This document shows positions 1-64,000 of a DNA stretch of 64,000 bases, in pieces (within the stretch, counting starts at the first letter, position 1; each line of letters opens with the position of its first letter). This stretch comes from Rubritalea squalenifaciens DSM 18772 (lineage in GTDB: Bacteria > Verrucomicrobiota > Verrucomicrobiia > Verrucomicrobiales > Akkermansiaceae): NCBI RefSeq assembly GCF_900141815.1, contig NZ_FQYR01000002.1, forward strand, positions 721,091 to 785,090, read 5' to 3'. The notes beneath the pieces were generated by a model. It was not told the DNA's origin, made no database searches, and saw only the letters and a program-made list of their open reading frames with translations. Made by a program: the position numbers and the translations under genes.

Positions 1-1
1 A

Positions 2-31
2 GCTTCCATTGAAGCTGCTAAACCAGCCTGA
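2..31 (+). CDS. C-terminal end of an upstream gene (partial)
   Basis: The frame is open from the window edge and reads nine residues (ending E-A-A-K-P-A) before a TGA at 29-31. The next gene begins four bases later, which is the tight spacing expected inside the exopolysaccharide operon. It is too short to identify. It could be chance, but the dense packing makes a real gene end plausible. Confidence 0.3.
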   Translation, partial: ASIEAAKPA

Positions 32-34
32 GAA

Positions 35-1093
35 GTGAATAGTTTCTGTAAGCAAGACCGGGAATTCCTGAAGTCCATTGAAGGGCAGGGGAGCATTGTC
101 TCTGCCAACAAGTGTTACGGCTTGTCCAGGTATGGAAATTTGCTACTTGTCTTGCCGCAGGATAGGAAGCTCTCCTTGAAGACCCTGAGCCTCTATCAGC
201 CGCAGAAGACCCTGGTGAAGGCTCTGGTAGTCTTGTTTACATGGTTTGTTAGATTGGGGGGAGTTAGGTTGCTCAAACCGATTTCTCTGGAGATCAGGGA
301 GTCAAGTCCACTGGCGCACATTGCGGGGGATGGGCAGTTTGGCTTTCTACTTGGTAATCCTACAAGGGATGCCCGGCGACTCATCTGTCTCTATGAGAAA
401 GACGGTCAGAGCCTCGTCGGGAAGTTTGGTGTCGGTGGGAGGTCCCGGGATACTGTGGTGAAAGAAATTGAAATTCTTCAGGGGGATGTTCGTGGTTTAG
501 AAGGAGTGCCAGAAATTTTATCCTCTCAGATCGAAGATCAGTACGCCTATTACGCTGTGCCTTGGATGGATGGTCGTTCACCTTCGGTAAAGGATCAAGG
601 TTATTTGTTAGATCTGCTGAGGTCCTGGGAGAGAGGAATCGCTAAAGTAGCTGTCAGGGAACTGCCGTTTTGGGAGGAGCTCTACAGAATGGTTGCTTCG
701 AATGAAGAACGCGCAATCTTGGACGGATATGCTAATCTGAATTTGAGGGAATCCGTGATTCATGGAGATTTTACGCCTTGGAATGTGAAATGTCTGAGCC
801 AAGGCGGGGTTGCGGTGTTAGACTGGGAATTTTGTAGACCTGATGGTGTAGCTGGTTTGGATGTGGCTCACTACCTGATCCAGCCCCTGATTCTCGTAAA
901 GAAAATGTCAGCCTCTGAGGCTCTGAAGGCAGCATTGGAGTGGGGAGCAAATGAGGGCAGAGACTACCTGCATCATGCCGGCTGGGGGGGGCAAGTTCAG
1001 GCTTGGCTGGGCATCTACCTGTTCTATTCACACTACGTGTTGAAACTGAATCATCGTGATTTGATTGAATGCTGGAAAAAAGAAAGAGTGTAG
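35..1093 (+). CDS. APH/choline-kinase-like phosphotransferase of the exopolysaccharide locus
   Basis: A 352-residue protein whose C-terminal half carries the aminoglycoside phosphotransferase (APH) kinase core. The Brenner motif H243-G-D245 with N250 is intact, followed by the metal-binding D263-W-E. This fold includes aminoglycoside, choline (LicA) and sugar kinases, so the substrate cannot be read from the family. The N-terminal 100 residues are poorly conserved and may replace part of the usual N-lobe. The start is GTG, since an in-frame TGA lies just upstream. The gene overlaps the next glycosyltransferase by 25 bases, so translation is probably coupled. With the LicC-like nucleotidyltransferase and CDP-alcohol phosphotransferase further along, it may supply a phosphorylated alcohol for polymer decoration (inference). 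Confidence 0.7.
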   Translation: MNSFCKQDREFLKSIEGQGSIVSANKCYGLSRYGNLLLVLPQDRKLSLKTLSLYQPQKTLVKALVVLFTWFVRLGGVRLLKPISLEIRESSPLAHIAGDGQFGFLLGNPTRDARRLICLYEKDGQSLVGKFGVGGRSRDTVVKEIEILQGDVRGLEGVPEILSSQIEDQYAYYAVPWMDGRSPSVKDQGYLLDLLRSWERGIAKVAVRELPFWEELYRMVASNEERAILDGYANLNLRESVIHGDFTPWNVKCLSQGGVAVLDWEFCRPDGVAGLDVAHYLIQPLILVKKMSASEALKAALEWGANEGRDYLHHAGWGGQVQAWLGIYLFYSHYVLKLNHRDLIECWKKERV

Positions 1094-2190
1094 ATTGCCT
1101 TCTGGTGGGGCAAACGCCCCCGCCGTTTCATGGGCAGGCAATCGTTACAGGGATGCTCTTTGATCATACCTGGAGCAAGGTGAAAGTGTCTCTGCTGAGG
1201 ATGGCGTATAGTGAGTCGATTGACTCAGTGGGCAGGTTTTCACTGCAGAAGGTGTTTCACTTGTTCTACCTTGTCTACAAGACATGGGTTTCGGCCCTCA
1301 GTGAGCGACCGAGGGTTTTGTATTATCTTCCGGCTAGTCCTAACAAAGTGCCTGTTCTGAGAGATGTGATTTATCTCTCCATGACGCGTTGGTTGTTTCC
1401 CAAGCTGGTATTCCACTATCATGCGGGGGGCTTGGCTGAATACATCGACCAGTCCGGGTGGTTGAAGCCTCTGGCTCGGTTAGTCTACTCTGGGGCTGAC
1501 GTGGGTATCGAACTTTCTGAGAACGACTTTGCTCCCTCTGATTATTTTAAGGCCAAGCGAAAGGTCGTGATTCCCAATGGGCTGGATGTGCCTGTGCTGC
1601 ACCAGAAAAAGAAAATCTTCAACGGACGACTAGAAGTGCTCTATGTTGGTGCCTTGGTCGAAGGCAAAGGCATTTCCAATATCGTGAAAACTGCGGCTTT
1701 GATGAGAGAGGCTGGTGCATCTGTGCATTTCAATGTGGTTGGAGACTGGGGTGATGAGGTGTACAAGCAGCAGGTTCTGGGAGAGATTGAAGCGAGCGGG
1801 CTGGGCGGCATGATCACCTTTGCGGGTGTGCTGACGGGAGATGCCAAGTGGGAGGCCTTTTCGCGGGCAAACTGTTTCTTTTTCCCCACGCACTATGCGT
1901 CCGAGAGCTTCCCCTTGGTGTTGATCGAGGCCATGGCTTGCGGTTTGCCCATTGTGACTACCCATTGGAGAGGGATTCCAAAGTTGGTAGAGGGAAGTGA
2001 TGCCGCCGTTTTGTGTGGGATCAAATCGCCCCAAGAGTATGCGGAATCTTTACTTAAGTTTATCGCTGATGAAGCCCTGTGCAGTCAGATGGCGATCAAT
2101 GCGGAGCAATTTTATGAGAAGAATTATACGAAGCAGGTCTTTCTGGAGAGGATGGAAAGGGTGTTAGCGGAGACTGCGGCTTCAAGTTAG
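1069..2190 (+). CDS. Glycosyltransferase family 4 (GT-B fold)
   Basis: A 373-residue retaining GT4-type glycosyltransferase. The C-terminal domain (about 180-360) has the family E-x7-E motif at E279 and E287 within a segment reading S-E-S-F-P-L-V-L-I-E-A, followed by A-C-G-L-P-I-V. This binds the nucleotide-sugar donor. The N-terminal acceptor domain starts with the usual P-P-P-F-H-G-Q glycine/proline loop. It should transfer a sugar from a nucleotide donor to a lipid-linked exopolysaccharide intermediate at the cytoplasmic face of the membrane. The ATG lies inside the preceding gene (25-base overlap) and the next gene begins within 10 bases, so it is mid-operon. The donor sugar cannot be predicted. 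Confidence 0.85.
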   Translation: MLEKRKSVDCLLVGQTPPPFHGQAIVTGMLFDHTWSKVKVSLLRMAYSESIDSVGRFSLQKVFHLFYLVYKTWVSALSERPRVLYYLPASPNKVPVLRDVIYLSMTRWLFPKLVFHYHAGGLAEYIDQSGWLKPLARLVYSGADVGIELSENDFAPSDYFKAKRKVVIPNGLDVPVLHQKKKIFNGRLEVLYVGALVEGKGISNIVKTAALMREAGASVHFNVVGDWGDEVYKQQVLGEIEASGLGGMITFAGVLTGDAKWEAFSRANCFFFPTHYASESFPLVLIEAMACGLPIVTTHWRGIPKLVEGSDAAVLCGIKSPQEYAESLLKFIADEALCSQMAINAEQFYEKNYTKQVFLERMERVLAETAASS

Positions 2191-2198
2191 CTAAATTG

Positions 2199-4364
2199 AT
2201 GATGGCGATACTGGTAAAATGTATTTGGGTGCTCGCGCTACTGTTTGTGGCAGGCTTCGGGGTTACTTTGAGCTGGGTCATGCTGGCGATGAGTGCCTTG
2301 TGCGTAGCGTTTGCCGGGGTGCTCGGTACGGCTGCAGGATTTTATTCACGTCAGCGATGGAGTGTCCCAGGTATGCTTCTATTGGCTGCCTCGGTGTATT
2401 TCTTTTATAGGGCCTGGAGTTCACCGGTCTGGGACTTGGCGAAGGAGGATGCGCTTTTGTTAGGGCTAGGTCTGGTTGTTTATTTAGTGAGCCGCTGCGG
2501 GCGGCTTTGTGGAGCGTGGATGTTGGTGCTGGCTGTGGTTGCTGTGGTCAACATCAGCTATTTTGGTCTGCAGAAACTGGAATTGGATCCTATGGTGCCC
2601 ATGGATCTTGTGAGTGTGAGGGCTGAGCAATCGGCGGATTTCGGGTGGTTCCAGGATTACGGAGCTCTTGGTAATGGCATGGCAATCATGGGCTGGGTGC
2701 TCTTGTGCTTTGCTACCTGGGCCAGAGATAAAGCAAAGCTGTTGCGTGTGGCTATGGCAGTCGTCGGGGTCTTGACCTTGGTAGTGGCAATGATGTCTGG
2801 GTCGCGTTCTGCGATTATGTCGATTGCTGTCGCCGGTGTGCTCTACAGTGTGGTGAGTTGGGTGTACTCGGAGCGTTTTGCCTATCGTTTGCGTCAGAGG
2901 GTGAGGACTTCTTTGGTGCTCATTACACTCGCAGGTTGTGTTGGCCTGGGAGTGCTTGGATACCTGACCTTTGCAGAGAGAGCGGGTGAAGGGGATGCGA
3001 TGCCTGAAACCAATATTCGTTTAGCCTATTGGGGGATGGCTGTAGAGCAAGCCATGGATAGTCCGGTGACTGGCACTGGCGCGCGAAGCTTTTCTTATGA
3101 ATGTTTCCGTCACTGGAATACCAATCTCAAAACCATCGAGGCCAATCCCGAGTTTGTTCATAACGAGTACCTGCAGGCTTGGTCTGACTACGGGTTGGTA
3201 GGCTTGTTGCTTATGTTGGCTGCTCTATTGAGTCACTGGGGGGTGGCCGTGTATCGTCTGTATCAGCAGGAAGTGGACGAGGACCGTCATTGGGTCGCGG
3301 TGGCAGGACTGATCGGCCTCACGGTAGTCATGGTGCACAGCCTCACAGATTTCCCTCAAAGGCTGCCATGGAATCTATGCTTGGCGGCCATGTGTCTTGC
3401 CTGGTGCTACCCGAGAGTGGCGATGAAAGACCGTGAAGCACAGTCTTCCGGGAAATGGCTGCAAGTCGCCCTTGTGATGCTTCAGATTGGAATATCATTG
3501 GCTGTTGGAAGCTACGCTGCTCGTGAGGCTTGGGCTGGTCGATCGTTGGTCGAGAGCCAGCAGGTGAGAGAGGATGGCGCTTGGGAGGTTGATACCAAAG
3601 TTGCCCGACTCAGGGAATTGGAGCGCGCAAGCGAGGCTTCTCCTGATTTCAGACGTTATCTTAATCTAGCCAGACTCTATCATACGGACCTAAGTAAAGA
3701 GGGGGCTGCAGAGGCGGCAGTTGCCCATTACGAGAAATCGTTGGAGCGTCACCCCTATAATGTTGTCGCTGCGCTGGGCTTGGCCGGTATCCATACGGGA
3801 CAGAGGCAATTCGAGAAAGCGGATGAAGTTTACGCTTCGATCGAGACCTACGCAGCGGCCAGAGACTGGTGGTTTGAATTCTATCTTACCTGGGCAAGGA
3901 ATAAGGCCTACCAAGCTTATAAAATGACCGAGTCTGGTGATTGGGATGGGGCGGACACTTGTCTGGTGGAGGCGATCGAGCTTCTTGGGAAGGCTTCGTC
4001 AAAATCGGAACCTCGCTTGGAGTTTATGCGGGATATCTACATCAACCGTATCAGGTTGGCTATGGCTGCAGAGAACTACGATAAGTCTGCTCAGCTATGG
4101 GTTGAGGTGAATGAGATATTGCCCGTATGGGTGATCCATGACCGGGAGGCTAGGGTGCACCGATCACTTGGTGAACTCTACATGAGGTCTGCCGCCAGTG
4201 AGTGGAAAAAGAGGGACCCGGCATTGGCAAAAGTCTTGTTTGAGAAGGCCAGGCAATTCTTTGTAGATGACCAAAACATATCCGGTAAGCAGGAAAGTTG
4301 GAGGCTGGAGCGTATTAACTACATCGATCAGCAATTAAAGTTGTTAGGAGTGGCTGGTTTTTAA
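2199..4364 (+). CDS. O-antigen ligase/Wzy-like membrane protein with C-terminal TPR region
   Basis: A 721-residue protein. The first ~450 residues form about ten or more membrane helices with the Wzy_C/O-antigen ligase signature: an S-G-S-R-S-A motif near 205, and a large periplasmic loop with G-A-R-S-F followed by V-H-N-E-Y-L-Q near 320. Such proteins polymerise or ligate undecaprenyl-linked glycans in the periplasm. The remaining ~250 residues are soluble and helical with TPR-like repeats (for example near 490-560), probably periplasmic and used for protein contacts. A TTG precedes two in-frame ATGs; the first ATG (2199) is preferred. Its place between a GT4 and an amidotransferase fits polymerisation of the surface polysaccharide. 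Polymerase and ligase cannot be told apart by sequence. Confidence 0.8.
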   Translation: MMAILVKCIWVLALLFVAGFGVTLSWVMLAMSALCVAFAGVLGTAAGFYSRQRWSVPGMLLLAASVYFFYRAWSSPVWDLAKEDALLLGLGLVVYLVSRCGRLCGAWMLVLAVVAVVNISYFGLQKLELDPMVPMDLVSVRAEQSADFGWFQDYGALGNGMAIMGWVLLCFATWARDKAKLLRVAMAVVGVLTLVVAMMSGSRSAIMSIAVAGVLYSVVSWVYSERFAYRLRQRVRTSLVLITLAGCVGLGVLGYLTFAERAGEGDAMPETNIRLAYWGMAVEQAMDSPVTGTGARSFSYECFRHWNTNLKTIEANPEFVHNEYLQAWSDYGLVGLLLMLAALLSHWGVAVYRLYQQEVDEDRHWVAVAGLIGLTVVMVHSLTDFPQRLPWNLCLAAMCLAWCYPRVAMKDREAQSSGKWLQVALVMLQIGISLAVGSYAAREAWAGRSLVESQQVREDGAWEVDTKVARLRELERASEASPDFRRYLNLARLYHTDLSKEGAAEAAVAHYEKSLERHPYNVVAALGLAGIHTGQRQFEKADEVYASIETYAAARDWWFEFYLTWARNKAYQAYKMTESGDWDGADTCLVEAIELLGKASSKSEPRLEFMRDIYINRIRLAMAAENYDKSAQLWVEVNEILPVWVIHDREARVHRSLGELYMRSAASEWKKRDPALAKVLFEKARQFFVDDQNISGKQESWRLERINYIDQQLKLLGVAGF

Positions 4365-4385
4365 AGGCCTCATATTTTTTACACC

Positions 4386-5960
4386 ATGTGTGGATTTCTA
4401 TTCAGTGCAAAGCGAGACGAAGCCAATTTCTCAAGGGCTCTTGAGGTGATGCACCATCGTGGACCGGATGCGTCTGGAGAGATGCATCAGGGGGGCTATG
4501 TGCTTGGGCACCGGAGGCTGATCGTCGTGGACTTGGATGCGCGTAGTAACCAGCCATTCTATTCGCCGGATGGCAAGCTGGCTATAGTTTACAATGGTGA
4601 GATCTATAACCACAAAGAGCTCGCGCGGAAGCACCATCTGGATCTGCATACCACGAGCGATACCGAGGTTCTTCTATTACTCTACCAGAAGCTCGGGGCA
4701 GCATGCTTGCAGGAGTTGAACGGGATGTTTGCCTTTGTGGTTCTTCATACGGATAGCGGTAAGGTCTTTGCTGCGAGAGACCGCCTTGGTATCAAGCCTC
4801 TACATATTGATCGAAGAAGAGAGCAGCCGGCTTTTGCCTCTGAAGTGGCCAGCTTGTTGGAGCTTGACGGTCATTATGAATGGGATGTCGAAGGGCTCAG
4901 GCAGTACATTAAGCTGAGAACTTGTTTTGGGAGTAATACCGTCTACCAGAATATCGAGCAGCTCCCGGCAGGCTGCTACTATGATGACGGGAGAATCATT
5001 CGTTACTGGCAAATGCCCGAGGGGGATCAAGAGGCTCCGGGTGACGAGGAGGTGGATGCTCTGCTCAGGGATGCCGTGAAGCTGCGCTGCATGGCTGATG
5101 TGCCTCTCGGTTCCTACTTGAGTGGAGGCTTGGATAGCACGATCATTGCGCGTTTGGCGGGCGCGGACCATGTCTGGTCGGTGGGCTTTGAGGACCACAA
5201 TGAGTTTTCCTATGCGCAGTTGGCTGCTGACCAGTTCGGCATGCAGCACCATGCCTGTGTCGCCACTCCGGAGAGTTTCCAACAAACGGCCAAGAAGATG
5301 ATTCAGCAGCGCCGTGAACCATTGAGTGTGCCGAATGAGGTCTTGATCTATCTGATGAGCCAGCAGGTGAAGACCAAGAACACCGTCGTGCTCAGCGGAG
5401 AGGGGGCTGACGAGCTATTCTTCGGCTACGACCGAATTTTTCGTTGGGCTCATGACCAGTCGGAGTTTTCCCTGAGGGAATTTGACCGCCATTACAGCTA
5501 TGGAAGTCATCGTGATGATGAGATTCTGGACGCAGTCATCTCACCATACCTTAGTATGGAGGGATCCGTGCTCGGGGGAGTGGCTAGATTCTTCCAGTTG
5601 GGTCACTTGCACGGATTGTTGAGGCGTTTGGATTTCAGTACGATGCTGGCTTCCGTGGAGGCCAGAGTGCCCTTTGTGGACCATCGTTTGGTCGAGCGCA
5701 TGGCTGGAGTCCCTTTTGATTACCGGATGGGGAGAGATGATGTGAAGCTGCCCTTGAAGCGTATCTACCGCAGTGTGATTCCTCATGAAATTATCGAGAG
5801 ACCTAAAGTGGGCTTCCCTGTGCCCCTGAAGAACATGCCATTTTATGACCCTAGCCAAACGGGGGGTGTGATGGATCAATGGTTAAAGTTTAACTTGAGG
5901 ATATTAAGTGGGTGTGATGACCTGTACTTGTCCCTAAAAAATAACCTTCCACTAACTTGA
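4386..5960 (+). CDS. Asparagine synthetase-like amidotransferase of the exosortase/EPS locus
   Basis: A 524-residue class II glutamine amidotransferase fused to an asparagine synthetase ATP-pyrophosphatase domain. Cys2 is the N-terminal nucleophile (M-C-G-F), followed by the M-H-H-R-G-P-D motif. The PP-loop S-G-G-L-D-S is at 246-251. Homologues are regular members of exosortase-linked polysaccharide loci, where they probably amidate a uronic acid or other acidic group on the polymer rather than make free asparagine. At 524 residues it is shorter than housekeeping AsnB (about 550-640), mainly at the C-terminus. Its TGA overlaps the TTG start of the next gene, which indicates translational coupling. 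Confidence 0.85.
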   Translation: MCGFLFSAKRDEANFSRALEVMHHRGPDASGEMHQGGYVLGHRRLIVVDLDARSNQPFYSPDGKLAIVYNGEIYNHKELARKHHLDLHTTSDTEVLLLLYQKLGAACLQELNGMFAFVVLHTDSGKVFAARDRLGIKPLHIDRRREQPAFASEVASLLELDGHYEWDVEGLRQYIKLRTCFGSNTVYQNIEQLPAGCYYDDGRIIRYWQMPEGDQEAPGDEEVDALLRDAVKLRCMADVPLGSYLSGGLDSTIIARLAGADHVWSVGFEDHNEFSYAQLAADQFGMQHHACVATPESFQQTAKKMIQQRREPLSVPNEVLIYLMSQQVKTKNTVVLSGEGADELFFGYDRIFRWAHDQSEFSLREFDRHYSYGSHRDDEILDAVISPYLSMEGSVLGGVARFFQLGHLHGLLRRLDFSTMLASVEARVPFVDHRLVERMAGVPFDYRMGRDDVKLPLKRIYRSVIPHEIIERPKVGFPVPLKNMPFYDPSQTGGVMDQWLKFNLRILSGCDDLYLSLKNNLPLT

Positions 5961-6712
5961 AACTAATCATTCTAGCTGCCGGAAAAGGTGAGCGGCTGTG
6001 GCCACTTACCAAAGATACCCCCAAGCCATTGATCGAAGTGTCTGATGGTGTGACTCTGCTAGAGGAGCAGCTCCACAGGGTTAGTGATAGTGGGGTCTTT
6101 GATGAGGTCGTGGTAGTGACTGGTTATTTGGCGGATAAATTGGATTCGCGGATAGACCAGATTGATCATGAGGGGTTGGAGTTACGCACGATCTATAATC
6201 CTTTTTATGATTGCTCCAACAATCTGGCCAGTCTTTGGATAGCCAGAGAGGCAATGGACTCGGATTTCATGGTGACTAATGGCGATAACCTTTTTGATGT
6301 GCCTGTCTTTACTGAGTTTGATGCGGCGTGTTCAGAAGAGGGAATCTATCTCTCCTTAGGAGAGAAGAAGGTCTTTGACGATGACGATATGAAGGTCACG
6401 CTCCAAGACGGTGCAGTTAGTAATGTGGCCAAAGACATTGTTGACGGTAAGCGGGATGCGGAGTCTCCCGGCCTGTGTCTTATCCGGGGGGCGGAGGCTA
6501 GAGAAGCCTTCGCCGCTGAGTTGGAGGGCTTGATGAGGACGGAGAGTGGTTTGAAGGATTTTTGGCTGAGGGTATTTCCCAGCCTTTACGAAAGCGGTAC
6601 TCCTGCTTTACCATGGTTTTTCGATGCAGATAAACGCTGGAGAGAGGTGGACATTCATCCTGATATCGATCAGATGAAGCAGTTCTTGAGCAGCGTGGTG
6701 CGTATTGGATAG
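5957..6712 (+). CDS. LicC-like sugar/alcohol-phosphate nucleotidyltransferase
   Basis: A 251-residue NTP-transferase. The N-terminus L-A-A-G-K-G-E-R-L with T-P-K-P-L is the nucleotide-binding signature. The mid-protein N-P-F-Y-D-C-S-N-N-L-A-S-L-W resembles phosphocholine and inositol-phosphate cytidylyltransferases more than hexose-1-phosphate enzymes. It likely forms a CDP-activated alcohol phosphate in the cytoplasm. The start is a TTG embedded in the TGA of the preceding gene (TTGA overlap); no better start is available, because the catalytic motif begins at residue 3. The next gene is a CDP-alcohol phosphotransferase, which would use such a CDP-alcohol. The substrate (choline, inositol, glycerol or another) is not determined by sequence. 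Confidence 0.75.
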   Translation: MKLIILAAGKGERLWPLTKDTPKPLIEVSDGVTLLEEQLHRVSDSGVFDEVVVVTGYLADKLDSRIDQIDHEGLELRTIYNPFYDCSNNLASLWIAREAMDSDFMVTNGDNLFDVPVFTEFDAACSEEGIYLSLGEKKVFDDDDMKVTLQDGAVSNVAKDIVDGKRDAESPGLCLIRGAEAREAFAAELEGLMRTESGLKDFWLRVFPSLYESGTPALPWFFDADKRWREVDIHPDIDQMKQFLSSVVRIG

Positions 6713-6727
6713 TACATTTTTCCATTT

Positions 6728-7474
6728 ATGGATGGCACAATGAGTAAAACCCCTAAGCCTGAGTGGTCTCGCTTCGCCGAGCTCGTTCATGCCGGAGGAG
6801 GGCAATGGCTGACACGTGGTTACCACCATTTGGGGGCTATGGGGGCCTTTGTGGCTTCGAGGCTGGGATTGTCACCCAATGTCGTGACTTTGGTCAGTGC
6901 GCTCTGCGTATTGGTGGCCGTGTGCATCCTGGGTTACACGGGGCTGGGTACTCTGTGGGCCTCGGTGGTGGTCTTTGTGCTGATGGCCGTTGGTTATGTG
7001 CTGGATTGTGCTGATGGCCAGCTTGCACGAGCGACGCAGCAATGTTCCAAGCTTGGGGCCTGGTTAGACCACTTGGTGGATGCGGGTAAGATTTTCTTGG
7101 TGAACTTCTGTATCGGGTGGGTGCTTATCAGCCGGCCGGAAGTGCACGGACTGGAAGTCAGTTTGTGCTTTGTCGCCATGGTGCTCAATATTACCGGATC
7201 AGCGCTGTATTTTTTCGCTTGGAATTTCAAGGTCTTGATCGCGGGGGACGGTCTGATCGAGAGGATGTCTGATAAGAAGAGTCAGGGTAAAGTGAGGCTG
7301 CTCAAGCTCTCTCACCAGGTCACCGACTATGGATGGTTTCCATTTATTTTTCTGGTTATGGTTGACCCGGGTAAATTCGCAATGGTCTATTTGGTTTACG
7401 GAGCCATTACCTTCCTCATCTTCATGGGGTATATAGTCTTGTCAGCAGGCTATATGGCGAAACTTAAAGACTGA
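6728..7474 (+). CDS. CDP-alcohol phosphotransferase family membrane enzyme
   Basis: A 248-residue integral membrane protein with the complete CDP-alcohol phosphotransferase motif: D96-G97-x2-A100-R101-x8-G110-x3-D114-x3-D118. The aspartates bind two metal ions, and D118 acts as catalytic base in the family. About six membrane helices surround the motif. These enzymes transfer a phospho-alcohol from a CDP-alcohol to an acceptor alcohol. Housekeeping members make phospholipids, but this copy sits directly after a LicC-like cytidylyltransferase inside an exopolysaccharide operon, so a role in decorating or anchoring the polymer is likely (inference). An internal ATG at 6740 is an alternative start. 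Confidence 0.8.
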   Translation: MDGTMSKTPKPEWSRFAELVHAGGGQWLTRGYHHLGAMGAFVASRLGLSPNVVTLVSALCVLVAVCILGYTGLGTLWASVVVFVLMAVGYVLDCADGQLARATQQCSKLGAWLDHLVDAGKIFLVNFCIGWVLISRPEVHGLEVSLCFVAMVLNITGSALYFFAWNFKVLIAGDGLIERMSDKKSQGKVRLLKLSHQVTDYGWFPFIFLVMVDPGKFAMVYLVYGAITFLIFMGYIVLSAGYMAKLKD

Positions 7475-7475
7475 T

Positions 7476-8393
7476 ATGAACGAAAGAATCAAAAGCGCGC
7501 TCAAGTCCCCCCTGGCCATACCATTGGCGTTAATTGGGGTGCTGTTTATCTATTACCTTTGTATCTGTAACGTCTACACCGTTCTGGAGAACCGCAAGAG
7601 TGAGGTCTTCTTCTGGATGATGGATTCCTGGAATGAGCGGAATGACCTCTTGCACGGATATGCCGTGCCGTTTCTCTTTGTTCTCTTCTCTTACTGGGGA
7701 ATCAAGGCCATGCGCAAAGAGCCTGACTCCAGCGGAGTGGCTGGCATCTTCATCTTGTTGATTGGGATGCTGCTTTTCGTGGCCTCTGCGAGAACGATCC
7801 AGCCGCGTCTGGCCTTGATTGGTCTACCATTCATCATTTCAGGCTCTGCGATCTATTTGTGTGGCTGGAAGGCAGGCAAGCACATGCTCTTTCCCGCCTT
7901 TTTCTGGTACTTTGCCATTCCTATTCCCGGGATTCAGCAAACTACCAACCATCTACAGGTGATCGTGACCCAGGCCTGTTACCATGTGGGTACCGCCATG
8001 GGTATGGAGTTGGTCAATGTCGGTAACACGATCTCCTCTGCCACCGATAAATGGGAGTTTGATATTGCTGAGGGATGCAGTGGTATTCGCTCGCTGATGG
8101 CGCTGCTGATGATTGCTGCCATCTATGCCTACTACTCACAGAAAGAATTCTGGAAGAAAGCGTTTATGTTTGCCATGGCCTTCCCCTTGGCTTTGGTGGG
8201 TAACTTCTTCCGGGTCTTCACGATCCTGGTGCTTGCTGAGATGGGCTTCGATAAGTTTGCTGCCAATGCCTACCATGACTATGCTGGTCTGTTATTCTTT
8301 TTCCCGGCAGCGCTTTTGGGGCTGTTCTTGACTGACAGGTTGTTGAATTTCCGTCGTCACCGCAAAAAAGTGAAAGTGAGGCAGCAAGCCTAG
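7476..8393 (+). CDS. Exosortase
   Basis: A 305-residue membrane protein with eight or so helices and the exosortase transpeptidase triad: C201 in E-G-C-S-G-I-R-S, R246 in N-F-F-R-V, and H267 in Y-H-D-Y-A-G. Exosortases cut PEP-CTERM-type C-terminal sorting signals on the periplasmic side of the inner membrane, and typically sit in EPS operons as here. EpsI follows as a separate gene rather than a fused domain. A PEP-CTERM protein about 43 kb downstream in this window (51460-52134) is a plausible substrate. The start ATG lies one base after the preceding TGA. A 14-base perfect palindrome (CAAGCC-TA-GGCTTG) spans the stop codon. Confidence 0.93.
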   Translation: MNERIKSALKSPLAIPLALIGVLFIYYLCICNVYTVLENRKSEVFFWMMDSWNERNDLLHGYAVPFLFVLFSYWGIKAMRKEPDSSGVAGIFILLIGMLLFVASARTIQPRLALIGLPFIISGSAIYLCGWKAGKHMLFPAFFWYFAIPIPGIQQTTNHLQVIVTQACYHVGTAMGMELVNVGNTISSATDKWEFDIAEGCSGIRSLMALLMIAAIYAYYSQKEFWKKAFMFAMAFPLALVGNFFRVFTILVLAEMGFDKFAANAYHDYAGLLFFFPAALLGLFLTDRLLNFRRHRKKVKVRQQA

Positions 8394-8409
8394 GCTTGAA
8401 TCGATCACC

Positions 8410-9174
8410 ATGAAAAATCTTCAGAAAATGACAAGGAGAGCTTGGATCCTGTTTGGTATGTTGGCGGTAGGCTTTTCGACGATCTGGTTACTGCCGGATC
8501 AAAAGCAGATGGTGCCCTCCCGCTTGTCGAAAAAATTGCCCGATACTTGCCGACTTTGGCAAAGCGTGCCCCGTGAAGTCAGCGATAAGGAAAAAGAGAT
8601 TCTGGCGGACGATACCGAGTTTGCCCGCAGATTTTATTTTGATCCAGAGAATCCGGCGAGAGATTATCACGGCTTCGAGGTATCTGTGGTCTTCTCGGGC
8701 AAAGATATTAATAACAGTCTGCACCGTCCGGAGGTGTGTTTGGTGGCTCAGGGGTGGCAGTTTGTTGGGCAACGCCACATAAAGTTGGATGGTGTGATGC
8801 CAGACGGTTCAGATCTTCCCGTGAAAGAGTTGGTATGCGTGCGTCCACGCATAGGGGAAGATAAGCAACCAGTGATGAACGGTAAAGGGGAGCCGATGTA
8901 TGATAAGCGCATCCAGTTCTATACCTACATCGGCCGGGACAAGGTCGTTTCTGATCACTACCAGCGTACCTGGGAAGATATTAAGGATAGGATCGTTGGA
9001 GGCTTTGATCAGCAGTGGGCCTATGCTACTTTCAGCACGGCAGTAACTTCTGCTTATGTGGATCAAGGTAATTGGAATTCTCTGATTCCATCCAGGGATG
9101 AAGATCAAACGAGAGAAGCTCTGTCTGACTTTATCCAGCAATTGCTTCCTCTCATTTTGGATCAAGAATCATAA
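8410..9174 (+). CDS. epsI: EpsI family exosortase-associated protein
   Basis: A 254-residue protein with one N-terminal membrane anchor (about 12-28) and a periplasmic EpsI/DUF3485 domain. The family hallmark, Leu-His-Arg-Pro-Glu-Val-Cys followed by Q-G-W, lies near residues 104-115. EpsI proteins accompany exosortases, either fused or as the next gene as here, and are needed for methanolan-type EPS formation; the exact biochemical role is unknown. The gene starts 16 bases after the exosortase stop, in the same operon. Confidence 0.88.
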   Translation: MKNLQKMTRRAWILFGMLAVGFSTIWLLPDQKQMVPSRLSKKLPDTCRLWQSVPREVSDKEKEILADDTEFARRFYFDPENPARDYHGFEVSVVFSGKDINNSLHRPEVCLVAQGWQFVGQRHIKLDGVMPDGSDLPVKELVCVRPRIGEDKQPVMNGKGEPMYDKRIQFYTYIGRDKVVSDHYQRTWEDIKDRIVGGFDQQWAYATFSTAVTSAYVDQGNWNSLIPSRDEDQTREALSDFIQQLLPLILDQES

Positions 9175-9237
9175 CCTCTGTGTTCCCACTCCTTATAGAA
9201 GTCTCGTAGTCACTACCTCTCCTAGTTAGTTCCACCC

Positions 9238-10632
9238 ATGTTCGCCTCTTCCAGAAAAGAATCCTTTTCGCTGCAAGCCATGCAGATTGCAGACGCCTGT
9301 CTGGTCTGGTCGGCCTTTGCCTTGGCGTCGGTGCTGAGATGGAATGTGTTTGGGACGGAGAGTGATGGCGGTGGTCTGGGCCCGATTGTTTGGTTGCTCT
9401 ACATGGTGGTGCCCTTTTCACCGCTGCTGTTAGAGCTTTTTGGGTTTTACCGGAATGCCGAGCGCAAGAAGCTCAGTAGTGCTGTATTCCAGATCTGCCA
9501 AGCTGGTGGAGTGATGGGTGCTGCTGTGGGAGCGATGGTGATCATCTTTCAGGTGGATCCATCATCTCGTCTGGTGCTTGGCTTGGGTTCAGTCTTCTCG
9601 GTGGTATTCATCTTCCTGCGCTTCTATTGGGTGCGCACGATCGTGAGGAGGCGTATTGCCAATGGTGCAGGCAGGGAGAGAGTGATTTTGGCGGGGACGC
9701 CCAAGGATATTGATGATTTCCTCAAGGAGATGCCAGAGGGGGTCACGGACTACTGGGAGGTAGTTGGTCGCTTCGATCTTGATAGCGATGATCCGATGGA
9801 GTTGAAGGATATGATTGAGAAGCAGTCAGCTGAGCGTGTGATTATCAGTCCAAAGAACACCCAGTTCGAGAAGGTTTCCCAGGCGGTTGAGTTCTGCGAT
9901 GCGCAGGGGCTTGAGGTGTGGGTGGCGGCTAATTTCATCCGCGCTCAGGTTTCGCGCCCGGCCTTTGATACTCTCGGTGGTAAGCCGATGTTGGTGCTGC
10001 GCTCTACCCCGGAGCTTTCTTGGTCGTTGTTGCTGAAGTCTCTTTTTGATCGCTGCGCAGCCTCGTTGATTATTCTGCTAACCTCTCCACTATGGGTCAT
10101 CGCGGCCCTGGGGATCAAGTTGACGAGCTCGGGACCGATCTTCTTCAAGCAGGCGAGGGCGGGTAAGTATGGTGAATCTTTCAAGATGTGGAAGTTCCGC
10201 ACCATGGTGGTGGATGCCGAAGAAAAGCTTGCTGAGGTGAAGGAGACGGTGGGTAACCAGATGCAGGGCCCTGTTTTCAAGGTCGATAATGATCCCAGGG
10301 TCTTTCCTTTTGCCCGCTTCCTGCGCAAGTGGAGTATTGATGAATTGCCGCAGCTGCTGAATGTGCTGTCTGGTGACATGAGTCTGGTTGGGCCGCGTCC
10401 CTTGCCTGTCTATGAGGTGAAGGAGTTTGAAAAGGCGGAATACAGGCGTCGTCTCAGTGTGAAGCCGGGGATCACCTGTACATGGCAAGCTGGTGGACGC
10501 AACAGTATCACCTCTTTCGAGGAATGGGTGGAGATGGATCTGAAGTATATCGACAACTGGTCGCTCTGGTTGGATTTCAAGATCTTGATCATGACCATTC
10601 CGGCCGTCCTGTTTGGTCGAGGTGCCAAGTAG
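9238..10632 (+). CDS. Undecaprenyl-phosphate sugar-1-phosphate transferase (initiating glycosyltransferase)
   Basis: A 464-residue polyprenyl glycosylphosphotransferase of the WbaP/EpsB type. The N-terminal part has about four membrane helices and a nucleotide-binding-like domain (about 140-250). The C-terminal bacterial sugar transferase domain (about 265-460) has F-D-R-C, the K-M-W-K-F-R-T-M box, W-S-I-D-E-L-P-Q-L, and the V-G-P-R-P motif that carries the catalytic core. It loads the first sugar-1-phosphate onto undecaprenyl phosphate and so starts EPS assembly. It is the last gene of the operon; a perfect 10-bp terminator follows. Confidence 0.92.
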   Translation: MFASSRKESFSLQAMQIADACLVWSAFALASVLRWNVFGTESDGGGLGPIVWLLYMVVPFSPLLLELFGFYRNAERKKLSSAVFQICQAGGVMGAAVGAMVIIFQVDPSSRLVLGLGSVFSVVFIFLRFYWVRTIVRRRIANGAGRERVILAGTPKDIDDFLKEMPEGVTDYWEVVGRFDLDSDDPMELKDMIEKQSAERVIISPKNTQFEKVSQAVEFCDAQGLEVWVAANFIRAQVSRPAFDTLGGKPMLVLRSTPELSWSLLLKSLFDRCAASLIILLTSPLWVIAALGIKLTSSGPIFFKQARAGKYGESFKMWKFRTMVVDAEEKLAEVKETVGNQMQGPVFKVDNDPRVFPFARFLRKWSIDELPQLLNVLSGDMSLVGPRPLPVYEVKEFEKAEYRRRLSVKPGITCTWQAGGRNSITSFEEWVEMDLKYIDNWSLWLDFKILIMTIPAVLFGRGAK

Positions 10633-10650
10633 GGTGCTAGATAGATGTAG

Positions 10651-10685
10651 AGGCTGACTAGGATAGTCAGCCTTCTTCATTTTAT
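10651..10685 (+). terminator. Intrinsic terminator of the EPS/exosortase operon
   Basis: Perfect 10-bp inverted repeat AGGCTGACTA/TAGTCAGCCT (10651-10660 with 10664-10673) with a 3-base loop, followed by a T-rich stretch. It ends the operon 18 bases after the sugar transferase stop. Confidence 0.8.
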
Positions 10686-10757
10686 GGTAACAATTGAAAG
10701 AAAAATGTACTTCGCAGTTGATCGTGGCGAGTTGGGTGCTCAGACTGCGTGCGGGCT

Positions 10758-11687
10758 ATGAAGATCATCGCAGGTTCAGCGCACAATAAATTGGCGGAGG
10801 ATATTGCCTCCTATCTGGAGACTTCGGTCGCCGATGTTACCGTGGATACGTTTCCTGATGGGGAGACCTATGTTCAAATCAATGAGAATATTCGTGGTGA
10901 GGATGTCTTCCTCGTGCAGCCGACCTGCCCGCCAACGAATCACAACTTGATGGAGTTGCTGATCATGGTGGACGCCGCTCGCCGTGCAAGCGCCGGCAGA
11001 ATTACCGCAGTCATGCCATTCTTCGGTTACGCTCGTCAGGACCGTAAGGATAAGCCAAGGGTGCCGATCACCGCGAAGCTTGTTGCCAATCTCATTTCCG
11101 CAGCTGGTGTGAACCGCGTGGTGACCATGGATCTCCACGCTGCCCAGATTCAGGGCTTCTTTGATATCCCAGTGGATCATCTCTACGCTCGCCCAGTTTT
11201 CATCAAGCAATTGCGTGAGCATTGTGGTCTGGATCCTAAGAATCTTGTTGTTGTCTCCCCGGACGTGGGAGGCGTGAAAAATGCCCGGGCTTATTCTGAT
11301 GCCCTCGGTGCCGATTTGGCGATTGTTGCCAAGCACCGAGTCAGCGCTACGAAGGTCGAGGCGATGAACGTCATCGGTAATGTTGAAGGCAAGGACGCCT
11401 TCTTGATCGATGATATGACTGAGACTGGTGGTACTCTCTGTGCCGCTGCTGACATTCTCAAGGCACAGGGAGCCAAGCGCATTTTTGCCGGAGTGTCACA
11501 TGCTGTCATTGGGGATTCCGCCCGCCGCAGGATCGAAGAATCTGCCATCGAGAGTCTGCTGACCACCGATTCCGTTCCTCAGGCATACGGTACCAATGTG
11601 GAGCCAATCTCCGTTGCCCCGCTCTTTGGTGAAGCGATTCGCCGTATCAACCACGGTGAGAGTGTCTCCTCTCTCTTCGATATTTAA
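10758..11687 (+). CDS. prs: Ribose-phosphate pyrophosphokinase (PRPP synthetase)
   Basis: A 309-residue enzyme that makes PRPP from ribose 5-phosphate and ATP for nucleotide, histidine and tryptophan synthesis. The sequence shows the flexible-loop segment Y-A-R-Q-D-R-K, the metal-binding M-D-L-H-A-A-Q-I-Q, and the PRPP-binding loop D218-D-M-T-E-T-G-G-T. Length matches class I bacterial enzymes. The ATG at 10758 gives the family-typical M-K-I-I-A-G-S start; a GTG nine bases upstream is possible but less likely. It is flanked by terminators on both sides, so it is probably monocistronic. Confidence 0.96.
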   Translation: MKIIAGSAHNKLAEDIASYLETSVADVTVDTFPDGETYVQINENIRGEDVFLVQPTCPPTNHNLMELLIMVDAARRASAGRITAVMPFFGYARQDRKDKPRVPITAKLVANLISAAGVNRVVTMDLHAAQIQGFFDIPVDHLYARPVFIKQLREHCGLDPKNLVVVSPDVGGVKNARAYSDALGADLAIVAKHRVSATKVEAMNVIGNVEGKDAFLIDDMTETGGTLCAAADILKAQGAKRIFAGVSHAVIGDSARRRIEESAIESLLTTDSVPQAYGTNVEPISVAPLFGEAIRRINHGESVSSLFDI

Positions 11688-11733
11688 GAGATATTGATTA
11701 CTTCCGTCGCAATCCATGCGGCACTAGCACAAG

Positions 11734-11764
11734 GCGCTCCGATTTCAAGTCGGGGCGTTTTTTG
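11734..11764 (+). terminator. Intrinsic terminator after prs
   Basis: GCGCTCCGA/TCGGGGCGT stem (11734-11742 with 11750-11758, wobble pairs) closed by 7 bases and followed by an uninterrupted T run. It separates prs from the rplY transcription unit. Confidence 0.75.
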
Positions 11765-11937
11765 CTTTTCGGATATGATTGACATTTTAGCTCCAGTGGG
11801 TTAAGGAGCGCGCCCGCTCGCGGAAAGAAATATCATCTCTCTCTACTACCAGCCAACTTTTCGCGAGGGTAACAATACTAGAAACGTCCGATAAAGCAGC
11901 TTCGGGCGATGTCTAACTCAAAAAGAAACAACAACAA
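11765..11937 (+). promoter_or_regulatory. rplY leader region, A/C-rich and without Shine-Dalgarno
   Basis: The non-coding stretch between the prs terminator and rplY. It holds a perfect TTGACA hexamer at 11779-11784, but no convincing -10 element 16-18 bases on. The last 25 bases before the ATG are A/C-rich (AAGAAACAACAACAA) with no GGAGG-like sequence, as in other highly expressed genes of the window. The promoter must lie here, but its exact place is unclear. Confidence 0.4.
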
Positions 11938-12528
11938 ATGGCTATACAAACACTTGAAGCTACTTTGCGCCAAAGGACTGGTTCTGGCGTACTCAATTCC
12001 ATGCGCCGTGAAGGTTTTGTTCCTTCCGTAGTTTATGGAGCGGTTGAAAACCAAAACGTGAAGGTTCACGCGAAGACCTTCCGTGACATGCTCAATGAGC
12101 ATCCATCTTCCCAGATCCTTGTTAACCTCAAGGTAGAAGACCAGCCTGAGAAGCTCGTATTCATCCAGGACATCCAGTTCGACGCACTTACAGGCGCGAT
12201 CCTTCACGCTGACTTCCGTGCAGTGACTGAAGACACAACCATCACAGCTAAGCTTCCAATCAAGCTTAACGGTGAGCCTAAGGGTGTGAAGATCGGTGGT
12301 CTCCTCGAGCAGCTGGTTCACTCCATGAAGGTGAAGTCTCTTCCTAAGGATCTCCCGCTTACCATCAATGCTGATGTATCTCACCTCGACGTGAGCGACA
12401 ACCTCACTGTTGGTGACATCAATTTCCCAGAAGGCGTAACTCCAACACTTGATAGCAAGGTTCTCGTAGCCCTCGTTGCTAAGACTCGTGCCGCTCAGTC
12501 CGCACAAGGCGCCGCAGCTGCTAAGTAA
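11938..12528 (+). CDS. rplY: 50S ribosomal protein L25/general stress protein Ctc
   Basis: A 196-residue bL25 of the long CTC type: an N-terminal 5S rRNA-binding domain (about 1-90, with R-R-E-G-F-V-P-S-V-V-Y-G) followed by a C-terminal beta domain (about 95-185) and a short Ala-rich tail. It binds 5S rRNA in the large subunit. Codon use is strongly biased (CTC/CTT, GGT, AAG), as in other highly expressed genes here. It is followed by pth, a common pairing, with a stable hairpin in between. Confidence 0.95.
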   Translation: MAIQTLEATLRQRTGSGVLNSMRREGFVPSVVYGAVENQNVKVHAKTFRDMLNEHPSSQILVNLKVEDQPEKLVFIQDIQFDALTGAILHADFRAVTEDTTITAKLPIKLNGEPKGVKIGGLLEQLVHSMKVKSLPKDLPLTINADVSHLDVSDNLTVGDINFPEGVTPTLDSKVLVALVAKTRAAQSAQGAAAAK

Positions 12529-12558
12529 GCCTGACCTCGACGTTGTAATGTTTCACAG

Positions 12559-12599
12559 CCAGCCTGTAGCTGCCTAGGCAAAGCAGGCTGGTGCTTTTC
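12559..12599 (+). terminator. Attenuator/terminator hairpin between rplY and pth
   Basis: CCAGCCTG (12559-12566) pairs perfectly with CAGGCTGG (12584-12591), and the loop contains the self-complementary TGCCTAGGCA. It is followed by TGCTTTT. It lies inside the rplY-pth gap and would lower pth relative to rplY. Confidence 0.55.
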
Positions 12600-12607
12600 A
12601 CAAGCAA

Positions 12608-13168
12608 GTGGCGATTAAACTAGTCATCGGATTGGGAAATCCCGGACGCAAGTACGATCAAACCCGGCACAATGTGGGGTTCGATGTCTTGGATCGTCTG
12701 GCAGGCCAGGCTGGTGCGGAGTTTGTGAAGCACTTGAAGTGGAATGCGCAGATCGCAAAGCTACCGACGGCCATGCTGATGAAGCCGCTGACATTCATGA
12801 ATGAAAGCGGCAGGGCAGCGGGGTCGGCACTCAGGTTCTATAAATGGAATCCTGAAGAGGTGCTGGTCATCTATGATGATGTCGATCTTCCTGTGGCCTC
12901 TCTCCGGTTCCGGATGGGTGGCTCAGCAGGGGGGCACAATGGACTGAAATCATTGATCCAGCATTTCGGCAGTGACCGGTTCCCCCGGTTGAAGATCGGC
13001 ATCGGCAGCCCGAAACCGGGTGAAATGGTGGGGCATGTGCTAGGTAAGTTCAAACCTACTGAGAAACCCGAAATCGAAAACGCCCTTGATACAGCGACAG
13101 AAGCTGTGCAGCGTGCGTTATCGGATGGGGTGGAAGCCGCCGCGAATCTTTACAATGTCAAAAAATAA
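12608..13168 (+). CDS. pth: Peptidyl-tRNA hydrolase
   Basis: A 186-residue enzyme that releases peptides from peptidyl-tRNA. The family signatures are I-G-L-G-N-P-G (7-13), the catalytic H21 in R-H-N-V-G-F, the K-P-x-T-F-M-N-x-S-G segment with the tRNA-binding Asn, and Y-D-D-x-D-L-P with the catalytic Asp. Full length for bacterial Pth. It starts at GTG, just before the conserved first strand; no ATG is available. Its operon context (rplY upstream, rpsF 24 bases downstream) is typical. Confidence 0.96.
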   Translation: MAIKLVIGLGNPGRKYDQTRHNVGFDVLDRLAGQAGAEFVKHLKWNAQIAKLPTAMLMKPLTFMNESGRAAGSALRFYKWNPEEVLVIYDDVDLPVASLRFRMGGSAGGHNGLKSLIQHFGSDRFPRLKIGIGSPKPGEMVGHVLGKFKPTEKPEIENALDTATEAVQRALSDGVEAAANLYNVKK

Positions 13169-13192
13169 TTAACCAAAAAGCATTTAAAAATT

Positions 13193-13480
13193 ATGAGCAG
13201 AAAATACGAAGGTCTCGTTGTTCTCGACACCAAAGGCAAAGAAGGCTCCGTCGAAGAGATGGTGAGCGAAATCGGCAAGCGCATCGAAGCTGAAGGTGCT
13301 ACCCTCGACGAGGTGCAGCAGATTGGACGCAAGAAGTTCGCTTACAACGCACGTCAAATCGAAGGTGGTCACTACGTGACATACACTTTCACTGCTGAAG
13401 CTGAAGCTGTGGACAAGATCAAGGCTAGCCTCGACCTTGCTGACGGCATCTACATGCATCAGTACCGCCGCGTAGGTTAA
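13193..13480 (+). CDS. rpsF: 30S ribosomal protein S6
   Basis: A 95-residue bS6 with the family start R-K-Y-E-G-L-V-V-L-D and the C-terminal H-Q-Y-R-R-V. It binds with S18 in the platform of the small subunit. The usual partner rpsR is not in this window; ssb follows directly, as in the common rpsF-ssb arrangement. An 11-bp hairpin lies between rpsF and ssb. Confidence 0.96.
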   Translation: MSRKYEGLVVLDTKGKEGSVEEMVSEIGKRIEAEGATLDEVQQIGRKKFAYNARQIEGGHYVTYTFTAEAEAVDKIKASLDLADGIYMHQYRRVG

Positions 13481-13491
13481 TGCACTATTTT

Positions 13492-13527
13492 ATCAGCGCG
13501 CAGCTTCTTTTCAGGTTGCGTGCTGAT
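13492..13527 (+). other. Intergenic RNA hairpin between rpsF and ssb
   Basis: ATCAGCGCGCA (13492-13502) pairs with TGCGTGCTGAT (13517-13527) over 11 bp with one wobble and a 14-base loop. There is no T run, so it is more likely an mRNA 3'-end stabiliser or processing site than a terminator. Confidence 0.6.
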
Positions 13528-13552
13528 GCTGGTTGCCTAGTATCCACCTATC

Positions 13553-14023
13553 ATGTCTAGTTTTAACAAAGTAATGATCATGGGCAATGTGACCCGTGAT
13601 ATTGAGGTGCGTTATACGCCCAAAGGCACAGCTGTTACTGATCTTGGAGTCGCGACTAACCGTCGAGTAAAGCAGGGAGAAGAGTGGGTCGATGAGACTA
13701 CCTTCGTGGACGTTACCCTCTGGGGGCGTACTGCTGAACTCGCTGGACAGTATCTGAGCAAGGGGCGCCCGGTATTCATCGAGGGTCGTTTGCAAATGGA
13801 TACCTGGACCGACAGTCAGACTGGTAAGCAGCGCAGTAAATTGAAGGTGGTAGGGGAAAACATGCAGTTCCTGGGCTCCGGAGGTGGAGGTCAGGGCGGC
13901 AATGGTGGCGGTGGTGCTCCTCAGCAGCAGCGTCAGCAGCGTCCACAGAGCCAGCCGGCTCAGGGCGGTTCACCCTCGCAGCACATGGAGGATGACTACG
14001 ATGATGATGATATCCCGTTTTAA
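13553..14023 (+). CDS. ssb: Single-stranded DNA-binding protein
   Basis: A 156-residue SSB. The N-terminal OB fold (1-105) begins F-N-K-V-M-I-M-G-N-V-T-R-D. A Gly/Gln/Pro-rich flexible linker follows, and the acidic tail ends D-D-D-D-I-P-F, the partner-binding motif. It coats ssDNA and recruits replication and repair proteins. It is last in the rplY-pth-rpsF-ssb cluster, with a strong terminator 25 bases on. Confidence 0.96.
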   Translation: MSSFNKVMIMGNVTRDIEVRYTPKGTAVTDLGVATNRRVKQGEEWVDETTFVDVTLWGRTAELAGQYLSKGRPVFIEGRLQMDTWTDSQTGKQRSKLKVVGENMQFLGSGGGGQGGNGGGGAPQQQRQQRPQSQPAQGGSPSQHMEDDYDDDDIPF

Positions 14024-14047
14024 GTCACTCCCATAAATCTCAATGCA

Positions 14048-14079
14048 AACCCCGGTGGTCTGACCTCCGGGGTTTTTTG
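14048..14079 (+). terminator. Intrinsic terminator after ssb
   Basis: AACCCCGG (14048-14055) pairs perfectly with CCGGGGTT (14067-14074), extended by an inner GG/CC pair, and is followed by TTTTTT. It lies between convergent genes and may serve both. Confidence 0.85.
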
Positions 14080-14113
14080 TGTCTACGAGGTGTGTTGTGG
14101 AGCAGCGGCGTGT

Positions 14114-14719
14114 CTACGCTTGAGGTGTGTTGTGGAAAAAGCGAACGGTGGGAAACTTGTCCGGTCTGTGGAAGTCGGGTTCTCCATCGCCGAGATGGGC
14201 TGCGCTGAGGAATTTTTGCTCGGGTGAGTTCAGGATGAAGGCGGCGTTGAGTTTGGTCTCGGGCCCGAAGTTGAAGCGTTCTCGTAGATGCTTCAGGGGG
14301 ATGGCGGCGGCGCACATCCATGAGCCATCCGGAGCCAGGTCGGCATAAGTCGCGACATCTGGGAATGGGGAGTCCTCTTCCTCAGCTCTGACCCGGGCTG
14401 CAGTGAACTCGGCAGACCACCAGGCGCCATTCGGGGCCAGATTGAATTCCAGGTATCTACCTGTCTGCGGGTCTAACAGAAAGAATTCAGCTGCATCGTG
14501 TTTCCAGAGTTCTGCTTGAAATTGTCCAGGGCGTGCCTGGGGGTGAATAGAGGCGGGGGACTGATGGCAGGCCACGAACCAGAGGTGGCTGTGATCGACG
14601 GCAAAGCCAAAGGCGACGGGCTTTTCCAATTCCTCACCGTGCCAGTCTTTGCTTACGCCAAAGAGCGATAGATTAAGGTGTCCCCAAAACAATTGTTCCT
14701 GTGCCACTTCAATGTTCAT
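14114..14719 (-). CDS. CBM9-like (DOMON-fold) protein
   Basis: A 201-residue protein with one beta-sandwich domain of the carbohydrate-binding module 9 type. The segment W-K-H-D-A-A-E-F-F-L-L-D followed by G-R-Y-L-E-F-N-L-A-P-N-G-A-W-W is the family hallmark. Such modules usually bind sugar ends as part of secreted enzymes; this one stands alone and has no signal peptide, so it may be cytoplasmic. The ATG at 14719 is preferred to a TTG four codons upstream. It is convergent with ssb. A sugar-binding role is inferred only from the fold. Confidence 0.65.
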   Translation of the reverse strand: MNIEVAQEQLFWGHLNLSLFGVSKDWHGEELEKPVAFGFAVDHSHLWFVACHQSPASIHPQARPGQFQAELWKHDAAEFFLLDPQTGRYLEFNLAPNGAWWSAEFTAARVRAEEEDSPFPDVATYADLAPDGSWMCAAAIPLKHLRERFNFGPETKLNAAFILNSPEQKFLSAAHLGDGEPDFHRPDKFPTVRFFHNTPQA

Positions 14720-14921
14720 GCGCGTATTCAAGCAGTCTGGTGAGATTAGGGAAGCCGTGAATGGATTCTTTTTGAGAGTGGTTTTATTTAAGTATGGTTA
14801 AGCTTTGTATTATCTGTTAGATTATTTTTTGAGATTTGATGAAAAAGATTGATTGCCCCCGTCAGTATATATTACGTAGTCATTATTAATAACCCACACA
14901 CCCCTCCCAGATGCATCGAAA

Positions 14922-15644
14922 ATGCATGCTATTGAGTATATAGGACCACAACCTAAGAAGAAATCTCGCAGACCAGCTTTGGGCGGCTGGGTCATTCTAT
15001 TGATGGCTGGTTTGTTTGTTAGTTACTTCGCTTGGCCAACCTTCGCGGATTACGTGCGCAAGGCTCAAGACACGGCCACAGCAGACAAGGTGGATATCGC
15101 TGTGATGCAGTTGAGCCAAAGTGAGAGTTTTGGGAACAAGCTGGCGATCGCGGCTCTGCAGCGTACCAAGGTGGATGTTCGTTATGATGGAGCTTACTAT
15201 CAGATTGAGTATCCGATGGGTGACGTACCCGCGAACAAGGGGGTGAGTTCAGATGTCATTATCCGCAGCTACCGTGCTATGGGGATAGATCTTCAGCAGC
15301 TGGTGCATGAGGATATGAAGAGTCACTTTAGATTGTATCCGCAGCTTTGGGGACAGACCGAGGCGGATACGAACATTGACCACCGCCGCGTTCCAAACCT
15401 GCAGCGTTTCTTTAAGCGCAAGGGGCAAGAGATTCCAGTTACTCGAAAAGCTGAGGATTACGAGTTTGGCGATATCGTGGTTTGGAATCTTCACGACGGG
15501 GAGTCCCACATCGGTATCGTCGTTCCAGGGCCGGGTTCACATTCTGCAGAGAAGTGGGTTGTCCACAATGCAGGTGAGGGGACCCGCTGGGAGAATTCTT
15601 TGTTCATCTATACGGTAAGAGGTCATTACCGCTACGGTCACTAA
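14922..15644 (+). CDS. DUF1287 family protein with the catalytic Cys position occupied by Ser
   Basis: A 240-residue protein with a cytoplasmic basic N-terminus, one membrane anchor (about 22-40) and a periplasmic DUF1287 domain (about 55-235), a relative of NlpC/P60-type peptidases (CA clan). Conserved blocks are present: the D-V-I-I-R-S-Y-R helix, H-E-D-M, a W-N-L-H strand, and H196 in S-H-I-G-I-V. The residue before T/S-D-V-I-I-R is normally the nucleophilic Cys (as recalled from the family). Here the sequence is G-V-S109-S-D-V, so the Cys is replaced by Ser. The protein may be catalytically dead and act as a binding protein, or use Ser. A/T-rich DNA upstream probably holds its promoter. 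Confidence 0.75.
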   Translation: MHAIEYIGPQPKKKSRRPALGGWVILLMAGLFVSYFAWPTFADYVRKAQDTATADKVDIAVMQLSQSESFGNKLAIAALQRTKVDVRYDGAYYQIEYPMGDVPANKGVSSDVIIRSYRAMGIDLQQLVHEDMKSHFRLYPQLWGQTEADTNIDHRRVPNLQRFFKRKGQEIPVTRKAEDYEFGDIVVWNLHDGESHIGIVVPGPGSHSAEKWVVHNAGEGTRWENSLFIYTVRGHYRYGH

Positions 15645-15844
15645 GTGGCCGCTTTCTCCTTGGGAGATTGTTAATAAATTCTCCGTGCATGTGCTCCAGA
15701 GTCCGCCGGGCCCCGGGTGTTATCAATCGGTCACATTCTTCACCATAAATGTCTCAGGGATGGCTTGCTAATTGCTGTATCGCACACTAGTAAGTCCAAT
15801 ATATCGAAGCCTGATTGGCTTCAGAACCTAAGCTAAAAGATTTT

Positions 15845-16807
15845 ATGGAAGGAATTGCAATCATGACCTCGGGCGGTGACGCCGCCGGAATGAACCCAGC
15901 CGTGAAATGTGCGGTTGATTATTCACGCAAAAAAGGCCTCAAACCATTCCTTATTCGCAATGGCCTGCGTGGAATGATTGATGGGGATATCTCGGAAGCA
16001 ACCCGCGAGGATGTATCCGGGATCATGCACCGAGGCGGAACGGTACTTCGTTCATCTCGTTCCCAGCGTTTCTTTGAATACGATTACCGCAAGCAAGCTT
16101 ATGATAATCTCCAGAAGCTTGGTATCAATAAGCTGATCGTGATCGGTGGTGATGGCTCCTTCAATGCGCTCAACCAGTTCTATTCTGATTTCGGCGTGCC
16201 GTTCGCCGGTATCCCTGCGACCATCGATAATGATATCCCTGGCACCGACTACTGTCTTGGTGTGGATACGGCTCTCAACATGATCCGTCAGTCTGTGGAT
16301 TCCATCCGTGACACCGCGACATCCTTCAGCCGTGCCTTCGTGATTGAGACCATGGGGCGCCACTGCGGCTACCTGGCCATGGTGAGTGCTCTCTCAAGTG
16401 GTGCGGAAATTTGCTTGGTTCCTGAGGTCGAATACGACCTTGAGAAGATCGGCGAGCGTCTTCGCTCTGATCTGAATGACGGCCGCGACTACATCATTGC
16501 GATGGTGGCTGAAGGTACCAACATGGCTGAGTATTTGACCCGCTGGATCAAGATTAACCTGAACATGGATGCTCGTCTCACCGTTCTGGGGCACGTGCAG
16601 CGTGGTGGTTCACCTACAGTGCGTGACCGCATCATGGCATACAAGTTTGCAGTCGAAGCCGTGGACGCCCTGCTTGACGGCGAGACCAACAAGATCATGA
16701 TCTTCCGCGACGGTGACTTTGGTCGCCTTGCGATCGATAAGGTCACTGATAGCAAGGTCGAGCTGAATCAGCAGATCATCAAGCTTGCTGAGCATCTCAG
16801 TCACTAA
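15845..16807 (+). CDS. pfkA: 6-phosphofructokinase, ATP-type
   Basis: A 320-residue phosphofructokinase. From the ATG at 15845 the key residues fall close to E. coli PfkA numbering: G-G-D103-G104-S, and P-A125-T-I-D128-N-D with D128 as catalytic base. Gly at 104 points to ATP rather than pyrophosphate as donor (PPi enzymes have Asp). The next motif is P-A-T-I-D-N-D where ATP enzymes have Gly and PPi enzymes Lys. Also present are E-T-M-G-R-H-C-G and H-V-Q-R-G-G-S-P. A TTG 30 bases upstream could add ten residues. It appears monocistronic. Confidence 0.93.
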   Translation: MEGIAIMTSGGDAAGMNPAVKCAVDYSRKKGLKPFLIRNGLRGMIDGDISEATREDVSGIMHRGGTVLRSSRSQRFFEYDYRKQAYDNLQKLGINKLIVIGGDGSFNALNQFYSDFGVPFAGIPATIDNDIPGTDYCLGVDTALNMIRQSVDSIRDTATSFSRAFVIETMGRHCGYLAMVSALSSGAEICLVPEVEYDLEKIGERLRSDLNDGRDYIIAMVAEGTNMAEYLTRWIKINLNMDARLTVLGHVQRGGSPTVRDRIMAYKFAVEAVDALLDGETNKIMIFRDGDFGRLAIDKVTDSKVELNQQIIKLAEHLSH

Positions 16808-16893
16808 GGCCATTGCAAATTCTCTTAAGTCTTATACTTGCGATGTAGAGTAGAATCGCTCAGAGTCCCCTCTAGCAATTCATCAACAAATCT

Positions 16894-17658
16894 ATGTTCA
16901 AACGTTTAGGTAATCTCATCAAAGGCTTTTTCGGACTCTTCGTCGGAGGATTGGAGAAGCGTAATCCTGAAGCTCTGCTTGAAGTGGAGAAGGAGAACCT
17001 GCGCAAGCAGATCGCCAAATTCAACCAAGGCCTGGCTACGCATGCCGGTTTGGTGGAGAAGCTAGTCGCTCAAGTGCGTAAGCTGGACAAGGAGGAGAAT
17101 GAGCTGCGCGCCAAGACTGCTGCTCACCTCAAAGCTGGCAACCGTAAGTTGGCCGGTGAGTTTGCTCTCAAACTCAAGAAGGTGGATGCTGAGCACGATG
17201 ATGTGAAGGTCCAGTTGGAAGACGCCGAGAAGCGTTACAAGGAGCTGATCCGTGCTCGCGACGTATCCGTGAAGGAAGCTCGTGACAAGATCGAGAGCCT
17301 GAAACGCGGTATCGACGACATGAAGGTGCAGAAGGCTATGGCTGAGCTCAATGAGATGGCCGCTGGTATGGTGACCGACATTGGAGGTTCCGGGGATACC
17401 TTGAGCCGTCTTGATGAGATCGTCGAAGAAGAGCGCACCAAGGCAGCAGGTCGTGCCCGTGTCGCCAAGGACAGTCTCGATATGACTGATATCTCCATGA
17501 AGGAGAGCGAGCAGGATGCTCTTGCTGAAATGGCTTTGGCTGACTTTGCTGCCGCTGAAGGCATGCAGATCGAGACTACGGACAACCAGGCGCCTCCAAG
17601 TTCTACTGAGGAGCAGACCAAGTCCTCCGGTACTATGGGGCCGGGCGTGACTGAGTAA
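16894..17658 (+). CDS. pspA: PspA/IM30 (ESCRT-III-like) membrane-remodelling protein
   Basis: A 254-residue PspA/IM30 family protein. The N-terminus (M-F-K-R-L-G-N-L-I-K-G-F-F) is the amphipathic helix that binds membranes. Residues about 25-190 form the long charged coiled coil of the family. The last 60 residues are acidic, Ala/Ser/Thr-rich and probably disordered. PspA and Vipp1 share the ESCRT-III fold and polymerise on stressed membranes. No PspF activator or PspB/C is nearby; instead the next gene is a classical-clade AAA+ ATPase. Confidence 0.88.
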   Translation: MFKRLGNLIKGFFGLFVGGLEKRNPEALLEVEKENLRKQIAKFNQGLATHAGLVEKLVAQVRKLDKEENELRAKTAAHLKAGNRKLAGEFALKLKKVDAEHDDVKVQLEDAEKRYKELIRARDVSVKEARDKIESLKRGIDDMKVQKAMAELNEMAAGMVTDIGGSGDTLSRLDEIVEEERTKAAGRARVAKDSLDMTDISMKESEQDALAEMALADFAAAEGMQIETTDNQAPPSSTEEQTKSSGTMGPGVTE

Positions 17659-17688
17659 AGCTAGCCTGTTAGTTTATCGTTTTTTATC

Positions 17689-17725
17689 GAAGGGTCTTGC
17701 CGCAGGCGGGCCCTTCATTGTTTAG
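17689..17725 (+). terminator. Hairpin between pspA and the AAA+ ATPase gene
   Basis: GAAGGGTCT pairs with GGGCCCTTC (17689-17697 with about 17708-17716; wobbles near the loop), followed by ATTGTTT. It acts as a weak terminator or attenuator. It covers the TTG at 17697, which argues against that TTG as the start of the next gene. Confidence 0.4.
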
Positions 17726-17732
17726 TGATGTC

Positions 17733-19379
17733 ATGAATAATCTTCCTGCTTGGGCGGATGAAGTGATCGCATCTTACGAGAGTGGTGCGGCAGGATGTTT
17801 TGTATTACACGGGAATGTGAACGATCGCCTGATCGTGCCGAGGCCTGATGGTTCGTTGCGCCTGGGTAACTTGAGTGAGTTCCTGATGCGTGCACTCTTG
17901 CCTAGATTTGACGTAGTTCTGTCTTACGACCTGGGCTTCGGCATGCGTGTCGAGAGGGGCGGGGAGGTTTTCAGTGAATGGCCAAGTCTGGGGGATACCC
18001 CTGAACTTCCGCATCTTCCTTTGCCTGCTATTAGGACGCTCACGCACTACATGCAGTATTGCAGGAATCTTAAAATCATGGGCCAGAAGGCGCCTAAGGT
18101 GGCGGTGATTGTGCGTCAGTCCCATCTGGTGTGCCCGGCGATTCCTAATCTGCTGAACTATGAGCTGAGTTCGATGGCCTCGCTACTCAGAGGGTGGGCT
18201 GCTGATGGTAGACTGTGCGAGTTTGGCCAGGCTGCGTTCTTGATATCTGAGAATATGAATGGCTTGCATCCTCTGGTGGCAGACTGCCCGAATATGGATC
18301 CTGTGGAGATCCCCTTGCCGGCAGCCAAGCAGATTTCGGCTACCTTGGAGCTGTTGAAGCCGGATTGTCCGCAGGCGCTGGGAGATTTTGTGGATCAGCT
18401 TGACTTGGTAGCCAGCAGGTTGACGGGGGCTACGGTAAGTTCGGTGGAGGCCTTGCTTAAAAGGCGTGAACATGACAAGAAGCCACTAGATGATGATAGT
18501 CTGGCGGATCTGAAAAAGGATCTGGTGGAGAGAGATTGTGATGGCTTGATCGATTTCGTGGAGCCGGACCGCACACTGGACGATGTGGTAGGGCTGGATG
18601 GCGTGAAGCAGTGGTTGAGGCAAGATATAGAGCTCTGGAAACAGGGGGAACTGGAGGCCTTGCCGATGGGTTATCTCTTCTGTGGGCCGGTGGGCACTGG
18701 CAAAACTTATCTGGCCGAGTGCCTGGCGGGTGAGGCAGGGGTGCCTGTGGTGACAATGCGAAACTTCCGTGACAAGTGGGTAGGATCCACCGAGGCTAAC
18801 CTGGAGAAAATCTTTGCTCTGCTGCATGCGCTTGGGCGCTGTATTGTCTTTGTGGATGAGGCGGATCAGGCGCTGGGTAAGCGCCAGGGTGGATCCGGTG
18901 ATTCCGGAGTGTCAAGCCGCGTCTATTCGATGATGGCCAAGGAGATGTCCAATACCCGCAACCGGGGTAAGATCATGTGGGTGCTGGCGTCGAGCCGCCC
19001 TGATTTGATCGAGGTGGATCTGAAGCGTCCTGGTAGGGTGGATGTGAAAATCCCTCTATTTCCTACTTTGAATAAGCAGGAGGGCTTTAGTCTGATCCGA
19101 GCTTTGTGTAAGCGCAGGGATCTTTCCATCAAGGAGGAGGACTTCCCTGTCGTGGAGGCTTTGGTGCCGGATTTACTCACGCCCGGGGCGGCTGAGACGA
19201 TTTCAGTACAGACCTTCCGTCTGAGTAAAACCAGTGAGCATGGTGATCTAGATGCGCTATTGACTTGTCTGCGTGATTACCGGCCTCCGATTGCCCATGA
19301 AACCTTGAAGTTTCAGATGCGCTTGGCGATGGATGAGGCCACTGATGCTTCTTTGATTCCAAGTGATGTAAACATTTAA
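17733..19379 (+). CDS. Classical-clade AAA+ ATPase next to PspA
   Basis: A 548-residue protein with a ~270-residue N-terminal region containing a conserved-looking L-H-G-N-V-N-D-R motif near residue 30, then one AAA+ module: Walker A G-P-V-G-T-G-K-T at 318-325, Walker B ending V-D375-E376-A, and the second region of homology S-S-R-P-D-L-I-E with L-K-R-P-G-R-V-D, which marks the classical AAA clade (Vps4, FtsH, p97). No transmembrane segment or protease domain is seen. It directly follows pspA. Since PspA has the ESCRT-III fold, a Vps4-like disassembly role is attractive but unproven. The ATG at 17733 is preferred to a TTG inside the upstream hairpin. Confidence 0.82.
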   Translation: MNNLPAWADEVIASYESGAAGCFVLHGNVNDRLIVPRPDGSLRLGNLSEFLMRALLPRFDVVLSYDLGFGMRVERGGEVFSEWPSLGDTPELPHLPLPAIRTLTHYMQYCRNLKIMGQKAPKVAVIVRQSHLVCPAIPNLLNYELSSMASLLRGWAADGRLCEFGQAAFLISENMNGLHPLVADCPNMDPVEIPLPAAKQISATLELLKPDCPQALGDFVDQLDLVASRLTGATVSSVEALLKRREHDKKPLDDDSLADLKKDLVERDCDGLIDFVEPDRTLDDVVGLDGVKQWLRQDIELWKQGELEALPMGYLFCGPVGTGKTYLAECLAGEAGVPVVTMRNFRDKWVGSTEANLEKIFALLHALGRCIVFVDEADQALGKRQGGSGDSGVSSRVYSMMAKEMSNTRNRGKIMWVLASSRPDLIEVDLKRPGRVDVKIPLFPTLNKQEGFSLIRALCKRRDLSIKEEDFPVVEALVPDLLTPGAAETISVQTFRLSKTSEHGDLDALLTCLRDYRPPIAHETLKFQMRLAMDEATDASLIPSDVNI

Positions 19380-19674
19380 CTTGTGTAACTCATTGATATA
19401 CAATGTAGACGATTTTCGGATCCGCGTACGGGTGGGGTCTAAAATTTCTTTCAAATAAATGATTTTTTTTTAATGGAGGTAGGGGCGGCTCTATCCCCCG
19501 TGGTTACAGGGATTGTGGCATTTTCGTCAGTCTGCGGGAGCGACTGGTGACAAGCTGCTGAGTAAAAAAGATTTGCGAAAAGGGGCCGACGCCTCTAAAA
19601 ATTCGTCCCGAAGGGTGGAACCCCATGGGAGTTGTTGATTCTCAACAGTTACTGAACAACCACAATTCAAAACA
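19380..19674 (+). promoter_or_regulatory. Long structured leader upstream of the 3D-domain lipoprotein (possible riboswitch)
   Basis: 295 bases without a gene. After a T-rich stretch (about 19462-19471) comes a GC-rich part with several potential helices: CAGTC/GACTG around 19528-19546, a GGGG...CCCC element enclosing GACG/CGTC and CCC-GAA-GGG at 19582-19624, and GTTGTT/AACAAC just before the start codon. The segment with GGTAGGGG followed by CGTCAG faintly resembles the 3' core of the ydaO (c-di-AMP) riboswitch, which often controls wall-remodelling genes. I could not align the full consensus, so the identity is open. Confidence 0.4.
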
Positions 19675-20322
19675 ATGATTATGTCTAGTTTACTAGTGAA
19701 GTCCGGTCTTAGCCTAGTTGCAGGATTTGCCATGAGCAGCTGCGGCGTTCAGGATGACTATGCGAGTGGAGGATACGGTAAGGATCCTCAACCCGCGGAG
19801 CCATCGCCGGCCCTCATCGCCAAGACCGTCACCTACAAGAAGGACAAGCACGGGATGGCTAGCTACAAAGATTCTGATCGCAAGCGCTACGTGCGTACCA
19901 CTTCCTTCTCCCACATGGAAAAAGAGCCTGGTGCTCCTGGTCGTAAGAATGCAGCCGGTACTATCCTGAAGTACGGTAAGAATATTCGCAGTGCCGCAGC
20001 AGACTGGTCAGTTTATCCGCTGGGAACCAAATTTAAGATCAAGGGTCAGCCTTACACCTATGTGGTGGATGACTACGGTTCAGCTTTGGCTAATACCAAC
20101 ACCATCGATATTTTTAAGCCGACCCTCAAAGGGATGAGAGACTGGGGTACACGTAACGTGGAGATCACAGTCGTCCAGTGGGGTTGCTATGAGCGCAGCC
20201 GCAGATTGCTCAAAGGTCGCCGTGGCTACTGGCACTGCAGAGACATGTACAACAAGATCGTGAAGAAGGTGCGTAGTGGTAACTACGCCAAGCTTGAGAA
20301 CGATAACATGGATGCTCTCTAG
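19675..20322 (+). CDS. 3D-domain (MltA-C/DPBB-like) lipoprotein
   Basis: A 215-residue exported protein. The N-terminus is hydrophobic and ends in M-S-S-C, a weak lipobox. The domain at about 65-180 has the 3D signature: A-D-W followed by P-L-G-T-K-F, V-V-D-D-Y-G, and N-T-I-D-I-F, supplying the three conserved aspartates. The 3D fold is the catalytic barrel of MltA/YuiC-type lytic transglycosylases, so a peptidoglycan-cleaving role is likely. A Cys/Trp-rich basic C-terminus follows. Its long structured leader suggests post-transcriptional control. Confidence 0.75.
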   Translation: MIMSSLLVKSGLSLVAGFAMSSCGVQDDYASGGYGKDPQPAEPSPALIAKTVTYKKDKHGMASYKDSDRKRYVRTTSFSHMEKEPGAPGRKNAAGTILKYGKNIRSAAADWSVYPLGTKFKIKGQPYTYVVDDYGSALANTNTIDIFKPTLKGMRDWGTRNVEITVVQWGCYERSRRLLKGRRGYWHCRDMYNKIVKKVRSGNYAKLENDNMDAL

Positions 20323-20358
20323 GCCTGCTTAGCACAGACACCTTTCATATTACCTAAG

Positions 20359-20390
20359 ACCGTTCACTCTCCGGGTGAGCGGTTTTTTTA
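20359..20390 (+). terminator. Intrinsic terminator after the 3D-domain gene
   Basis: ACCGTTCAC (20359-20367) pairs with GTGAGCGGT (20375-20383) with one wobble and a 7-base loop, followed by seven T. It lies between convergent genes. Confidence 0.85.
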
Positions 20391-20393
20391 TGC

Positions 20394-21698
20394 CTAGATG
20401 TTTTTCAGCATGCCGTTGGAGTCTCCCACACGCTTCGCATTCACGTTCATACGTTCCAGCAGGGAGAGGTAGAGATTGGTCATGGGTGTTCCCTCGGGGG
20501 CGTGGATATATCTTCCCGGCTGCAAGCTGCCGGCACCACCTCCGGCCAGGATGATGGGCAGGTTGTCGTGGTTGTGCCGGTTGCCGTCGGCTATGCCGCC
20601 GCCGTAGACGATCATAGTGTTGTCCAGCAAAGAGCCTTCGCCTTCCCGGATTCCGCGGAGTTTGGAGAGGAAGCGGGCGTATTCTTCGATGTAGAAGCGG
20701 TCGATCTTGGCGATCTTTTCTAGGTGGTCCTCCTTCTTGCGGTGGTGGGAAAGGGAGTGATGCCCCTCAGAGATACCGATTTCTTGGAAAGAACGGTTCG
20801 ATCCATCATGGGCCAGAAGGAAGGTGCTGATGCGGGTGGAATCTGTCTGGAATGCCAGGGCCATGAGGTCATACATGCTTCGGATGTGCTCGCGGTAGCT
20901 GTCTGGGATGCCGTTGGGCTTTTGTTCTGCCGGGTAGTTGTTTTGAAATTTTTCATGACGGCTGATGCGTTGCTCGGTTTCGCGGATGGCAGTCATGTAC
21001 TCCTCGAGTTTGTCCCGGTCGCTGGAGCTGACCTTGTGGTGCAGGCGCTTGGCGTCTTCCATGACGAAATCGAGCACGCTTTGGTTCAGAGCGCGACGTT
21101 TGGCGTCTTCCTTGGCATTGCCTGAACCGAAGAGTTTTTCGAATACTAGCCGGGGGTCTCGTTCCGCCGGGGCAGGAGTGGTGGCGCTGCGCCAGGAGAG
21201 GTTGAACTGGTAGGCACAGGAATAACCGGAATCACAATGACCAGATTTCCGGGGTGGATCTGTGCTGAGCTCGAGGGAGGGAAGTCGTGTGAGGTGGCCA
21301 ATCTGCTGGGCGGCGATTTGATCTACCGAGACCCCTAGGTGAATTCCTTCACCTGTGGTTTTGCGGGCTTGGCAGCCTGTGAGGAAGGTGGCATTGGCTC
21401 TGGCGTGATCGCCGGGGCCGTCTCCGTTTGGGCGAGCCTTGTCGTGGTCGAGTCCGCCTACGACTTGGAAATGCTGGCGTAGCTGGGCGAGAGGTTGGAG
21501 TGATTCGCTGAGTCGATAGTTGCTGCCGCTGCCGGTCGGGCGCCATTTGTCCAAGTTTACTCCATTGGGGGCATAGACGAATGCCATGCGCAGCGGGTGT
21601 TCTCCAGCTTGGCTGGTGCTCATGTTTTGTCCCAGTGACTCTAGATTGGGGATGGTCATGGCGGCGCCTAGGCCTTTGAGGAATGTTCTACGGTGCAT
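20394..21698 (-). CDS. DUF1552 secreted protein (Planctomycete/Verrucomicrobia type)
   Basis: A 434-residue protein with a Tat-like N-terminus (H-R-R-T-F-L-K-G-L-G) and a full-length DUF1552 domain: A-P-N-G-V-N near 45, G-D-H-A-R-A-N-A-T-F-L-T-G near 97, the L-S-T-D-P segment, and a C-terminal Y-G-G-G-I-A-D-G-N-R-H-N-H-D-N-L-P-I-I-L block. The family is abundant in Planctomycetes and Verrucomicrobia and is nearly always paired with a DUF1592-type cytochrome gene, here directly upstream in the same operon (14-base gap). The fold resembles sulfatase/phosphatase-like exported proteins, but no activity is established. Confidence 0.88.
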   Translation of the reverse strand: MHRRTFLKGLGAAMTIPNLESLGQNMSTSQAGEHPLRMAFVYAPNGVNLDKWRPTGSGSNYRLSESLQPLAQLRQHFQVVGGLDHDKARPNGDGPGDHARANATFLTGCQARKTTGEGIHLGVSVDQIAAQQIGHLTRLPSLELSTDPPRKSGHCDSGYSCAYQFNLSWRSATTPAPAERDPRLVFEKLFGSGNAKEDAKRRALNQSVLDFVMEDAKRLHHKVSSSDRDKLEEYMTAIRETEQRISRHEKFQNNYPAEQKPNGIPDSYREHIRSMYDLMALAFQTDSTRISTFLLAHDGSNRSFQEIGISEGHHSLSHHRKKEDHLEKIAKIDRFYIEEYARFLSKLRGIREGEGSLLDNTMIVYGGGIADGNRHNHDNLPIILAGGGAGSLQPGRYIHAPEGTPMTNLYLSLLERMNVNAKRVGDSNGMLKNI

Positions 21699-21712
21699 GG
21701 TAAGTATGGGGT

Positions 21713-24088
21713 TTAGTTGCGCTGATACTGGAAGGTGGGACTGTGAACGATGGCGCGTATCAGCGAGTGGGCGCGGTAATCGTTTTGATGGAGCTGCTTG
21801 AGAATGGTTGCGATGTGATTGCGGTCTGCGCGCGTAGTGCCTCTACCAAGTGCGTAGGTGAGCATCTTGGCCGTCAGGCTGTGCAGGAATTCCTCTTTCT
21901 TGTTTTGGCTCAGTACTTTGAGTAGCGAGTCGGCGCCGGTGAGCTTTTCTCCGGTGACTAGCTGGCCTGAGGTGTCGATGGCTTGTCCGTCGAGTGAGTC
22001 TTGCCAGGCGCCGATGCCGTCAAAGTTTTCTAAGGCGAAGCCAATCGGGTCCATTAGATTGTGGCAGCTGGCGCAGGAGGTCTTTTCCCGGTGGAGCTCA
22101 AGTTGCTGGCGGAGGCTCAGCTTGTCGCTGTGTGCGCCAGCGTCTTCCAGTGGAGGGAGGTTGGGTGGAGGAGGTGGTGGTGTAATGTGGAGAATGTTCT
22201 CGAGTACGAATTTCCCGCGTAGCACTGGCGAAGTGCGAGTCGGTTGCGAGGTGAGGGTAAGAATGGAGGCGTGGGTGAGAATGCCGCGGCGCGGGGTGCC
22301 GGCGAGGCTGACTTTACGGAAGTTCTCTCCTGCTACATCCTGAATGCCGTAATGTCTGGCGAGTCGGCCATTGAGGTAGCTGTAGTTGGCGTCGAGCAGG
22401 TTCAGGAGGCTTTTGTCCTGCAGGATGATCTCGTCGACCAGAAGTGTGGTTTCCCTCTGCATGTCTCTCCTGAGCTTAGGGTTAAAATCCGGATAGGTCT
22501 TGCGGTCCGGGGAGATAGCGTCGAGGTCGCGTAGTTGGAGCCACTGGCCGGCGAAGTTTTTGGTCAGGGCATGAGCGCGCGGGTCCCTGAGCATGCGTTC
22601 GATCTGGGAATCAAGCTGCTGGCGCAGCTGGTTCTTATCAGCAAGATCCAGTAGTGTCTCGTCAGGCATGCTGCTCCAGAGGAAGTAGGAGAGTCTGCTG
22701 GCGAGCTGGTGCTCAGACACCAGGTGGAACTCGGTGTCGTTCTTGGATTCTTGTGTCGGTAGGTTGAGGAATAGAAAAGACGGGGAGACCAGCATGGCTT
22801 GGATAGCTCCTCTGATCCCCTGATTAATCGAGCTGTCTTGCTGGGAGGCAATTTGCTGGGCTAGCTGGACATAGCGCTGGATTTCCTCGGCATTGGTCGG
22901 GCGGCGGAAGGCGCGTTTTGAAAATTGCTGAAGCGTGTCGCGGGCGTAATCCTCATCACTGGTGTTTGGGCTGCGAGGTGGGAAGATGGCGTGGTGGCTG
23001 GCTGGTTTGTCCCGCTTCAGGCCTGAAGGTCCCACGAGAGTGGCCTTGTGGATCATCAGATTCCGGTCGCGTAGCTTGGGGTTGGGGTGCTCGGGATCCC
23101 AATGGTCGTTGATGAAAGTCAGGCTAATGCGGTTCGTGCCCTGCTTGAGCTTGAGTTTAGTGGTGTATTGCTTAGGGCGGTGCATCGGGTTTTCGATGCT
23201 GAAGGTGGTGATCGAGGCGTCTGAATGGCCCACTTCGAGCTTGGCGTATTCGTTTCCTGAGCGGGAGGCGGAGGCGGTGACGTGCAGAACATATTCTCCT
23301 TCATGCTCTACTTCTTGCAGGATAATGGCGGAGCCCCGGGTGTGCAGAAAAATGCCTTCGTCTCTGACTCTCCCCTCGGTCTGGGCCTTGCTGAGATTGA
23401 GGCGGGTAAGGGGTGTAGGCATGGGGCCGATGACGATGGCTTTGTCCAAGGCGAGATCGCTAGCCTTGAGATAGCGATCGATGTGGGCGGGGGACAGCGT
23501 GAGGGCGGCATTGATGTTGTCGAAGCCATGCGCGGAGTCGTCAGGTGGCAACATTTCCAAGATGTCCACGTCGACTCCCAAGAGGTCTCGAAGGGTGTTT
23601 TGGTATTCGAGGCGGTTTAGTCTGCGTGTGGTGCTGGGGCCCGGATCGTCAGGGGATTCATAGGTGGGGAAAACGGTGTCATTGATCCAGTCGACCATCT
23701 GGGTGATCTCGTGGGCAGCAGGCTGTTCCTCGTCCACTGGAGGCATGAGCTGGTAATCTATTCTAGAGAGGATGTGCTCCCAGGTTTTAGGGTCTGAGCG
23801 GATGGAGGCCAGATCATCAAAGTCGTCCAAGCAAAGGCCGCCCTTGTGGCTGCCGTCGCCATGGCAGTCGTAGCAGTAATACTGGAGTAAGGGTTTGATG
23901 TTCTTTTCCCACTGGGTAGTGAGTTCAGTGTCGCTGAGACCCGTCGTGGTGAGGGGGCTGTCCGGAAGCGGTTCTGCTGAGGTGAGGTTTTTCTGGTGCC
24001 CAAACCAAGGCGCAAGGAGCCAGCCTGTGACAAAACAGGAAATCACTAGTGAGCTTTTCAGCCAGAGAGTAGGCGACACTTGGAGCAT
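21713..24088 (-). CDS. Planctomycete-type cytochrome c/DUF1587-DUF1592-DUF1588-DUF1585 protein
   Basis: A 791-residue exported protein. After an N-terminal anchor (about 12-30) comes a haem c motif C72-Y-D-C75-H76, typical of the PSCyt1 domain, then DUF1587 (R-R-L-N-R-L-E-Y-Q-N-T-L-R-D-L-L-G near 155), a carbohydrate-binding-like insert (about 240-340), DUF1595/DUF1592 (S-R-L-S-Y-F-L-W-S near 460), DUF1588 (R-R-G-I-L-T-H-A near 600) and DUF1585 at the end (L-T-Y-A-L-G-R-G). A second C-x-x-C-H (C-A-S-C-H) lies near 665. It is probably an envelope redox protein; its partner DUF1552 gene follows. Substrate unknown. Confidence 0.9.
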   Translation of the reverse strand: MLQVSPTLWLKSSLVISCFVTGWLLAPWFGHQKNLTSAEPLPDSPLTTTGLSDTELTTQWEKNIKPLLQYYCYDCHGDGSHKGGLCLDDFDDLASIRSDPKTWEHILSRIDYQLMPPVDEEQPAAHEITQMVDWINDTVFPTYESPDDPGPSTTRRLNRLEYQNTLRDLLGVDVDILEMLPPDDSAHGFDNINAALTLSPAHIDRYLKASDLALDKAIVIGPMPTPLTRLNLSKAQTEGRVRDEGIFLHTRGSAIILQEVEHEGEYVLHVTASASRSGNEYAKLEVGHSDASITTFSIENPMHRPKQYTTKLKLKQGTNRISLTFINDHWDPEHPNPKLRDRNLMIHKATLVGPSGLKRDKPASHHAIFPPRSPNTSDEDYARDTLQQFSKRAFRRPTNAEEIQRYVQLAQQIASQQDSSINQGIRGAIQAMLVSPSFLFLNLPTQESKNDTEFHLVSEHQLASRLSYFLWSSMPDETLLDLADKNQLRQQLDSQIERMLRDPRAHALTKNFAGQWLQLRDLDAISPDRKTYPDFNPKLRRDMQRETTLLVDEIILQDKSLLNLLDANYSYLNGRLARHYGIQDVAGENFRKVSLAGTPRRGILTHASILTLTSQPTRTSPVLRGKFVLENILHITPPPPPPNLPPLEDAGAHSDKLSLRQQLELHREKTSCASCHNLMDPIGFALENFDGIGAWQDSLDGQAIDTSGQLVTGEKLTGADSLLKVLSQNKKEEFLHSLTAKMLTYALGRGTTRADRNHIATILKQLHQNDYRAHSLIRAIVHSPTFQYQRN

Positions 24089-24176
24089 GCTAACTTAAGC
24101 ATTACGCAGAGTAATCGCTAAAGTTTCAATCGCTTGAGATTCTTGTCAAATTCCTGGAGCTGCTTATAGTCTGCGC

Positions 24177-24827
24177 ATGTTAAAAGCGGAGCGAGCAAAC
24201 TGGGTTTTGAAGCGATTGGAGGAACTGTATCCTGAAACTCCCATCCCTCTGGATCACACGAACCCATTCACGCTGCTGGTAGCGGTGCTCTTGTCTGCGC
24301 AATGTACCGATGAGCGGGTCAACAAGGTGACGCCGGCCTTGTTCAAACTGGCTGATCATGCTGCGGCGATGCAGCACATACCGGTGGAGGCTATTCGGGA
24401 AATCATCAAGCCTTGTGGTTTGTCGCCTCGTAAGTCGAAGGCGATTGCTGATCTGTCCAAAATTTTGGTGGAGCAGTACGGTGGGGAGGTGCCGGAGGAT
24501 TTTGCGGCTCTCGAGTCTCTTCCTGGAGTCGGGCATAAAACGGCATCCGTTGTAATGGCTCAGGCATTTGGGGTGCCGGCCTTCCCTGTAGATACCCATA
24601 TCCACCGTCTGGCTCAGCGCTGGAAGCTCACCAATGGCAAGAATGTCGAACAGACGGAGAGGGATCTCAAAAAGCTTTTCCCCAAGGAAAGCTGGAACAA
24701 GCTTCACCTGCAGATCATCTTTTACGGTCGAGAGTATTGTACGGCAAGAGGATGTGATGGCACGGTCTGTGAGATCTGTACGACACTCTATCCAGCGCGG
24801 AAAACACCTGTCGTCACGAAGAAATGA
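24177..24827 (+). CDS. nth: Endonuclease III (DNA glycosylase/AP lyase)
   Basis: A 216-residue HhH-GPD base-excision enzyme that removes oxidised pyrimidines. The helix-hairpin-helix L-P-G-V-G-H-K121-T-A-S carries the catalytic Lys, and D139 lies in P-V-D-T-H-I-H-R. The C-terminal iron-sulfur loop is unusual: the cysteines are C188, C193, C198 and C201 (C-x4-C-x4-C-x2-C) rather than C-x6-C-x2-C-x5-C, and the usual last Cys position is Ala. Four cysteines are still present, so a cluster may form with changed ligation. No operon partner is evident. Confidence 0.93.
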   Translation: MLKAERANWVLKRLEELYPETPIPLDHTNPFTLLVAVLLSAQCTDERVNKVTPALFKLADHAAAMQHIPVEAIREIIKPCGLSPRKSKAIADLSKILVEQYGGEVPEDFAALESLPGVGHKTASVVMAQAFGVPAFPVDTHIHRLAQRWKLTNGKNVEQTERDLKKLFPKESWNKLHLQIIFYGREYCTARGCDGTVCEICTTLYPARKTPVVTKK

Positions 24828-25093
24828 CCGAGAAACTTAGCATATCTGTAACAATTCAGCAGCTTAGATGCTTAAGATAGAGGGTTTAAAAAAAACTATG
24901 ATTTTTCCTCTAATAAACTATAAATTCAGGGCGTTGTAGTGCGCGAAAGGGTCAATTTCTCCTACTAGGTGCAAAAATCCTAAAATTGCTTCTTTACGAA
25001 CAGGGGGCGTTTAGTGGAAATAGATACCTCTTTCTGATACTAATATACAGACCAGAACACACACTTACAAACAGTACCAGTCCAAGTACCATT
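24828..25093 (+). promoter_or_regulatory. Upstream region of the exbB-exbD cluster
   Basis: 266 bases without a gene. The region is A/T-rich (runs of A near 24890 and a TAATAAACTATAAATTC stretch near 24915) and must contain the promoter of the ExbB operon, but I cannot place -35/-10 boxes with confidence. The open frame of the ExbB gene extends upstream to 24986, but that part does not look like protein of this family. Confidence 0.35.
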
Positions 25094-25876
25094 ATGAAAA
25101 ACCTTGCGATTCGACCGCTCAAGACCGTTGGCGTAACCATGGCGACAGGCCTGATGACAGCCCTTCCGCTTATGGCTCAAGATGATAAGCCAAATACAAA
25201 TGCCCTTCACTCTTACCTTCTCGATGGTGGTCCGCTGACCATTATCATCGTGGCAGTTGGTTTGCTTTCCCTGATCGGTCTGACTGTATACAATTTCATC
25301 AACCTTACCAAAGCGAAGTTCTGCCCAGACGATCTCAAAGCAGCCTTGCTCGACCACATGGTGAACTGCCGCGTGCGTTCCGCCATCGAGCTCTCCGCTT
25401 CCCACCCAAGTTACCTCGGCCGCATGCTTGCCTATGCGCTTCCAAACATCGACGCGACTCAGCCAGAAGATCTTGGCCGTGACCACGTGGAAGATGCGAT
25501 TGCTGATTTCTCCATCAACGAGAACCGCAAGCAAATGACCTGGATCAACCTGATCTCACTCGTAGCTCAGTCCGCTCCGATGATGGGTCTCTTCGGTACA
25601 GTTTTCGGTATGATCGCAGCCTTCGGTACGCTGAAGACAAGTGGTTCTGCTGATCCAACCGCACTTGCGGGTGACATCTCCGTAGCTCTCTTGACCACCA
25701 TGTGGGGTCTGGTTGTGGCTATCTTTGCGGTGATCGCTTACTTCTTCTTCAAGGGTCGTTACAACGCTCTTGTAGCTGAGTGCCACCAGTCTGCTGAAGA
25801 GCTTCTCAACGCTTCTGTGCAGACCGTGAATGGCGAAGCACATCTTGCTAAGATTCCTGAGGGTATCGCCGTTTAA
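25094..25876 (+). CDS. MotA/TolQ/ExbB proton channel family protein
   Basis: A 260-residue inner-membrane protein. From the ATG at 25094 it has a signal-peptide-like N-terminus (cleavage expected near P-L-M-A-Q), a first helix (about 45-65), and the conserved TolQ/ExbB block with two helices (S-A-P-M-M-G-L-F-G-T-V-F-G-M near 165, then L-L-T-T-M-W-G-L-V-V-A near 205). ExbB pentamers form the proton channel that energises ExbD/TolR. Codon bias is strong, indicating high expression. Two exbD-like genes follow; a long hairpin separates it from the first. Confidence 0.92.
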   Translation: MKNLAIRPLKTVGVTMATGLMTALPLMAQDDKPNTNALHSYLLDGGPLTIIIVAVGLLSLIGLTVYNFINLTKAKFCPDDLKAALLDHMVNCRVRSAIELSASHPSYLGRMLAYALPNIDATQPEDLGRDHVEDAIADFSINENRKQMTWINLISLVAQSAPMMGLFGTVFGMIAAFGTLKTSGSADPTALAGDISVALLTTMWGLVVAIFAVIAYFFFKGRYNALVAECHQSAEELLNASVQTVNGEAHLAKIPEGIAV

Positions 25877-25898
25877 GCCCTAAGGGCTGTTATGTAGG

Positions 25899-25927
25899 TC
25901 GGGCGGAGAACCACGGTTCCTGCCCGA
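25899..25927 (+). other. Intergenic RNA hairpin between exbB and exbD
   Basis: TCGGGC (25899-25904) pairs with GCCCGA (25922-25927), continued by GG and GAACC against GGTTC with one bulged A, giving about 12-13 bp. A small AGCCC-TAA-GGGCT hairpin precedes it. No T run follows, so it suits mRNA stabilisation or processing. Confidence 0.6.
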
Positions 25928-25970
25928 ATCCGAGAAACGCCAGTGATTAACCCAATCAAGGAATAAATAT

Positions 25971-26441
25971 ATGGCATCTAATAGATTACGCGCTCTGAAT
26001 GCTAAGCCTGATGAGGAGTTGAAAATGGACATGTCTCCAATGATTGACATGGTTTTCCTTCTTCTGATTTTCTTCATCGTGGTATCCAGTCCAATGATTG
26101 TTGAGCAGGACAGCGCTGTGAAGCCGCCAGTGGCGTACAATGCCAAGAAGGCTGAGGAGAAACATGGTCGTATCGTTGTCAACGTGCGCGAAGACGGAAC
26201 TTTTACTCCGGAAAAATTCGTCAAGGCTGACAAGACACCAAATATCTTGGCTGATGATGATGCGATCAAGGAGTACGTGAAAGAGGCGCGCGAGCGTATC
26301 GAAGCCCAGGGCCACAAGGCTAGACTTCACCTGCGCGGTGATAACAGGGCGCTCTTCAAGTATTCCCGTCAAGTGATCAAGGCAGCCGCTGAAGCTGGAG
26401 TGAATCATGTGATCTTCTCGACCTTCGATTTCGCTCAATAA
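25971..26441 (+). CDS. ExbD/TolR family protein (first copy)
   Basis: A 156-residue biopolymer-transport protein: a short cytoplasmic N-terminus, the D-M-S-P-M-I-D-M-V-F-L-L-L-I-F-F membrane helix (about 20-45) containing the conserved proton-relay Asp, and a periplasmic C-terminal domain of the ExbD/TolR fold. It works with ExbB to pass proton-motive force to an envelope partner. An SD-like AAGGAA lies about 10 bases upstream of the ATG. A second ExbD follows 23 bases on. Confidence 0.92.
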   Translation: MASNRLRALNAKPDEELKMDMSPMIDMVFLLLIFFIVVSSPMIVEQDSAVKPPVAYNAKKAEEKHGRIVVNVREDGTFTPEKFVKADKTPNILADDDAIKEYVKEARERIEAQGHKARLHLRGDNRALFKYSRQVIKAAAEAGVNHVIFSTFDFAQ

Positions 26442-26464
26442 CCGAACAAAAATCTCAAGTAACC

Positions 26465-26923
26465 ATGTCTAGAAGAAAACAGGGACCTGCTTTCGAAGAG
26501 GATGAACCAGAGTTGGACATCTCGTCACTGATTGACGTGTGTTTCCTCCTCCTCATCTACTTCTTGGTCACTACAACGATCCAGCCGCGTGAGGCGGATT
26601 TGCCGATGACTCTGCCATCAGCGAATCCAAGCGACACTCCGCCAGATATCCAGCCAATGCTGATCCAGGTGGATGACAGCGGTGGGATCATCGTGAACAA
26701 GGAAGAGCGTCTCGACCAAGGTGCTGTAGGTAAGCAGCGTGAGCTGCCGAAGCTCTCCAACCGTCTTCAGCTCTACAAGGAGTTGGCGTCTGGTGCGGGT
26801 ACGGAACCACTCGTTCAGATCTCAGTCAGCGGTGAGGCTCCACAGTCCAGTGTCATTGATGTGATCAACTGCCTCGTCGGTCTCCAGATTGACAAGGTGA
26901 CCTTCACGGACTTCAGCAACTAG
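26465..26923 (+). CDS. ExbD/TolR family protein (second copy)
   Basis: A 152-residue ExbD with the conserved L-D-I-S-S-L-I-D-V-C-F-L-L-L-I-Y-F helix near residues 17-35 (including the essential Asp) and a periplasmic domain. It differs clearly from the first copy, so the two may form heterodimers or serve different partners. Paired exbD genes after one exbB are common in Bacteroidetes, Planctomycetes and Verrucomicrobia. It ends the short operon; a terminator-like hairpin follows about 70 bases downstream. Confidence 0.9.
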   Translation: MSRRKQGPAFEEDEPELDISSLIDVCFLLLIYFLVTTTIQPREADLPMTLPSANPSDTPPDIQPMLIQVDDSGGIIVNKEERLDQGAVGKQRELPKLSNRLQLYKELASGAGTEPLVQISVSGEAPQSSVIDVINCLVGLQIDKVTFTDFSN

Positions 26924-26995
26924 CTTTGTCCTCAGGTCTAAGAAAAATTAGCTGACAATCGTTTGCACCGTAGCGAAGATTAGTTTGGCTCATCC

Positions 26996-27027
26996 AAGGG
27001 CGCTTTCTGTAGATCGCGTCCTTTTTA
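26996..27027 (+). terminator. Terminator-like hairpin after the second exbD
   Basis: AAGGGCGC (26996-27003) pairs with GCGTCCTT (27016-27023, one wobble) with a 12-base loop and is followed by TTTTT. It would end or attenuate transcription before the TPR gene. Confidence 0.6.
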
Positions 27028-27073
27028 TTCTCAAGAAAACCCTGTATCATTCAGAAAATACATTCCTACACAC

Positions 27074-30000
27074 ATGAAAATCCAACGATCAGTCACATTT
27101 GCGATCACTCTGGCAGGAGCCTCCATGCTTGGTATGGCTCCGGCAGACGTGCAGGCGCAGGACATCAATGAGGCGGTCCCCATGGCATTCAAAGAAATGA
27201 ATGGCCGTAACTGGGAGAAAGCCCAAAGCATTCTAGCCAAGGTAGTGGACGTCTATGCAGAGCGTGCCAAGCAGCTTTATGGTGGCAAGTTTGGCGTCAT
27301 CTACTACAACAAGGGATACTGCGAGCTCAAGATCGGTGGCAAGCTGAAGGCTGCCGGTGGTCCAGAGAACCTGGACAAGGCCAACAAGTATTACGAGATG
27401 GCCAAGCAATCCTTTGCGAACTGCTACAAGTTCCCAAGTGACGACAAGGGTAAGAATACTTACCACAAGAAAAGTCTCTACTACTGGGGTCAATCCGCCC
27501 AGGCCATGGGGGAATACAAAGAGGCGATCACTCAGTATAAGAAGTTCCTCGATGAGCGTGAAGAAGGCCGTGATGAATATGACAAGGGCATCATGGCTCT
27601 CAGTCTGGCCATCTGTCACTTCAAGCTGGAGAAGCCTGACATGAAGCAGGGTATCCAGTACTTCGAGACGGCTCTCAACAACAAGGATCAGTGGAATACT
27701 CCGGACGAAGCGATCGTTACCGCGTTTCAGGCCCTGACCGAAGCGGTCATCAAGACCAAGAATGAGCAGGCCCTGATTGATTTCCTTAATCAGAATCGTG
27801 CGGCGATCACTCTGAGACCGTTCGAGATGGTGAAGTTCACCCCATTCTTCCAGAAGTTGGCTGTCGAGGCCATGGAAGAAGACATGATGTACGCCGCCTT
27901 CAATCTCTTTGCGTTGATTCCAGGCACGAAGGTATCCATCAGCGAGCTGGAGCTGCTTAAGAGTGAATTGGCTCTCTATCCACGTGACGGTATCAAGGAT
28001 GGACCACACGTCATTGCCAAGGCGGACATTGACAAGAATCTTACCAAGCTTCGTACCGAGGACAGAGCGGGTGACCCTCATGAGGTCTTGGCGCTTTCCG
28101 CTCTAGCCTTTACGCATGAGAGCAAGGGTAACGTACGCGGTGCCTTTGCCGCCTACGAGCAGCTTGAGCTCTACTTTAACAAGTCCAAGAAGCGTGAAGA
28201 GAACCTTTACAACCTTGTGCGTACTTCTGCTCGCATCGGTGAGGTGATGCTTACCGAGCAATATGGCTCTGAATTTTTGAAGAGCTACCCAGGCAGCAAG
28301 CATGAAAGCCAGGTGCGTAGCTTCATGCTTTCCAGTCTCTTTGCTTCCGGCGAGTACGAGAAGTGTGAAGAGGTGGCGGGCGCTATGATCGGCCAACTGG
28401 CTAAGCCATCCAAGCAGCATGACCTCTGTCTGCACGTGCTCGGTGGTTCCAAGTTCTACCTCGGTAAGTTCGTGGATTGTCATCAGCTCCTTCTGGATCA
28501 CGTGAAGATGTATCCAAAGAGTGAGTACAAGATCGCCGCTGAGTTCTTCGTGGCCTCCAACCTGTCACGTCTACAGGACTGGAAGCAGGCAGCCCTCAAG
28601 CTGGACGAATTCCTCAAGAAGTACCCGGATCCAGCAAAGAACGTGTACATTCCATTCGCTCTCTATGACCGTGCGAATGTCCACTACTCCGAAGGTGAGA
28701 ATGAGCAAGCTTTGGTGCTTCTCAACCGTATTGAGAAAGAATTCAAAGGAACCTCAATCGAAGAGATGGCCTACAACCTCAAGGGTAACATCATGCAGAG
28801 TGATGGTGATCGCGAAGGTGCTCTTACCTACTACAACAAGGCTCTCACACTCGCAGAGCACAAGGGCAATGGCATAGTTGCCAGTGAGTCGCTCAACTAC
28901 CTCGTAGGTCTCCTTGGTGTGGAGAAAATCGGCAAGGAGCCGAATCCAAATCTTAAGGATGCCCTTCCATTCTATGACAAGTTCTGGAAAGAATACCCGG
29001 ATTCTCCATACAAGGCACAGGTTGCTGTGTCCGGTATGCCGGCGATGAAGGAGGCGGGTCGTTCTGACGAAGCTCTTGCCAAGTTGCAGGCAGTGATTGC
29101 TGAGATGGCCAAGAAGGAGAATCCAGCAGGTCTGGACGCAGCGATTGGTTCCTACACCAAGGCTTATCTTGAGAGTGGCAAGACAGCAGACCAGCTGAAA
29201 GACCACTACTACAAGTTCCCTGGCGTTGATTTCAATGATACCAGAACGCTGGCCATGCTGCGTATCGCGATCATTGGTGTCTTCGAAGATAACTTGAAGA
29301 AAGCCGAGGCGGCTAAAGATCAAGCTGCGATCAATCTCAGTCAGTCACGTATCAAGGTTCTCTTCAATGATCTGAAGGCGGATTACCCTGTCGAGAAGCT
29401 CTCCAACTTCGTGTTGGTGCGTGTGGGTGACTACCTGCGTAAGAAGACAGACAATCCACGTCAGTCTCTTGCCTACTATGACGAGCGTCTGAAGCGCCCG
29501 CAGGTGAATGGACGCATCAATGCTCAGTTCGGTAAGGCAGACATTTTGGGTCAGTCCTCCAATGCTGGTGAGCGTAAGCAGGCTGTCACCATCCTTAATG
29601 AGGTGATCGAAGCCGCGAACGAAGAGGGCGGTGCAGACCGCAAGATTCGTGACGAAGCTCTCTACCGTATTATTGAGATCAACAACACAGAGAAGGACTG
29701 GAAGGCTCTCGCTGAAAATGCTGAGAAGTATAAGAAGGAGTACTCCTCTGAGAAAGCACGTGTCATGTTCCTCTTGGCCCAGGCTTACGAAAGCATGAGC
29801 AATGTGGAGAAGGCGATCAAAGCCTACACCGAGGTGTACATTGCTAACATGGCGAACATCGCCATCTCAGCCCCAGCCATCTCACGCTCTACCGAGCTGA
29901 TGTGGGAAAAGGGTGACAAGCAGAAGGCTTATGAGGCTGCGGCACGATTCATCAACAGCTCTGAAGAGTCCTTTAACAAGATCAAGGATGATCTGGACGA

Positions 30001-30109
30001 TGAGGTGGCTGAGAAGTGGCTCGAAATCCAGACTCGAGTGAAAACCTGGGAAGCAGGCGGTGAGATCAAGACTCTTGAGGAAATCAAGAAGGAGAGAGAA
30101 GGCCGATAA
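27074..30109 (+). CDS. Giant periplasmic TPR-repeat protein (copy 1)
   Basis: A 1011-residue exported protein with a signal peptide (cleavage near V-Q-A-Q-D, about residue 29) followed almost entirely by TPR-like helical hairpins, for example A-I-T-Q-Y-K-K-F-L near 155 and G-A-L-T-Y-Y-N-K-A-L near 585. It ends G-E-I-K-T-L-E-E-I-K-K-E. Codon use is strongly biased (AAG, CTC/CTT, GGT), suggesting abundance. It lies just after exbB-exbD-exbD and is a good candidate for the periplasmic partner, in the way CpoB/YbgF-type TPR proteins accompany Tol-Pal. A diverged paralogue is at 31262. No enzymatic domain is seen. Confidence 0.85.
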   Translation: MKIQRSVTFAITLAGASMLGMAPADVQAQDINEAVPMAFKEMNGRNWEKAQSILAKVVDVYAERAKQLYGGKFGVIYYNKGYCELKIGGKLKAAGGPENLDKANKYYEMAKQSFANCYKFPSDDKGKNTYHKKSLYYWGQSAQAMGEYKEAITQYKKFLDEREEGRDEYDKGIMALSLAICHFKLEKPDMKQGIQYFETALNNKDQWNTPDEAIVTAFQALTEAVIKTKNEQALIDFLNQNRAAITLRPFEMVKFTPFFQKLAVEAMEEDMMYAAFNLFALIPGTKVSISELELLKSELALYPRDGIKDGPHVIAKADIDKNLTKLRTEDRAGDPHEVLALSALAFTHESKGNVRGAFAAYEQLELYFNKSKKREENLYNLVRTSARIGEVMLTEQYGSEFLKSYPGSKHESQVRSFMLSSLFASGEYEKCEEVAGAMIGQLAKPSKQHDLCLHVLGGSKFYLGKFVDCHQLLLDHVKMYPKSEYKIAAEFFVASNLSRLQDWKQAALKLDEFLKKYPDPAKNVYIPFALYDRANVHYSEGENEQALVLLNRIEKEFKGTSIEEMAYNLKGNIMQSDGDREGALTYYNKALTLAEHKGNGIVASESLNYLVGLLGVEKIGKEPNPNLKDALPFYDKFWKEYPDSPYKAQVAVSGMPAMKEAGRSDEALAKLQAVIAEMAKKENPAGLDAAIGSYTKAYLESGKTADQLKDHYYKFPGVDFNDTRTLAMLRIAIIGVFEDNLKKAEAAKDQAAINLSQSRIKVLFNDLKADYPVEKLSNFVLVRVGDYLRKKTDNPRQSLAYYDERLKRPQVNGRINAQFGKADILGQSSNAGERKQAVTILNEVIEAANEEGGADRKIRDEALYRIIEINNTEKDWKALAENAEKYKKEYSSEKARVMFLLAQAYESMSNVEKAIKAYTEVYIANMANIAISAPAISRSTELMWEKGDKQKAYEAAARFINSSEESFNKIKDDLDDEVAEKWLEIQTRVKTWEAGGEIKTLEEIKKEREGR

Positions 30110-30143
30110 TCACGATAAGCGAAACCTATAAACCTAGATTCAA

Positions 30144-31085
30144 ATGAAACTATTTAAGACAATTCTCGCAGCGTTTATGGCTCTTGTGCTTGGTGTTCAG
30201 GCTCAGAATGAACGTATCTTGATACCAGGTGTTATCATTAAGCCGAACAGCGAGTTCACCAATGTGTACTTGCTTGGTTCTGACAAAGCTAACGTGTACT
30301 ACGTGCAGAACCCCAGACAGGTAAACATCCAGGCGGAGCGCCTCGTTGGTGTTGCTAACGTTTACATCATGGAGCCACCAGAGTTCCGTGAAGCTATGGC
30401 TCTTTTCGAGGGGCGTAAGTATCAGCAGGCTCTTACCAAGTTTGGTGAAGTGAAGCAGAAGTACGACAAGTTCAAGCTAATGCCGAACAACCACTTTACC
30501 TTGTCTGGCTATTACGAGCTGGAGTGTCATCGCAAGCTGATGGATCTCGATGCCTTGGCGAAATCACTGAAGGATTTCATCTGGGATCCTATCAAGCGTG
30601 CTGATTACTTGCAGCAGATCGAGGTGTACAAGTTCTGGGATGCTGCACGCAGCAAGAACTGGAGACGTCTGGATCTCATGGCGAAAGAGTGGAAGAAGAA
30701 GCGAGTGCCGATCTCCATTCGTGCCCAGATTGCCTACACTCACGGTATGGCTCTGGAGGGTATGAAGCAGGAGCAGGATGCTCTTACTGCCTACGCTACA
30801 GCAATGACTGCAGACTTCGGTAAGTCCGAGGTCATTGTGAGACAAGCGGCTCTGAACTCCCTGCGCATGTTTGCTGCTCGTGATGAAGTGAAGACCGCGA
30901 TGCAGCTCTGGGGTACAGATGATGAAGACAAGACAACTGACGGCTATCTCGCTCTGCTGGAAGCCAATGGTCTTGCTAGACTCTATGAGTCCGCAGGTCT
31001 AGGCGCTGGCGTAAAGCTGCCAGCTGAGTATGCCAAGTTCCTGAAATTCACTCCTAAAGAGCAGGAAGCAGCGCCAAAGGAATAA
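30144..31085 (+). CDS. Exported protein of the ExbBD/TPR cluster, function unknown
   Basis: A 313-residue protein with a signal peptide (cleavage after V-Q-A, about residue 20), an N-terminal beta-rich part (I-L-I-P-G-V-I-I-K-P near 25-35) and a helical TPR-like remainder, including F-E-G-R-K-Y-Q-Q-A-L-T-K-F near 88-100. It starts 34 bases after the TPR gene, has the same strong codon bias and ends at a strong terminator, so the two are co-expressed. I do not recognise a named family. It is probably a periplasmic partner of the giant TPR protein. Confidence 0.7.
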   Translation: MKLFKTILAAFMALVLGVQAQNERILIPGVIIKPNSEFTNVYLLGSDKANVYYVQNPRQVNIQAERLVGVANVYIMEPPEFREAMALFEGRKYQQALTKFGEVKQKYDKFKLMPNNHFTLSGYYELECHRKLMDLDALAKSLKDFIWDPIKRADYLQQIEVYKFWDAARSKNWRRLDLMAKEWKKKRVPISIRAQIAYTHGMALEGMKQEQDALTAYATAMTADFGKSEVIVRQAALNSLRMFAARDEVKTAMQLWGTDDEDKTTDGYLALLEANGLARLYESAGLGAGVKLPAEYAKFLKFTPKEQEAAPKE

Positions 31086-31116
31086 GCTTCTGATCTGAAA
31101 AGAATTCAATGATTCA

Positions 31117-31148
31117 AACCCGCTGGTTGCTGGCCAGCGGGTTTTTTG
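31117..31148 (+). terminator. Intrinsic terminator between the two TPR units
   Basis: Perfect 10-bp stem AACCCGCTGG/CCAGCGGGTT (31117-31126 with 31134-31143), 7-base loop, then TTTTTT. It separates the second TPR gene from the first unit. Confidence 0.9.
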
Positions 31149-31261
31149 TGTCCTTGATTCGAGATGCTTGCCTGTTTTTGATCCAAGAAATAGCTGAGCT
31201 GATGCGTTGAATACTAAGAGGTGAATCGTTACACTTCATGGGACGTAAGTGCTGAGTATAC

Positions 31262-34201
31262 ATGGATAGAATCAATGACATGACTGATGGGCTGTTAAAG
31301 AGGGTTGCTGGATCTGTCTTAGCTTGTGTGTGCCTCGCTGGGCCCTTGCAGGCCCAGCAGTTCGATGAGGGGATGACCAGGGCTGTGGAGGCTCTGGATG
31401 ACTCGAATTGGAACGTGGCAATTGAGCGCTTGCAGGAGATCGGGAAATCTCAGCCGGAGCAGACAGTCTATCAGAAAGGGGCGATCAGCTATCATCATGG
31501 ATACGCCTTGATGAAGCGGGGGCTTCAGTCTGTGGAGAGTGGTCGTGTGAAGGAGGGTGAGCAGGACTTACAGGCGGCCTATGCGATGCTGGATGCCTGT
31601 GCCCGGCTGAAGGGTGAAGGGGAGGATCTGAATGTCTACCGCAAACGGGCGCTACTCTATCAGGGGGCAATTTCGCAGGCTCTGGAAAAGTATGATGAAG
31701 CACTGGCGTTTTATGATCGCTTTCTGCTGGAGCGAGATCAGCTTAGGGATACTTACGAGCGGGGGGTGATGTTGGTGAATCTGGCCATCTGCTACAGTCT
31801 CAAAGCTGAGCCTGATCTTGAGCAAGCCTCTGGTGCCTTCCAGGACGCGGTGACTAATCGAGAGCGTTGGAAGGTTGACGATGTTCAGCTTGTTAGATCT
31901 CTGGGGTCCACGATGGAGGCTTATCTAGAGAAAGGAAAAGAAAAGGAGTATGTGGCTCTGGTGGAGGCTTGCCGAGAATCATTGACTGATGTGGCCCGTT
32001 CTGGGGAGTCTGTTAGGAGGCAGGTTTTGCGGGTGGCGATTCGTGCTGCTGAAATGGAGGCTTATGATGCCTCGAATATGGTCCTGAGTTGTTTGCCATA
32101 TCAAATGGCTCCGTGGAATAAAGGGGCGAATGATTTAAATCTGTTAGGTGAAGAGGGGGTGAAGGGTGGTGATGCTGAAGTACTGACACGGGCATTGGAG
32201 CTTGCTGCTTATAACGCTGAAAAGCTGGGTAAGGTAGATGAGGCGGTCTCCTTATGCCATGAAATGCTGAAGGGTTTGGAGCCGTCCCCGGAGCTGGATC
32301 GTTGTGTGCTGCAGCTGGTGCGTCTTGCGCATCTTGAAAAAAAGGATGAGGAGGTGGTTAAGCTGGCAGACGCTTACCTTGCAAGGATTCAAGAGGAGGA
32401 GATTGCACGAGAGCTTCGTGCTTATCTCGCAGATTCTCTACTGCAGCTCGGGAGCTACGATCAAGTGCAGGAGCTCTACCGTGGGCAGGGGCATTTGGTG
32501 GCTGATGAAGCATTTCTATTGATTCGAGCGGCCTACTTGGGTGCCAAGTACGCACAAGTGCTTGAGCTGATGGAACAATACCAGGCGGATATCTCGGATA
32601 AGCTTAGGCGGGAGGAGGTGAGCTACTATAAGCTTGCGAGTTTGGTGAGGATGCAGTTGTGGCCAGAGGCCGAGGAGTTTCTTGCAGAGCACTATCAGGA
32701 TCGAGGGGCTGCGGATTCGGAATTTTACCGATTGGCGCATCTCGAGAAAGCCCAGGTTGAGTTTGCGCGGCTTGACTTGGATGCGGCTCAAGAGTCGTTG
32801 GCAAGCTTGCTTGATGATCCGGATAAGACTCTGGCGGCTACGGCACTCAATCTGTTAGGGAATATCCAGCAATCGTTACGTGAAAGAAAAGAGGCTAGGG
32901 AATCTTACGAGAAGGCACTGAAGCTGGGGCAGGAATTGGGGGAAGATGAGCTGATTCAGGAGTCGTTGTTTTATCTGGTGGCTCTCTTGGGGCAGGAGCA
33001 AGTCAATGGGGCAAAGAATAAAAACCTGAAAGAAGCTCTGCCGTATTTTGATGCGTTCATGGAAAAGTATGCTGATTCCGAGTATGCGGCCCAGGTGTTG
33101 GTGGCCGGTATGGCTGCCATGCGTGAAGCTGATCGTTCAGGCGAGTATCTGACGCTCTTCCATAAAGTGATTTCTCAGATGTCAGCGCGTGATCGAACTC
33201 CGGGATTGGAGTTGGCTATGGATACCTATCTATGGTTGCTTCAGGAGGAGGGGAAAACCTTCTCGGAAGTATATCAGGAGCTGAGCAGATGGCATCCTCC
33301 AGTACGCTTGTCCGCAGTGTATCGCGATGCTTTCGCTCGGGCGTATGATGGTTTTGAAAACAAGGCAGAGGGTAAAAAGGATGCTTCGAGAGCTCTGCTG
33401 AATGATGCCAGAAGAAGGATCCTGATGAAGGACCTGATCGCTGACTATCCCCCTGAAGCATTGGCGCCCTATATCATGCTCAATGTGGCAAGCTATCTCG
33501 TGGAGGAGACTGATACGCCGGAGCGTGCTTTGCTTTATTACGAAGAAGTGATCAAGCGTGGAACGATCCGTGAGCATATTGAGGCGCAGCTGGGTATGGC
33601 CAAGTTGTTGAACAAGCGTGATGAGGACGGTGATAAAGAGCGAGCTGAGCTATTACTGCTGGATGTCATCGCTCGGAGTGCAGGTGATGAAATGGGGGAT
33701 GAAGCTCTGCTTGTACTCGTCGAGTCCTATGCGGCTCGTGGCCGGTGGCCAGAGGTGACGCAGTGGGCTAAGCGATATCTCGAGCAAAAGGGGCATGATG
33801 CTAAGCGGGCGAAAGTTTCTTATATGCTCGCTAAATCCTACGATGAACGAGGGATGTTTGAGGATGCGATTGTCTCATACGGCCAGATCTATGCGAGTTA
33901 TTTGAATAGTCTGGAGATATCGGCTCCGGCTGTAGAGCGTCTGGCTCGTATCACCTGGGAGCGTAATAAGCCCGGGAATAGCCCTGCAGATGCTGATAGG
34001 CAGATCGCCTACCAATTGGCACACAGGTACTTGGGTTTGACCAAGGAGGTCTACGAGGATCAAGAAGATCTGCTGTCCGAAGGGGCTAAAAAGTCCTGGA
34101 AGGCGATCGAGGCCCTTGTCGATCAGTGGGAGAAGAGCGGTGAGATCAAGACTGTGGAGCAGCTGCTTGAGGATCGCAGAAAGGGGAAAAAGTCATTCTA
34201 G
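31262..34201 (+). CDS. Giant periplasmic TPR-repeat protein (copy 2)
   Basis: A 979-residue paralogue of the protein at 27074: signal peptide (cleavage near L-Q-A-Q-Q), then TPR-like repeats throughout, with shared landmarks such as the K-N-L-K-E-A-L-P-Y-F-D-A/F near residue 590, L-A-Y-Y/L-L-Y-Y-D/E-E, and the C-terminal G-E-I-K-T-V-E-Q. Unlike copy 1 it uses many TTG, CTG and GGG codons, so it is probably made at much lower level. It follows a terminator and has its own leader. An internal ATG at 31280 is an alternative start. It may be a conditional or substrate-specific variant. Confidence 0.83.
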   Translation: MDRINDMTDGLLKRVAGSVLACVCLAGPLQAQQFDEGMTRAVEALDDSNWNVAIERLQEIGKSQPEQTVYQKGAISYHHGYALMKRGLQSVESGRVKEGEQDLQAAYAMLDACARLKGEGEDLNVYRKRALLYQGAISQALEKYDEALAFYDRFLLERDQLRDTYERGVMLVNLAICYSLKAEPDLEQASGAFQDAVTNRERWKVDDVQLVRSLGSTMEAYLEKGKEKEYVALVEACRESLTDVARSGESVRRQVLRVAIRAAEMEAYDASNMVLSCLPYQMAPWNKGANDLNLLGEEGVKGGDAEVLTRALELAAYNAEKLGKVDEAVSLCHEMLKGLEPSPELDRCVLQLVRLAHLEKKDEEVVKLADAYLARIQEEEIARELRAYLADSLLQLGSYDQVQELYRGQGHLVADEAFLLIRAAYLGAKYAQVLELMEQYQADISDKLRREEVSYYKLASLVRMQLWPEAEEFLAEHYQDRGAADSEFYRLAHLEKAQVEFARLDLDAAQESLASLLDDPDKTLAATALNLLGNIQQSLRERKEARESYEKALKLGQELGEDELIQESLFYLVALLGQEQVNGAKNKNLKEALPYFDAFMEKYADSEYAAQVLVAGMAAMREADRSGEYLTLFHKVISQMSARDRTPGLELAMDTYLWLLQEEGKTFSEVYQELSRWHPPVRLSAVYRDAFARAYDGFENKAEGKKDASRALLNDARRRILMKDLIADYPPEALAPYIMLNVASYLVEETDTPERALLYYEEVIKRGTIREHIEAQLGMAKLLNKRDEDGDKERAELLLLDVIARSAGDEMGDEALLVLVESYAARGRWPEVTQWAKRYLEQKGHDAKRAKVSYMLAKSYDERGMFEDAIVSYGQIYASYLNSLEISAPAVERLARITWERNKPGNSPADADRQIAYQLAHRYLGLTKEVYEDQEDLLSEGAKKSWKAIEALVDQWEKSGEIKTVEQLLEDRRKGKKSF

Positions 34202-34239
34202 TGATCCAGCCTTCTATCCAGAAAGATGTTATGAGGCAC

Positions 34240-34271
34240 AAAAAAACCTCACCTTGCTAGCAAGGTGAGGT
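34240..34271 (-). terminator. Intrinsic terminator of the HU gene
   Basis: Perfect 11-bp stem ACCTCACCTTG/CAAGGTGAGGT with a 4-base loop, followed on the minus strand by seven T. It lies between the convergent TPR and HU genes. Confidence 0.9.
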
Positions 34272-34294
34272 GATCAGATTGTTCTGCAAGTAAC

Positions 34295-34570
34295 TTAGAG
34301 AGAGTTCTTGAGAGTGGAGGAAGCTTTGAAACCAACGGTCTTGGAGGCCTTGATCTTCATTGCTTCGCCAGTCTTAGGGTTACGACCCATGCGAGCTGCA
34401 CGCTTCTTCACTTCAAAAGTACCGAAACCGATAAGTTGGACTTTTTTGTCTTTCTTGATGCCTTTTGAGATGGAATCAAGAACGGCTGCAAGAGCGTCTT
34501 CTGCTGCACGCTTAGTTGCGTCTTTCCCGAGGGCTTTTTGTACTGCTTCGACAAGTTCGGCTTTATTCAT
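34295..34570 (-). CDS. HU-family DNA-binding protein
   Basis: A 91-residue nucleoid protein. It begins M-N-K-A-E-L-V-E-A-V, has the hydrophobic core V-Q-L-I-G-F-G-T-F-E-V, and the DNA-binding arm R-M-G-R-N-P-K-T-G-E with the conserved intercalating Pro. The sequence is more HU- than IHF-like. The upstream DNA is very A/T-rich (ATATTATTTTATC), as expected for a strong promoter, but I cannot assign exact boxes. Confidence 0.95.
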   Translation of the reverse strand: MNKAELVEAVQKALGKDATKRAAEDALAAVLDSISKGIKKDKKVQLIGFGTFEVKKRAARMGRNPKTGEAMKIKASKTVGFKASSTLKNSL

Positions 34571-34798
34571 AGCGATGTCTTTTTCGCCAACTTGCAGTGT
34601 TTTGTAAAGATAAAATAATATAAAAAGTTTCCTTGAGCTATAAGGGTTTTAGGCTTGTCAAACGGCGAAAAATAATAGTAATCGCGTAAGCTATTTTACC
34701 AACTATAGGGGATTAACAGTTGTTAGAGTCTGTTAGGTTTTCTAAGTGTTGTTCCATGATGTGTGTTGGTGATGCGAAAATGAACCCAAAACGAAATC

Positions 34799-36151
34799 AT
34801 GCCGACCACTCATAATACGTTTCTAGACCACGCAGAAATTATCGCGTCGACATGTCGTGCGATGCCGCTTGATGAAAGTCTGTTAGAAGTAAGGGATGAT
34901 GTGTCCAAGGCTATAGAGCGTGGATATTTTCTGCCGGATGAAGATGAGCGGTTGAGGGAAATGTATCGCCGCTATCTGCGTACACGCACTGTATTGCTTG
35001 AGTCTATCGTGGCTCTGGAGCCTTTCGCTATTGGCAGAGAGGAGATGGAGTGGGAGGATCGTATGTGTACCTTTGCAGCGGCCTTTGCTGCGGCAACGGT
35101 TCTCGTGCGCAGCGCGAAGTACATTGTGGATATCGCAGCGGATCAGTTTTTGGTTTGGAAAAAGTTGGATGAAGCAGAGCTGCGATATGGTATCGCTAAG
35201 AACTCGTTTTCGGCGGTGTTTAAGAATCTCACCTCATCGCGAAGGATGTGGAGATTCTATGAATCGATTCGTTTCTATGAGCTGCATAAAGAGGAGATTT
35301 ATGCCCTGGCTGAGCAGGGCGGGGTGATTGCTGAGCTTGTAGAAATTTTAAAAGAGGAGGAGGAATTTTTAGAGTTTCGCAAGCGTGACTACCTCAAAAG
35401 GCGCCTTCGTTACACGCTGCACTCCTTTGTTCGGAGGCATCACACCGGCTATAAAAAGGCGATGTTTCACATTTTCCGGCTCAGTGGTAGCGCGATTGCG
35501 GAGATGAAGCAGCCAATTATTGCGCAGATGAAGGCGGGCAAGCGGGTGACGCCGCGGGTGCTGGCTAAGGCCTGGTCCGTGTTGCAACCGGGTGACATTA
35601 TTATTACCAGGCACGATGATGCGATGAGTAATCTCTTCTTGCCGGGTTTCTGGCCACATGCCGCCTTCTATATAGGTAGCTATGAGCAAAGGGTGCGAAT
35701 GGGGCTGGAGGATGAGCTGGGCTTGGAGGCCGATGTGGTGGAGGCCAAGAAGGACGGGGTAAAATACCGGAAGCTGGCAGAAACGCTCACGGTGGATGCT
35801 TTTGTGATTTTGCGCCCGAAATTGAATGAGGCTGAGCGGCTGGAGGCGGTGCGCAAGGCGATGAGTCATGCCGGCAAGCGCTATGACTTCCTCTTTGACT
35901 TCAGTCGTGCGGATCGCCTGGCCTGCACGGAGGTGGTCTATAGGTCTTACCATGCGGTGGGAGAGGTGAGCTTCCAGTTACAGGATCATGCGGGCAGGAA
36001 ATGTCTCTCTGCCGAGAATATGCTGGATCAGGCGATAAGCTCTGGAAATTTCGAGCCAGTGGCGATTTATGGGGTGCGTGGAATCAAGGTTCAGATGGGC
36101 GAGGATGTCAGACCGATTCTGCAGGGGAGCTACAAATCCTGCTGGGATTGA
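34799..36151 (+). CDS. YiiX/YebB-like NlpC/P60 superfamily cysteine hydrolase
   Basis: A 450-residue protein. The N-terminal ~255 residues are helical and charged, without clear family. The C-terminal domain (about 258-440) is a permuted NlpC/P60 fold of the YiiX/YebB-like group: L-Q-P-G-D-I-I-I-T opens it, H287 lies in W-P-H-A-A-F-Y-I-G, and C376 in A-C-T-E-V-V-Y-R-S-Y. In permuted members the His precedes the Cys, as here. Substrates may be peptidoglycan or lipid amides. No signal peptide or anchor is seen, so a cytoplasmic location is likely. It stands alone before the atp operon. Confidence 0.82.
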   Translation: MPTTHNTFLDHAEIIASTCRAMPLDESLLEVRDDVSKAIERGYFLPDEDERLREMYRRYLRTRTVLLESIVALEPFAIGREEMEWEDRMCTFAAAFAAATVLVRSAKYIVDIAADQFLVWKKLDEAELRYGIAKNSFSAVFKNLTSSRRMWRFYESIRFYELHKEEIYALAEQGGVIAELVEILKEEEEFLEFRKRDYLKRRLRYTLHSFVRRHHTGYKKAMFHIFRLSGSAIAEMKQPIIAQMKAGKRVTPRVLAKAWSVLQPGDIIITRHDDAMSNLFLPGFWPHAAFYIGSYEQRVRMGLEDELGLEADVVEAKKDGVKYRKLAETLTVDAFVILRPKLNEAERLEAVRKAMSHAGKRYDFLFDFSRADRLACTEVVYRSYHAVGEVSFQLQDHAGRKCLSAENMLDQAISSGNFEPVAIYGVRGIKVQMGEDVRPILQGSYKSCWD

Positions 36152-36246
36152 GGGCCTGATTAAGGATTCCTAACAAACTGTGTCAGAGTAGTCACGGCCG
36201 GGATCGGTGGATAAACTCTCTCGAAATCAGGGCTTTAACCGGACTT

Positions 36247-36262
36247 TGTGAAAAATTTCACA
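36247..36262 (+). promoter_or_regulatory. CRP-type palindrome upstream of the atp operon
   Basis: TGTGA-N6-TCACA, the exact CRP/FNR-family consensus, within a larger perfect inverted repeat TTGTGAAA-AA-TTTCACAA (36246-36263). Its right half overlaps a predicted -35 box (TTCACA, 36257-36262) with TTTAAT 16 bases on (36279-36284). Binding at this position would be expected to repress. Confidence 0.5.
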
Positions 36263-36284
36263 AATAGGCTTGCTCCGTTTTAAT
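36257..36284 (+). promoter_or_regulatory. Predicted sigma-70-type promoter of the atp operon
   Basis: TTCACA (5/6 match to TTGACA) and TTTAAT (5/6 match to TATAAT) are separated by 16 bases, about 47 bases before the atpB start. A GC-rich stretch with GGGCGCCCGCC follows in the leader. Confidence 0.45.
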
Positions 36285-36330
36285 TGGGGGGTTATTCAGC
36301 GGGCGCCCGCCGTAATGGCGATCCGAAATC

Positions 36331-37329
36331 ATGGCTAAGAAAACAATTTTTTCCGCACTCTTTTTCCTGTTAGCGTCAGTAGGTTACGTAGCTGCTGACA
36401 CGGTTGCAGATACTGCTCATGCTGGTCATGATGCTGTCGAGCATGCTGAGCATGGTCATGATGATGCTGCTCACGGTGAGCATGGCGAGCACGATGCCCA
36501 CGAGGGTGGTGTTCACAAGCTTCCGCTGCATCCGGAAGGTGCCCTGCACGATGATAAGTCACATCCGCTTGGTATTCTGACTAACTCCATGATTTCTGTC
36601 TGGATCGCGGTATTGATAATCGTGCTTTTCTGCCGCGCAGCAGCAGGTAAGCTCTCCATGATTCCTCAGGGTTTCCAGAACTTTGCTGAGTGGTTGATTG
36701 AGTCTCTCTATAATTTCTTCGGTGGTATTCTCGGTGAGCACTTGGTGAAGCGTACCTTCTGGTTCTTCGGTTCCACTTTCCTTCTGATCATCTTGGTGAA
36801 CTATCTTGGCCTTCTTCCTGGTGTGGGTACTATCGTTCGTTTCCGTGAGGACGGCTCCTTTGCTCCAATGCTTCGTGGTGGTAACGCAGACGTAAACATG
36901 ACTGCTGCGATGGCCTTCACCTTCGCAATTCTCTGGTTCTACTGGGCGATCACTGAGAATGGTTTCAAAGGGTTTATGGCGCACATCTTCGCTCCTAAGG
37001 GTAAATTCGGTGGCCTTATGATGGTGATGATGCTTCTGATCTTTGGCCTCGTTGGTGTACTTGAAGTGGTTTCCATCGGTATTCGTCCGGTTGCTCTCAC
37101 CTTCCGTCTCTTTGGTAATATCTACGGTGGTGAGCAGACTCTTGAAATTCTAATGGGACTCGGCGGTGACTATCTCGCCTTCCTGCCAGCACTTCCCTTC
37201 TACTTCATGGAGCTTCTCGTGGGTGGTGTTCAGGCTCTCGTGTTCACCCTCCTCAGTGCCGTATTCCTCAAGCTGATCTGTGAGCACAGTGACCACGATC
37301 ACGACGAAGAGCACGCAGAGGCTCACTAA
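36331..37329 (+). CDS. atpB: F-type ATP synthase subunit a with His-rich extensions
   Basis: A 332-residue membrane subunit forming the proton half-channels of Fo. The conserved Arg is in the L-T-F-R-L-F-G-N-I-Y-G-G helix. Two features are unusual: a signal-peptide-like start (cleavage near V-A-A-D) followed by a segment with 13 His between residues 30 and 78, rich in Asp/Glu/Ala, and a C-terminus with about six more His among acids. These could bind metals or protons. It is the first gene of the operon atpBEFHAGDC; atpI is absent upstream. Confidence 0.95.
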   Translation: MAKKTIFSALFFLLASVGYVAADTVADTAHAGHDAVEHAEHGHDDAAHGEHGEHDAHEGGVHKLPLHPEGALHDDKSHPLGILTNSMISVWIAVLIIVLFCRAAAGKLSMIPQGFQNFAEWLIESLYNFFGGILGEHLVKRTFWFFGSTFLLIILVNYLGLLPGVGTIVRFREDGSFAPMLRGGNADVNMTAAMAFTFAILWFYWAITENGFKGFMAHIFAPKGKFGGLMMVMMLLIFGLVGVLEVVSIGIRPVALTFRLFGNIYGGEQTLEILMGLGGDYLAFLPALPFYFMELLVGGVQALVFTLLSAVFLKLICEHSDHDHDEEHAEAH

Positions 37330-37425
37330 TAAAACTTTATCCAATTTCAGGAATCAGACTCATAGCATAGCGACCGTGGGGGGTTCCGGAAGACAACAAC
37401 AAAAACAACAAACTAACTAATTATT

Positions 37426-37614
37426 ATGTTCACTAAGCCATTCGCAATCGCGCTTGCAGCACTCGGTGCAGCCATCGGTATCGGTCTCGTAGGTTTCAAA
37501 GCTACTGAAGCTACTGGCCGCAACCCAGGTGCAGCTGGTCCTATCCTTACTCTTGCGATCATTCTCGCAGCTCTTTGTGAGGGTATCTTCATTCTTACTC
37601 TCTTCGTTGCTTAA
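37426..37614 (+). CDS. atpE: F-type ATP synthase subunit c
   Basis: A 62-residue proteolipid forming the rotor ring; it is shorter than most c subunits (70-85). Two helices are joined by the polar loop E-A-T-G-R-N-P-G. The ion-carrying Glu is in A-L-C-E-G-I-F-I in the second helix. The Gln and Ser/Thr ligands of sodium-type c subunits are missing, so proton coupling is likely. The leader is A/C-rich (CAACAACAAAAACAACAA) with CTAACTAAT four bases before the ATG and no Shine-Dalgarno. A very stable hairpin follows. Confidence 0.95.
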   Translation: MFTKPFAIALAALGAAIGIGLVGFKATEATGRNPGAAGPILTLAIILAALCEGIFILTLFVA

Positions 37615-37636
37615 TTGCAGCCAAAGACACCAATTT

Positions 37637-37669
37637 ATCTGCCGCCGCACTGGGCGGTGGCAGATTTTT
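37637..37669 (+). terminator. Strong terminator-like hairpin between atpE and atpF
   Basis: ATCTGCCGCCGC (37637-37648) pairs along its full 12-bp length (one G-U) with GCGGTGGCAGAT (37654-37665), with a 5-base loop, then TTTTT. It lies inside the operon and would give extra atpE-containing transcript, or protect it, matching the high copy number of subunit c. Confidence 0.75.
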
Positions 37670-37719
37670 CCAAACCGCTTTAGAAAGCACCTCACCATTT
37701 TTTAAATACATATCACGGT

Positions 37720-38253
37720 ATGATCACGACACTCGCAGCAGATGCTAATAAGTTCACAATGCTCACGGAGCAATTCGGTGTTCATGGGCCATGGTTGATT
37801 GCTCAGGTAATCAACTTCATCATTGTGATCATTGTTCTCAAGAAGTTCGCCTTCGGTCCAATCATTGAGATCCTCGAGAAGCGTAAGAATCGCATCGCTG
37901 AAGGTGAGGAGAAGCTTAAGCGCATTGAGACTCAGCTTGCTGAGAGCGAAGAGCGCACCGCAGCCGCCCTTGAGAAGGCCAATGCAGATGCCAAGCGCCT
38001 CATCGATGAAGCTAAGGAGAGCGCCGCTAACCTGACTGAGCAGAAGTCCCAGGAGGCTATCGCTTCCGCTCAAGCCATCCTTGCCAAGGCAGAGGACGCA
38101 GCTAAGGCTGAGCGTGCTCAGATGGTCAACGAGCTTAAGGCCGACTTCGGTAAGCTGGTAGCAGCAACCACAGCCAGCGTAACTGGCAAGGTTCTCACCG
38201 AAGAGGATAAGAAGCGTATCAACGATGAAGCCGTTGCCAGCGTGCAGGGCTAA
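37720..38253 (+). CDS. atpF: F-type ATP synthase subunit b
   Basis: A 177-residue stator subunit: an N-terminal membrane helix (about 24-45, L-I-A-Q-V-I-N-F-I-I-V-I-I-V-L) with a short polar lead, then a long charged coiled coil (about 50-140) that dimerises and contacts delta. The F-G-P-I-I-E-I-L-E-K-R-K block is typical of b subunits. Only one b gene is present, so a homodimer is expected. Confidence 0.93.
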   Translation: MITTLAADANKFTMLTEQFGVHGPWLIAQVINFIIVIIVLKKFAFGPIIEILEKRKNRIAEGEEKLKRIETQLAESEERTAAALEKANADAKRLIDEAKESAANLTEQKSQEAIASAQAILAKAEDAAKAERAQMVNELKADFGKLVAATTASVTGKVLTEEDKKRINDEAVASVQG

Positions 38254-38286
38254 TCTCCCCAGAATTTTTTAAGAAGCTAACTAGCC

Positions 38287-38679
38287 ATGAAAGTAAGCAA
38301 GGATGCCGCAGCCGCCGCACGCAGACTCTTCAACCTCTGCATGACCGAGCAAGGTCTGGACGAGGACAAGCTGCGTACAGTGATCAAAACGATCGCCGAT
38401 AAGAAGCCACGCAACTACCGTGGTATCCTCTACACCTTCAAGCGTCTCATTCGCCTGGAGCTGGCTAAGAAGCACGTAACCGTCGAAAGCGCCGAAGAAC
38501 TCACTGCCGATACCAAGCAGGCAGTGGAATCCAAGCTCACAACAGAGCACGGAAGCGGCCTCACTTTCGAATACAAGGTCAACCCCGCCCTGCTGGGCGG
38601 AATTCGCATCCGCAAGGGTGATGACGTATGGGACGGCAGCATCAAGGCTCGTCTCGATCGCCTCGCCTCTGCGTTCTAA
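38287..38679 (+). CDS. atpH: F-type ATP synthase subunit delta, short form
   Basis: A 130-residue delta subunit, well below the usual ~175-185. The C-terminal region with N-P-A-L-L-G-G-I-R-I-R-K-G-D-D-V-W-D-G-S is a clear match to the family signature, which binds subunit b. The N-terminal six-helix bundle that caps the alpha subunits is shortened by about 45-50 residues. The gene is in the normal operon position between atpF and atpA, with no frameshift upstream, so the short form looks genuine. Confidence 0.88.
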   Translation: MKVSKDAAAAARRLFNLCMTEQGLDEDKLRTVIKTIADKKPRNYRGILYTFKRLIRLELAKKHVTVESAEELTADTKQAVESKLTTEHGSGLTFEYKVNPALLGGIRIRKGDDVWDGSIKARLDRLASAF

Positions 38680-38746
38680 ACATCAGAAAACGAAATCCGC
38701 CTAAACAAACAACCGGGCAAACAACAATCTAACTAATAAAGAAGCC

Positions 38747-40279
38747 ATGAGCAGCATCCTTCAGGAACTCGAACAAGAGATCGCTAACGTAACGACCTCT
38801 GTTTCCAAAGCCAACGTCGGTACCGTCCGTGAAATCGGTGATGGTGTAGCCAAAGTAGAAGGTCTTAGCGACGTTCAACTTAATGAGATGATCGAATTCC
38901 CAGGTGGAGTGACCGGTCTTGCGATGAACCTTGAAGAAGGTGAAGTAGGTGTCGTTCTTCTTGGTGAGTACCTTCACCTCAAGTCTGGCGACGAGTGCAA
39001 GACTACAGGTAAGCTTCTTTCTGTACCAGTAGGTGAAGCTCTCCTCGGTCGTGTGGTAGACACCCTTGGTGCACCAGTGGACGGCAAGGGCGAGATCGAA
39101 GCAGCTGCTCAGTACCCGATTGAGAAGATTGCTCCTGGTATCATTAAGCGTAAGTCCGTTTCTGTTCCTGTTCAGACCGGTATCATGGCGATCGATGCAA
39201 TGGTGCCAATCGGCCGTGGCCAGCGTGAGCTTATCATTGGTGACCGTGCGACAGGTAAGACTACCATCGCGATCGATACCATCATTTCCCAGGCTAACCA
39301 GAACCGTGCTGCAGAGCAGGGTAAGCTGAAGAACCACAAGCCACTTTACTGTATCTACGTAGCGATCGGCCAGAAGGCTTCCAACGTGGCCCGCACCATG
39401 GCGACTCTCGAAGAAGCAGGTGCCATGGAGTACACCACTATCGTTGCTGCTTCCGCATCTGACTCCGCTGCTAACCAGTACCTCGCGCCATACACAGGTT
39501 GTGCGATTGCTGAGTACCTCATGGATCAGGGCAAGGACTGCTTGATCGTATTCGATGACCTTTCCAAGCACGCTGTAGCTTACCGTCAGGTATCCCTCGT
39601 TCTTCGTCGTCCTTCCGGTCGTGAGGCGTATCCTGGTGACGTTTTCTACCTCCACAGCCGCCTTCTCGAGCGTTCCGCACGTCTCTCCGAGAACGCAGGT
39701 GGTGGTTCCCTCACAGCTCTTCCAATCATTGAGACACAGGCTGGTGACGTATCCGCATACATCCCGACTAACGTGATCTCCATCACAGACGGTCAGATCT
39801 TCCTTGAGACTGACCTCTTCTACCAGGGTATCCGCCCAGCGATCTCCGTTGGTCTCTCCGTTTCCCGTGTGGGTTCCGCAGCGCAGACCAAGGCGATCAA
39901 GAAGGTGTCCGGTACAACCAAGCTTGACCTTGCTCAGTTCCGTGAACTTCAGGCCTTCGCTCAGTTCGGTTCCGATCTGGACGCAGCTACCCAGAAGAAG
40001 ATCGAGCGTGGTCAGCGCATCGTTGAACTCTTCAAGCAGAACCAATACTCCCCACTCGCTATGGAGATGGAAGTTGCGATTCTCTTCTCCATGCAGAACG
40101 GCTACTTCGATGATGTAGCAGTGGACCGCATCAAGGACTGCCAGGCAGCTCTCGAAGAGTTCCTCACCACACGTAAGGCTGACGTCCTTCAGCTCATTGC
40201 TGACGAGAAGGCAGTTACTGACGGTGTCAAAGACGCCCTCACACAAGCCCTCGACGACTTCAAGGGTTCTTGGAAGTAA
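38747..40279 (+). CDS. atpA: F-type ATP synthase subunit alpha
   Basis: A 510-residue F1 alpha subunit of normal length. The P-loop G-D-R-A-T-G-K-T is at 165-172, the catalytic-interface Arg lies in the [14 protein letters not shown] segment (about 365-380), and the DELSEED-type C-terminal helical domain is present. It binds non-catalytic nucleotides in the alpha3beta3 ring. The leader carries CTAACTAAT ten bases before the ATG and no Shine-Dalgarno. Codon bias is very strong. A GC hairpin follows before atpG. Confidence 0.98.
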
Positions 40280-40296
40280 TTCCAAATGCTGACGGA

Positions 40297-40315
40297 GGGC
40301 GGTGTAGTGCCGCCC
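40297..40315 (+). other. Intergenic RNA hairpin between atpA and atpG
   Basis: GGGCGG (40297-40302) pairs with CCGCCC (40310-40315) with a 7-base loop. All six pairs are G-C. No T run follows, so it is not a terminator. Confidence 0.55.
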
Positions 40316-40360
40316 GATGTTGAAGTTTCCTTACTTTCTATCGCTACATTCTACTGAACA

Positions 40361-41263
40361 ATGGCCAACCTCAGAGACATCCGCCGACGCATCAAGTCGG
40401 TTAAAAACACAGCACAGATCACCCGTGCGATGCAGCTTGTTGCTGCGGCGAAAATGAAGAAAGCCCAGGACCAGGCGCTGGCTGGCCGTGAATACGCGGA
40501 CAAGCTCAACCAGGTATTGGTCAATCTCAAGGAGAACACCACGGAAGAGGCTCACCCTCTTTTAGAAAAGCGTGAAGGCAAGAAGACCCTCACTCTGGTG
40601 ATTTCCACAGACAAAGGTCTTTGCGGTGGTCTGAACACCAACCTCCTGAAGGCGGTTAAGAAGGCAGAAGCTGAAGGTGAAGAAGTGCACTACCTCACAG
40701 TAGGTCGTAAGCTACGCCTGCAGCTCGCCAAAGCGAAGAAAGAGCTCAAGGCTGACTTCGTCGTGGTTGACCCGGTTCCATTCAGCGAAGCCCGCCCGAT
40801 CGCCAAGTACCTGACTGAGCAATTCCTCAGTGGTGAGTATGACGTGGTCAAGGTGGCATTCACCAACTTCGTTTCCACCCTCACCCAGACACCACACGTC
40901 TCCCAGCTTCTTCCTATCGAGGCTGACAAGCTTGCTGAGAAGCGTGACTACGAAGGTGTGGGCAAGGATGAGATCAAGGAGACAGACCACGCTAAGGCGA
41001 TGGAGAAGGACTACCTTTTCGAGCCAAGCGCAGAGGCTGTGTTGGACAACATCCTTCCTCTTTACATCAACTTCCAGATCTACCAGATGCTGCTTGAGGC
41101 ACGCGCATCTGAGCACTCCGCACGTATGGTGGCCATGAAGGCTGCTACCGACAACGCGAAGGGCATGATCGATGACCTCACTCTCGAGTACAACAAGCTC
41201 CGTCAGGCTGCAATTACTGCCGAGCTCCTCGAGATCACAACAGCCATGAAGGCTATGGAATAA
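40361..41263 (+). CDS. atpG: F-type ATP synthase subunit gamma
   Basis: A 300-residue central-shaft subunit. The N-terminal helix begins L-R-D-I-R-R-R-I-K-S-V-K-N-T-A-Q-I-T-R-A-M, and the C-terminal helix has A-R-A-S-E-H-S-A-R-M-V-A-M-K-A-A-T-D-N-A; together they form the coiled-coil rotor inside alpha3beta3. The middle alpha/beta domain contains L-C-G-G-L-N-T-N. Length and order are normal for the operon. Confidence 0.97.
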   Translation: MANLRDIRRRIKSVKNTAQITRAMQLVAAAKMKKAQDQALAGREYADKLNQVLVNLKENTTEEAHPLLEKREGKKTLTLVISTDKGLCGGLNTNLLKAVKKAEAEGEEVHYLTVGRKLRLQLAKAKKELKADFVVVDPVPFSEARPIAKYLTEQFLSGEYDVVKVAFTNFVSTLTQTPHVSQLLPIEADKLAEKRDYEGVGKDEIKETDHAKAMEKDYLFEPSAEAVLDNILPLYINFQIYQMLLEARASEHSARMVAMKAATDNAKGMIDDLTLEYNKLRQAAITAELLEITTAMKAME

Positions 41264-41309
41264 TTTCAGCAACAGCAGCCATTGCACACTGAAAACTACT
41301 AACTGATAA

Positions 41310-42788
<1,479 letters not shown>

Positions 42789-42795
42789 TTCTAGA

Positions 42796-42820
42796 TCATG
42801 GCGGTCGACTAGACCGCCAT
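42796..42820 (+). other. Intergenic RNA hairpin between atpD and atpC
   Basis: Perfect 10-bp inverted repeat CATGGCGGTC/GACCGCCATG (42796-42805 with 42811-42820) with a 5-base loop. There is no T run. It is probably an mRNA stabiliser or processing element rather than a terminator. Confidence 0.65.
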
Positions 42821-42867
42821 GCTCTCTGCCAACTAATCACTGGCAAATTCAACTTTTCACTTAAATC

Positions 42868-43281
42868 ATGCTTCATCTCGAAATCGTAACACCTGAGAAG
42901 ACCATCTTCTCCGACACAGTGCAGGACGTTTACCTTCCTGGTGCAGATGGTGAGCTCGGTGTGCTGGAACTCCACGCCGCTCTCGTTACCGCTCTGGCCC
43001 CTGGTGAACTCCGCTATAAGAAGGATGGCCAGGATCACGAACTTGCTATTGGTTCCGGTTTTGCCGAAGTCACGCAAGAGAAGGTGAGCGTTCTTACCGA
43101 CTCCGCCTTTGGCGAGTCTGAAATCGATGAAGAGAAGGCCGAAGCCGCCATCCAGCGTGCTGAGGAAGCTCTTCAGAATGTTGATCACAGCAAGGATCTC
43201 GAGGAGGTTGCCCATCTTCAGGCATCCATCGCCCTCAACCTAGCCAAGCTCAACCTCAAGCGTCGCAAGCGTCAGCACTAA
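42868..43281 (+). CDS. atpC: F-type ATP synthase subunit epsilon
   Basis: A 137-residue epsilon subunit. The N-terminal beta sandwich starts L-H-L-E-I-V-T-P-E-K-T-I-F-S-D and has the L-P-G-A-D-G-E-L-G-V-L motif. The C-terminal helical hairpin (about 85-137) is complete and can act as the intrinsic inhibitor of ATP hydrolysis. It is the last gene of the operon, with a 12-bp terminator 37 bases downstream. Confidence 0.95.
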   Translation: MLHLEIVTPEKTIFSDTVQDVYLPGADGELGVLELHAALVTALAPGELRYKKDGQDHELAIGSGFAEVTQEKVSVLTDSAFGESEIDEEKAEAAIQRAEEALQNVDHSKDLEEVAHLQASIALNLAKLNLKRRKRQH

Positions 43282-43317
43282 GCGCCGCTTAATCAAGAAA
43301 TCAATTATCAGTTATCG

Positions 43318-43354
43318 CAACCCGGTGTGGATCCTCACACCGGGTTGTTTTTTT
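43318..43354 (+). terminator. Intrinsic terminator of the atp operon
   Basis: Perfect 12-bp stem CAACCCGGTGTG/CACACCGGGTTG (43318-43329 with 43336-43347), 6-base loop, then TTTTTTT. Confidence 0.95.
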
Positions 43355-43381
43355 GTGGCGGGCTGATTATGGTCAGCAAAG

Positions 43382-43741
43382 ATGGATGCACGCGAATATT
43401 TGATTGGGGATGAACATAGACCCGTATGGTTGGACTATCCTGCGGCCTATAGAAGGCTTGTAGAGCAATCTCTGGTGGATTTGAGGCCTTGGCATTTGAT
43501 GACCACTGAGGAGGCGCTGAAGAAGTACAAAGGTCTTCAGGATCGGTATCCCTGCCGGCAATTGTTTCCGTTCGCGTGTAGACAGGATTGTGATGATGTT
43601 GCCTGCTGGGAGAGAGAGGCGGATGAAGCGGTGAAAATCATCCATGACTTCGCCTCTCCAGGATGGGAAGATAGCGGTGAGTACCCGGATCTATGGGCAT
43701 GGTTTCGTGACGCTATAGATGAAACTATCCAATGGGAGTGA
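43382..43741 (+). CDS. Small conserved protein, possibly SMI1/KNR4 (SUKH)-like
   Basis: A 119-residue protein without signal peptide or membrane segment. The order P-F-A-x-R-Q-D-x-D-D-V-A-C-W-E, then V-K-I-I-H-D-F-A-S-P-G-W-E, then W-A-W-F-R-D-A-I, resembles small single-domain SUKH-type proteins, some of which are toxin immunity proteins. I am not certain of the family. It begins 27 bases after the atp terminator and is convergent with tsaE. No toxin gene lies next to it. Confidence 0.5.
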   Translation: MDAREYLIGDEHRPVWLDYPAAYRRLVEQSLVDLRPWHLMTTEEALKKYKGLQDRYPCRQLFPFACRQDCDDVACWEREADEAVKIIHDFASPGWEDSGEYPDLWAWFRDAIDETIQWE

Positions 43742-43753
43742 ATAGAGGGAGAT

Positions 43754-44215
43754 CTAAACCCGGTCGTAGCTGAGGCGGCGGCCTTGGGGGAGGTGCTCGA
43801 TGTGGATGCAGTGGGTGCCCTCAGGGATGAGCTCTGGAAAGCGATCGGCCCATTCGACGATGAGGATGGCGTCTCGCTCCAAATAGTCCTCCCAGCCGAT
43901 ATCGAGCAGCTCCTGGGCGTTTTCCATGCGGTAGAGGTCAAAATGCATGATGGGCGGGGTGCTGTCCGTGTATTCGTTGACGAGGGCGAAAGTGGGGCTG
44001 GTGACTTCACCCTGGTGGCCTAAAGCAGCGCAGATGCCTTGGGTGATATGGGTTTTTCCCGCGCCAAGATCGCCCACAAGGGCGACAATGTCGCCAGGAC
44101 GTAAATGATTGGCAATCTGGGCTCCAAAGCGCTTCATGGCCTCTGGATCGAGTATTTCTGTGGGGAATAGACCTTGCACGGGTAAATTTTTGAACTTTAT
44201 TAGGGAGAAGTTCAA
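43754..44215 (-). CDS. tsaE: tRNA threonylcarbamoyladenosine biosynthesis ATPase TsaE
   Basis: A 153-residue P-loop ATPase of the t6A pathway that works with TsaB and TsaD on ANN-decoding tRNAs. Walker A G-D-L-G-A-G-K-T lies near residues 48-55, followed by T-S-P-T-F-A-L-V-N-E-Y, H-F-D-L-Y-R and the I-V-E-W-A-D-R-F block, all TsaE hallmarks. The start is uncertain: TTG at 44215, or GTG at 44179, which still keeps the first strand. It is encoded opposite the adjacent ribosomal unit. Confidence 0.9.
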   Translation of the reverse strand: MNFSLIKFKNLPVQGLFPTEILDPEAMKRFGAQIANHLRPGDIVALVGDLGAGKTHITQGICAALGHQGEVTSPTFALVNEYTDSTPPIMHFDLYRMENAQELLDIGWEDYLERDAILIVEWADRFPELIPEGTHCIHIEHLPQGRRLSYDRV

Positions 44216-44315
44216 AAAAAATCTTGCCGATCAGGCGATCTTGTGTTGAATTTCGCGCCCGCCCGGCACGGTTCCGTGCAGGACTATCGATTTTAACCAT
44301 TTAACTTGTCAGACC

Positions 44316-44627
44316 ATGGCATACGCAGTTTTCAAAACAGGCGGTAAGCAGTACCGCGTTCAAGCAGGTGACACAATCGACGTTGAGAAGCTCAGCGCTG
44401 ATGTGGACTCCGAAGTCTCTTTCGACGAAGTACTCCTCGTTAACGACGGTAGCAGCACTAAAGTGGGTGCTCCTGTAGTTGATGGCGCTACCGTTAAGGC
44501 CAAGGTCGTTGACCAGTTCCGCGGTAAGAAGGTGATTGCTTTCAAATTCAAGCGTCGCCAGGGTTACCACAAGACCAAAGGCTCACGCCGCCACATGACC
44601 AAGCTTGAAATCACAAGCATTGGTTAA
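44316..44627 (+). CDS. rplU: 50S ribosomal protein L21
   Basis: A 103-residue bL21 beginning M-A-Y-A-V-F-K-T-G-G-K-Q-Y and ending with the F-K-R-R-Q-G-Y-H-K-T-K-G-S-R-R segment that contacts 23S rRNA. It pairs with rpmA downstream, the standard order. A small GCACG/CGTGC hairpin (44266-44279) lies in its leader. Confidence 0.97.
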   Translation: MAYAVFKTGGKQYRVQAGDTIDVEKLSADVDSEVSFDEVLLVNDGSSTKVGAPVVDGATVKAKVVDQFRGKKVIAFKFKRRQGYHKTKGSRRHMTKLEITSIG

Positions 44628-44655
44628 TCCGTAAACCACTAACTAATCAGACACC

Positions 44656-44907
44656 ATGGCTCATAAGAAAGGACAAGGTTCCGTTAAGAACGGACGCGAC
44701 TCACGCAGCAAGCGTCTCGGCGTTAAGAAATTCGGCGGCGAAGTTGTGATCCCAGGAAACATCATCATCCGTCAGCGTGGCACCAAGTGGAAGCCAGGCA
44801 AGAACGTCGGTCTTGGTAAAGACCACACTATCTTCTCACTCGCTGAAGGTAACGTTTACTTCGACCAGAGCGGTCGCCGCGTAAACGTAGCGCCAGTCGA
44901 AGCCTAA
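44656..44907 (+). CDS. rpmA: 50S ribosomal protein L27
   Basis: An 83-residue bL27 with the [16 protein letters not shown]-terminus that reaches the peptidyl-transferase centre, then R-L-G-V-K-K-F-G-G and [10 protein letters not shown]. It begins directly at the mature end, with no cleavable extension of the Firmicutes type. The leader carries CTAACTAAT nine bases before the ATG. A terminator follows. Confidence 0.97.
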
Positions 44908-44938
44908 GCTTCCAGCCGGCAACAAGGTTTTTTTCATT

Positions 44939-44969
44939 AGCCGCAGGTTAACACCTGCGGCTTTTTTTG
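44939..44969 (+). terminator. Intrinsic terminator after rplU-rpmA
   Basis: Perfect 10-bp stem AGCCGCAGGT/ACCTGCGGCT (44939-44948 with 44953-44962), TAAC loop, followed by seven T. Confidence 0.92.
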
Positions 44970-45015
44970 TGCCAAAAATCTGGCACTGAGGTGTGTAGGC
45001 TTTTAACCTCGCGCA

Positions 45016-46197
45016 ATGAGATTGCTGATCTTACAGAGTGTGTTGTGCTGCTGTCTTCTGGCGAGTGCGGCGGAAGCGACGGTCCAATTGGAATTGAAGT
45101 CAGGGCAGCGCTACGATTGCGCATTCAGGCAAGTGAGGGATTCTCAACTGATATTCAAGACGAATGGAGGGGCTAGCTATACGGTCTCACTTGATGCCCT
45201 TACAGATCGAAGTAAGAAGCAGGTGAGTAGCTGGGTAAGAGCGCAAGGGGGCACGCTGAAGTATGCTTCGTGGATCAAGTCTCCGGACTCCGCTTTTTCA
45301 AAGTCCTGGCCGAAGACGGTCTATGGGCCGGCAAATCCTCCGCTGAAGGTAAGGCACGATCTCTCCAAGAACGGCAAATACGTCTTTGAGACAGAAAACT
45401 ACCAGTTCATCTGTGATGCCAAACTCGACTCCAAGGTGGTGCAGCGCTTCTCGGTGCTTTTTGAGACGACGCACCGCTACAACATGGCTCTACCCATTAA
45501 CGTGGCCGCCCGCTACGAGGTGAAAGGCCATAAATTCCCAATCTACCTGTTTGAGTCCATGCAGCTCTACGTGAGAGCCGGTGGGCACCCTAGGGCTGCA
45601 GGTGTTTTTATACCTTCCAAAGGGATTTGTCTGATTCCGCTGCAGAGTCTGGGGGTCAGGAAGCAGGGTACCAGATGGATCTATGAGAAGGGGAAGGATA
45701 ACAGCACGATCAGTCATGAGCTGACACACCAGCTGATGGCAGGGACATCTTTTGCTCCCTGGTTCTTGGAAGGAAGTGCGGAGTATGTTTCCTCGACTCC
45801 CTATAATCATGCTGTCTTCCATGTCTACAACAGCAAGCCGAAGGTCATTGATCTGGTGACAGATGACAAGCTGAAGCCCGGGGAGTATGGAAGGATGCTG
45901 GGGCGCCGCTTTAGCATGCCGAAACTGAGCCGCTTCATGACCATGCCATACGGCCAGTTTGCAGGACCAAATGCGAATCTGAACTACGGGGCAGCACTTC
46001 TACTGACCTATTACTTCTATCACGAGGACGGCAATGGAGATGCGGCCAGGATCAAGAGCTATATCAAGACGCTCCAGCGTGGTGGGTCTGAGCAAGAGGC
46101 GCTGAAGGCGCTGCTGAACGGTCGCAGCTTTGAGGAGCTAGAGAAGTCCTTCGCCAAGTACTACGCCCAGAGTGGTGTGACGATTGACTTCAAATAG
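45016..46197 (+). CDS. Secreted SHD1-like/HExxH zinc protease (DUF1570-like)
   Basis: A 393-residue exported protein: signal peptide (about 1-21), an N-terminal SHD1-like beta domain (about 22-75; L-E-L-K-S-G-Q-R-Y followed by Y-T-V-S-L-D-A-L), and a peptidase-like domain with H234-E235-L-T-H238 and a downstream L-E-G-S-A-E256-Y that fits a gluzincin third ligand. This matches DUF1570-type proteins of Planctomycetes and Verrucomicrobia. It is convergent with the CAP-domain gene, whose product has the same kind of N-terminal domain. The substrate is unknown. Confidence 0.72.
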   Translation: MRLLILQSVLCCCLLASAAEATVQLELKSGQRYDCAFRQVRDSQLIFKTNGGASYTVSLDALTDRSKKQVSSWVRAQGGTLKYASWIKSPDSAFSKSWPKTVYGPANPPLKVRHDLSKNGKYVFETENYQFICDAKLDSKVVQRFSVLFETTHRYNMALPINVAARYEVKGHKFPIYLFESMQLYVRAGGHPRAAGVFIPSKGICLIPLQSLGVRKQGTRWIYEKGKDNSTISHELTHQLMAGTSFAPWFLEGSAEYVSSTPYNHAVFHVYNSKPKVIDLVTDDKLKPGEYGRMLGRRFSMPKLSRFMTMPYGQFAGPNANLNYGAALLLTYYFYHEDGNGDAARIKSYIKTLQRGGSEQEALKALLNGRSFEELEKSFAKYYAQSGVTIDFK

Positions 46198-46240
46198 ACC
46201 GTGCCGCCTGAGCGGCACGGGTCACGAAAAGAATCCAGAA

Positions 46241-47284
46241 TTAGAAGAACTCTACAATGTAGCGCTCACGCACGCCTCCGCCTTTGACGGTGACGCAGTA
46301 GATGCCGCGGTCGCCAGCGGAGAAGTCGGCAGGTTCGAAGTTGATGGTGTTATTGTAGGTGTAGATGTAGCGAACCCCGATGTCTTTACCATCCGGTTCC
46401 TGGCTGAAGGAGATTGGCTTCTCCGGGCGCTTCCTGAGTTTGTGAATGGTGATGGTTAGGCGGTCTTTCTCAGGAGCAGCTTCATCGAGGTAGAGTGACC
46501 AGCCTGTGCCGTGCATGTACTCACGCGGGTAGAAGCCCTCGCCTGGATAGCTCCAGCGCTTATGTCGGGTTTTACGGAATGCTCCGTCCATGGACCACAT
46601 GGCGGAGTAGGCGCTGCCTCCAGTGCCGAAGCCGGTCTTCTCCATGCCCGGGTTCAGACACCAGCGGCGGTGGCCTCGGCGCTCACGGTTGTTGTCACCG
46701 GAATCATCAATGTAGGCCTCCACAGAGTGCACCATATCTCCTCCTGAGAAGAGGTTGCACTTGTCGGTGTAGTGACCGAAGTCGTGGGAAAGTTGTCCTT
46801 TCTCCTTACAGATTTTCGCTGCGGCCTCGGAATGGCTGTTGAGCTGGCTGTCTTGAGTCACGTTGTAGGGGACTCCGCAGAGGTAGCGGTAGACATTGAG
46901 GAGGTTGACAGCATCCTGCTCCTTTCTGGCTCCATTCGTGGCTTTTCTGCCGAGAATTTCACGGACGGTGGAGCGGATCTCTTCTTTGGATTTAGGGTAA
47001 AGTCTGCTTGATGGGGCGACTTCAGCTTCTTCTTTTGGTGTTTCTACGGCTGCAGCCTCAGGTTCCCAATCCTGTAGGAAGTCCTGATCAGACTGACTGA
47101 GTGAAGCGCGATCCACGGTGTAGGTTTTGGAGCTGCCCGGGAGTTTGAAGGTGACGGTGAGATCTGTCTTGGTGATGAGTTCGACCTTGATGGTTTTGCC
47201 GAATTCGTTGGTAATATCGCGAACTGTACCGGCATGAGCCATGCCGCCAAGCAGCACGAATGCGATAAGGTGAAGATATTTCAT
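46241..47284 (-). CDS. Secreted SHD1-like plus CAP (SCP/PR-1) domain protein
   Basis: A 347-residue exported protein: signal peptide (M-K-Y-L-H-L-I start, cleavage near A-H-A), SHD1-like domain (about 20-75, ending S-L-S-Q-S-D-Q-D-F-L), and a CAP domain (about 115-255). The CAP domain shows S-H-S-E-A-A-A-K-I-C, S-H-D-F-G with a candidate metal His, and G-H-R-R-W-C-L-N-P. A C-terminal beta region follows. The ATG at 47284 is chosen because the frame upstream lacks signal-peptide character. CAP proteins bind lipids or act as proteases or toxins; the role here is open. Confidence 0.78.
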   Translation of the reverse strand: MKYLHLIAFVLLGGMAHAGTVRDITNEFGKTIKVELITKTDLTVTFKLPGSSKTYTVDRASLSQSDQDFLQDWEPEAAAVETPKEEAEVAPSSRLYPKSKEEIRSTVREILGRKATNGARKEQDAVNLLNVYRYLCGVPYNVTQDSQLNSHSEAAAKICKEKGQLSHDFGHYTDKCNLFSGGDMVHSVEAYIDDSGDNNRERRGHRRWCLNPGMEKTGFGTGGSAYSAMWSMDGAFRKTRHKRWSYPGEGFYPREYMHGTGWSLYLDEAAPEKDRLTITIHKLRKRPEKPISFSQEPDGKDIGVRYIYTYNNTINFEPADFSAGDRGIYCVTVKGGGVRERYIVEFF

Positions 47285-47380
47285 GAGTGCAATGTGATTG
47301 AGCTTAGGTTGCGGATACAACGCAACAGGCCCGCCATTTCTTAGGCGGTTTCTCTATCTTCGCTCAAAGTGGATCCGAGG

Positions 47381-47920
47381 TTACAAACCTCTCGGATGTC
47401 TCACATAATAGCCGCTGAGACCGCGACGCTCGGGCTTCCAGCGTGGGCCTGTGGAATTCCAGGTGCCTCCTGTGTCAAAACGGAGGCCGCAGATTTCCAG
47501 AAAGACGTGGCCGTCACGGATGTAGGTGGTGACATAGTCTCCGTATCCTTTGTTCCCGTAGTCGAAAAACTGCTGAGAAACGAGAGGGGAGTCTAGTTTG
47601 CCTCCTTTGTAGAGGACGTAGGAAACGGCTCCTGAGCAATCGTAGCCATTATCATAAAAGCTGCGGTGTCCTCCGCCATATTTGTAGGGTTTATCGATCA
47701 GATCATTCGCTGCGGCCACCATTTTGTGGACTGACTTTGGAGCACTTGGGGGAGCCTGGGCTTTGCCATCGGGGCCAATGTAGGCTGTCTTGCCGTAGAT
47801 GAAGCTGTGTTTGAGATGCTTGCCCTCTGCCTTCATCTGGGAAGAGCAGGAGCTGAGGCTGAGCAATGACGCCAATGCGGCCATGGCAACGGAGATTCGG
47901 ACCCAAAGCATGCATTTCAT
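47381..47920 (-). CDS. NlpC/P60-type peptidoglycan hydrolase lipoprotein
   Basis: A 179-residue lipoprotein. The signal ends in L-S-L-S-S-C25, a good lipobox. The NlpC/P60 domain (about 65-175) has P-Y-K-Y-G-G-G-H, the nucleophile in Y-D-C95-S-G-A-V-S-Y, and the His in D-G-H138-V-F-L-E. Such enzymes cut between D-Glu and diamino acid in stem peptides or related amide bonds. It is transcribed away from the aquaporin gene. Confidence 0.85.
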   Translation of the reverse strand: MKCMLWVRISVAMAALASLLSLSSCSSQMKAEGKHLKHSFIYGKTAYIGPDGKAQAPPSAPKSVHKMVAAANDLIDKPYKYGGGHRSFYDNGYDCSGAVSYVLYKGGKLDSPLVSQQFFDYGNKGYGDYVTTYIRDGHVFLEICGLRFDTGGTWNSTGPRWKPERRGLSGYYVRHPRGL

Positions 47921-47984
47921 GCATATTATTTAATCATACTTGATTGTTTAGGTAAAGGGATAAGATGACCGTAGGAAGCGGGGG

Positions 47985-48005
47985 ATCCCTACGAGTTGTA
48001 GGGAT
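47985..48005 (+). other. Hairpin in the divergent nlpC-aqpZ intergenic region
   Basis: Perfect 8-bp ATCCCTAC/GTAGGGAT stem with a GAGTT loop, about 120 bases before the aquaporin start. No T run follows. It may be an operator-like palindrome or leader structure. Confidence 0.35.
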
Positions 48006-48128
48006 TTCAGGGGGAGCTTGGAAACGCAGAGGTAGAGGAGGAGTGTCTGAGAGGTGGAAATATGCTAATAGATTTATTGCTAGATACCACTGTGTCGTGG
48101 ATCTGGTTTTTAACCCCCCGTAAGAACA

Positions 48129-48830
48129 ATGGTAACGTTGCAGAAAAAATTGTTGGCCGAAGTTTTCGGAACCTTTTGGTTGGTGCTTGGCGGTTGTGGA
48201 AGTGCAGTGATCGCTTCGGCCTTTCCGGATGTTGGGATAGGTCTACTTGGAGTGGCTCTGGCCTTTGGTCTGACCGTGCTGACGATGGCCTTTGCGATCG
48301 GGCATATATCCGGTTGTCATTTGAACCCGGCGGTATCGTTGGGACTGTGTGTGGGTGGGCGGATGCCCTCGAAAGACTTGATCCCTTATATCCTGGCGCA
48401 GGTGGTTGGGGGTATCGCGGGGGCCGGGGTTTTGTATGTGATTGCCTCAGGGACTGCCGGGTTTGATGTGAGTGCTGGATTTGCTTCGAATGGCTACGGG
48501 GATTTGTCACCCGGGAAATATAGCATGACCGCTGTGCTGGTGACCGAGGTGGTGCTGACCGCTGGCTTCATCTATGTGATCATGGGGGCTACGGATGAGA
48601 GAGCACCGGCTGGACTGGCTCCCATCGCGATTGGCTTGTGCCTTACCTTGATTCATTTGATCAGTATCCCCGTCTCCAATACATCGGTAAATCCTGCCCG
48701 TAGTCTGGCGGTAGCGGTGTTTGCAGGTGGAGGATACTTGGCTCAGGTCTGGCTGTTTTGGGTAGCTCCACTTGTAGGTGGTGCGCTTGGCGCGGTTCTC
48801 TATAAAGTGGTAGGCGATGACAATTGCTGA
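48129..48830 (+). CDS. aqpZ: Aquaporin Z-type water channel
   Basis: A 233-residue MIP-family channel with six helices and the two NPA boxes: N-P-A-V-S (with H-L before it) and N-P-A-R-S. Selectivity-filter features (H near 177 in I-H-L-I, Arg after the second NPA, small side chains) favour water over glycerol. It starts [12 protein letters not shown], as AqpZ does. It appears monocistronic. Confidence 0.93.
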
Positions 48831-48973
48831 GGCTGACTTCTGTGCGCTAGTTAGTGCGGGCTCGGCAAGCATGTTTCTAAAAATCAGAGCATAACGATAA
48901 CGTAATCTCTGACTTGGTATTGGTCTTTTAATCACCGCGAGAAGTGGTGTGTGAAAAGCAACAATCCGACAAA

Positions 48974-49315
48974 ATGAAAAAACTACTGTTATTAGCCATC
49001 GCCAGTCTTGGAGTGTGCAGTGCGCTGCATGCCGATGACGACAAGAACGAGAAGGAGATCGCCGTTAAAGATCTGCCCAAGGCCGTAGTGGATGCGATCA
49101 AGGCCAAGTATCCGAAAGCGGAGATTGAAGAAGCGGAAGAGATCACAACTAAAGAGGGTAAGATCTATGAAGTGGAACTCGAAATCGAGGAAGAGGGAAA
49201 AGAGGTGGAGCTGGAGATTGAAGTTTCAGCAGCAGGAAAGATCCTGAAAATCGAGAAAGAGCATGAAGATGACGACGATGATGAGGACGATGAGGAAGAA
49301 GGAGATGATGATTAA
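48974..49315 (+). CDS. Small acidic PepSY-like periplasmic protein
   Basis: A 113-residue exported protein: signal peptide (M-K-K-L-L-L-L start, cleavage near L-H-A), a PepSY/BLIP-like domain (about 28-95; L-P-K-A-V-V-D-A-I-K-A-K-Y-P and the Y-E-V-E-L-E-I strand), and a tail of almost only Asp and Glu. The mature protein is extremely acidic and could bind cations. It precedes a two-component pair by about 95 bases; PepSY-like proteins often sit beside such systems as envelope-stress inputs. The ATG at 48974 is preferred to a GTG 30 bases upstream. Confidence 0.75.
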   Translation: MKKLLLLAIASLGVCSALHADDDKNEKEIAVKDLPKAVVDAIKAKYPKAEIEEAEEITTKEGKIYEVELEIEEEGKEVELEIEVSAAGKILKIEKEHEDDDDDEDDEEEGDDD

Positions 49316-49409
49316 TTGATCATCATTGAGTGTGTAAAAACATGAGTTCAGCTGCCGGACGCGCATAGGATGTTTCCCTATGGTGTCCGGTAGTGTAGTT
49401 TGGTGAGAA

Positions 49410-50075
49410 ATGAGAATACTGCTGGTAGAGGACTCAAAGCATTTGAGGAATTACTTGTCTATGGCGCTGAAGAATCAGGGCTACGCAGTGGATTGTGCGG
49501 CTGATGGTGAAGACGGTTTATGGTACATTGAGTCACATCGCTATGATGTGATCCTGCTTGATATCATGATGCCCAAAATAGATGGGCTTGAGGTGCTCAG
49601 AAGGATTCGGAAGGCGGACGATGATACTCATGTTCTTCTTCTGACGGCCAAGGATGCAGTGTCAGACAAAGTGGCAGGCTTACGTGCTGGAGCGGATGAC
49701 TACTTGATCAAGCCTTTCGACCTGGAGGAACTCATGGCCAGGGTGGAGGCTCTGGCCAGAAGAGCCTGTGGAAAGAAATCTCCAGTCATTCGGATTGGTG
49801 AACTGGAGATGGATTTGACGGCCAAAAAAGTGTCAGTACATGGGCAAGAGCTTCACTTGACCGGCAGGGAGTATCTCGTGCTGGAATATTTGCTGCGCCG
49901 CCGGGGTGAGGTGGTGACACGAAGCGAAATCGAGGAGAATGTTTATGATGAGAATGCTGACCTGATGAGTAATGTCGTGAATTCGACCATCAGCTTGTTG
50001 CGTAAAAAGTTGCAAGAAGGCGGCGCGGGACAGATGATTCAGACCCGCAGGGGATTAGGATACTGCATTGAATGA
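49410..50075 (+). CDS. OmpR-family response regulator
   Basis: A 221-residue regulator: receiver domain (1-115) with acidic pocket E7-D8, phosphorylation site D51, and the K-P-F-D Lys, then an OmpR/PhoB winged helix (about 125-221; L-T-G-R-E-Y-L-V-L-E-Y-L-L and T-R-R-G-L-G-Y). It overlaps the histidine kinase by four bases (ATGA), so the pair is translationally coupled. It probably senses envelope or metal stress together with the PepSY-like protein. Confidence 0.93.
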   Translation: MRILLVEDSKHLRNYLSMALKNQGYAVDCAADGEDGLWYIESHRYDVILLDIMMPKIDGLEVLRRIRKADDDTHVLLLTAKDAVSDKVAGLRAGADDYLIKPFDLEELMARVEALARRACGKKSPVIRIGELEMDLTAKKVSVHGQELHLTGREYLVLEYLLRRRGEVVTRSEIEENVYDENADLMSNVVNSTISLLRKKLQEGGAGQMIQTRRGLGYCIE

Positions 50076-51454
50076 AGATAAGGTCCATCAGTAAGCACTT
50101 GCTCGTGACTCAGGCTCTCTTGTTGACTCTCTTGGTCTTCATGTTTGCTGGTGGCCTGTATTCCTATGTGCGTGGGGTACTTTACAACAAGCTGGAGAGG
50201 CAGCTAGCCGAGGATGCACAGGCTCTCTCGCTCTTGATCGAGATAGAACGATGGACAGATAAGAATGGCGTCCAGCATAGGGAGATCGATATCGAGACGG
50301 ATGATTTCCAGCTGCCAGCCTACGAGCAGGATGACCAAGGCAATGGCTATATTTTCCTCAATGCCAAGGGTGAAGTCGTCACCCAATCGCCTTATGCTGA
50401 CAGCAGATTCATTGATTTGGCGGAAAAACGCCGGGCACTGCAAGGGGAGGTTCGAATCCTGAAGATCCAGTTTTTACCACGTAAAGCTGGTGTAGATGAG
50501 CCGAAGTGGTCCCTTGTCGTCTACCGGAGCACGCAGGAGATTCAGGAGATCCTAAGTTCTATCATGCTGGGTAGTATCCTGTGTGGAAGTGTGCTGGTCG
50601 TGCTTGCCGTGGCGGCCTGTTGGTGGAGTGTGCGGAGCGGGGTTTCTCCCGTGAATGATCTGGCTCATGAGGTCAGTGAGGTGGATGTGACCGACCTAAG
50701 CTATCGGGTAGAGCTTGCTCAGCTTCCGGAAGAACTTAGGCCAGTGGGAGAAAAGTTAAATGACTTGTTAGAAAGGATCGAAACTGCGTTTGCCCGTGAA
50801 CGGCGGTTTTCTGCCAGTGCCGCGCATGAGTTGAGAACTCCTCTGGCTGAGCTCAAGGCTATCCTCCAAGTCGGGGACAGTATGGCCGAAGGCAACCTGA
50901 AGCAGATGTTCCAGGATGGAGATGAAGTCGTTCAGAAAATGGAAAGCCTGCTAGTGACCTTGCTCACACTGATGGGAGGAAGGTCTGAAGAGCTGAGTCT
51001 GAAGGAAAAGTCAATCCATCTGGTAGAATTCCTGCAGAAGCGCATAGAGGAAAATGCGGAGGGTTATCCTGACACGCAAATAGCATTGGAACTGGATGGA
51101 GCGAATGCACAAATTCTCGCTGATGAGGGGCTTCTCTCCCGTGTGATGGATAACTTGATCAATAATGCCTTGAGCTATGCAGACGAAGGGACGGCTGTAC
51201 GGGTATGGTCTCAGCTAGATAATGATGGAGCCTCTATCGTGGTGAGCAACCAATGTTCACTGTTAGAAGAAGGTGATAGAGAGTTTCTTACAGAACCGTT
51301 CTGGCGAAAAGATGCAGCGAGGTCAGGTGGTGAGCACCTAGGCTTGGGCTTGAACCTCGTGAAGAAGTACTGCGAGGTAATGGGGTGGCAGCTCACCATT
51401 GGAGGCAAGCTGCCAGAAGTAGAGATCACCGTGAGCGGGATTCAGCTTCAGTGA
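50072..51454 (+). CDS. Sensor histidine kinase
   Basis: A 460-residue membrane kinase: helix 1 (about 12-32), a periplasmic sensor loop (about 33-165), helix 2 (about 166-188), HAMP (about 190-240), HisKA with H252 in A-A-H-E-L-R-T-P-L-A, and HATPase_c (about 340-458) with N-L-I-N-N-A-L-S-Y and the G-L-G-L-N-L-V box. It phosphorylates the preceding regulator. The layout is that of QseC/PmrB-like kinases. It ends five bases from the convergent PEP-CTERM gene, with no clear terminator between. Confidence 0.93.
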   Translation: MKIRSISKHLLVTQALLLTLLVFMFAGGLYSYVRGVLYNKLERQLAEDAQALSLLIEIERWTDKNGVQHREIDIETDDFQLPAYEQDDQGNGYIFLNAKGEVVTQSPYADSRFIDLAEKRRALQGEVRILKIQFLPRKAGVDEPKWSLVVYRSTQEIQEILSSIMLGSILCGSVLVVLAVAACWWSVRSGVSPVNDLAHEVSEVDVTDLSYRVELAQLPEELRPVGEKLNDLLERIETAFARERRFSASAAHELRTPLAELKAILQVGDSMAEGNLKQMFQDGDEVVQKMESLLVTLLTLMGGRSEELSLKEKSIHLVEFLQKRIEENAEGYPDTQIALELDGANAQILADEGLLSRVMDNLINNALSYADEGTAVRVWSQLDNDGASIVVSNQCSLLEEGDREFLTEPFWRKDAARSGGEHLGLGLNLVKKYCEVMGWQLTIGGKLPEVEITVSGIQLQ

Positions 51455-51459
51455 GGGGA

Positions 51460-52134
51460 TTATCGGCGGCGGCGCAGAATGAGTGCCAGGCCAGCGAGTC
51501 CGAACATGGCGGATGAAGTAGGCTCCGGTACAGCCACTACAGAGATGTTATCGATTGTGGCTGTTTGCTGGAAAGTGGTGCCTGTGTTTTCGTTGAGGAA
51601 GACCAGACCAATGTCATTAGTGGAGGCACTCGCGATGGTCAGGTTGGCCACTTCAGCAGACATGTCCATTGGAGTTCCGTCGCCGGAGCGAGTGAAGGTG
51701 GCACTGTCTAGGATAGAATCAGAGGATTGGTAGATGCCATCGGCGCCCAGGTCGACCAAGGCTACACGCATGTTGACTGTACCTGTCTGACCTAGGTCAT
51801 CGCGGAAACCTGCATCAAAACTGATTGTGTAGTTGGTGTAAGTGCTGGCATTGAGACCGCCATTGAAGGTGCTGAGGTTCTGAATGATCGCCTTAAAATC
51901 CGGATCTGATGATGAGCCGGAAGACATGATGTAGGCACGGAAGTCCGGAGCGCTTGCTTCCGAAGGATCATAGTAGATGGAACCGCCTCCTGCTTCGACC
52001 TCTGCCCAGGATGTCGCGGTTCCTGCGTCTACGAGTGAGGAAAAATCGGCGTTATCGACGACTATCGTGGCAGCATAGGTACTGAGGTTGATACTTGAGA
52101 GTACAGCGAGTGTTGTAAAAACAGTTTTATTCAT
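51460..52134 (-). CDS. PEP-CTERM sorted surface protein
   Basis: A 224-residue secreted protein: signal peptide (M-N-K-T-V-F start, cleavage near T-Y-A-A), a beta-rich domain (about 25-195) with many Asp/Ser/Thr, and a PEP-CTERM tail: V-P-E-P-T-S-S, a hydrophobic helix, then R-R-R-R. This is the substrate signature for an exosortase, and this window encodes one at 7476-8393. It lies next to the FecR/ECF sigma pair, which may control it. The ligand or role of the beta domain is unknown. Confidence 0.88.
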   Translation of the reverse strand: MNKTVFTTLAVLSSINLSTYAATIVVDNADFSSLVDAGTATSWAEVEAGGGSIYYDPSEASAPDFRAYIMSSGSSSDPDFKAIIQNLSTFNGGLNASTYTNYTISFDAGFRDDLGQTGTVNMRVALVDLGADGIYQSSDSILDSATFTRSGDGTPMDMSAEVANLTIASASTNDIGLVFLNENTGTTFQQTATIDNISVVAVPEPTSSAMFGLAGLALILRRRR

Positions 52135-52239
52135 TGTTTAAGGGTTGTTGAGTAGAGAGCCCATACCTCCATGGTAAGTGCTTACTCTCTAATTTCCCTC
52201 GAGATGAAATGCTGACCGATTTTTTTAAGATTTTGTGGC

Positions 52240-53733
52240 TTAAGGAATTTTCTTGGCGTTTTCGTAGGGCTGGTTCACGAAAATAAGCGTCTCTTTGTCA
52301 CGCAGAACATGATCCTCATAGGCATTGTCGTGAGGCATGTTGACGCGCAGAATGCCATTGGATACAGACCAAGTACTGTCACGGAAGCTCCCTTTCAGGT
52401 GTACTCCGTTTGAGTAGAGCATGATGGTGCCGTCTGGCTTGAAATGCCTTATATAGTTCCGTCCTAGGTGACGGTAAGACCATTTGCCGGTGAAGTCTTC
52501 AGCAAGGGCTTCGCTGACGAGTCCTTCTTCAAACTGGAGGATGCCACTGCTGAAGTATGGGCCTGTAGCGCCACCTGGTTTGCGTGGTAGGGCTTCTATC
52601 CAGGCATGCAGGGTCCATTTGCCGTTCTGAAATCGATCTTCATCGATATCGAGAGCGAAGATGCTGTCTCTGGCTGTCCTGAGGGCGCCACAATGTCCCA
52701 AGTGGTTGTCGCTGGCGATGAGTTTGCCATCAAGGCGTAGCTCTACATTGCGCACGGAAACCCCATCATGGCCATTGATCCATTTGAAGATGGCTCGATA
52801 GGAGGCCGCTTTCCAAACCAGGTGGGAGACATCAAATACCTTTTCTTTAGCATTCGGGGAGTGCATCTCCCAAGCGAAATCCCTTGAGGGGAGTTTACGC
52901 ACATAAGCGTCCCGGTTGAAGGGGATGGCAGTGAACTCCTCTTGCTCTGAACCTGGTTCTTGGCGGACAGCCTGATTCTCGTAGAGTGAGACTGGCTTGG
53001 TGTTATTTTTGGTGTGCACTTCAATTTCACCGTCAAAGACTCCGATCTCCGGAGCCTTATTGGGCTGGAGGTTCAGGGCGAACTCCGTGCCTAAATCGAC
53101 GATTTTGCCCTTGGCGTAGTCGATCTGAAATCCCTCAGCGCCTTTGGGCACGGAGGCTACTAGTTTGCCCTGGGTGAGGTGGCCTGAGGTGGCGGAGGTG
53201 ACGGCATACTTGGCAGGGCCCTCGATGGTGAGTTTGACGCCGCTGGCATAAGTGATTTCCATCAGGCCTGACTTGATGGTCAGCTGCTCGGCTTCTCCCT
53301 GTGTGGCTAGCAGGTTGTTACTGGTCTCATTATCCCATCGCACTCCCACGAGTCCGGTAATGCGGGCCATGGCGGGCTTCGCTAGATCCTCAGGCTGATA
53401 TGTGGGGGCTGGCGCGCTTGTCTGACTGATGTCAGGAGAGCCGTCTTGCTGTAAACCGATGTAAAGTCCGATGAAGAAAGTCAGGCAGGCAGCCAGAGCG
53501 GCGATGGCGGAAATGCGGAGATGCTTGCTTGGCTTGACTGCTTGAGGTGCGGCAGTGGTCATGCTGAGGCCCTCGGGAAGCATGGCTTCCTGCTGCATGG
53601 TCTCTACGTAGTAGGCCAAGTTCTGGTCATCTTCCAGGAGGTCTTCCAAATGAGCCATTTGCTCACGGGTAAGCGGCTCTTCTATGAGTAGAAGATCGAT
53701 GAGATTTCTTAATTCTGGTGAAGGTGCACTCAT
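52240..53733 (-). CDS. FecR-domain anti-sigma factor with a large C-terminal domain
   Basis: A 497-residue inner-membrane protein: a cytoplasmic sigma-binding region (1-65), one membrane helix (about 72-92) and a periplasmic FecR domain (about 125-260; E-G-P-A-K-Y, D-L-G-T-E-F, V-F-D-G-E-I-E-V, N-Q-A-V-R). The remaining ~230 residues are beta-rich and not recognisable, possibly a ligand-sensing module. The start overlaps the sigma gene by four bases. The unit resembles other Planctomycete/Verrucomicrobia ECF/FecR pairs that control surface proteins. Confidence 0.85.
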   Translation of the reverse strand: MSAPSPELRNLIDLLLIEEPLTREQMAHLEDLLEDDQNLAYYVETMQQEAMLPEGLSMTTAAPQAVKPSKHLRISAIAALAACLTFFIGLYIGLQQDGSPDISQTSAPAPTYQPEDLAKPAMARITGLVGVRWDNETSNNLLATQGEAEQLTIKSGLMEITYASGVKLTIEGPAKYAVTSATSGHLTQGKLVASVPKGAEGFQIDYAKGKIVDLGTEFALNLQPNKAPEIGVFDGEIEVHTKNNTKPVSLYENQAVRQEPGSEQEEFTAIPFNRDAYVRKLPSRDFAWEMHSPNAKEKVFDVSHLVWKAASYRAIFKWINGHDGVSVRNVELRLDGKLIASDNHLGHCGALRTARDSIFALDIDEDRFQNGKWTLHAWIEALPRKPGGATGPYFSSGILQFEEGLVSEALAEDFTGKWSYRHLGRNYIRHFKPDGTIMLYSNGVHLKGSFRDSTWSVSNGILRVNMPHDNAYEDHVLRDKETLIFVNQPYENAKKIP

Positions 53734-54281
53734 GGTGTTTGAGAAAGTTTGCGTTGGATACAGCTACGAAGGGCCATGCGTGTCCTGGAGACAGCTTTTT
53801 GCAGGCGGTTGGGCGGGACATCCAGCTGCCGGGCCTGATCTGTCAGTGATTGCTTGTCCACGTAGGTGGCCTTGAGAAGTTGTTGGTCCTTGGGGGCTAG
53901 GGAATCCAGGCAATCTTGGAGTGCCAGGAATCGACCGTCATACTCCTCAGTCTGCTCCTCAGCGGCACCGGCAATCCGGTGAAGCAAATCTTCTGAGAGA
54001 GTGACTACCTTGTTGCGCTGGAGATCCCTGCGGTAGCTGAGAGTTTTGAAATAGGCGACTTTGAAGGCCCAGGCTTTGAAATTTGTGCCTTGAGTGTAAT
54101 CCGCACGTTTTTCCCAGAGAAGAATCATGGTTTCCTGCATGATGTCATCGATGGCGCTGGGGTGGGGTAAGATGGATAGGATGTAGCCCCTGAGCTTTGG
54201 GCGTAGAGACTCGAACTCTTGGACCAGTGTCCGGGAGTCGATGATTTCTCTTTCAGGGTGTTTTGGGTTCAGAGGGCTCAT
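53730..54281 (-). CDS. ECF-type sigma-70 family factor
   Basis: A 183-residue ECF sigma factor. Region 2 (about 22-90) has D-D-I-M-Q-E-T-M-I-L-L-W-E-K and F-K-A-W-A-F-K-V-A-Y, typical of the Rhodopirellula/Verrucomicrobium group. Region 4 (about 125-180) carries the helix-turn-helix around L-T-D-Q-A-R-Q-L-D-V. The ATG at 54281 is preferred; a TTG 33 bases upstream is possible. It is coupled to the FecR gene. The likely target is itself, the anti-sigma and possibly the PEP-CTERM gene. Confidence 0.88.
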   Translation of the reverse strand: MSPLNPKHPEREIIDSRTLVQEFESLRPKLRGYILSILPHPSAIDDIMQETMILLWEKRADYTQGTNFKAWAFKVAYFKTLSYRRDLQRNKVVTLSEDLLHRIAGAAEEQTEEYDGRFLALQDCLDSLAPKDQQLLKATYVDKQSLTDQARQLDVPPNRLQKAVSRTRMALRSCIQRKLSQTP

Positions 54282-54370
54282 GCCTGTAACTGCTATATTC
54301 CCAACTCGGGGCAATGCTGACCAACCGATTGTCGTAAGCTTAACATAGCCTTGGCTTGGTAGGTACCAAG

Positions 54371-54405
54371 AAGAAAGCTCACTCCAGATAAGGAGTGAGC
54401 TTTTT
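54371..54405 (-). terminator. Intrinsic terminator of the metallophosphoesterase gene
   Basis: Perfect 11-bp stem AAGCTCACTCC/GGAGTGAGCTT (54375-54385 with 54392-54402) with a 6-base loop. On the minus strand it is followed by a T-rich TCTTCTT. Confidence 0.75.
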
Positions 54406-54436
54406 GTGAGGGTGATGCAATAATGCTGAAATCTAC

Positions 54437-56263
54437 CTATTTCTGCTGACGTGTGTAGCGCAGTGAATCGAAGAGCTTGCCTTGTTCATCGTAGGCCTGG
54501 AACTCGAAGACATCGCCATTGATGCGCACCATGGCGTAATGGTGCCCTTTTTTGACGGTGTTCTGGAACTTCGGGCGGCTAGGGCCAGCCTCTTCCAGTG
54601 GACCGCCGCCACCACCGGTGACGAAGTACTGGATGCCGCCTCTCTGGACGACTTTGCCTTCCTTGACCTGCCAGGTGCGCTCGTAGCTGTGGATGTGGCC
54701 GTTAAAGACAACGTCGACTCCGTATTGGTCGTAGAGTTTGCTCATGGCCCTGACGTTCATGTCGCCGCGGCTGGATTTATTGGTCTTCCAGAGATCTCCG
54801 TAGTCATTGGCATCCGAGCTGTAGACGGGATGATGGTGGACGATCATTTTCCACTTGGCCTGAGATTTTTTGAGCTCTTTTTCCAGCCATTCGTACTGCT
54901 CGGAGCCAGGGGTGCATTTCTTGTTGGAATCAATCATGAAGAACTGGGCGGGGCCGTAGTGGAAGGTGTAGTAGTACTCAGGATCCGGCAGATTCATGTA
55001 GTCGTAGTACCAGTGAGCATTACGCTCGTGGTTGCCGAGCACGGGGTACATGGGAACACGCTTGATCAAGACATCCATGGAGGGGAAAAAGTGCTCGGTC
55101 CAGTGTGTGTGGTCGGTACCTGTGCTGGTCAAGTCTCCCGGAATCACCAAGAAGTCCGGGCGCTGGGCCCAGGCGTATGTCGCCATTTTATGGGCTACTT
55201 TGGGATTTCCCTGGGTATCTGAGATGATGGCAAAGGCGATCGGAGAGTCAGCTTCCGGCGCGGTTTCGAAGGTGCTGACATTAGTCTTGAGGACATTGCC
55301 TGACTGGCTGATGGATTCTGTCCGGTAGAAGTACTGGGTATCTGGCTGTAGGCCGGTGATGGTCATGTGGTGGAATTTATCCAACTCAGTCACCGGGATG
55401 GTGTTTTTGCATTCCGCCGTTTCTCCCCAGAACAGAGTGCCGGTGGAGGGTAGGGTGGTCGCCCAGTTGACCCCGATGGAGTTCTGGGTGGCCATTTGCA
55501 GGAAGGGAGGAGCTTCGTGCTCGAAGGCTAGAGTTGGTTTGAGGCTTTCCTTTGTCATGCTCTTGCCGTGATCGAACTCGTGGGCAATGCCTTCATCCGT
55601 GGCGCAGAGGTCGTAGATGTAGACTTCTCTGATTGTGCCAGTGTGAGGGAAGTTCTCATTGCTATCCACGTAGCCGGCTAGGGCCAGACGGGCTTGGTCA
55701 GGGTAGCGGATGGCCCCGGTCTGATCCTTGCTGGATGCATCCAGTTTGCCGTTCACGTAAAGGCGTAGTTCGCTACCGTCATAGGTGGCTGCGACGTGGT
55801 AGAGTTTGCCTGTCTGGTATTTGGTTTTCCCCTGCAGGTAGGTCATGCGCTGATTGCCGGCGGATGCGAGACCGATGGAGAAATGTTCCTTGTCATAGCC
55901 AAGCACCCAGCCGGACTCACTGTTCCCGTTGTCTTGGAAATAACCAACGATACCGCCAGTAGGGATCGCTTTGTCCACGGAGATCCAGGAGGAGACGGTG
56001 AGCGCCAGCTCTGGCATCTGTAGCTTGGAGACTTTCTGGCTGGCGATCCAGGCTTCTTTACCAGGATTGCCAAGTGAGGGAATGCCGGCGACCTTCTGCT
56101 CAGGAAGCGGGGAATTGATTTTCAGATTGAAGCCTTTCTGGGCTACCAGTTCCCCGTCCTTGAGGAACTTCTTCTGGCAGTCCCAGTGCATCAAAGGCGA
56201 GGGGGCATTGTGAGCCCAAGCGGTGAGTACGCTGGTGAGATAGATGAAGCAGAGTCGTTTCAT
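54437..56263 (-). CDS. Secreted metallophosphoesterase with LamG-like and Fn3/PAP domains
   Basis: A 608-residue exported protein: signal peptide (cleavage near A-W-A-H), a LamG/concanavalin-like domain (about 60-235; Y-H-V-A-A-T-Y-D-G-S-E-L-R-L-Y-V-N-G), an Fn3/purple acid phosphatase N-domain (about 255-335) and a calcineurin-like phosphoesterase (about 340-600). The metal ligands are visible: I-S-D-T-Q, P-G-D-L-T-S, G-N-H-E-R, H-H-H-P and N-G-H-I-H-S-Y-E-R. It probably releases phosphate from extracellular phosphoesters or sugar phosphates. It stands alone with its own terminator. Confidence 0.88.
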   Translation of the reverse strand: MKRLCFIYLTSVLTAWAHNAPSPLMHWDCQKKFLKDGELVAQKGFNLKINSPLPEQKVAGIPSLGNPGKEAWIASQKVSKLQMPELALTVSSWISVDKAIPTGGIVGYFQDNGNSESGWVLGYDKEHFSIGLASAGNQRMTYLQGKTKYQTGKLYHVAATYDGSELRLYVNGKLDASSKDQTGAIRYPDQARLALAGYVDSNENFPHTGTIREVYIYDLCATDEGIAHEFDHGKSMTKESLKPTLAFEHEAPPFLQMATQNSIGVNWATTLPSTGTLFWGETAECKNTIPVTELDKFHHMTITGLQPDTQYFYRTESISQSGNVLKTNVSTFETAPEADSPIAFAIISDTQGNPKVAHKMATYAWAQRPDFLVIPGDLTSTGTDHTHWTEHFFPSMDVLIKRVPMYPVLGNHERNAHWYYDYMNLPDPEYYYTFHYGPAQFFMIDSNKKCTPGSEQYEWLEKELKKSQAKWKMIVHHHPVYSSDANDYGDLWKTNKSSRGDMNVRAMSKLYDQYGVDVVFNGHIHSYERTWQVKEGKVVQRGGIQYFVTGGGGGPLEEAGPSRPKFQNTVKKGHHYAMVRINGDVFEFQAYDEQGKLFDSLRYTRQQK

Positions 56264-56387
56264 AGTGAGGTCTACTACGTACTACTCTCTGCACTTCCTA
56301 TCTAAATGATCATAATGCTATGGGGTTATGGAATGTGCCAGATGCGCAATTTGTATGAATCCTGAGCGAAATTCCGTACAGTAAGGC

Positions 56388-57152
56388 ATGATGAAGTCTG
56401 ACTTAGTGGATCGGTACAAGATGGTCACGGTGTTGATGACTGCCATGTTCTTTCTGCAACCCATATCGGCGGAAGCTGAAGAGGGGAAAAGAATGGATCA
56501 AGGGGGGGAGTTGGCGGCCGTACTAGAGGGGGATTATAGCCTGAAGGAGATCCAAGGGTGGAATGTGTGGGTAGATCACGATCTGGTGAAAGATGCCCGC
56601 TGGGCTGATTGCCGACGTGTGCTGGATGGCCAGTTATTCGAGATCAAGAGGCGCTTGCCGAAAGAGGTGGTGAAGGAGATGCAGAAGGTGAAAATTTTCT
56701 TTGATCTCAAGCAGGAGGTGGCGAGCTGTGCATGCTACCATCCGAACAAACAATGGCTGATCAAGAATGGCTACCGACCCGAGAAGGAGAAGTCTGTGGA
56801 GCTGAATGACCCTGGGAAGTTTCTCAAGTGGACGATCAATCAACCGTGTATGCTTCTCCATGAGCTGGCCCATGCTTACCATGATCAGGTGTTAGGGTTC
56901 GATCATCCGAAAATCATCGCGCTCTATGAGAGTGCGTTGAAAAGTGGCAAATACCAGGAGGCCCGCAAGATTGGCGGAGGAAAGGTGAAAGCGCATTACG
57001 CTGCGAGTAATCACAAGGAGTACTTTGCAGAGGCGGTGGAAGCCTATTATGGCTACAATGATTTCTACCCATACGTGTACCAGGAATTGTTAGACTATGA
57101 TCCGGAAATCTGCGCCTATCTCAAAGAGGCTTGGGGTAAGAGGTCAAACTAG
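56388..57152 (+). CDS. Exported HExxH zinc metallopeptidase-like protein
   Basis: A 254-residue protein with a signal peptide (cleavage near A-E-A). The zinc site H158-E159-L-A-H162 is followed by N-H-K-E-Y-F-A-E215-A-V-E-A-Y, giving the third ligand. The order resembles Verrucomicrobia/Planctomycete putative metallopeptidases (anthrax lethal-factor-like fold). A second ATG is three bases on. It converges with the sulfatase gene, the two stop codons sharing a single CTAG, with no terminator visible. Confidence 0.72.
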   Translation: MMKSDLVDRYKMVTVLMTAMFFLQPISAEAEEGKRMDQGGELAAVLEGDYSLKEIQGWNVWVDHDLVKDARWADCRRVLDGQLFEIKRRLPKEVVKEMQKVKIFFDLKQEVASCACYHPNKQWLIKNGYRPEKEKSVELNDPGKFLKWTINQPCMLLHELAHAYHDQVLGFDHPKIIALYESALKSGKYQEARKIGGGKVKAHYAASNHKEYFAEAVEAYYGYNDFYPYVYQELLDYDPEICAYLKEAWGKRSN

Positions 57153-60100
57153 GGGGTGACGTGGCGCACGCGGTAAAAGCGCTTGGGCTTATCCTCTCTG
57201 ATGATGAAAGAGCTCATAACCGACTGTTGGTTACCGAAGAGATTTACGGGCTGTTCGCGCAGTGGGGAGAGGGTGGTCCAGCTATTTGAAGCAAGTGTGT
57301 CTGAGAATTCGTAGACGTAGCTGCCGCTCTGATTTCTATGGTAGTGAAGCATCAGTTGATCACCAGAAATCTGGGGGGTGATATGGGTGAGCTCAAAGGC
57401 GGGCAAGGGTAGGGAGATCGTGGCGGAATTGAAACTACTGCTTCCTCCGTTGACCGAGTAGGCGATGTAGTCGATCAAGGCTGGTGGAGTGGAGAGGACG
57501 AGCTGAAGCTGGGTGCCATTGAAGTCGGCAGTGACCGTGCTGGTCTCAGGGTTCCAAGTAAGCTTGATGCTCACCGTGCTTGGGTCTCCGGAAGGGTAGG
57601 CGGCAGAGGTGCTCTGGCCATTGTAGGTCAGCGTGAACAGGTTGCTGGTAGTAGAAACTTGAACCATGTTGGCGAAGTTGTCTCCAGATCCGAAGGCGAA
57701 TCCTCCGCCTCTACTGGTAGTGAGGTCAAAGGATGCAGGGCCGCTGATGTCTTCAGTTAACGGGGTGATGACTTGGCCTGTGCCACTGAGGCTAAAGCCA
57801 AGCGTGTCGAAACTGACCGTGACCCCGGAGTGTGTCTGGAATTCATCCGTAGGGCGGAAGAAGGTGCTGATAGGTGCTGGGGAGTGCTCTGCATCCATCA
57901 GCCGTTCTAGTTCATCTTTGATGCTGGGGTTGGTATTAACTACGTTGTTAGACTCGGTGATGTCAGTGGAAAGGTCATAGAGTTCATAGGATCTTGCCCC
58001 GGTACTTTTGTTTGTAACCCGATGAAGTTTCCAGTCGCCTTTGCGGAGAGTACGTGTCCAGTTAGAGCTGTTACTGAATTCCCAGTAGAAGGTTTCACGT
58101 GGGCTTTGCTCGGCGCTGTTGCCGAGCAGGGTGGGAAGAATCGAGCGGCCTGTGGTGTCTGGGGCATGAGTGGTGCCAGTGGCTTCCGCGAAGGTGGCCA
58201 TGAGGTCGTCATGATGGCCGACGAGTTCACTGACTTGGCCGGCAGGGATTTTTCCTGGCCACCAGGCGATGAAAGGTTCACGAACGCCCCCCTCATAAAG
58301 ATTGCCTTTGGCACCACGCAGTCCCCCCATGGAGTCGAAGTAGGTGCGGTCTACTTCGCCTAGGAAGGTGGCTCCGTTGTCAGAAGTGAAGATGATCAGC
58401 GTATTGTCATCGAGGTTGAGTGATTCCAGTAGGTCGACAATGCGGCCAATGTCACGGTCCATGGCGGAGATCATGGCTGCGTATTCATGGCGCTTGTCGT
58501 CCGTGTAGGTGTAATGGCCGCTGCCGTTGTGATAGATCGGGGCGCCAAAGGGGCGGAGGCCTGTATTGGTGTCGACAGGATAGAATTCATCGACACAGGT
58601 GCGGCCACCTTTCCCATTGCGGTCATTGGTGAAGACGATGCCGTCAGCATCCGTGAGATCATCAATATGGGCAGGAGCCTGAACGGAGACGTGCGGAATA
58701 GGGTAGGCGAGGTACATGAAGAAGGGTTCGCTCTGGTGGGCTGTGATCCAGTCCATGGCTTCCTTGGTCTGTAAGTCGTGCGAGTGCACGTTACCATCGT
58801 TGTTCTTGTTAGCGAGACTCAGGGACAGGTTATCAAAGCCTGTGCTGTTGTTGGCTCCGGTGACATCGACAGTGGTTCCTAGCTGGCTAGCCAAGGTTTG
58901 ACTGAGGATGACCTTTTCATCATTTCTCCACTGGTAAGAAGGGTAGTAATGATGGGCCTGAACTTGGCCGAGATAACCAAAGAAGTGGTCGAAGCCTTGC
59001 TGCTTCGGTTCACCTGTCGTGCCGGGGCCACCGAGTCCCCATTTGCCAATGCAGGAAGTGGCGTAGCCTGCTTGTTTCAGCATAGTGGCGATGGTGGTGC
59101 TGCCGGCTGGGAGAGGAGTCTGGTAGCCGTTTCCTACTTCCCCGTTGTTTCTGATCGGAGCTTGGCCGGAGTGTTTTCCCGTCAGCAGCATGGCGCGTGT
59201 GGGAGCGCAAACGGCACTGCCGCAGTAGAACTGGGTAAAGCGCATTCCCTGCGCGGCCATCTGGTCCAAGCGTGGCGTGAGAATCTTTTGCTGCCCATAG
59301 CTGCCGAGCTCACCATAGCCAAGATCGTCTGCCAGGATGAGAATGATATTCGGCATTTGAGGGTAGTTGCTGGAATCCAGAGGGTTGAATCCCCGAGCAT
59401 ACTCTACTCCGTCGGGAATGCGGTCACCGTCGGTATCTTTGTTTAAAGGGTCAGTTCCTGTATTGGATGCAGAGAGGAAAAATCCGGTATCCGTCTCTAC
59501 GTTGTCATCGAAGAGGTCGCCATCGGTGTCCTTCTTGTTGGGGTCCAAACCTGCAAGATGCTCGTCTCCGTCTTCCAGAGTGTCACCATCAGTATCTGTT
59601 AAGTCTGGTCGAGTTCCGAGATTGTATTCTTCTGAGTCTGTTAGGTTATCGTTATCGAAGTCTCCCGTGCCATCGCGACTCAAATCTCCGAAGTATTGAA
59701 TCTCCCAGGAATCGGGGAGGTTGTCGTTATCGGTGTCCGTATTCAGCAAGCGAACCGTGGTGACTCCGGAGAGGTCTATGATTTCTACGTCGACCCCCTC
59801 CGTGACTGACTGACCGTCCAAGGTGATCTTTGAAAGGTGCTCTGAGCGTACATTGCTAATGGATTCACCCGTAAAGCGCAGGGTGGCATCTGTGGGGGTA
59901 AGGAAGTTGATGGTGGAGCTATTCACCGGATTACCCGGGCCATCGAGAGTGAGTGTGGAGTAGCCGGTAATCTGCAAGTTGATGCGGGCGAGGAACATCG
60001 CGTGCATGGTACTTCCATCCAGAGTGACTGGAGAGCTTGCTGTGGTGGTGCTGCCGATGCCAGTTCCATTGCTCATGGTGAGGCTGGCACCATTGAGTAG

Positions 60101-60379
60101 ATCTAGGCTGGAGCCATCCAGGATGGGAGCGGAGCTGACACCTGTGATGCTGCTAGCTGAGATGATGAGATTCTCCGTGATTGAGCTTCCTGCATCGATC
60201 GAGCCATTGGCGGGAGCTTGGGTGCCTGCGGTGTTTGGATCGCTGTCCCAGTTCGCCTCGGTATAAAAATCCCCATTTCCTCCGGCATTGGTCCAGGTGG
60301 AGGCTGCGAATGACTCCGTGGTCGCGAATACGATCAAGCTGAGCATGCTCGTGGAGAATGCGAGTGAGGAAGGTTTCAT
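57149..60379 (-). CDS. Multidomain secreted sulfatase with thrombospondin type 3 repeats
   Basis: A 1076-residue exported protein: signal peptide (cleavage near S-F-A-A), an N-terminal beta-helix-like region (about 28-205), thrombospondin type 3 repeats rich in D-T-D-G-D (about 210-335), an arylsulfatase domain (about 340-800) and a C-terminal beta part (about 830-1076). The sulfatase motif is C391-A-P-T-R, where the Cys would be converted to formylglycine, and A-D-D-L-G supplies metal ligands. The last 80 residues (W-T-T-L then R-F-Y-R-V-R) resemble the sialidase end. It should desulfate extracellular glycans; calcium repeats suggest a cell-surface or matrix location. Confidence 0.87.
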   Translation of the reverse strand: MKPSSLAFSTSMLSLIVFATTESFAASTWTNAGGNGDFYTEANWDSDPNTAGTQAPANGSIDAGSSITENLIISASSITGVSSAPILDGSSLDLLNGASLTMSNGTGIGSTTTASSPVTLDGSTMHAMFLARINLQITGYSTLTLDGPGNPVNSSTINFLTPTDATLRFTGESISNVRSEHLSKITLDGQSVTEGVDVEIIDLSGVTTVRLLNTDTDNDNLPDSWEIQYFGDLSRDGTGDFDNDNLTDSEEYNLGTRPDLTDTDGDTLEDGDEHLAGLDPNKKDTDGDLFDDNVETDTGFFLSASNTGTDPLNKDTDGDRIPDGVEYARGFNPLDSSNYPQMPNIILILADDLGYGELGSYGQQKILTPRLDQMAAQGMRFTQFYCGSAVCAPTRAMLLTGKHSGQAPIRNNGEVGNGYQTPLPAGSTTIATMLKQAGYATSCIGKWGLGGPGTTGEPKQQGFDHFFGYLGQVQAHHYYPSYQWRNDEKVILSQTLASQLGTTVDVTGANNSTGFDNLSLSLANKNNDGNVHSHDLQTKEAMDWITAHQSEPFFMYLAYPIPHVSVQAPAHIDDLTDADGIVFTNDRNGKGGRTCVDEFYPVDTNTGLRPFGAPIYHNGSGHYTYTDDKRHEYAAMISAMDRDIGRIVDLLESLNLDDNTLIIFTSDNGATFLGEVDRTYFDSMGGLRGAKGNLYEGGVREPFIAWWPGKIPAGQVSELVGHHDDLMATFAEATGTTHAPDTTGRSILPTLLGNSAEQSPRETFYWEFSNSSNWTRTLRKGDWKLHRVTNKSTGARSYELYDLSTDITESNNVVNTNPSIKDELERLMDAEHSPAPISTFFRPTDEFQTHSGVTVSFDTLGFSLSGTGQVITPLTEDISGPASFDLTTSRGGGFAFGSGDNFANMVQVSTTSNLFTLTYNGQSTSAAYPSGDPSTVSIKLTWNPETSTVTADFNGTQLQLVLSTPPALIDYIAYSVNGGSSSFNSATISLPLPAFELTHITPQISGDQLMLHYHRNQSGSYVYEFSDTLASNSWTTLSPLREQPVNLFGNQQSVMSSFIIREDKPKRFYRVRHVTP

Positions 60380-60495
60380 GTTGAGTGTGGTATGGGCTGT
60401 GTGAAGAGGAGTTTGTGAGTGTGTCTTTTATTCTATAGGAGTGTAATTCGCCTAGGTAAAATGAATTAACTCATGGAATCCCGCAGTTTTTTGCG

Positions 60496-60525
60496 AAAAA
60501 AAGACGGCAGAACGAGCTGCCGTCT
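60496..60525 (-). terminator. Intrinsic terminator of the sialidase gene
   Basis: Perfect 9-bp stem AGACGGCAG/CTGCCGTCT (60502-60510 with 60517-60525), followed on the minus strand by a run of T. It lies in a 253-base gap (60380-60632) between the sialidase and sulfatase genes that otherwise shows no gene. Confidence 0.8.
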
Positions 60526-60632
60526 AAGAGTAAGGATCCTCTGTTCGACTAGAGTCTTGCAAACGGTGGCTCTAGTAGTCTGAGGATGAGAAGTGCTGAA
60601 ATGTGAACAGAGCTTTTCAGTATTTCTGTGAA

Positions 60633-63329
60633 TTAGTTGGCCCGGATTCGGTAGAATCCTTGCGGGGTGTTGCCTTGTGGAATCTCCAGGCTGCTGAGTA
60701 CTGAGTTGGATCTGATGTTTTCCATGCCGGGTACGGGGAGCCAGGATCCCTGCTGCAGGCTAGATGAATACTCGAGGGTGTAGATCTTGTTTGGTACAGA
60801 CTTCCATTGGAGCTGAAGGCCTGAATCGGTCTTGTTGAGCTGCTTCATCGCGAGCTGTGAGCTGGCATCCTGGGCATTGGTGGAGGCGAGGTATTCCGCG
60901 TGGTTGTTCTGGCCATCCTGGTCAGCGTCTTCAGTGGCATCTGCGGCGTTGTTTTTATCCAGGACGTTTGTGTCTTCGTAGAAATCAGGTATCCCGTCTT
61001 CGTCTGAATCCGTGTCGCCGACCAGCCATGAGAGTGGGAAGCGCATGAAGGTGAGTGTGGCGATGGAAGATGAATCCCCAGTTTCATAGAGGATGCCGAT
61101 GTCCCCATTAGGGAGTGTGGTCATGCAGGAATAAGCTGCCGGGCGGTCATCGATCTTGCGTGAGTAGTCCCAGCTCTGGCCTTCGTTGATTGAGGCGCGG
61201 ATGGTCATCTTGCTGCGTGCCGAGGGATTGTCCGGGTTGGAGAACAAAATAACGGAGTAGGGGTGGCCATCCAGGGTAGAGCTGTGGCGCTGTACGCTTG
61301 CCATGACTGTGGGGCAGTTCTGGTCGAACCAGGGAGTTCCCCATGAGCCGTCGGCAATAGTCTCGGTCTCATGATCCCAGGAATAGGTGCACCAGAGGCG
61401 CTCTTTGCGTCCGTCGTGGTTACGCATGGAGATGAGGAGGTCGCCACTGTCCAGTTCGACGATCTGAGCTTCGGTCGTCCAGGGAGAGCCGGAAGGGATG
61501 GTGGGAGCCGCTGTGTGCCAGGTAGTCCCCTGGTCCGTGGAGTAGATGAAGTTGGAGCGCGGTACGCCGCTTGAGTCACGATACTGTGAGGGGAAAACCA
61601 GTACTCCATCGCGTGTGCAGATGCCTTTACCTGGACCTTGGAAGTAGAGATTCCAGGATGAGTCCTTGATGGAGGCCGTGATCGACTGTGGAGTGGACCA
61701 GGTGAGGCCGTCGTCATCAGAATAGTTGAGCATGTACTGTCCGGTGTCTTCGGCGGAGAGGCCAGGGCCTGAGCCTGCCCAGCCGTTGTTGCCGAATGAC
61801 CAGAGCGCGGCACACCAGATGCGGCCGGTCACTCTGTCTACCAGTAAAGCTGGGTCGCCGACACCATTGCCTGAGCTGCCGGGTTCGTTGGCATCGAAGT
61901 CCATGATGATTTGCATGGGGCCCCAGGTGATTCCTCCATCGGTGGAGCGCATGATGGCGGTGTCCACATTGGCGGGAAGGTCGCCAGAGTGATTCCAGCG
62001 CACGTCGAAGCCTGCAATCAGGGTGCCGGCATTGGTGGTGACCAAGGCGGGGATGCGGTAGCTGCTGGAGCCATCATCCCCACCTTTGCGGAGAACATGG
62101 GCATAGACTCCTGAGCCTACAGTGAGGGCTCCATCGGGATCTGTGTTTACTGGGCTGTAGCTGCCCGCTTGAGGGCCTGTGATGGTGTAGCCGAGGATGC
62201 GGCCGTCGATGAGATTACCCGTGCTGAGTGGAGTCTGGGTTTGTACGGCTACCCAGATGGCATTGGTGCCTTCACTCAGGGTGTGGCTCAGATCCACAGA
62301 CAGGGTGGAATCCAAACCGCTGGTGATCACCGCATCCGCAGTTCCGCTGAAGTCTGGGTTTGATCCTGTGAAAATTTTGACTGCGGAGATGTTTTGCAGA
62401 TCGGTTGTTCCAGCCAGGTCAAACTGGATGGATGTGAGGTTAAAGGGGGAGAGGGTGCCCGTAGTATTGAGCTCCAAAGCAACGAGTGGATAGGTGGCTG
62501 CCTGGGTGGTGAGGACCATCTGGCTGTTCTGGATGGTATCCGCACTGGCGAGTGACATTGGCACGTCCGAGGGTTGTCCCCACTTGGTGGACAGGTAGGA
62601 GTGAGCGTCGGACGCTTGAGTGCTTGTCAACGCGCTATCGTAGACGATGACTTCAGCGATGTCTGTGTTGAGGTTTCGTTGACCCGCTACATTGCCAGCA
62701 AGAATGAGTCCGGCCAGGCCTGTGTTTGTTTCCGTGTCGTACTGATGCTCTAGTGTTCCATTGATGTAGTGGTAGACAGTGTGGTCATTGCTTGTGTTTC
62801 CCGAGTTCCACCATTGGTTGAAGACAAAGGTGTGAGTCTGCCATTGGCCAGTCGTCACGGAGCCTGTGACGGTGTCTGCGCTGTCACCGTTCCCGCTGGG
62901 CTGGATGCCAGCCTGCCACTGGTTGCTGCGGATCTGGGCGCGGCTCAGGCCGGCATTACTGGAACCGTCAAAAAGGAAACCGTCATTGGTGTCATTGATG
63001 CGGGCATAGACGACAATGGTGCGGTCGCCAGTGTAGCTGAGGGAGCTGCTGGCAATCCATAGAGAGTCGTTGCCATCAAATCTGAGCACGGGAGCTTCTG
63101 AGCTGGCCGTGGATTGGGTGAGGAAGGTCGGTGTGCCGATGACGCGATCCAGGTGCTTGCTGCCGATCTGGTCTTCCCAGCTGGTGACATTCGTGCCGTC
63201 GGTAACCAGGCCTTGGTCGGACTTGTACCAGGCTACCGGGGTTCCGGGAGGGCTGCTTTGGGCCGTAGCGAACTCGGCTGACAGCAGGATGAGTCCAGTG
63301 AATGTAGTGATGTTGTGTATGAGAGACAT
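60633..63329 (-). CDS. Secreted sialidase (GH33-type) with LamG-like and TSP3 modules
   Basis: An 898-residue exported enzyme: signal peptide (M-S-L-I-H start, cleavage near A-T-A-Q), a LamG-like domain (about 25-235), a beta linker, and a sialidase propeller (about 415-780). Hallmarks are Y424-R-I-P with the Arg of the triad, the F-D-V-R segment, and Asp boxes S-T-D-G-G-I-T-W, S-D-D-D-G-L-T-W, S-T-D-Q-G-T-T-W. A short thrombospondin type 3 region follows (D-S-D-E-D-G-I-P-D), then the C-terminal module ending G-F-Y-R-I-R. It should remove terminal sialic acids. The ATG at 63329 gives the signal peptide; an upstream in-frame start does not. Confidence 0.87.
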   Translation of the reverse strand: MSLIHNITTFTGLILLSAEFATAQSSPPGTPVAWYKSDQGLVTDGTNVTSWEDQIGSKHLDRVIGTPTFLTQSTASSEAPVLRFDGNDSLWIASSSLSYTGDRTIVVYARINDTNDGFLFDGSSNAGLSRAQIRSNQWQAGIQPSGNGDSADTVTGSVTTGQWQTHTFVFNQWWNSGNTSNDHTVYHYINGTLEHQYDTETNTGLAGLILAGNVAGQRNLNTDIAEVIVYDSALTSTQASDAHSYLSTKWGQPSDVPMSLASADTIQNSQMVLTTQAATYPLVALELNTTGTLSPFNLTSIQFDLAGTTDLQNISAVKIFTGSNPDFSGTADAVITSGLDSTLSVDLSHTLSEGTNAIWVAVQTQTPLSTGNLIDGRILGYTITGPQAGSYSPVNTDPDGALTVGSGVYAHVLRKGGDDGSSSYRIPALVTTNAGTLIAGFDVRWNHSGDLPANVDTAIMRSTDGGITWGPMQIIMDFDANEPGSSGNGVGDPALLVDRVTGRIWCAALWSFGNNGWAGSGPGLSAEDTGQYMLNYSDDDGLTWSTPQSITASIKDSSWNLYFQGPGKGICTRDGVLVFPSQYRDSSGVPRSNFIYSTDQGTTWHTAAPTIPSGSPWTTEAQIVELDSGDLLISMRNHDGRKERLWCTYSWDHETETIADGSWGTPWFDQNCPTVMASVQRHSSTLDGHPYSVILFSNPDNPSARSKMTIRASINEGQSWDYSRKIDDRPAAYSCMTTLPNGDIGILYETGDSSSIATLTFMRFPLSWLVGDTDSDEDGIPDFYEDTNVLDKNNAADATEDADQDGQNNHAEYLASTNAQDASSQLAMKQLNKTDSGLQLQWKSVPNKIYTLEYSSSLQQGSWLPVPGMENIRSNSVLSSLEIPQGNTPQGFYRIRAN

Positions 63330-63419
63330 GCGTGTGTAAAGTGATCCTATTTTACACATAAACGCAGGAATGCCCAAAATGCATGGTGGTATCTACTGGT
63401 CTGGTTTTACTGCCAGACC

Positions 63420-63452
63420 ATAAAAAAGGCGGCAGAATGATCTGCCGCCTTT
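63420..63452 (-). terminator. Intrinsic terminator of carB
   Basis: Perfect 11-bp stem AAGGCGGCAGA/TCTGCCGCCTT (63426-63436 with 63441-63451), ATGA loop, with a T run on the minus strand. Confidence 0.9.
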
Positions 63453-63476
63453 GAGGGAAAGTGTTGGTTCTGATGC

Positions 63477-64000
63477 TTAGATCAAGCCGTGGTACTTCTG
63501 GATAGGAGTCACGGTGAATTCCTTCTCCTTGAGTGAGCGGATGGCCTGAACGGAGGCCTTGGCCGCTGCGAGGTTGGTGCAGTGGGAGACCTTGTTGGTA
63601 ACCGCGCCGGAGCGGATAGTGACTTCGTCCTCGCGTGCCTCGTGGCCGGATGGGGTATTGATGACGAAGGAGATGTTTCCGTTCTTCATCATGTCCATGA
63701 CGTTCGGGCGCTTCTGCTCGGCGAGCTTGTAGAGGCGCTCTACTGGTACTCCCTCAGCCTTGAGGAACTTGTAGGTGCCGCCAGTGGAGTAGACGGTGAA
63801 GCCGAGGTCGACGAGCTCGCGGGCGATCTCGAGAGACTCAGGCTTGTCACGGTCATTGACGGAGAAGAAGACGTTTCCTTCGGTTGGCAGTGGGTTGAAG
63901 GCGGAGATCTGAGCCTTGGCGTAGGCGAGACCGAGATCAGCGTCGATACCCATCACTTCACCAGTGGACTTCATCTCAGGGCCTAGCACGATATCGATAC
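63477..64000 (-). CDS. carB: Carbamoyl-phosphate synthase large subunit, C-terminal part
   Basis: The frame is open to the window edge and starts mid-protein (I-D-I-V-L-G-P-E-M-K-S-T-G-E-V-M-G). This is the end of the second ATP-grasp domain followed by the MGS-like allosteric domain (about the last 140 residues; V-Y-S-T-G-G-T-Y-K-F-L and A-V-T-N-K-V), where UMP/IMP-type regulators bind in CarB. It ends with I-Q-K-Y-H-G-L-I. About 175 of roughly 1070 residues lie in the window; the rest is beyond it. Confidence 0.95.
   Translation of the reverse strand, partial: IDIVLGPEMKSTGEVMGIDADLGLAYAKAQISAFNPLPTEGNVFFSVNDRDKPESLEIARELVDLGFTVYSTGGTYKFLKAEGVPVERLYKLAEQKRPNVMDMMKNGNISFVINTPSGHEAREDEVTIRSGAVTNKVSHCTNLAAAKASVQAIRSLKEKEFTVTPIQKYHGLI

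Follow-up and report, generated by a model that had tools for sequence, protein, structure and literature searches.

Eukaryotic and archaeal ESCRT-III proteins are paired with Vps4, a classical AAA ATPase that binds a C-terminal ESCRT-III motif (MIM), according to passages of PMC8281802 and PMC11188069. Vps4 is built from an N-terminal MIT domain, a three-helix bundle, and a single AAA cassette. The literature treats it as an open question whether a dedicated ATPase serves the ESCRT-III-like polymers of bacteria: according to a passage of PMC8281802 it is unclear if PspF has a Vps4-like action or if Vipp1 is assisted by an equivalent ATPase, and part of a 2026 review (PMC13051332) describes the control of polymerisation and disassembly as still unclear. 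Three described systems come close. In Escherichia coli, PspA works with the AAA+ protein PspF, a sigma-54 activator. In archaea, a PspA-like protein has beside it a Vps4-like ATPase whose N domain is of the VAT type (PMC11188069, in the passage concerned). In bacteria, section 18 of Ravi et al. 2024 (PMC11237479) describes PspA with a protein of two AAA+ domains whose N-terminal copy is inactive (for example AEY64321.1, with longer operons such as OGG56892.1), and words the association as 'occasionally co-occurs'. The main text of that paper holds no word beginning Verrucomicrobi- or Planctomyc-. No literature joining PspA, an AAA+ ATPase, ESCRT-III and Verrucomicrobi- was found, and the term 'bacterial Vps4' was not met in the best-ranked matches.

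The pair considered here lies in a window of 64,000 nucleotides from Rubritalea squalenifaciens DSM 18772, of the order Verrucomicrobiales. As the initial annotation had it, a classical AAA ATPase gene directly follows pspA: it starts 74 nt past the pspA end on the same strand, and no intrinsic terminator was called in the gap (17659-17732). The same annotation saw no PspF, PspB or PspC nearby, and a Pfam scan of 13 neighbouring ORFs (roughly 11.9-26.4 kb) agrees.

Table 1. Features of the pspA-ATPase locus (positions in the window; residues in the respective protein).
Feature	Position	Strand	Basis
pspA: diverged PspA/IM30 (ESCRT-III superfamily) protein, 254 aa	16894..17658	+	ORF, Pfam, predicted model, Foldseek
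PspA C-terminal tail, residues 223-254, without predicted structure	17560..17655	+	predicted model; variable linker in alignment
Tail motif K-S-S-G-T-M-G-P, residues 243-250, core T-M-G-P; proposed ATPase docking tag	17620..17643	+	tail alignments
12-bp RNA hairpin, no U run, possible attenuator	17689..17716	+	z -1.7 for 17656-17740
Two-domain AAA+ ATPase, 548 aa	17733..19379	+	ORF, Pfam, relatives' N-termini, alignment, predicted model
D1: predicted degenerate AAA+ domain, residues 1-250	17733..18482	+	predicted model, motif counts
D1 signature H-G-N-V-N-D at the P-loop place	17808..17825	+	alignment, n=57
D2: intact classical AAA domain, residues 271-548	18543..19376	+	Pfam, predicted model
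Walker A GPVGTGKT	18684..18707	+	ORF translation, alignment
Pore-loop position W349-V350	18777..18782	+	W 57/57, V 55/57
Walker B D375-E376	18855..18860	+	alignment
Sensor 1 / second region of homology (S-S-R-P-D ... K-R-P-G-R)	18990..19037	+	R432, R435 invariant, n=57

Assignment of the upstream product as PspA, a membrane-repair protein, is real but remote. The ORF scores 33.8 bits against PF04012, for which the cut-off is 33.9; in a six-frame search of the whole genome pspA is the sole match, at 35.5 bits and over the cut-off. A comparison with PDB sequences returned no match at E 0.01. The predicted model contains six helices in order (residues 2-23, 25-81, 84-135, 142-157, 159-194 and 198-222), which give the helix 0, long helical hairpin and further helices of a Vipp1/PspA-like fold. 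Foldseek places Vipp1 (6zvr) first and other Vipp1 entries next, with SynPspA, CdvB and CHMP entries below; the best E is 2.7e-3, and none is under 0.001.

The ATPase frame has an in-frame TTG upstream at 17697, and the N-termini of relatives favour the ATG at 17733. PF00004 matches with 91.1 bits over residues 327-452 (numbering of the TTG form). D2 is a classical AAA ATPase domain: K324, T325, D375, E376, R432 and R435 are invariant in 57 sequences, so that the second region of homology reported earlier is present with both of its arginines. The first domain is of another kind. A D1 Walker A motif (GxxxxGK[ST]) occurs in 0 of the 57 sequences, and the Walker B strand (122-130) lacks the acidic pair. 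At the old P-loop place G27 and D31 are invariant, and N28 is kept in 56 of 57. Profile-profile comparison of D1 with D2 found no sequence similarity (probability 0.1), and it is the predicted fold that marks D1 as a degenerate AAA+ domain. The D1-D2 model aligns with Rix7, p97 and NVL over about residues 5-535, and that of D2 alone with spastin, fidgetin-like protein and Vps4. This predicted tandem architecture is shared with p97/Cdc48, Rix7, NVL and Drg1; unlike these, D1 here has no ATPase motifs, and there is no space before it for a p97-type N domain.

The protein thus appears to be a dead-D1/active-D2 machine and not an orthologue of Vps4. Residues 1-250 are predicted to be alpha/beta and D1-like, as in tandem AAA proteins, with no MIT domain visible in the model, and two AAA+ domains are predicted in place of a single cassette; on this predicted anatomy Vps4 orthology is ruled out. 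The archaeal VAT-type pair (PMC11188069, same passage) is alike in its upstream PspA-like gene and its AAA ATPase without MIT; it differs in having a VAT/Cdc48-like N domain where a degenerate AAA+ domain is predicted here. The L-H-G-N-V-N-D region, which the initial annotation proposed as the PspA-binding part, falls at the P-loop position of the degenerate D1 in the predicted model, and a special N-terminal PspA-binding domain has been set aside on that ground, though the stretch may yet bind PspA.

A better candidate for the recruiting element is the C-terminal tail of PspA, where pLDDT stays under 50 for residues 230-249 and 252-254. PspAs of this type carry a variable linker followed by a short terminal motif with the core K-x-[M/L/I]-G-P. 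To our knowledge, this tag is unlike MIM1 or MIM2. The tails compared were 79 (84 PspAs minus identical tails; three of the 79 proteins come without a whole ATPase, G434 and G524 having fragments and G378 none) and 13 more, with which the tail was examined for each of 42 PspA-bearing Planctomycetota genomes. [MLIV]GP is present in 63/79 and 5/13 (68/92) and absent from canonical PspAs (0/30, these being the best Pfam matches yielding loci, from 89 genomes with a match). The looser pattern K-x(1,2)-[MLI]-G (K or R) occurs in 61/79, in 13/13 and in 6/30 canonical PspAs; six of the 30 canonical proteins share their genome with a PspA of this type. Of 79 shuffled tails about 1 matched MGP and 3 the looser pattern. 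The 24 of 92 tails without [MLIV]GP are mostly recognisable variants, and eight of the 13 further tails read K-T-[IL]-G without the P. Six PspAs lack a detected ATPase. Three of them (G132, G141 and G349) are without [MLIV]GP, the R-E-L-G of G349 fitting the loosest pattern. The other three keep the tag (G001, 58% complete; G003, 82% complete; G378, a draft of unstated completeness), so that few contrasts tie the tag to the partner. Clade-specific tag variants did not point to an ATPase interface: with 3, 2 and 3 diagnostic positions, where control clades have 1 and 2, the comparison is uninterpretable. In the literature searched, mostly listings and passages with few subscription papers, no earlier report of the tail motif was found.

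The two proteins are inherited together. Among 98 genomes of the order, both genes were found in 51, neither in 44 and one alone in 3 (Fisher p 3e-24), a both-or-neither pattern in 95/98, and eight genera hold genomes with both and genomes with neither. In 30 of the 51 genomes the genes are not within 6 kb of each other. The ATPase threshold was E under about 1e-100, chosen after the outputs had been seen. Absence here means not detected among the best-scoring candidates of a genome; because such candidates were limited and many genomes are incomplete MAGs, the absences are soft. The same holding together is found in 294 Planctomycetota genomes, a set centred on one picked because it bears the pair (G236), with thresholds (350 bits and E 1e-5) likewise chosen after the outputs were seen. 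PspA is present in 38 of the 39 genomes with an ATPase of at least 350 bits, and the ATPase in 38 of the 42 with a PspA of this type (Fisher p 4e-42). PspA and ATPase also diverge in step (r 0.93); both Fisher tests and r are inflated by shared ancestry.

Interaction and conservation beyond close relatives were the points on which the initial annotation let its pairing hang; on the second the proposal holds, since the pair is kept far beyond close relatives. Mostly with pspA upstream, it also occurs in genomes with labels such as Planctomycetota, Acidobacteria and Sumerlaeota. Of 423 cross-phylum ATPase loci 80 were kept, 50 of them with a same-strand upstream PspA, and 13 of these genomes, searched whole, all contained a PspA of this type, six having none in the locus flanks. 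Outside the order the close pair is patchy, as among 144 genomes drawn from the wider phylum (completeness 90 or more) the close pair occurs in the window's genome only; that genome is counted in both the 98 and the 144. The same draw held a PspA of this type without the ATPase in two genomes (G132 and G141, which belong to one genus) and a distant ATPase in three; in these (G138, G180, G210) the region around it also contains a distant PspA, two of the three detected by the profile itself. Thirteen more Planctomycetota genomes have weaker ATPase relatives and no PspA of this type, and in G086 and G308 the ATPase was detected but no PspA; the wider ATPase family therefore has other uses or partners. 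A scan of viral contigs with patterns from one sequence found no such ATPase.

The association of PspA with such an ATPase was already predicted in section 18 of PMC11237479. By its description, that system has the same partner classes and the same dead-D1/active-D2 layout as the pair here, in which PspA co-occurs with a protein of two AAA+ domains, the N-terminal one predicted to be inactive. Distant relatives found here likewise sit with PBP-OmpA and permease genes, as in the longer operons described there. Added here are co-inheritance of the unlinked genes and the tail motif, neither of which was seen in section 18 or other passages of that paper.

As a counterpart in bacteria to the ESCRT-III and Vps4 of eukaryotes, the pair is a good candidate; we consider it probable, with some reserve, that the ATPase takes hold of the PspA tail and dismantles PspA polymers in the way Vps4 dismantles those of ESCRT-III. 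The mechanism would run as follows. (i) PspA would build ESCRT-III-type polymers on the stressed inner membrane. (ii) The partner ATPase would form a ring, with dead D1 domains stacked over active D2 domains. (iii) The tag near the end of the disordered tail would recruit the ATPase. (iv) The tail would be fed into the D2 pore, past the W-V pore loop. (v) Using ATP, the ATPase would unfold PspA subunits, so that polymers are remodelled and recycled. The working would be that of ESCRT-III and Vps4 with other parts, a pseudo-AAA D1 standing for the MIT domain and a new tail tag for the MIM.

The direction of action might also be the reverse: PspA could be a regulator that inhibits the ATPase ring or targets it to the membrane, stress then freeing the ATPase for other proteins. 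This is unlikely, though it fits the co-inheritance equally well, and it has a precedent in E. coli PspA, whose binding of PspF involves two regions, one being C-terminal (PMC6003685, abstract). Against it, Pfam up to E 0.1 finds neither a sigma-54 activator domain nor an HTH, the marks of PspF, in the ATPase, which instead has a conserved pore-loop position of the threading type. The tag, moreover, lies near the end of a disordered tail, and such ends are frequent engagement sites for unfoldases. Rather unlikely as well is that PspA merely recruits the ATPase to damaged membrane, where other membrane proteins would be extracted or refolded. Some Planctomycetota relatives have genes for NfeD, or for ABC permease and PBP-OmpA, as neighbours, which makes other clients possible; PspA and ATPase nevertheless stay together even when unlinked, a weak counterargument, as a third gene might be co-inherited too. 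That the two belong to one stress programme without contact, the tag serving membrane, protease or PspA-PspA binding, is improbable: ATPases without detected PspA (G086, G308) and tagged PspAs without detected ATPase (G001, G003, G378) would suit it, but joint presence and absence recur, divergence is correlated and the tag is confined to this PspA type.

Polymer disassembly by the ATPase is thus the preferred reading. As to the bacterial Vps4 equivalent of the initial annotation, a Vps4-like role remains the best account of this widely conserved pair; Vps4 orthology is rejected, two AAA domains and no MIT being predicted. The chances are about even that it is a separately arisen analogue of ESCRT-III and Vps4, in which a pseudo-AAA D1/active D2 unfoldase reads K-x-[M/L/I]-G-P in the disordered tail that a dedicated PspA carries, with a MIM-MIT-like handshake of its own and energy-driven polymer recycling, present, going by record titles, in five phyla or more and with a sister branch that uses the tag [RK]-Q-K-I-A-E. 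Because the pair supplies two proteins and a short candidate handle, the question of a dedicated ATPase is directly testable in vitro. D1, dead but with a glycine and an aspartate still invariant at its old P-loop, would in addition exemplify a pseudo-ATPase domain put to a different use.

PspA and the AAA ATPase of the window constitute a real, widely inherited two-protein module. The genes lie on contig 2 of a 4.3 Mb genome, which holds a single PspA match by whole-genome search. The ATPase frame is also open from TTG 17697; ATG 17733 is taken as the start because the N-termini of relatives support it. The hairpin in the intergenic gap could set ATPase expression below that of PspA. Among the 13 neighbouring ORFs scanned with Pfam, one has no match and none is PspB, PspC or PspF. 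Judged by the ATPase, the nearest named relative among 84,980 scanned species' genomes is Rubritalea profundi, at 73% identity.

Features of the window and of related loci (L numbers, own coordinates)
Sequence	Feature	Coordinates	Strand	Remark
Window	L25, PTH, S6, SSB, DUF1287 protein, phosphofructokinase			upstream genes, Pfam
Window	pspA	16894-17658	+	
Window	12-bp hairpin without U run	17689-17716		between pspA and ATPase gene
Window	AAA ATPase gene	17733-19379	+	starts 74 nt after pspA
Window	DUF1552 gene adjoining DUF1587/1592/1588/1585 cytochrome-type gene	20394-24088	-	both convergent to ATPase side
Window	3D-domain protein, DUF1552, DUF1592-family, endonuclease III-like, ExbB, ExbD			downstream genes, Pfam
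L240 (Planctomycetota)	NfeD and NfeD1b genes	8032-10963		upstream of pspA-ATPase pair
L128	region with same-body PspA without tail motif and giant AAA+	50-3979 and 7478-8221		similar to L129 by eye
L129	region with same-body PspA without tail motif and giant AAA+	7906-14318		giant AAA+ is DUF3686, 1,754 residues
L125	sister-system PspA	11844-12590		[RK]-Q-K-I-A-E(S) end after A/P/Q-rich linker
L126	sister-system PspA	12960-13823		as L125
L127	sister-system PspA	13975-14727	-	as L125

The first protein is a diverged PspA. It scores 33.8 bits against PF04012, just below the cut-off, and at E 0.01 the PDB yields no sequence match. A model predicted from a 41-sequence alignment (mean pLDDT 77.7) comprises helices 2-23, 25-81, 84-135, 142-157, 159-194 and 198-222, followed by an unstructured tail. 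Its top Foldseek matches are Vipp1 (E 2.7e-3 at best, probability 1.00), and the top 50 also take in PspA, CdvB and CHMP filaments.

The ATPase is predicted to carry two AAA domains, D1 and D2. Tandem AAA proteins align with its model (57 sequences, mean pLDDT 88.7) over nearly the full length, including Rix7 (7t0v, Z 20.8, rmsd 4.6 over 458 residues, model 5-531) and NVL (9bji, Z 21.1, rmsd 6.8 over 456). Spastin (3b9p, Z 22.3, rmsd 2.5, 250 residues), Vps4 (3eih, Z 21.8, rmsd 2.9, 262 residues) and a fidgetin-like protein align with D2 alone. D2 retains GPVGTGKT, D375-E376, W349 at the pore-loop position and R432/R435, invariant in the 57 sequences. No D1 among these has GxxxxGK[ST], and in most the Walker B strand (residues 122-130) ends without acidic residues. 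The P-loop position of D1 is occupied by H-G-N-V-N-D, in which G27 and D31 never vary and N28 is kept by 56 of 57; most of the more diverged relatives again show G-N-x-x-D. Mean column conservation is lower in D1 (0.58) than in D2 (0.74). As comparison of the two domains detects no sequence similarity, the AAA+ nature of D1 is a fold prediction. The predicted tandem anatomy places the ATPase outside the Vps4 family.

The two genes are inherited together. The order survey covers 98 genomes, the window's included, each searched with both proteins. The ATPase is found in 52 (in G067 and G093 only in pieces) and PspA in 53; both are present in 51 and neither in 44 (Fisher p 3e-24, without correction for shared ancestry). 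The exceptions are G086, with the ATPase only, and G001 and G003 (58% and 82% complete), with PspA only. The pair is universal in 12 of the 35 genera and absent throughout 14; one combines both-genomes with an ATPase-only genome. Eight mix both-genomes and neither-genomes, so joint gain or loss probably happened repeatedly. The pair lies within 6 kb in 21 of the 51 genomes. Of the other 30, 28 are draft assemblies with the genes on separate contigs; in G005 and G029 the genes share a contig but lie far apart. In the window's genus, all eight other genomes with both genes have them unlinked.

The association extends to other phyla. The species scan yields 423 ATPase relatives; record titles among the best 80 name Planctomycetota, Candidatus Sumerlaeota, Abditibacteriaceae, Acidobacteria, Thermoanaerobaculia and Deltaproteobacteria MAGs. 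Fifty of these 80 loci have a PspA homologue on the same strand upstream of the ATPase; three of the homologues are just pieces at a contig edge. The gap, measurable at 47 loci, spans about 7-3,075 nt, with about 177 as the median. All 13 of the 80 searched genome-wide have a window-type PspA (at least 397.8 bits); six show none in the fetched flanks, yet have one elsewhere. Among 294 Planctomycetota genomes, PspA (by profile match) occurs in 42, the ATPase (at least 350 bits) in 39 and both in 38 (p 4e-42). G308 has the ATPase without PspA, G434 and G524 have it as fragments, and no ATPase is detected in the PspA-bearing genomes G349 and G378, the PspA of the latter lying on a short contig. 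Another 13 genomes have weaker relatives of the ATPase and no window-type PspA. The proteins diverge in step: PspAs above 390 bits accompany ATPases above 700 (a fragment in G434), those of 188-225 bits accompany 500-532 (none for G378), and those below 120 accompany 350-441 (fragment in G524, none in G349). Over 2,850 pairs from 76 genomes, the distances within the two proteins show a correlation of r 0.93, with no correction for the species tree. At L237 and L238 (Planctomycetota), ABC permease genes, and in L238 also NMT1-OmpA proteins, lie between PspA and ATPase, which is followed by a protein of about 200 residues (without Pfam match in L237).

In window-type PspAs a well-conserved body leads through a linker variable in length and composition to a short motif with the core K-x-[M/L/I]-G-P. 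Across phyla, the 41-sequence alignment shows M248 and P250 conserved to 90% or more. Of 79 non-identical tails, 63 have [MLIV]GP within the last 36 residues and 54 have MGP, against a mean of 1.0 and a maximum of 5 in 1,000 shuffles. The looser K-x(1,2)-[MLI]-G, where R may replace K, is present in 61, against a shuffled mean of 3.2 and maximum of 10. K or R stands at most five residues before [MLIV]GP in 55 of the 63; in the window, K-S-S-G-T-M-G-P, the lysine is five residues ahead of M. The other 16 include K-T-M-G, K-x-L-G-x, T-M-S-G-P, K-x-M-x-P-like and E-K-x-M ends, and one whose frame continues beyond the motif. Thirteen tails added from the most diverged Planctomycetota, two of them identical, all have [KR]-T-[IL]-G, five with P. 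The L160 PspA carries the motif twice (K-E-M-G-P ... K-E-M-G-P). The motif is specific to window-type PspAs: none of 30 canonical PspAs of the same phylum has [MLIV]GP in its tail, six of them second PspAs in genomes also holding the window type; the looser form fits six of the 30. PspAs away from the ATPase still carry the motif (L134, L137-L141).

The initial annotation likened the pair to ESCRT-III and Vps4, and we hold with moderate confidence that it acts in that way. (i) The tail motif would serve as a handle for the ATPase. (ii) D2 would thread the PspA tail. (iii) PspA polymers would be remodelled or dismantled. The reverse direction, in which PspA controls the AAA+ ring, is a less likely alternative for which PspA-PspF offers an example (PMC6003685). 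A published prediction (Ravi et al. 2024, PMC11237479) already pairs PspA with a two-AAA partner. The present pair fits the partners noted there, and distant relatives found here correspond to the longer operons that the paper describes, which include PBP-OmpA and permease genes. Added to that account are how strong the association is and that it does not depend on linkage, together with a corrected anatomy and the tail motif.

Window-type PspAs without a detected ATPase fall into two sets. Those of G001, G003 and G378 keep [MLIV]GP, as expected if their ATPase sits in the unassembled part. It is missing from those of G349 and of G132 and G141, two genomes of one genus that are 100% and 99% complete. 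The G132 PspA lies near another AAA+ type (DUF3686). At L129, a giant AAA+ protein (DUF3686, 1,754 residues) neighbours a PspA of the same body type that lacks the motif; L128 looks similar by eye. Exchange of partners within one PspA family is possible. In a sister branch (G138, G180, G210), a distant PspA near a distant ATPase ends in another motif, [RK]-Q-K-I-A-E, possibly a second kind of tail tag.
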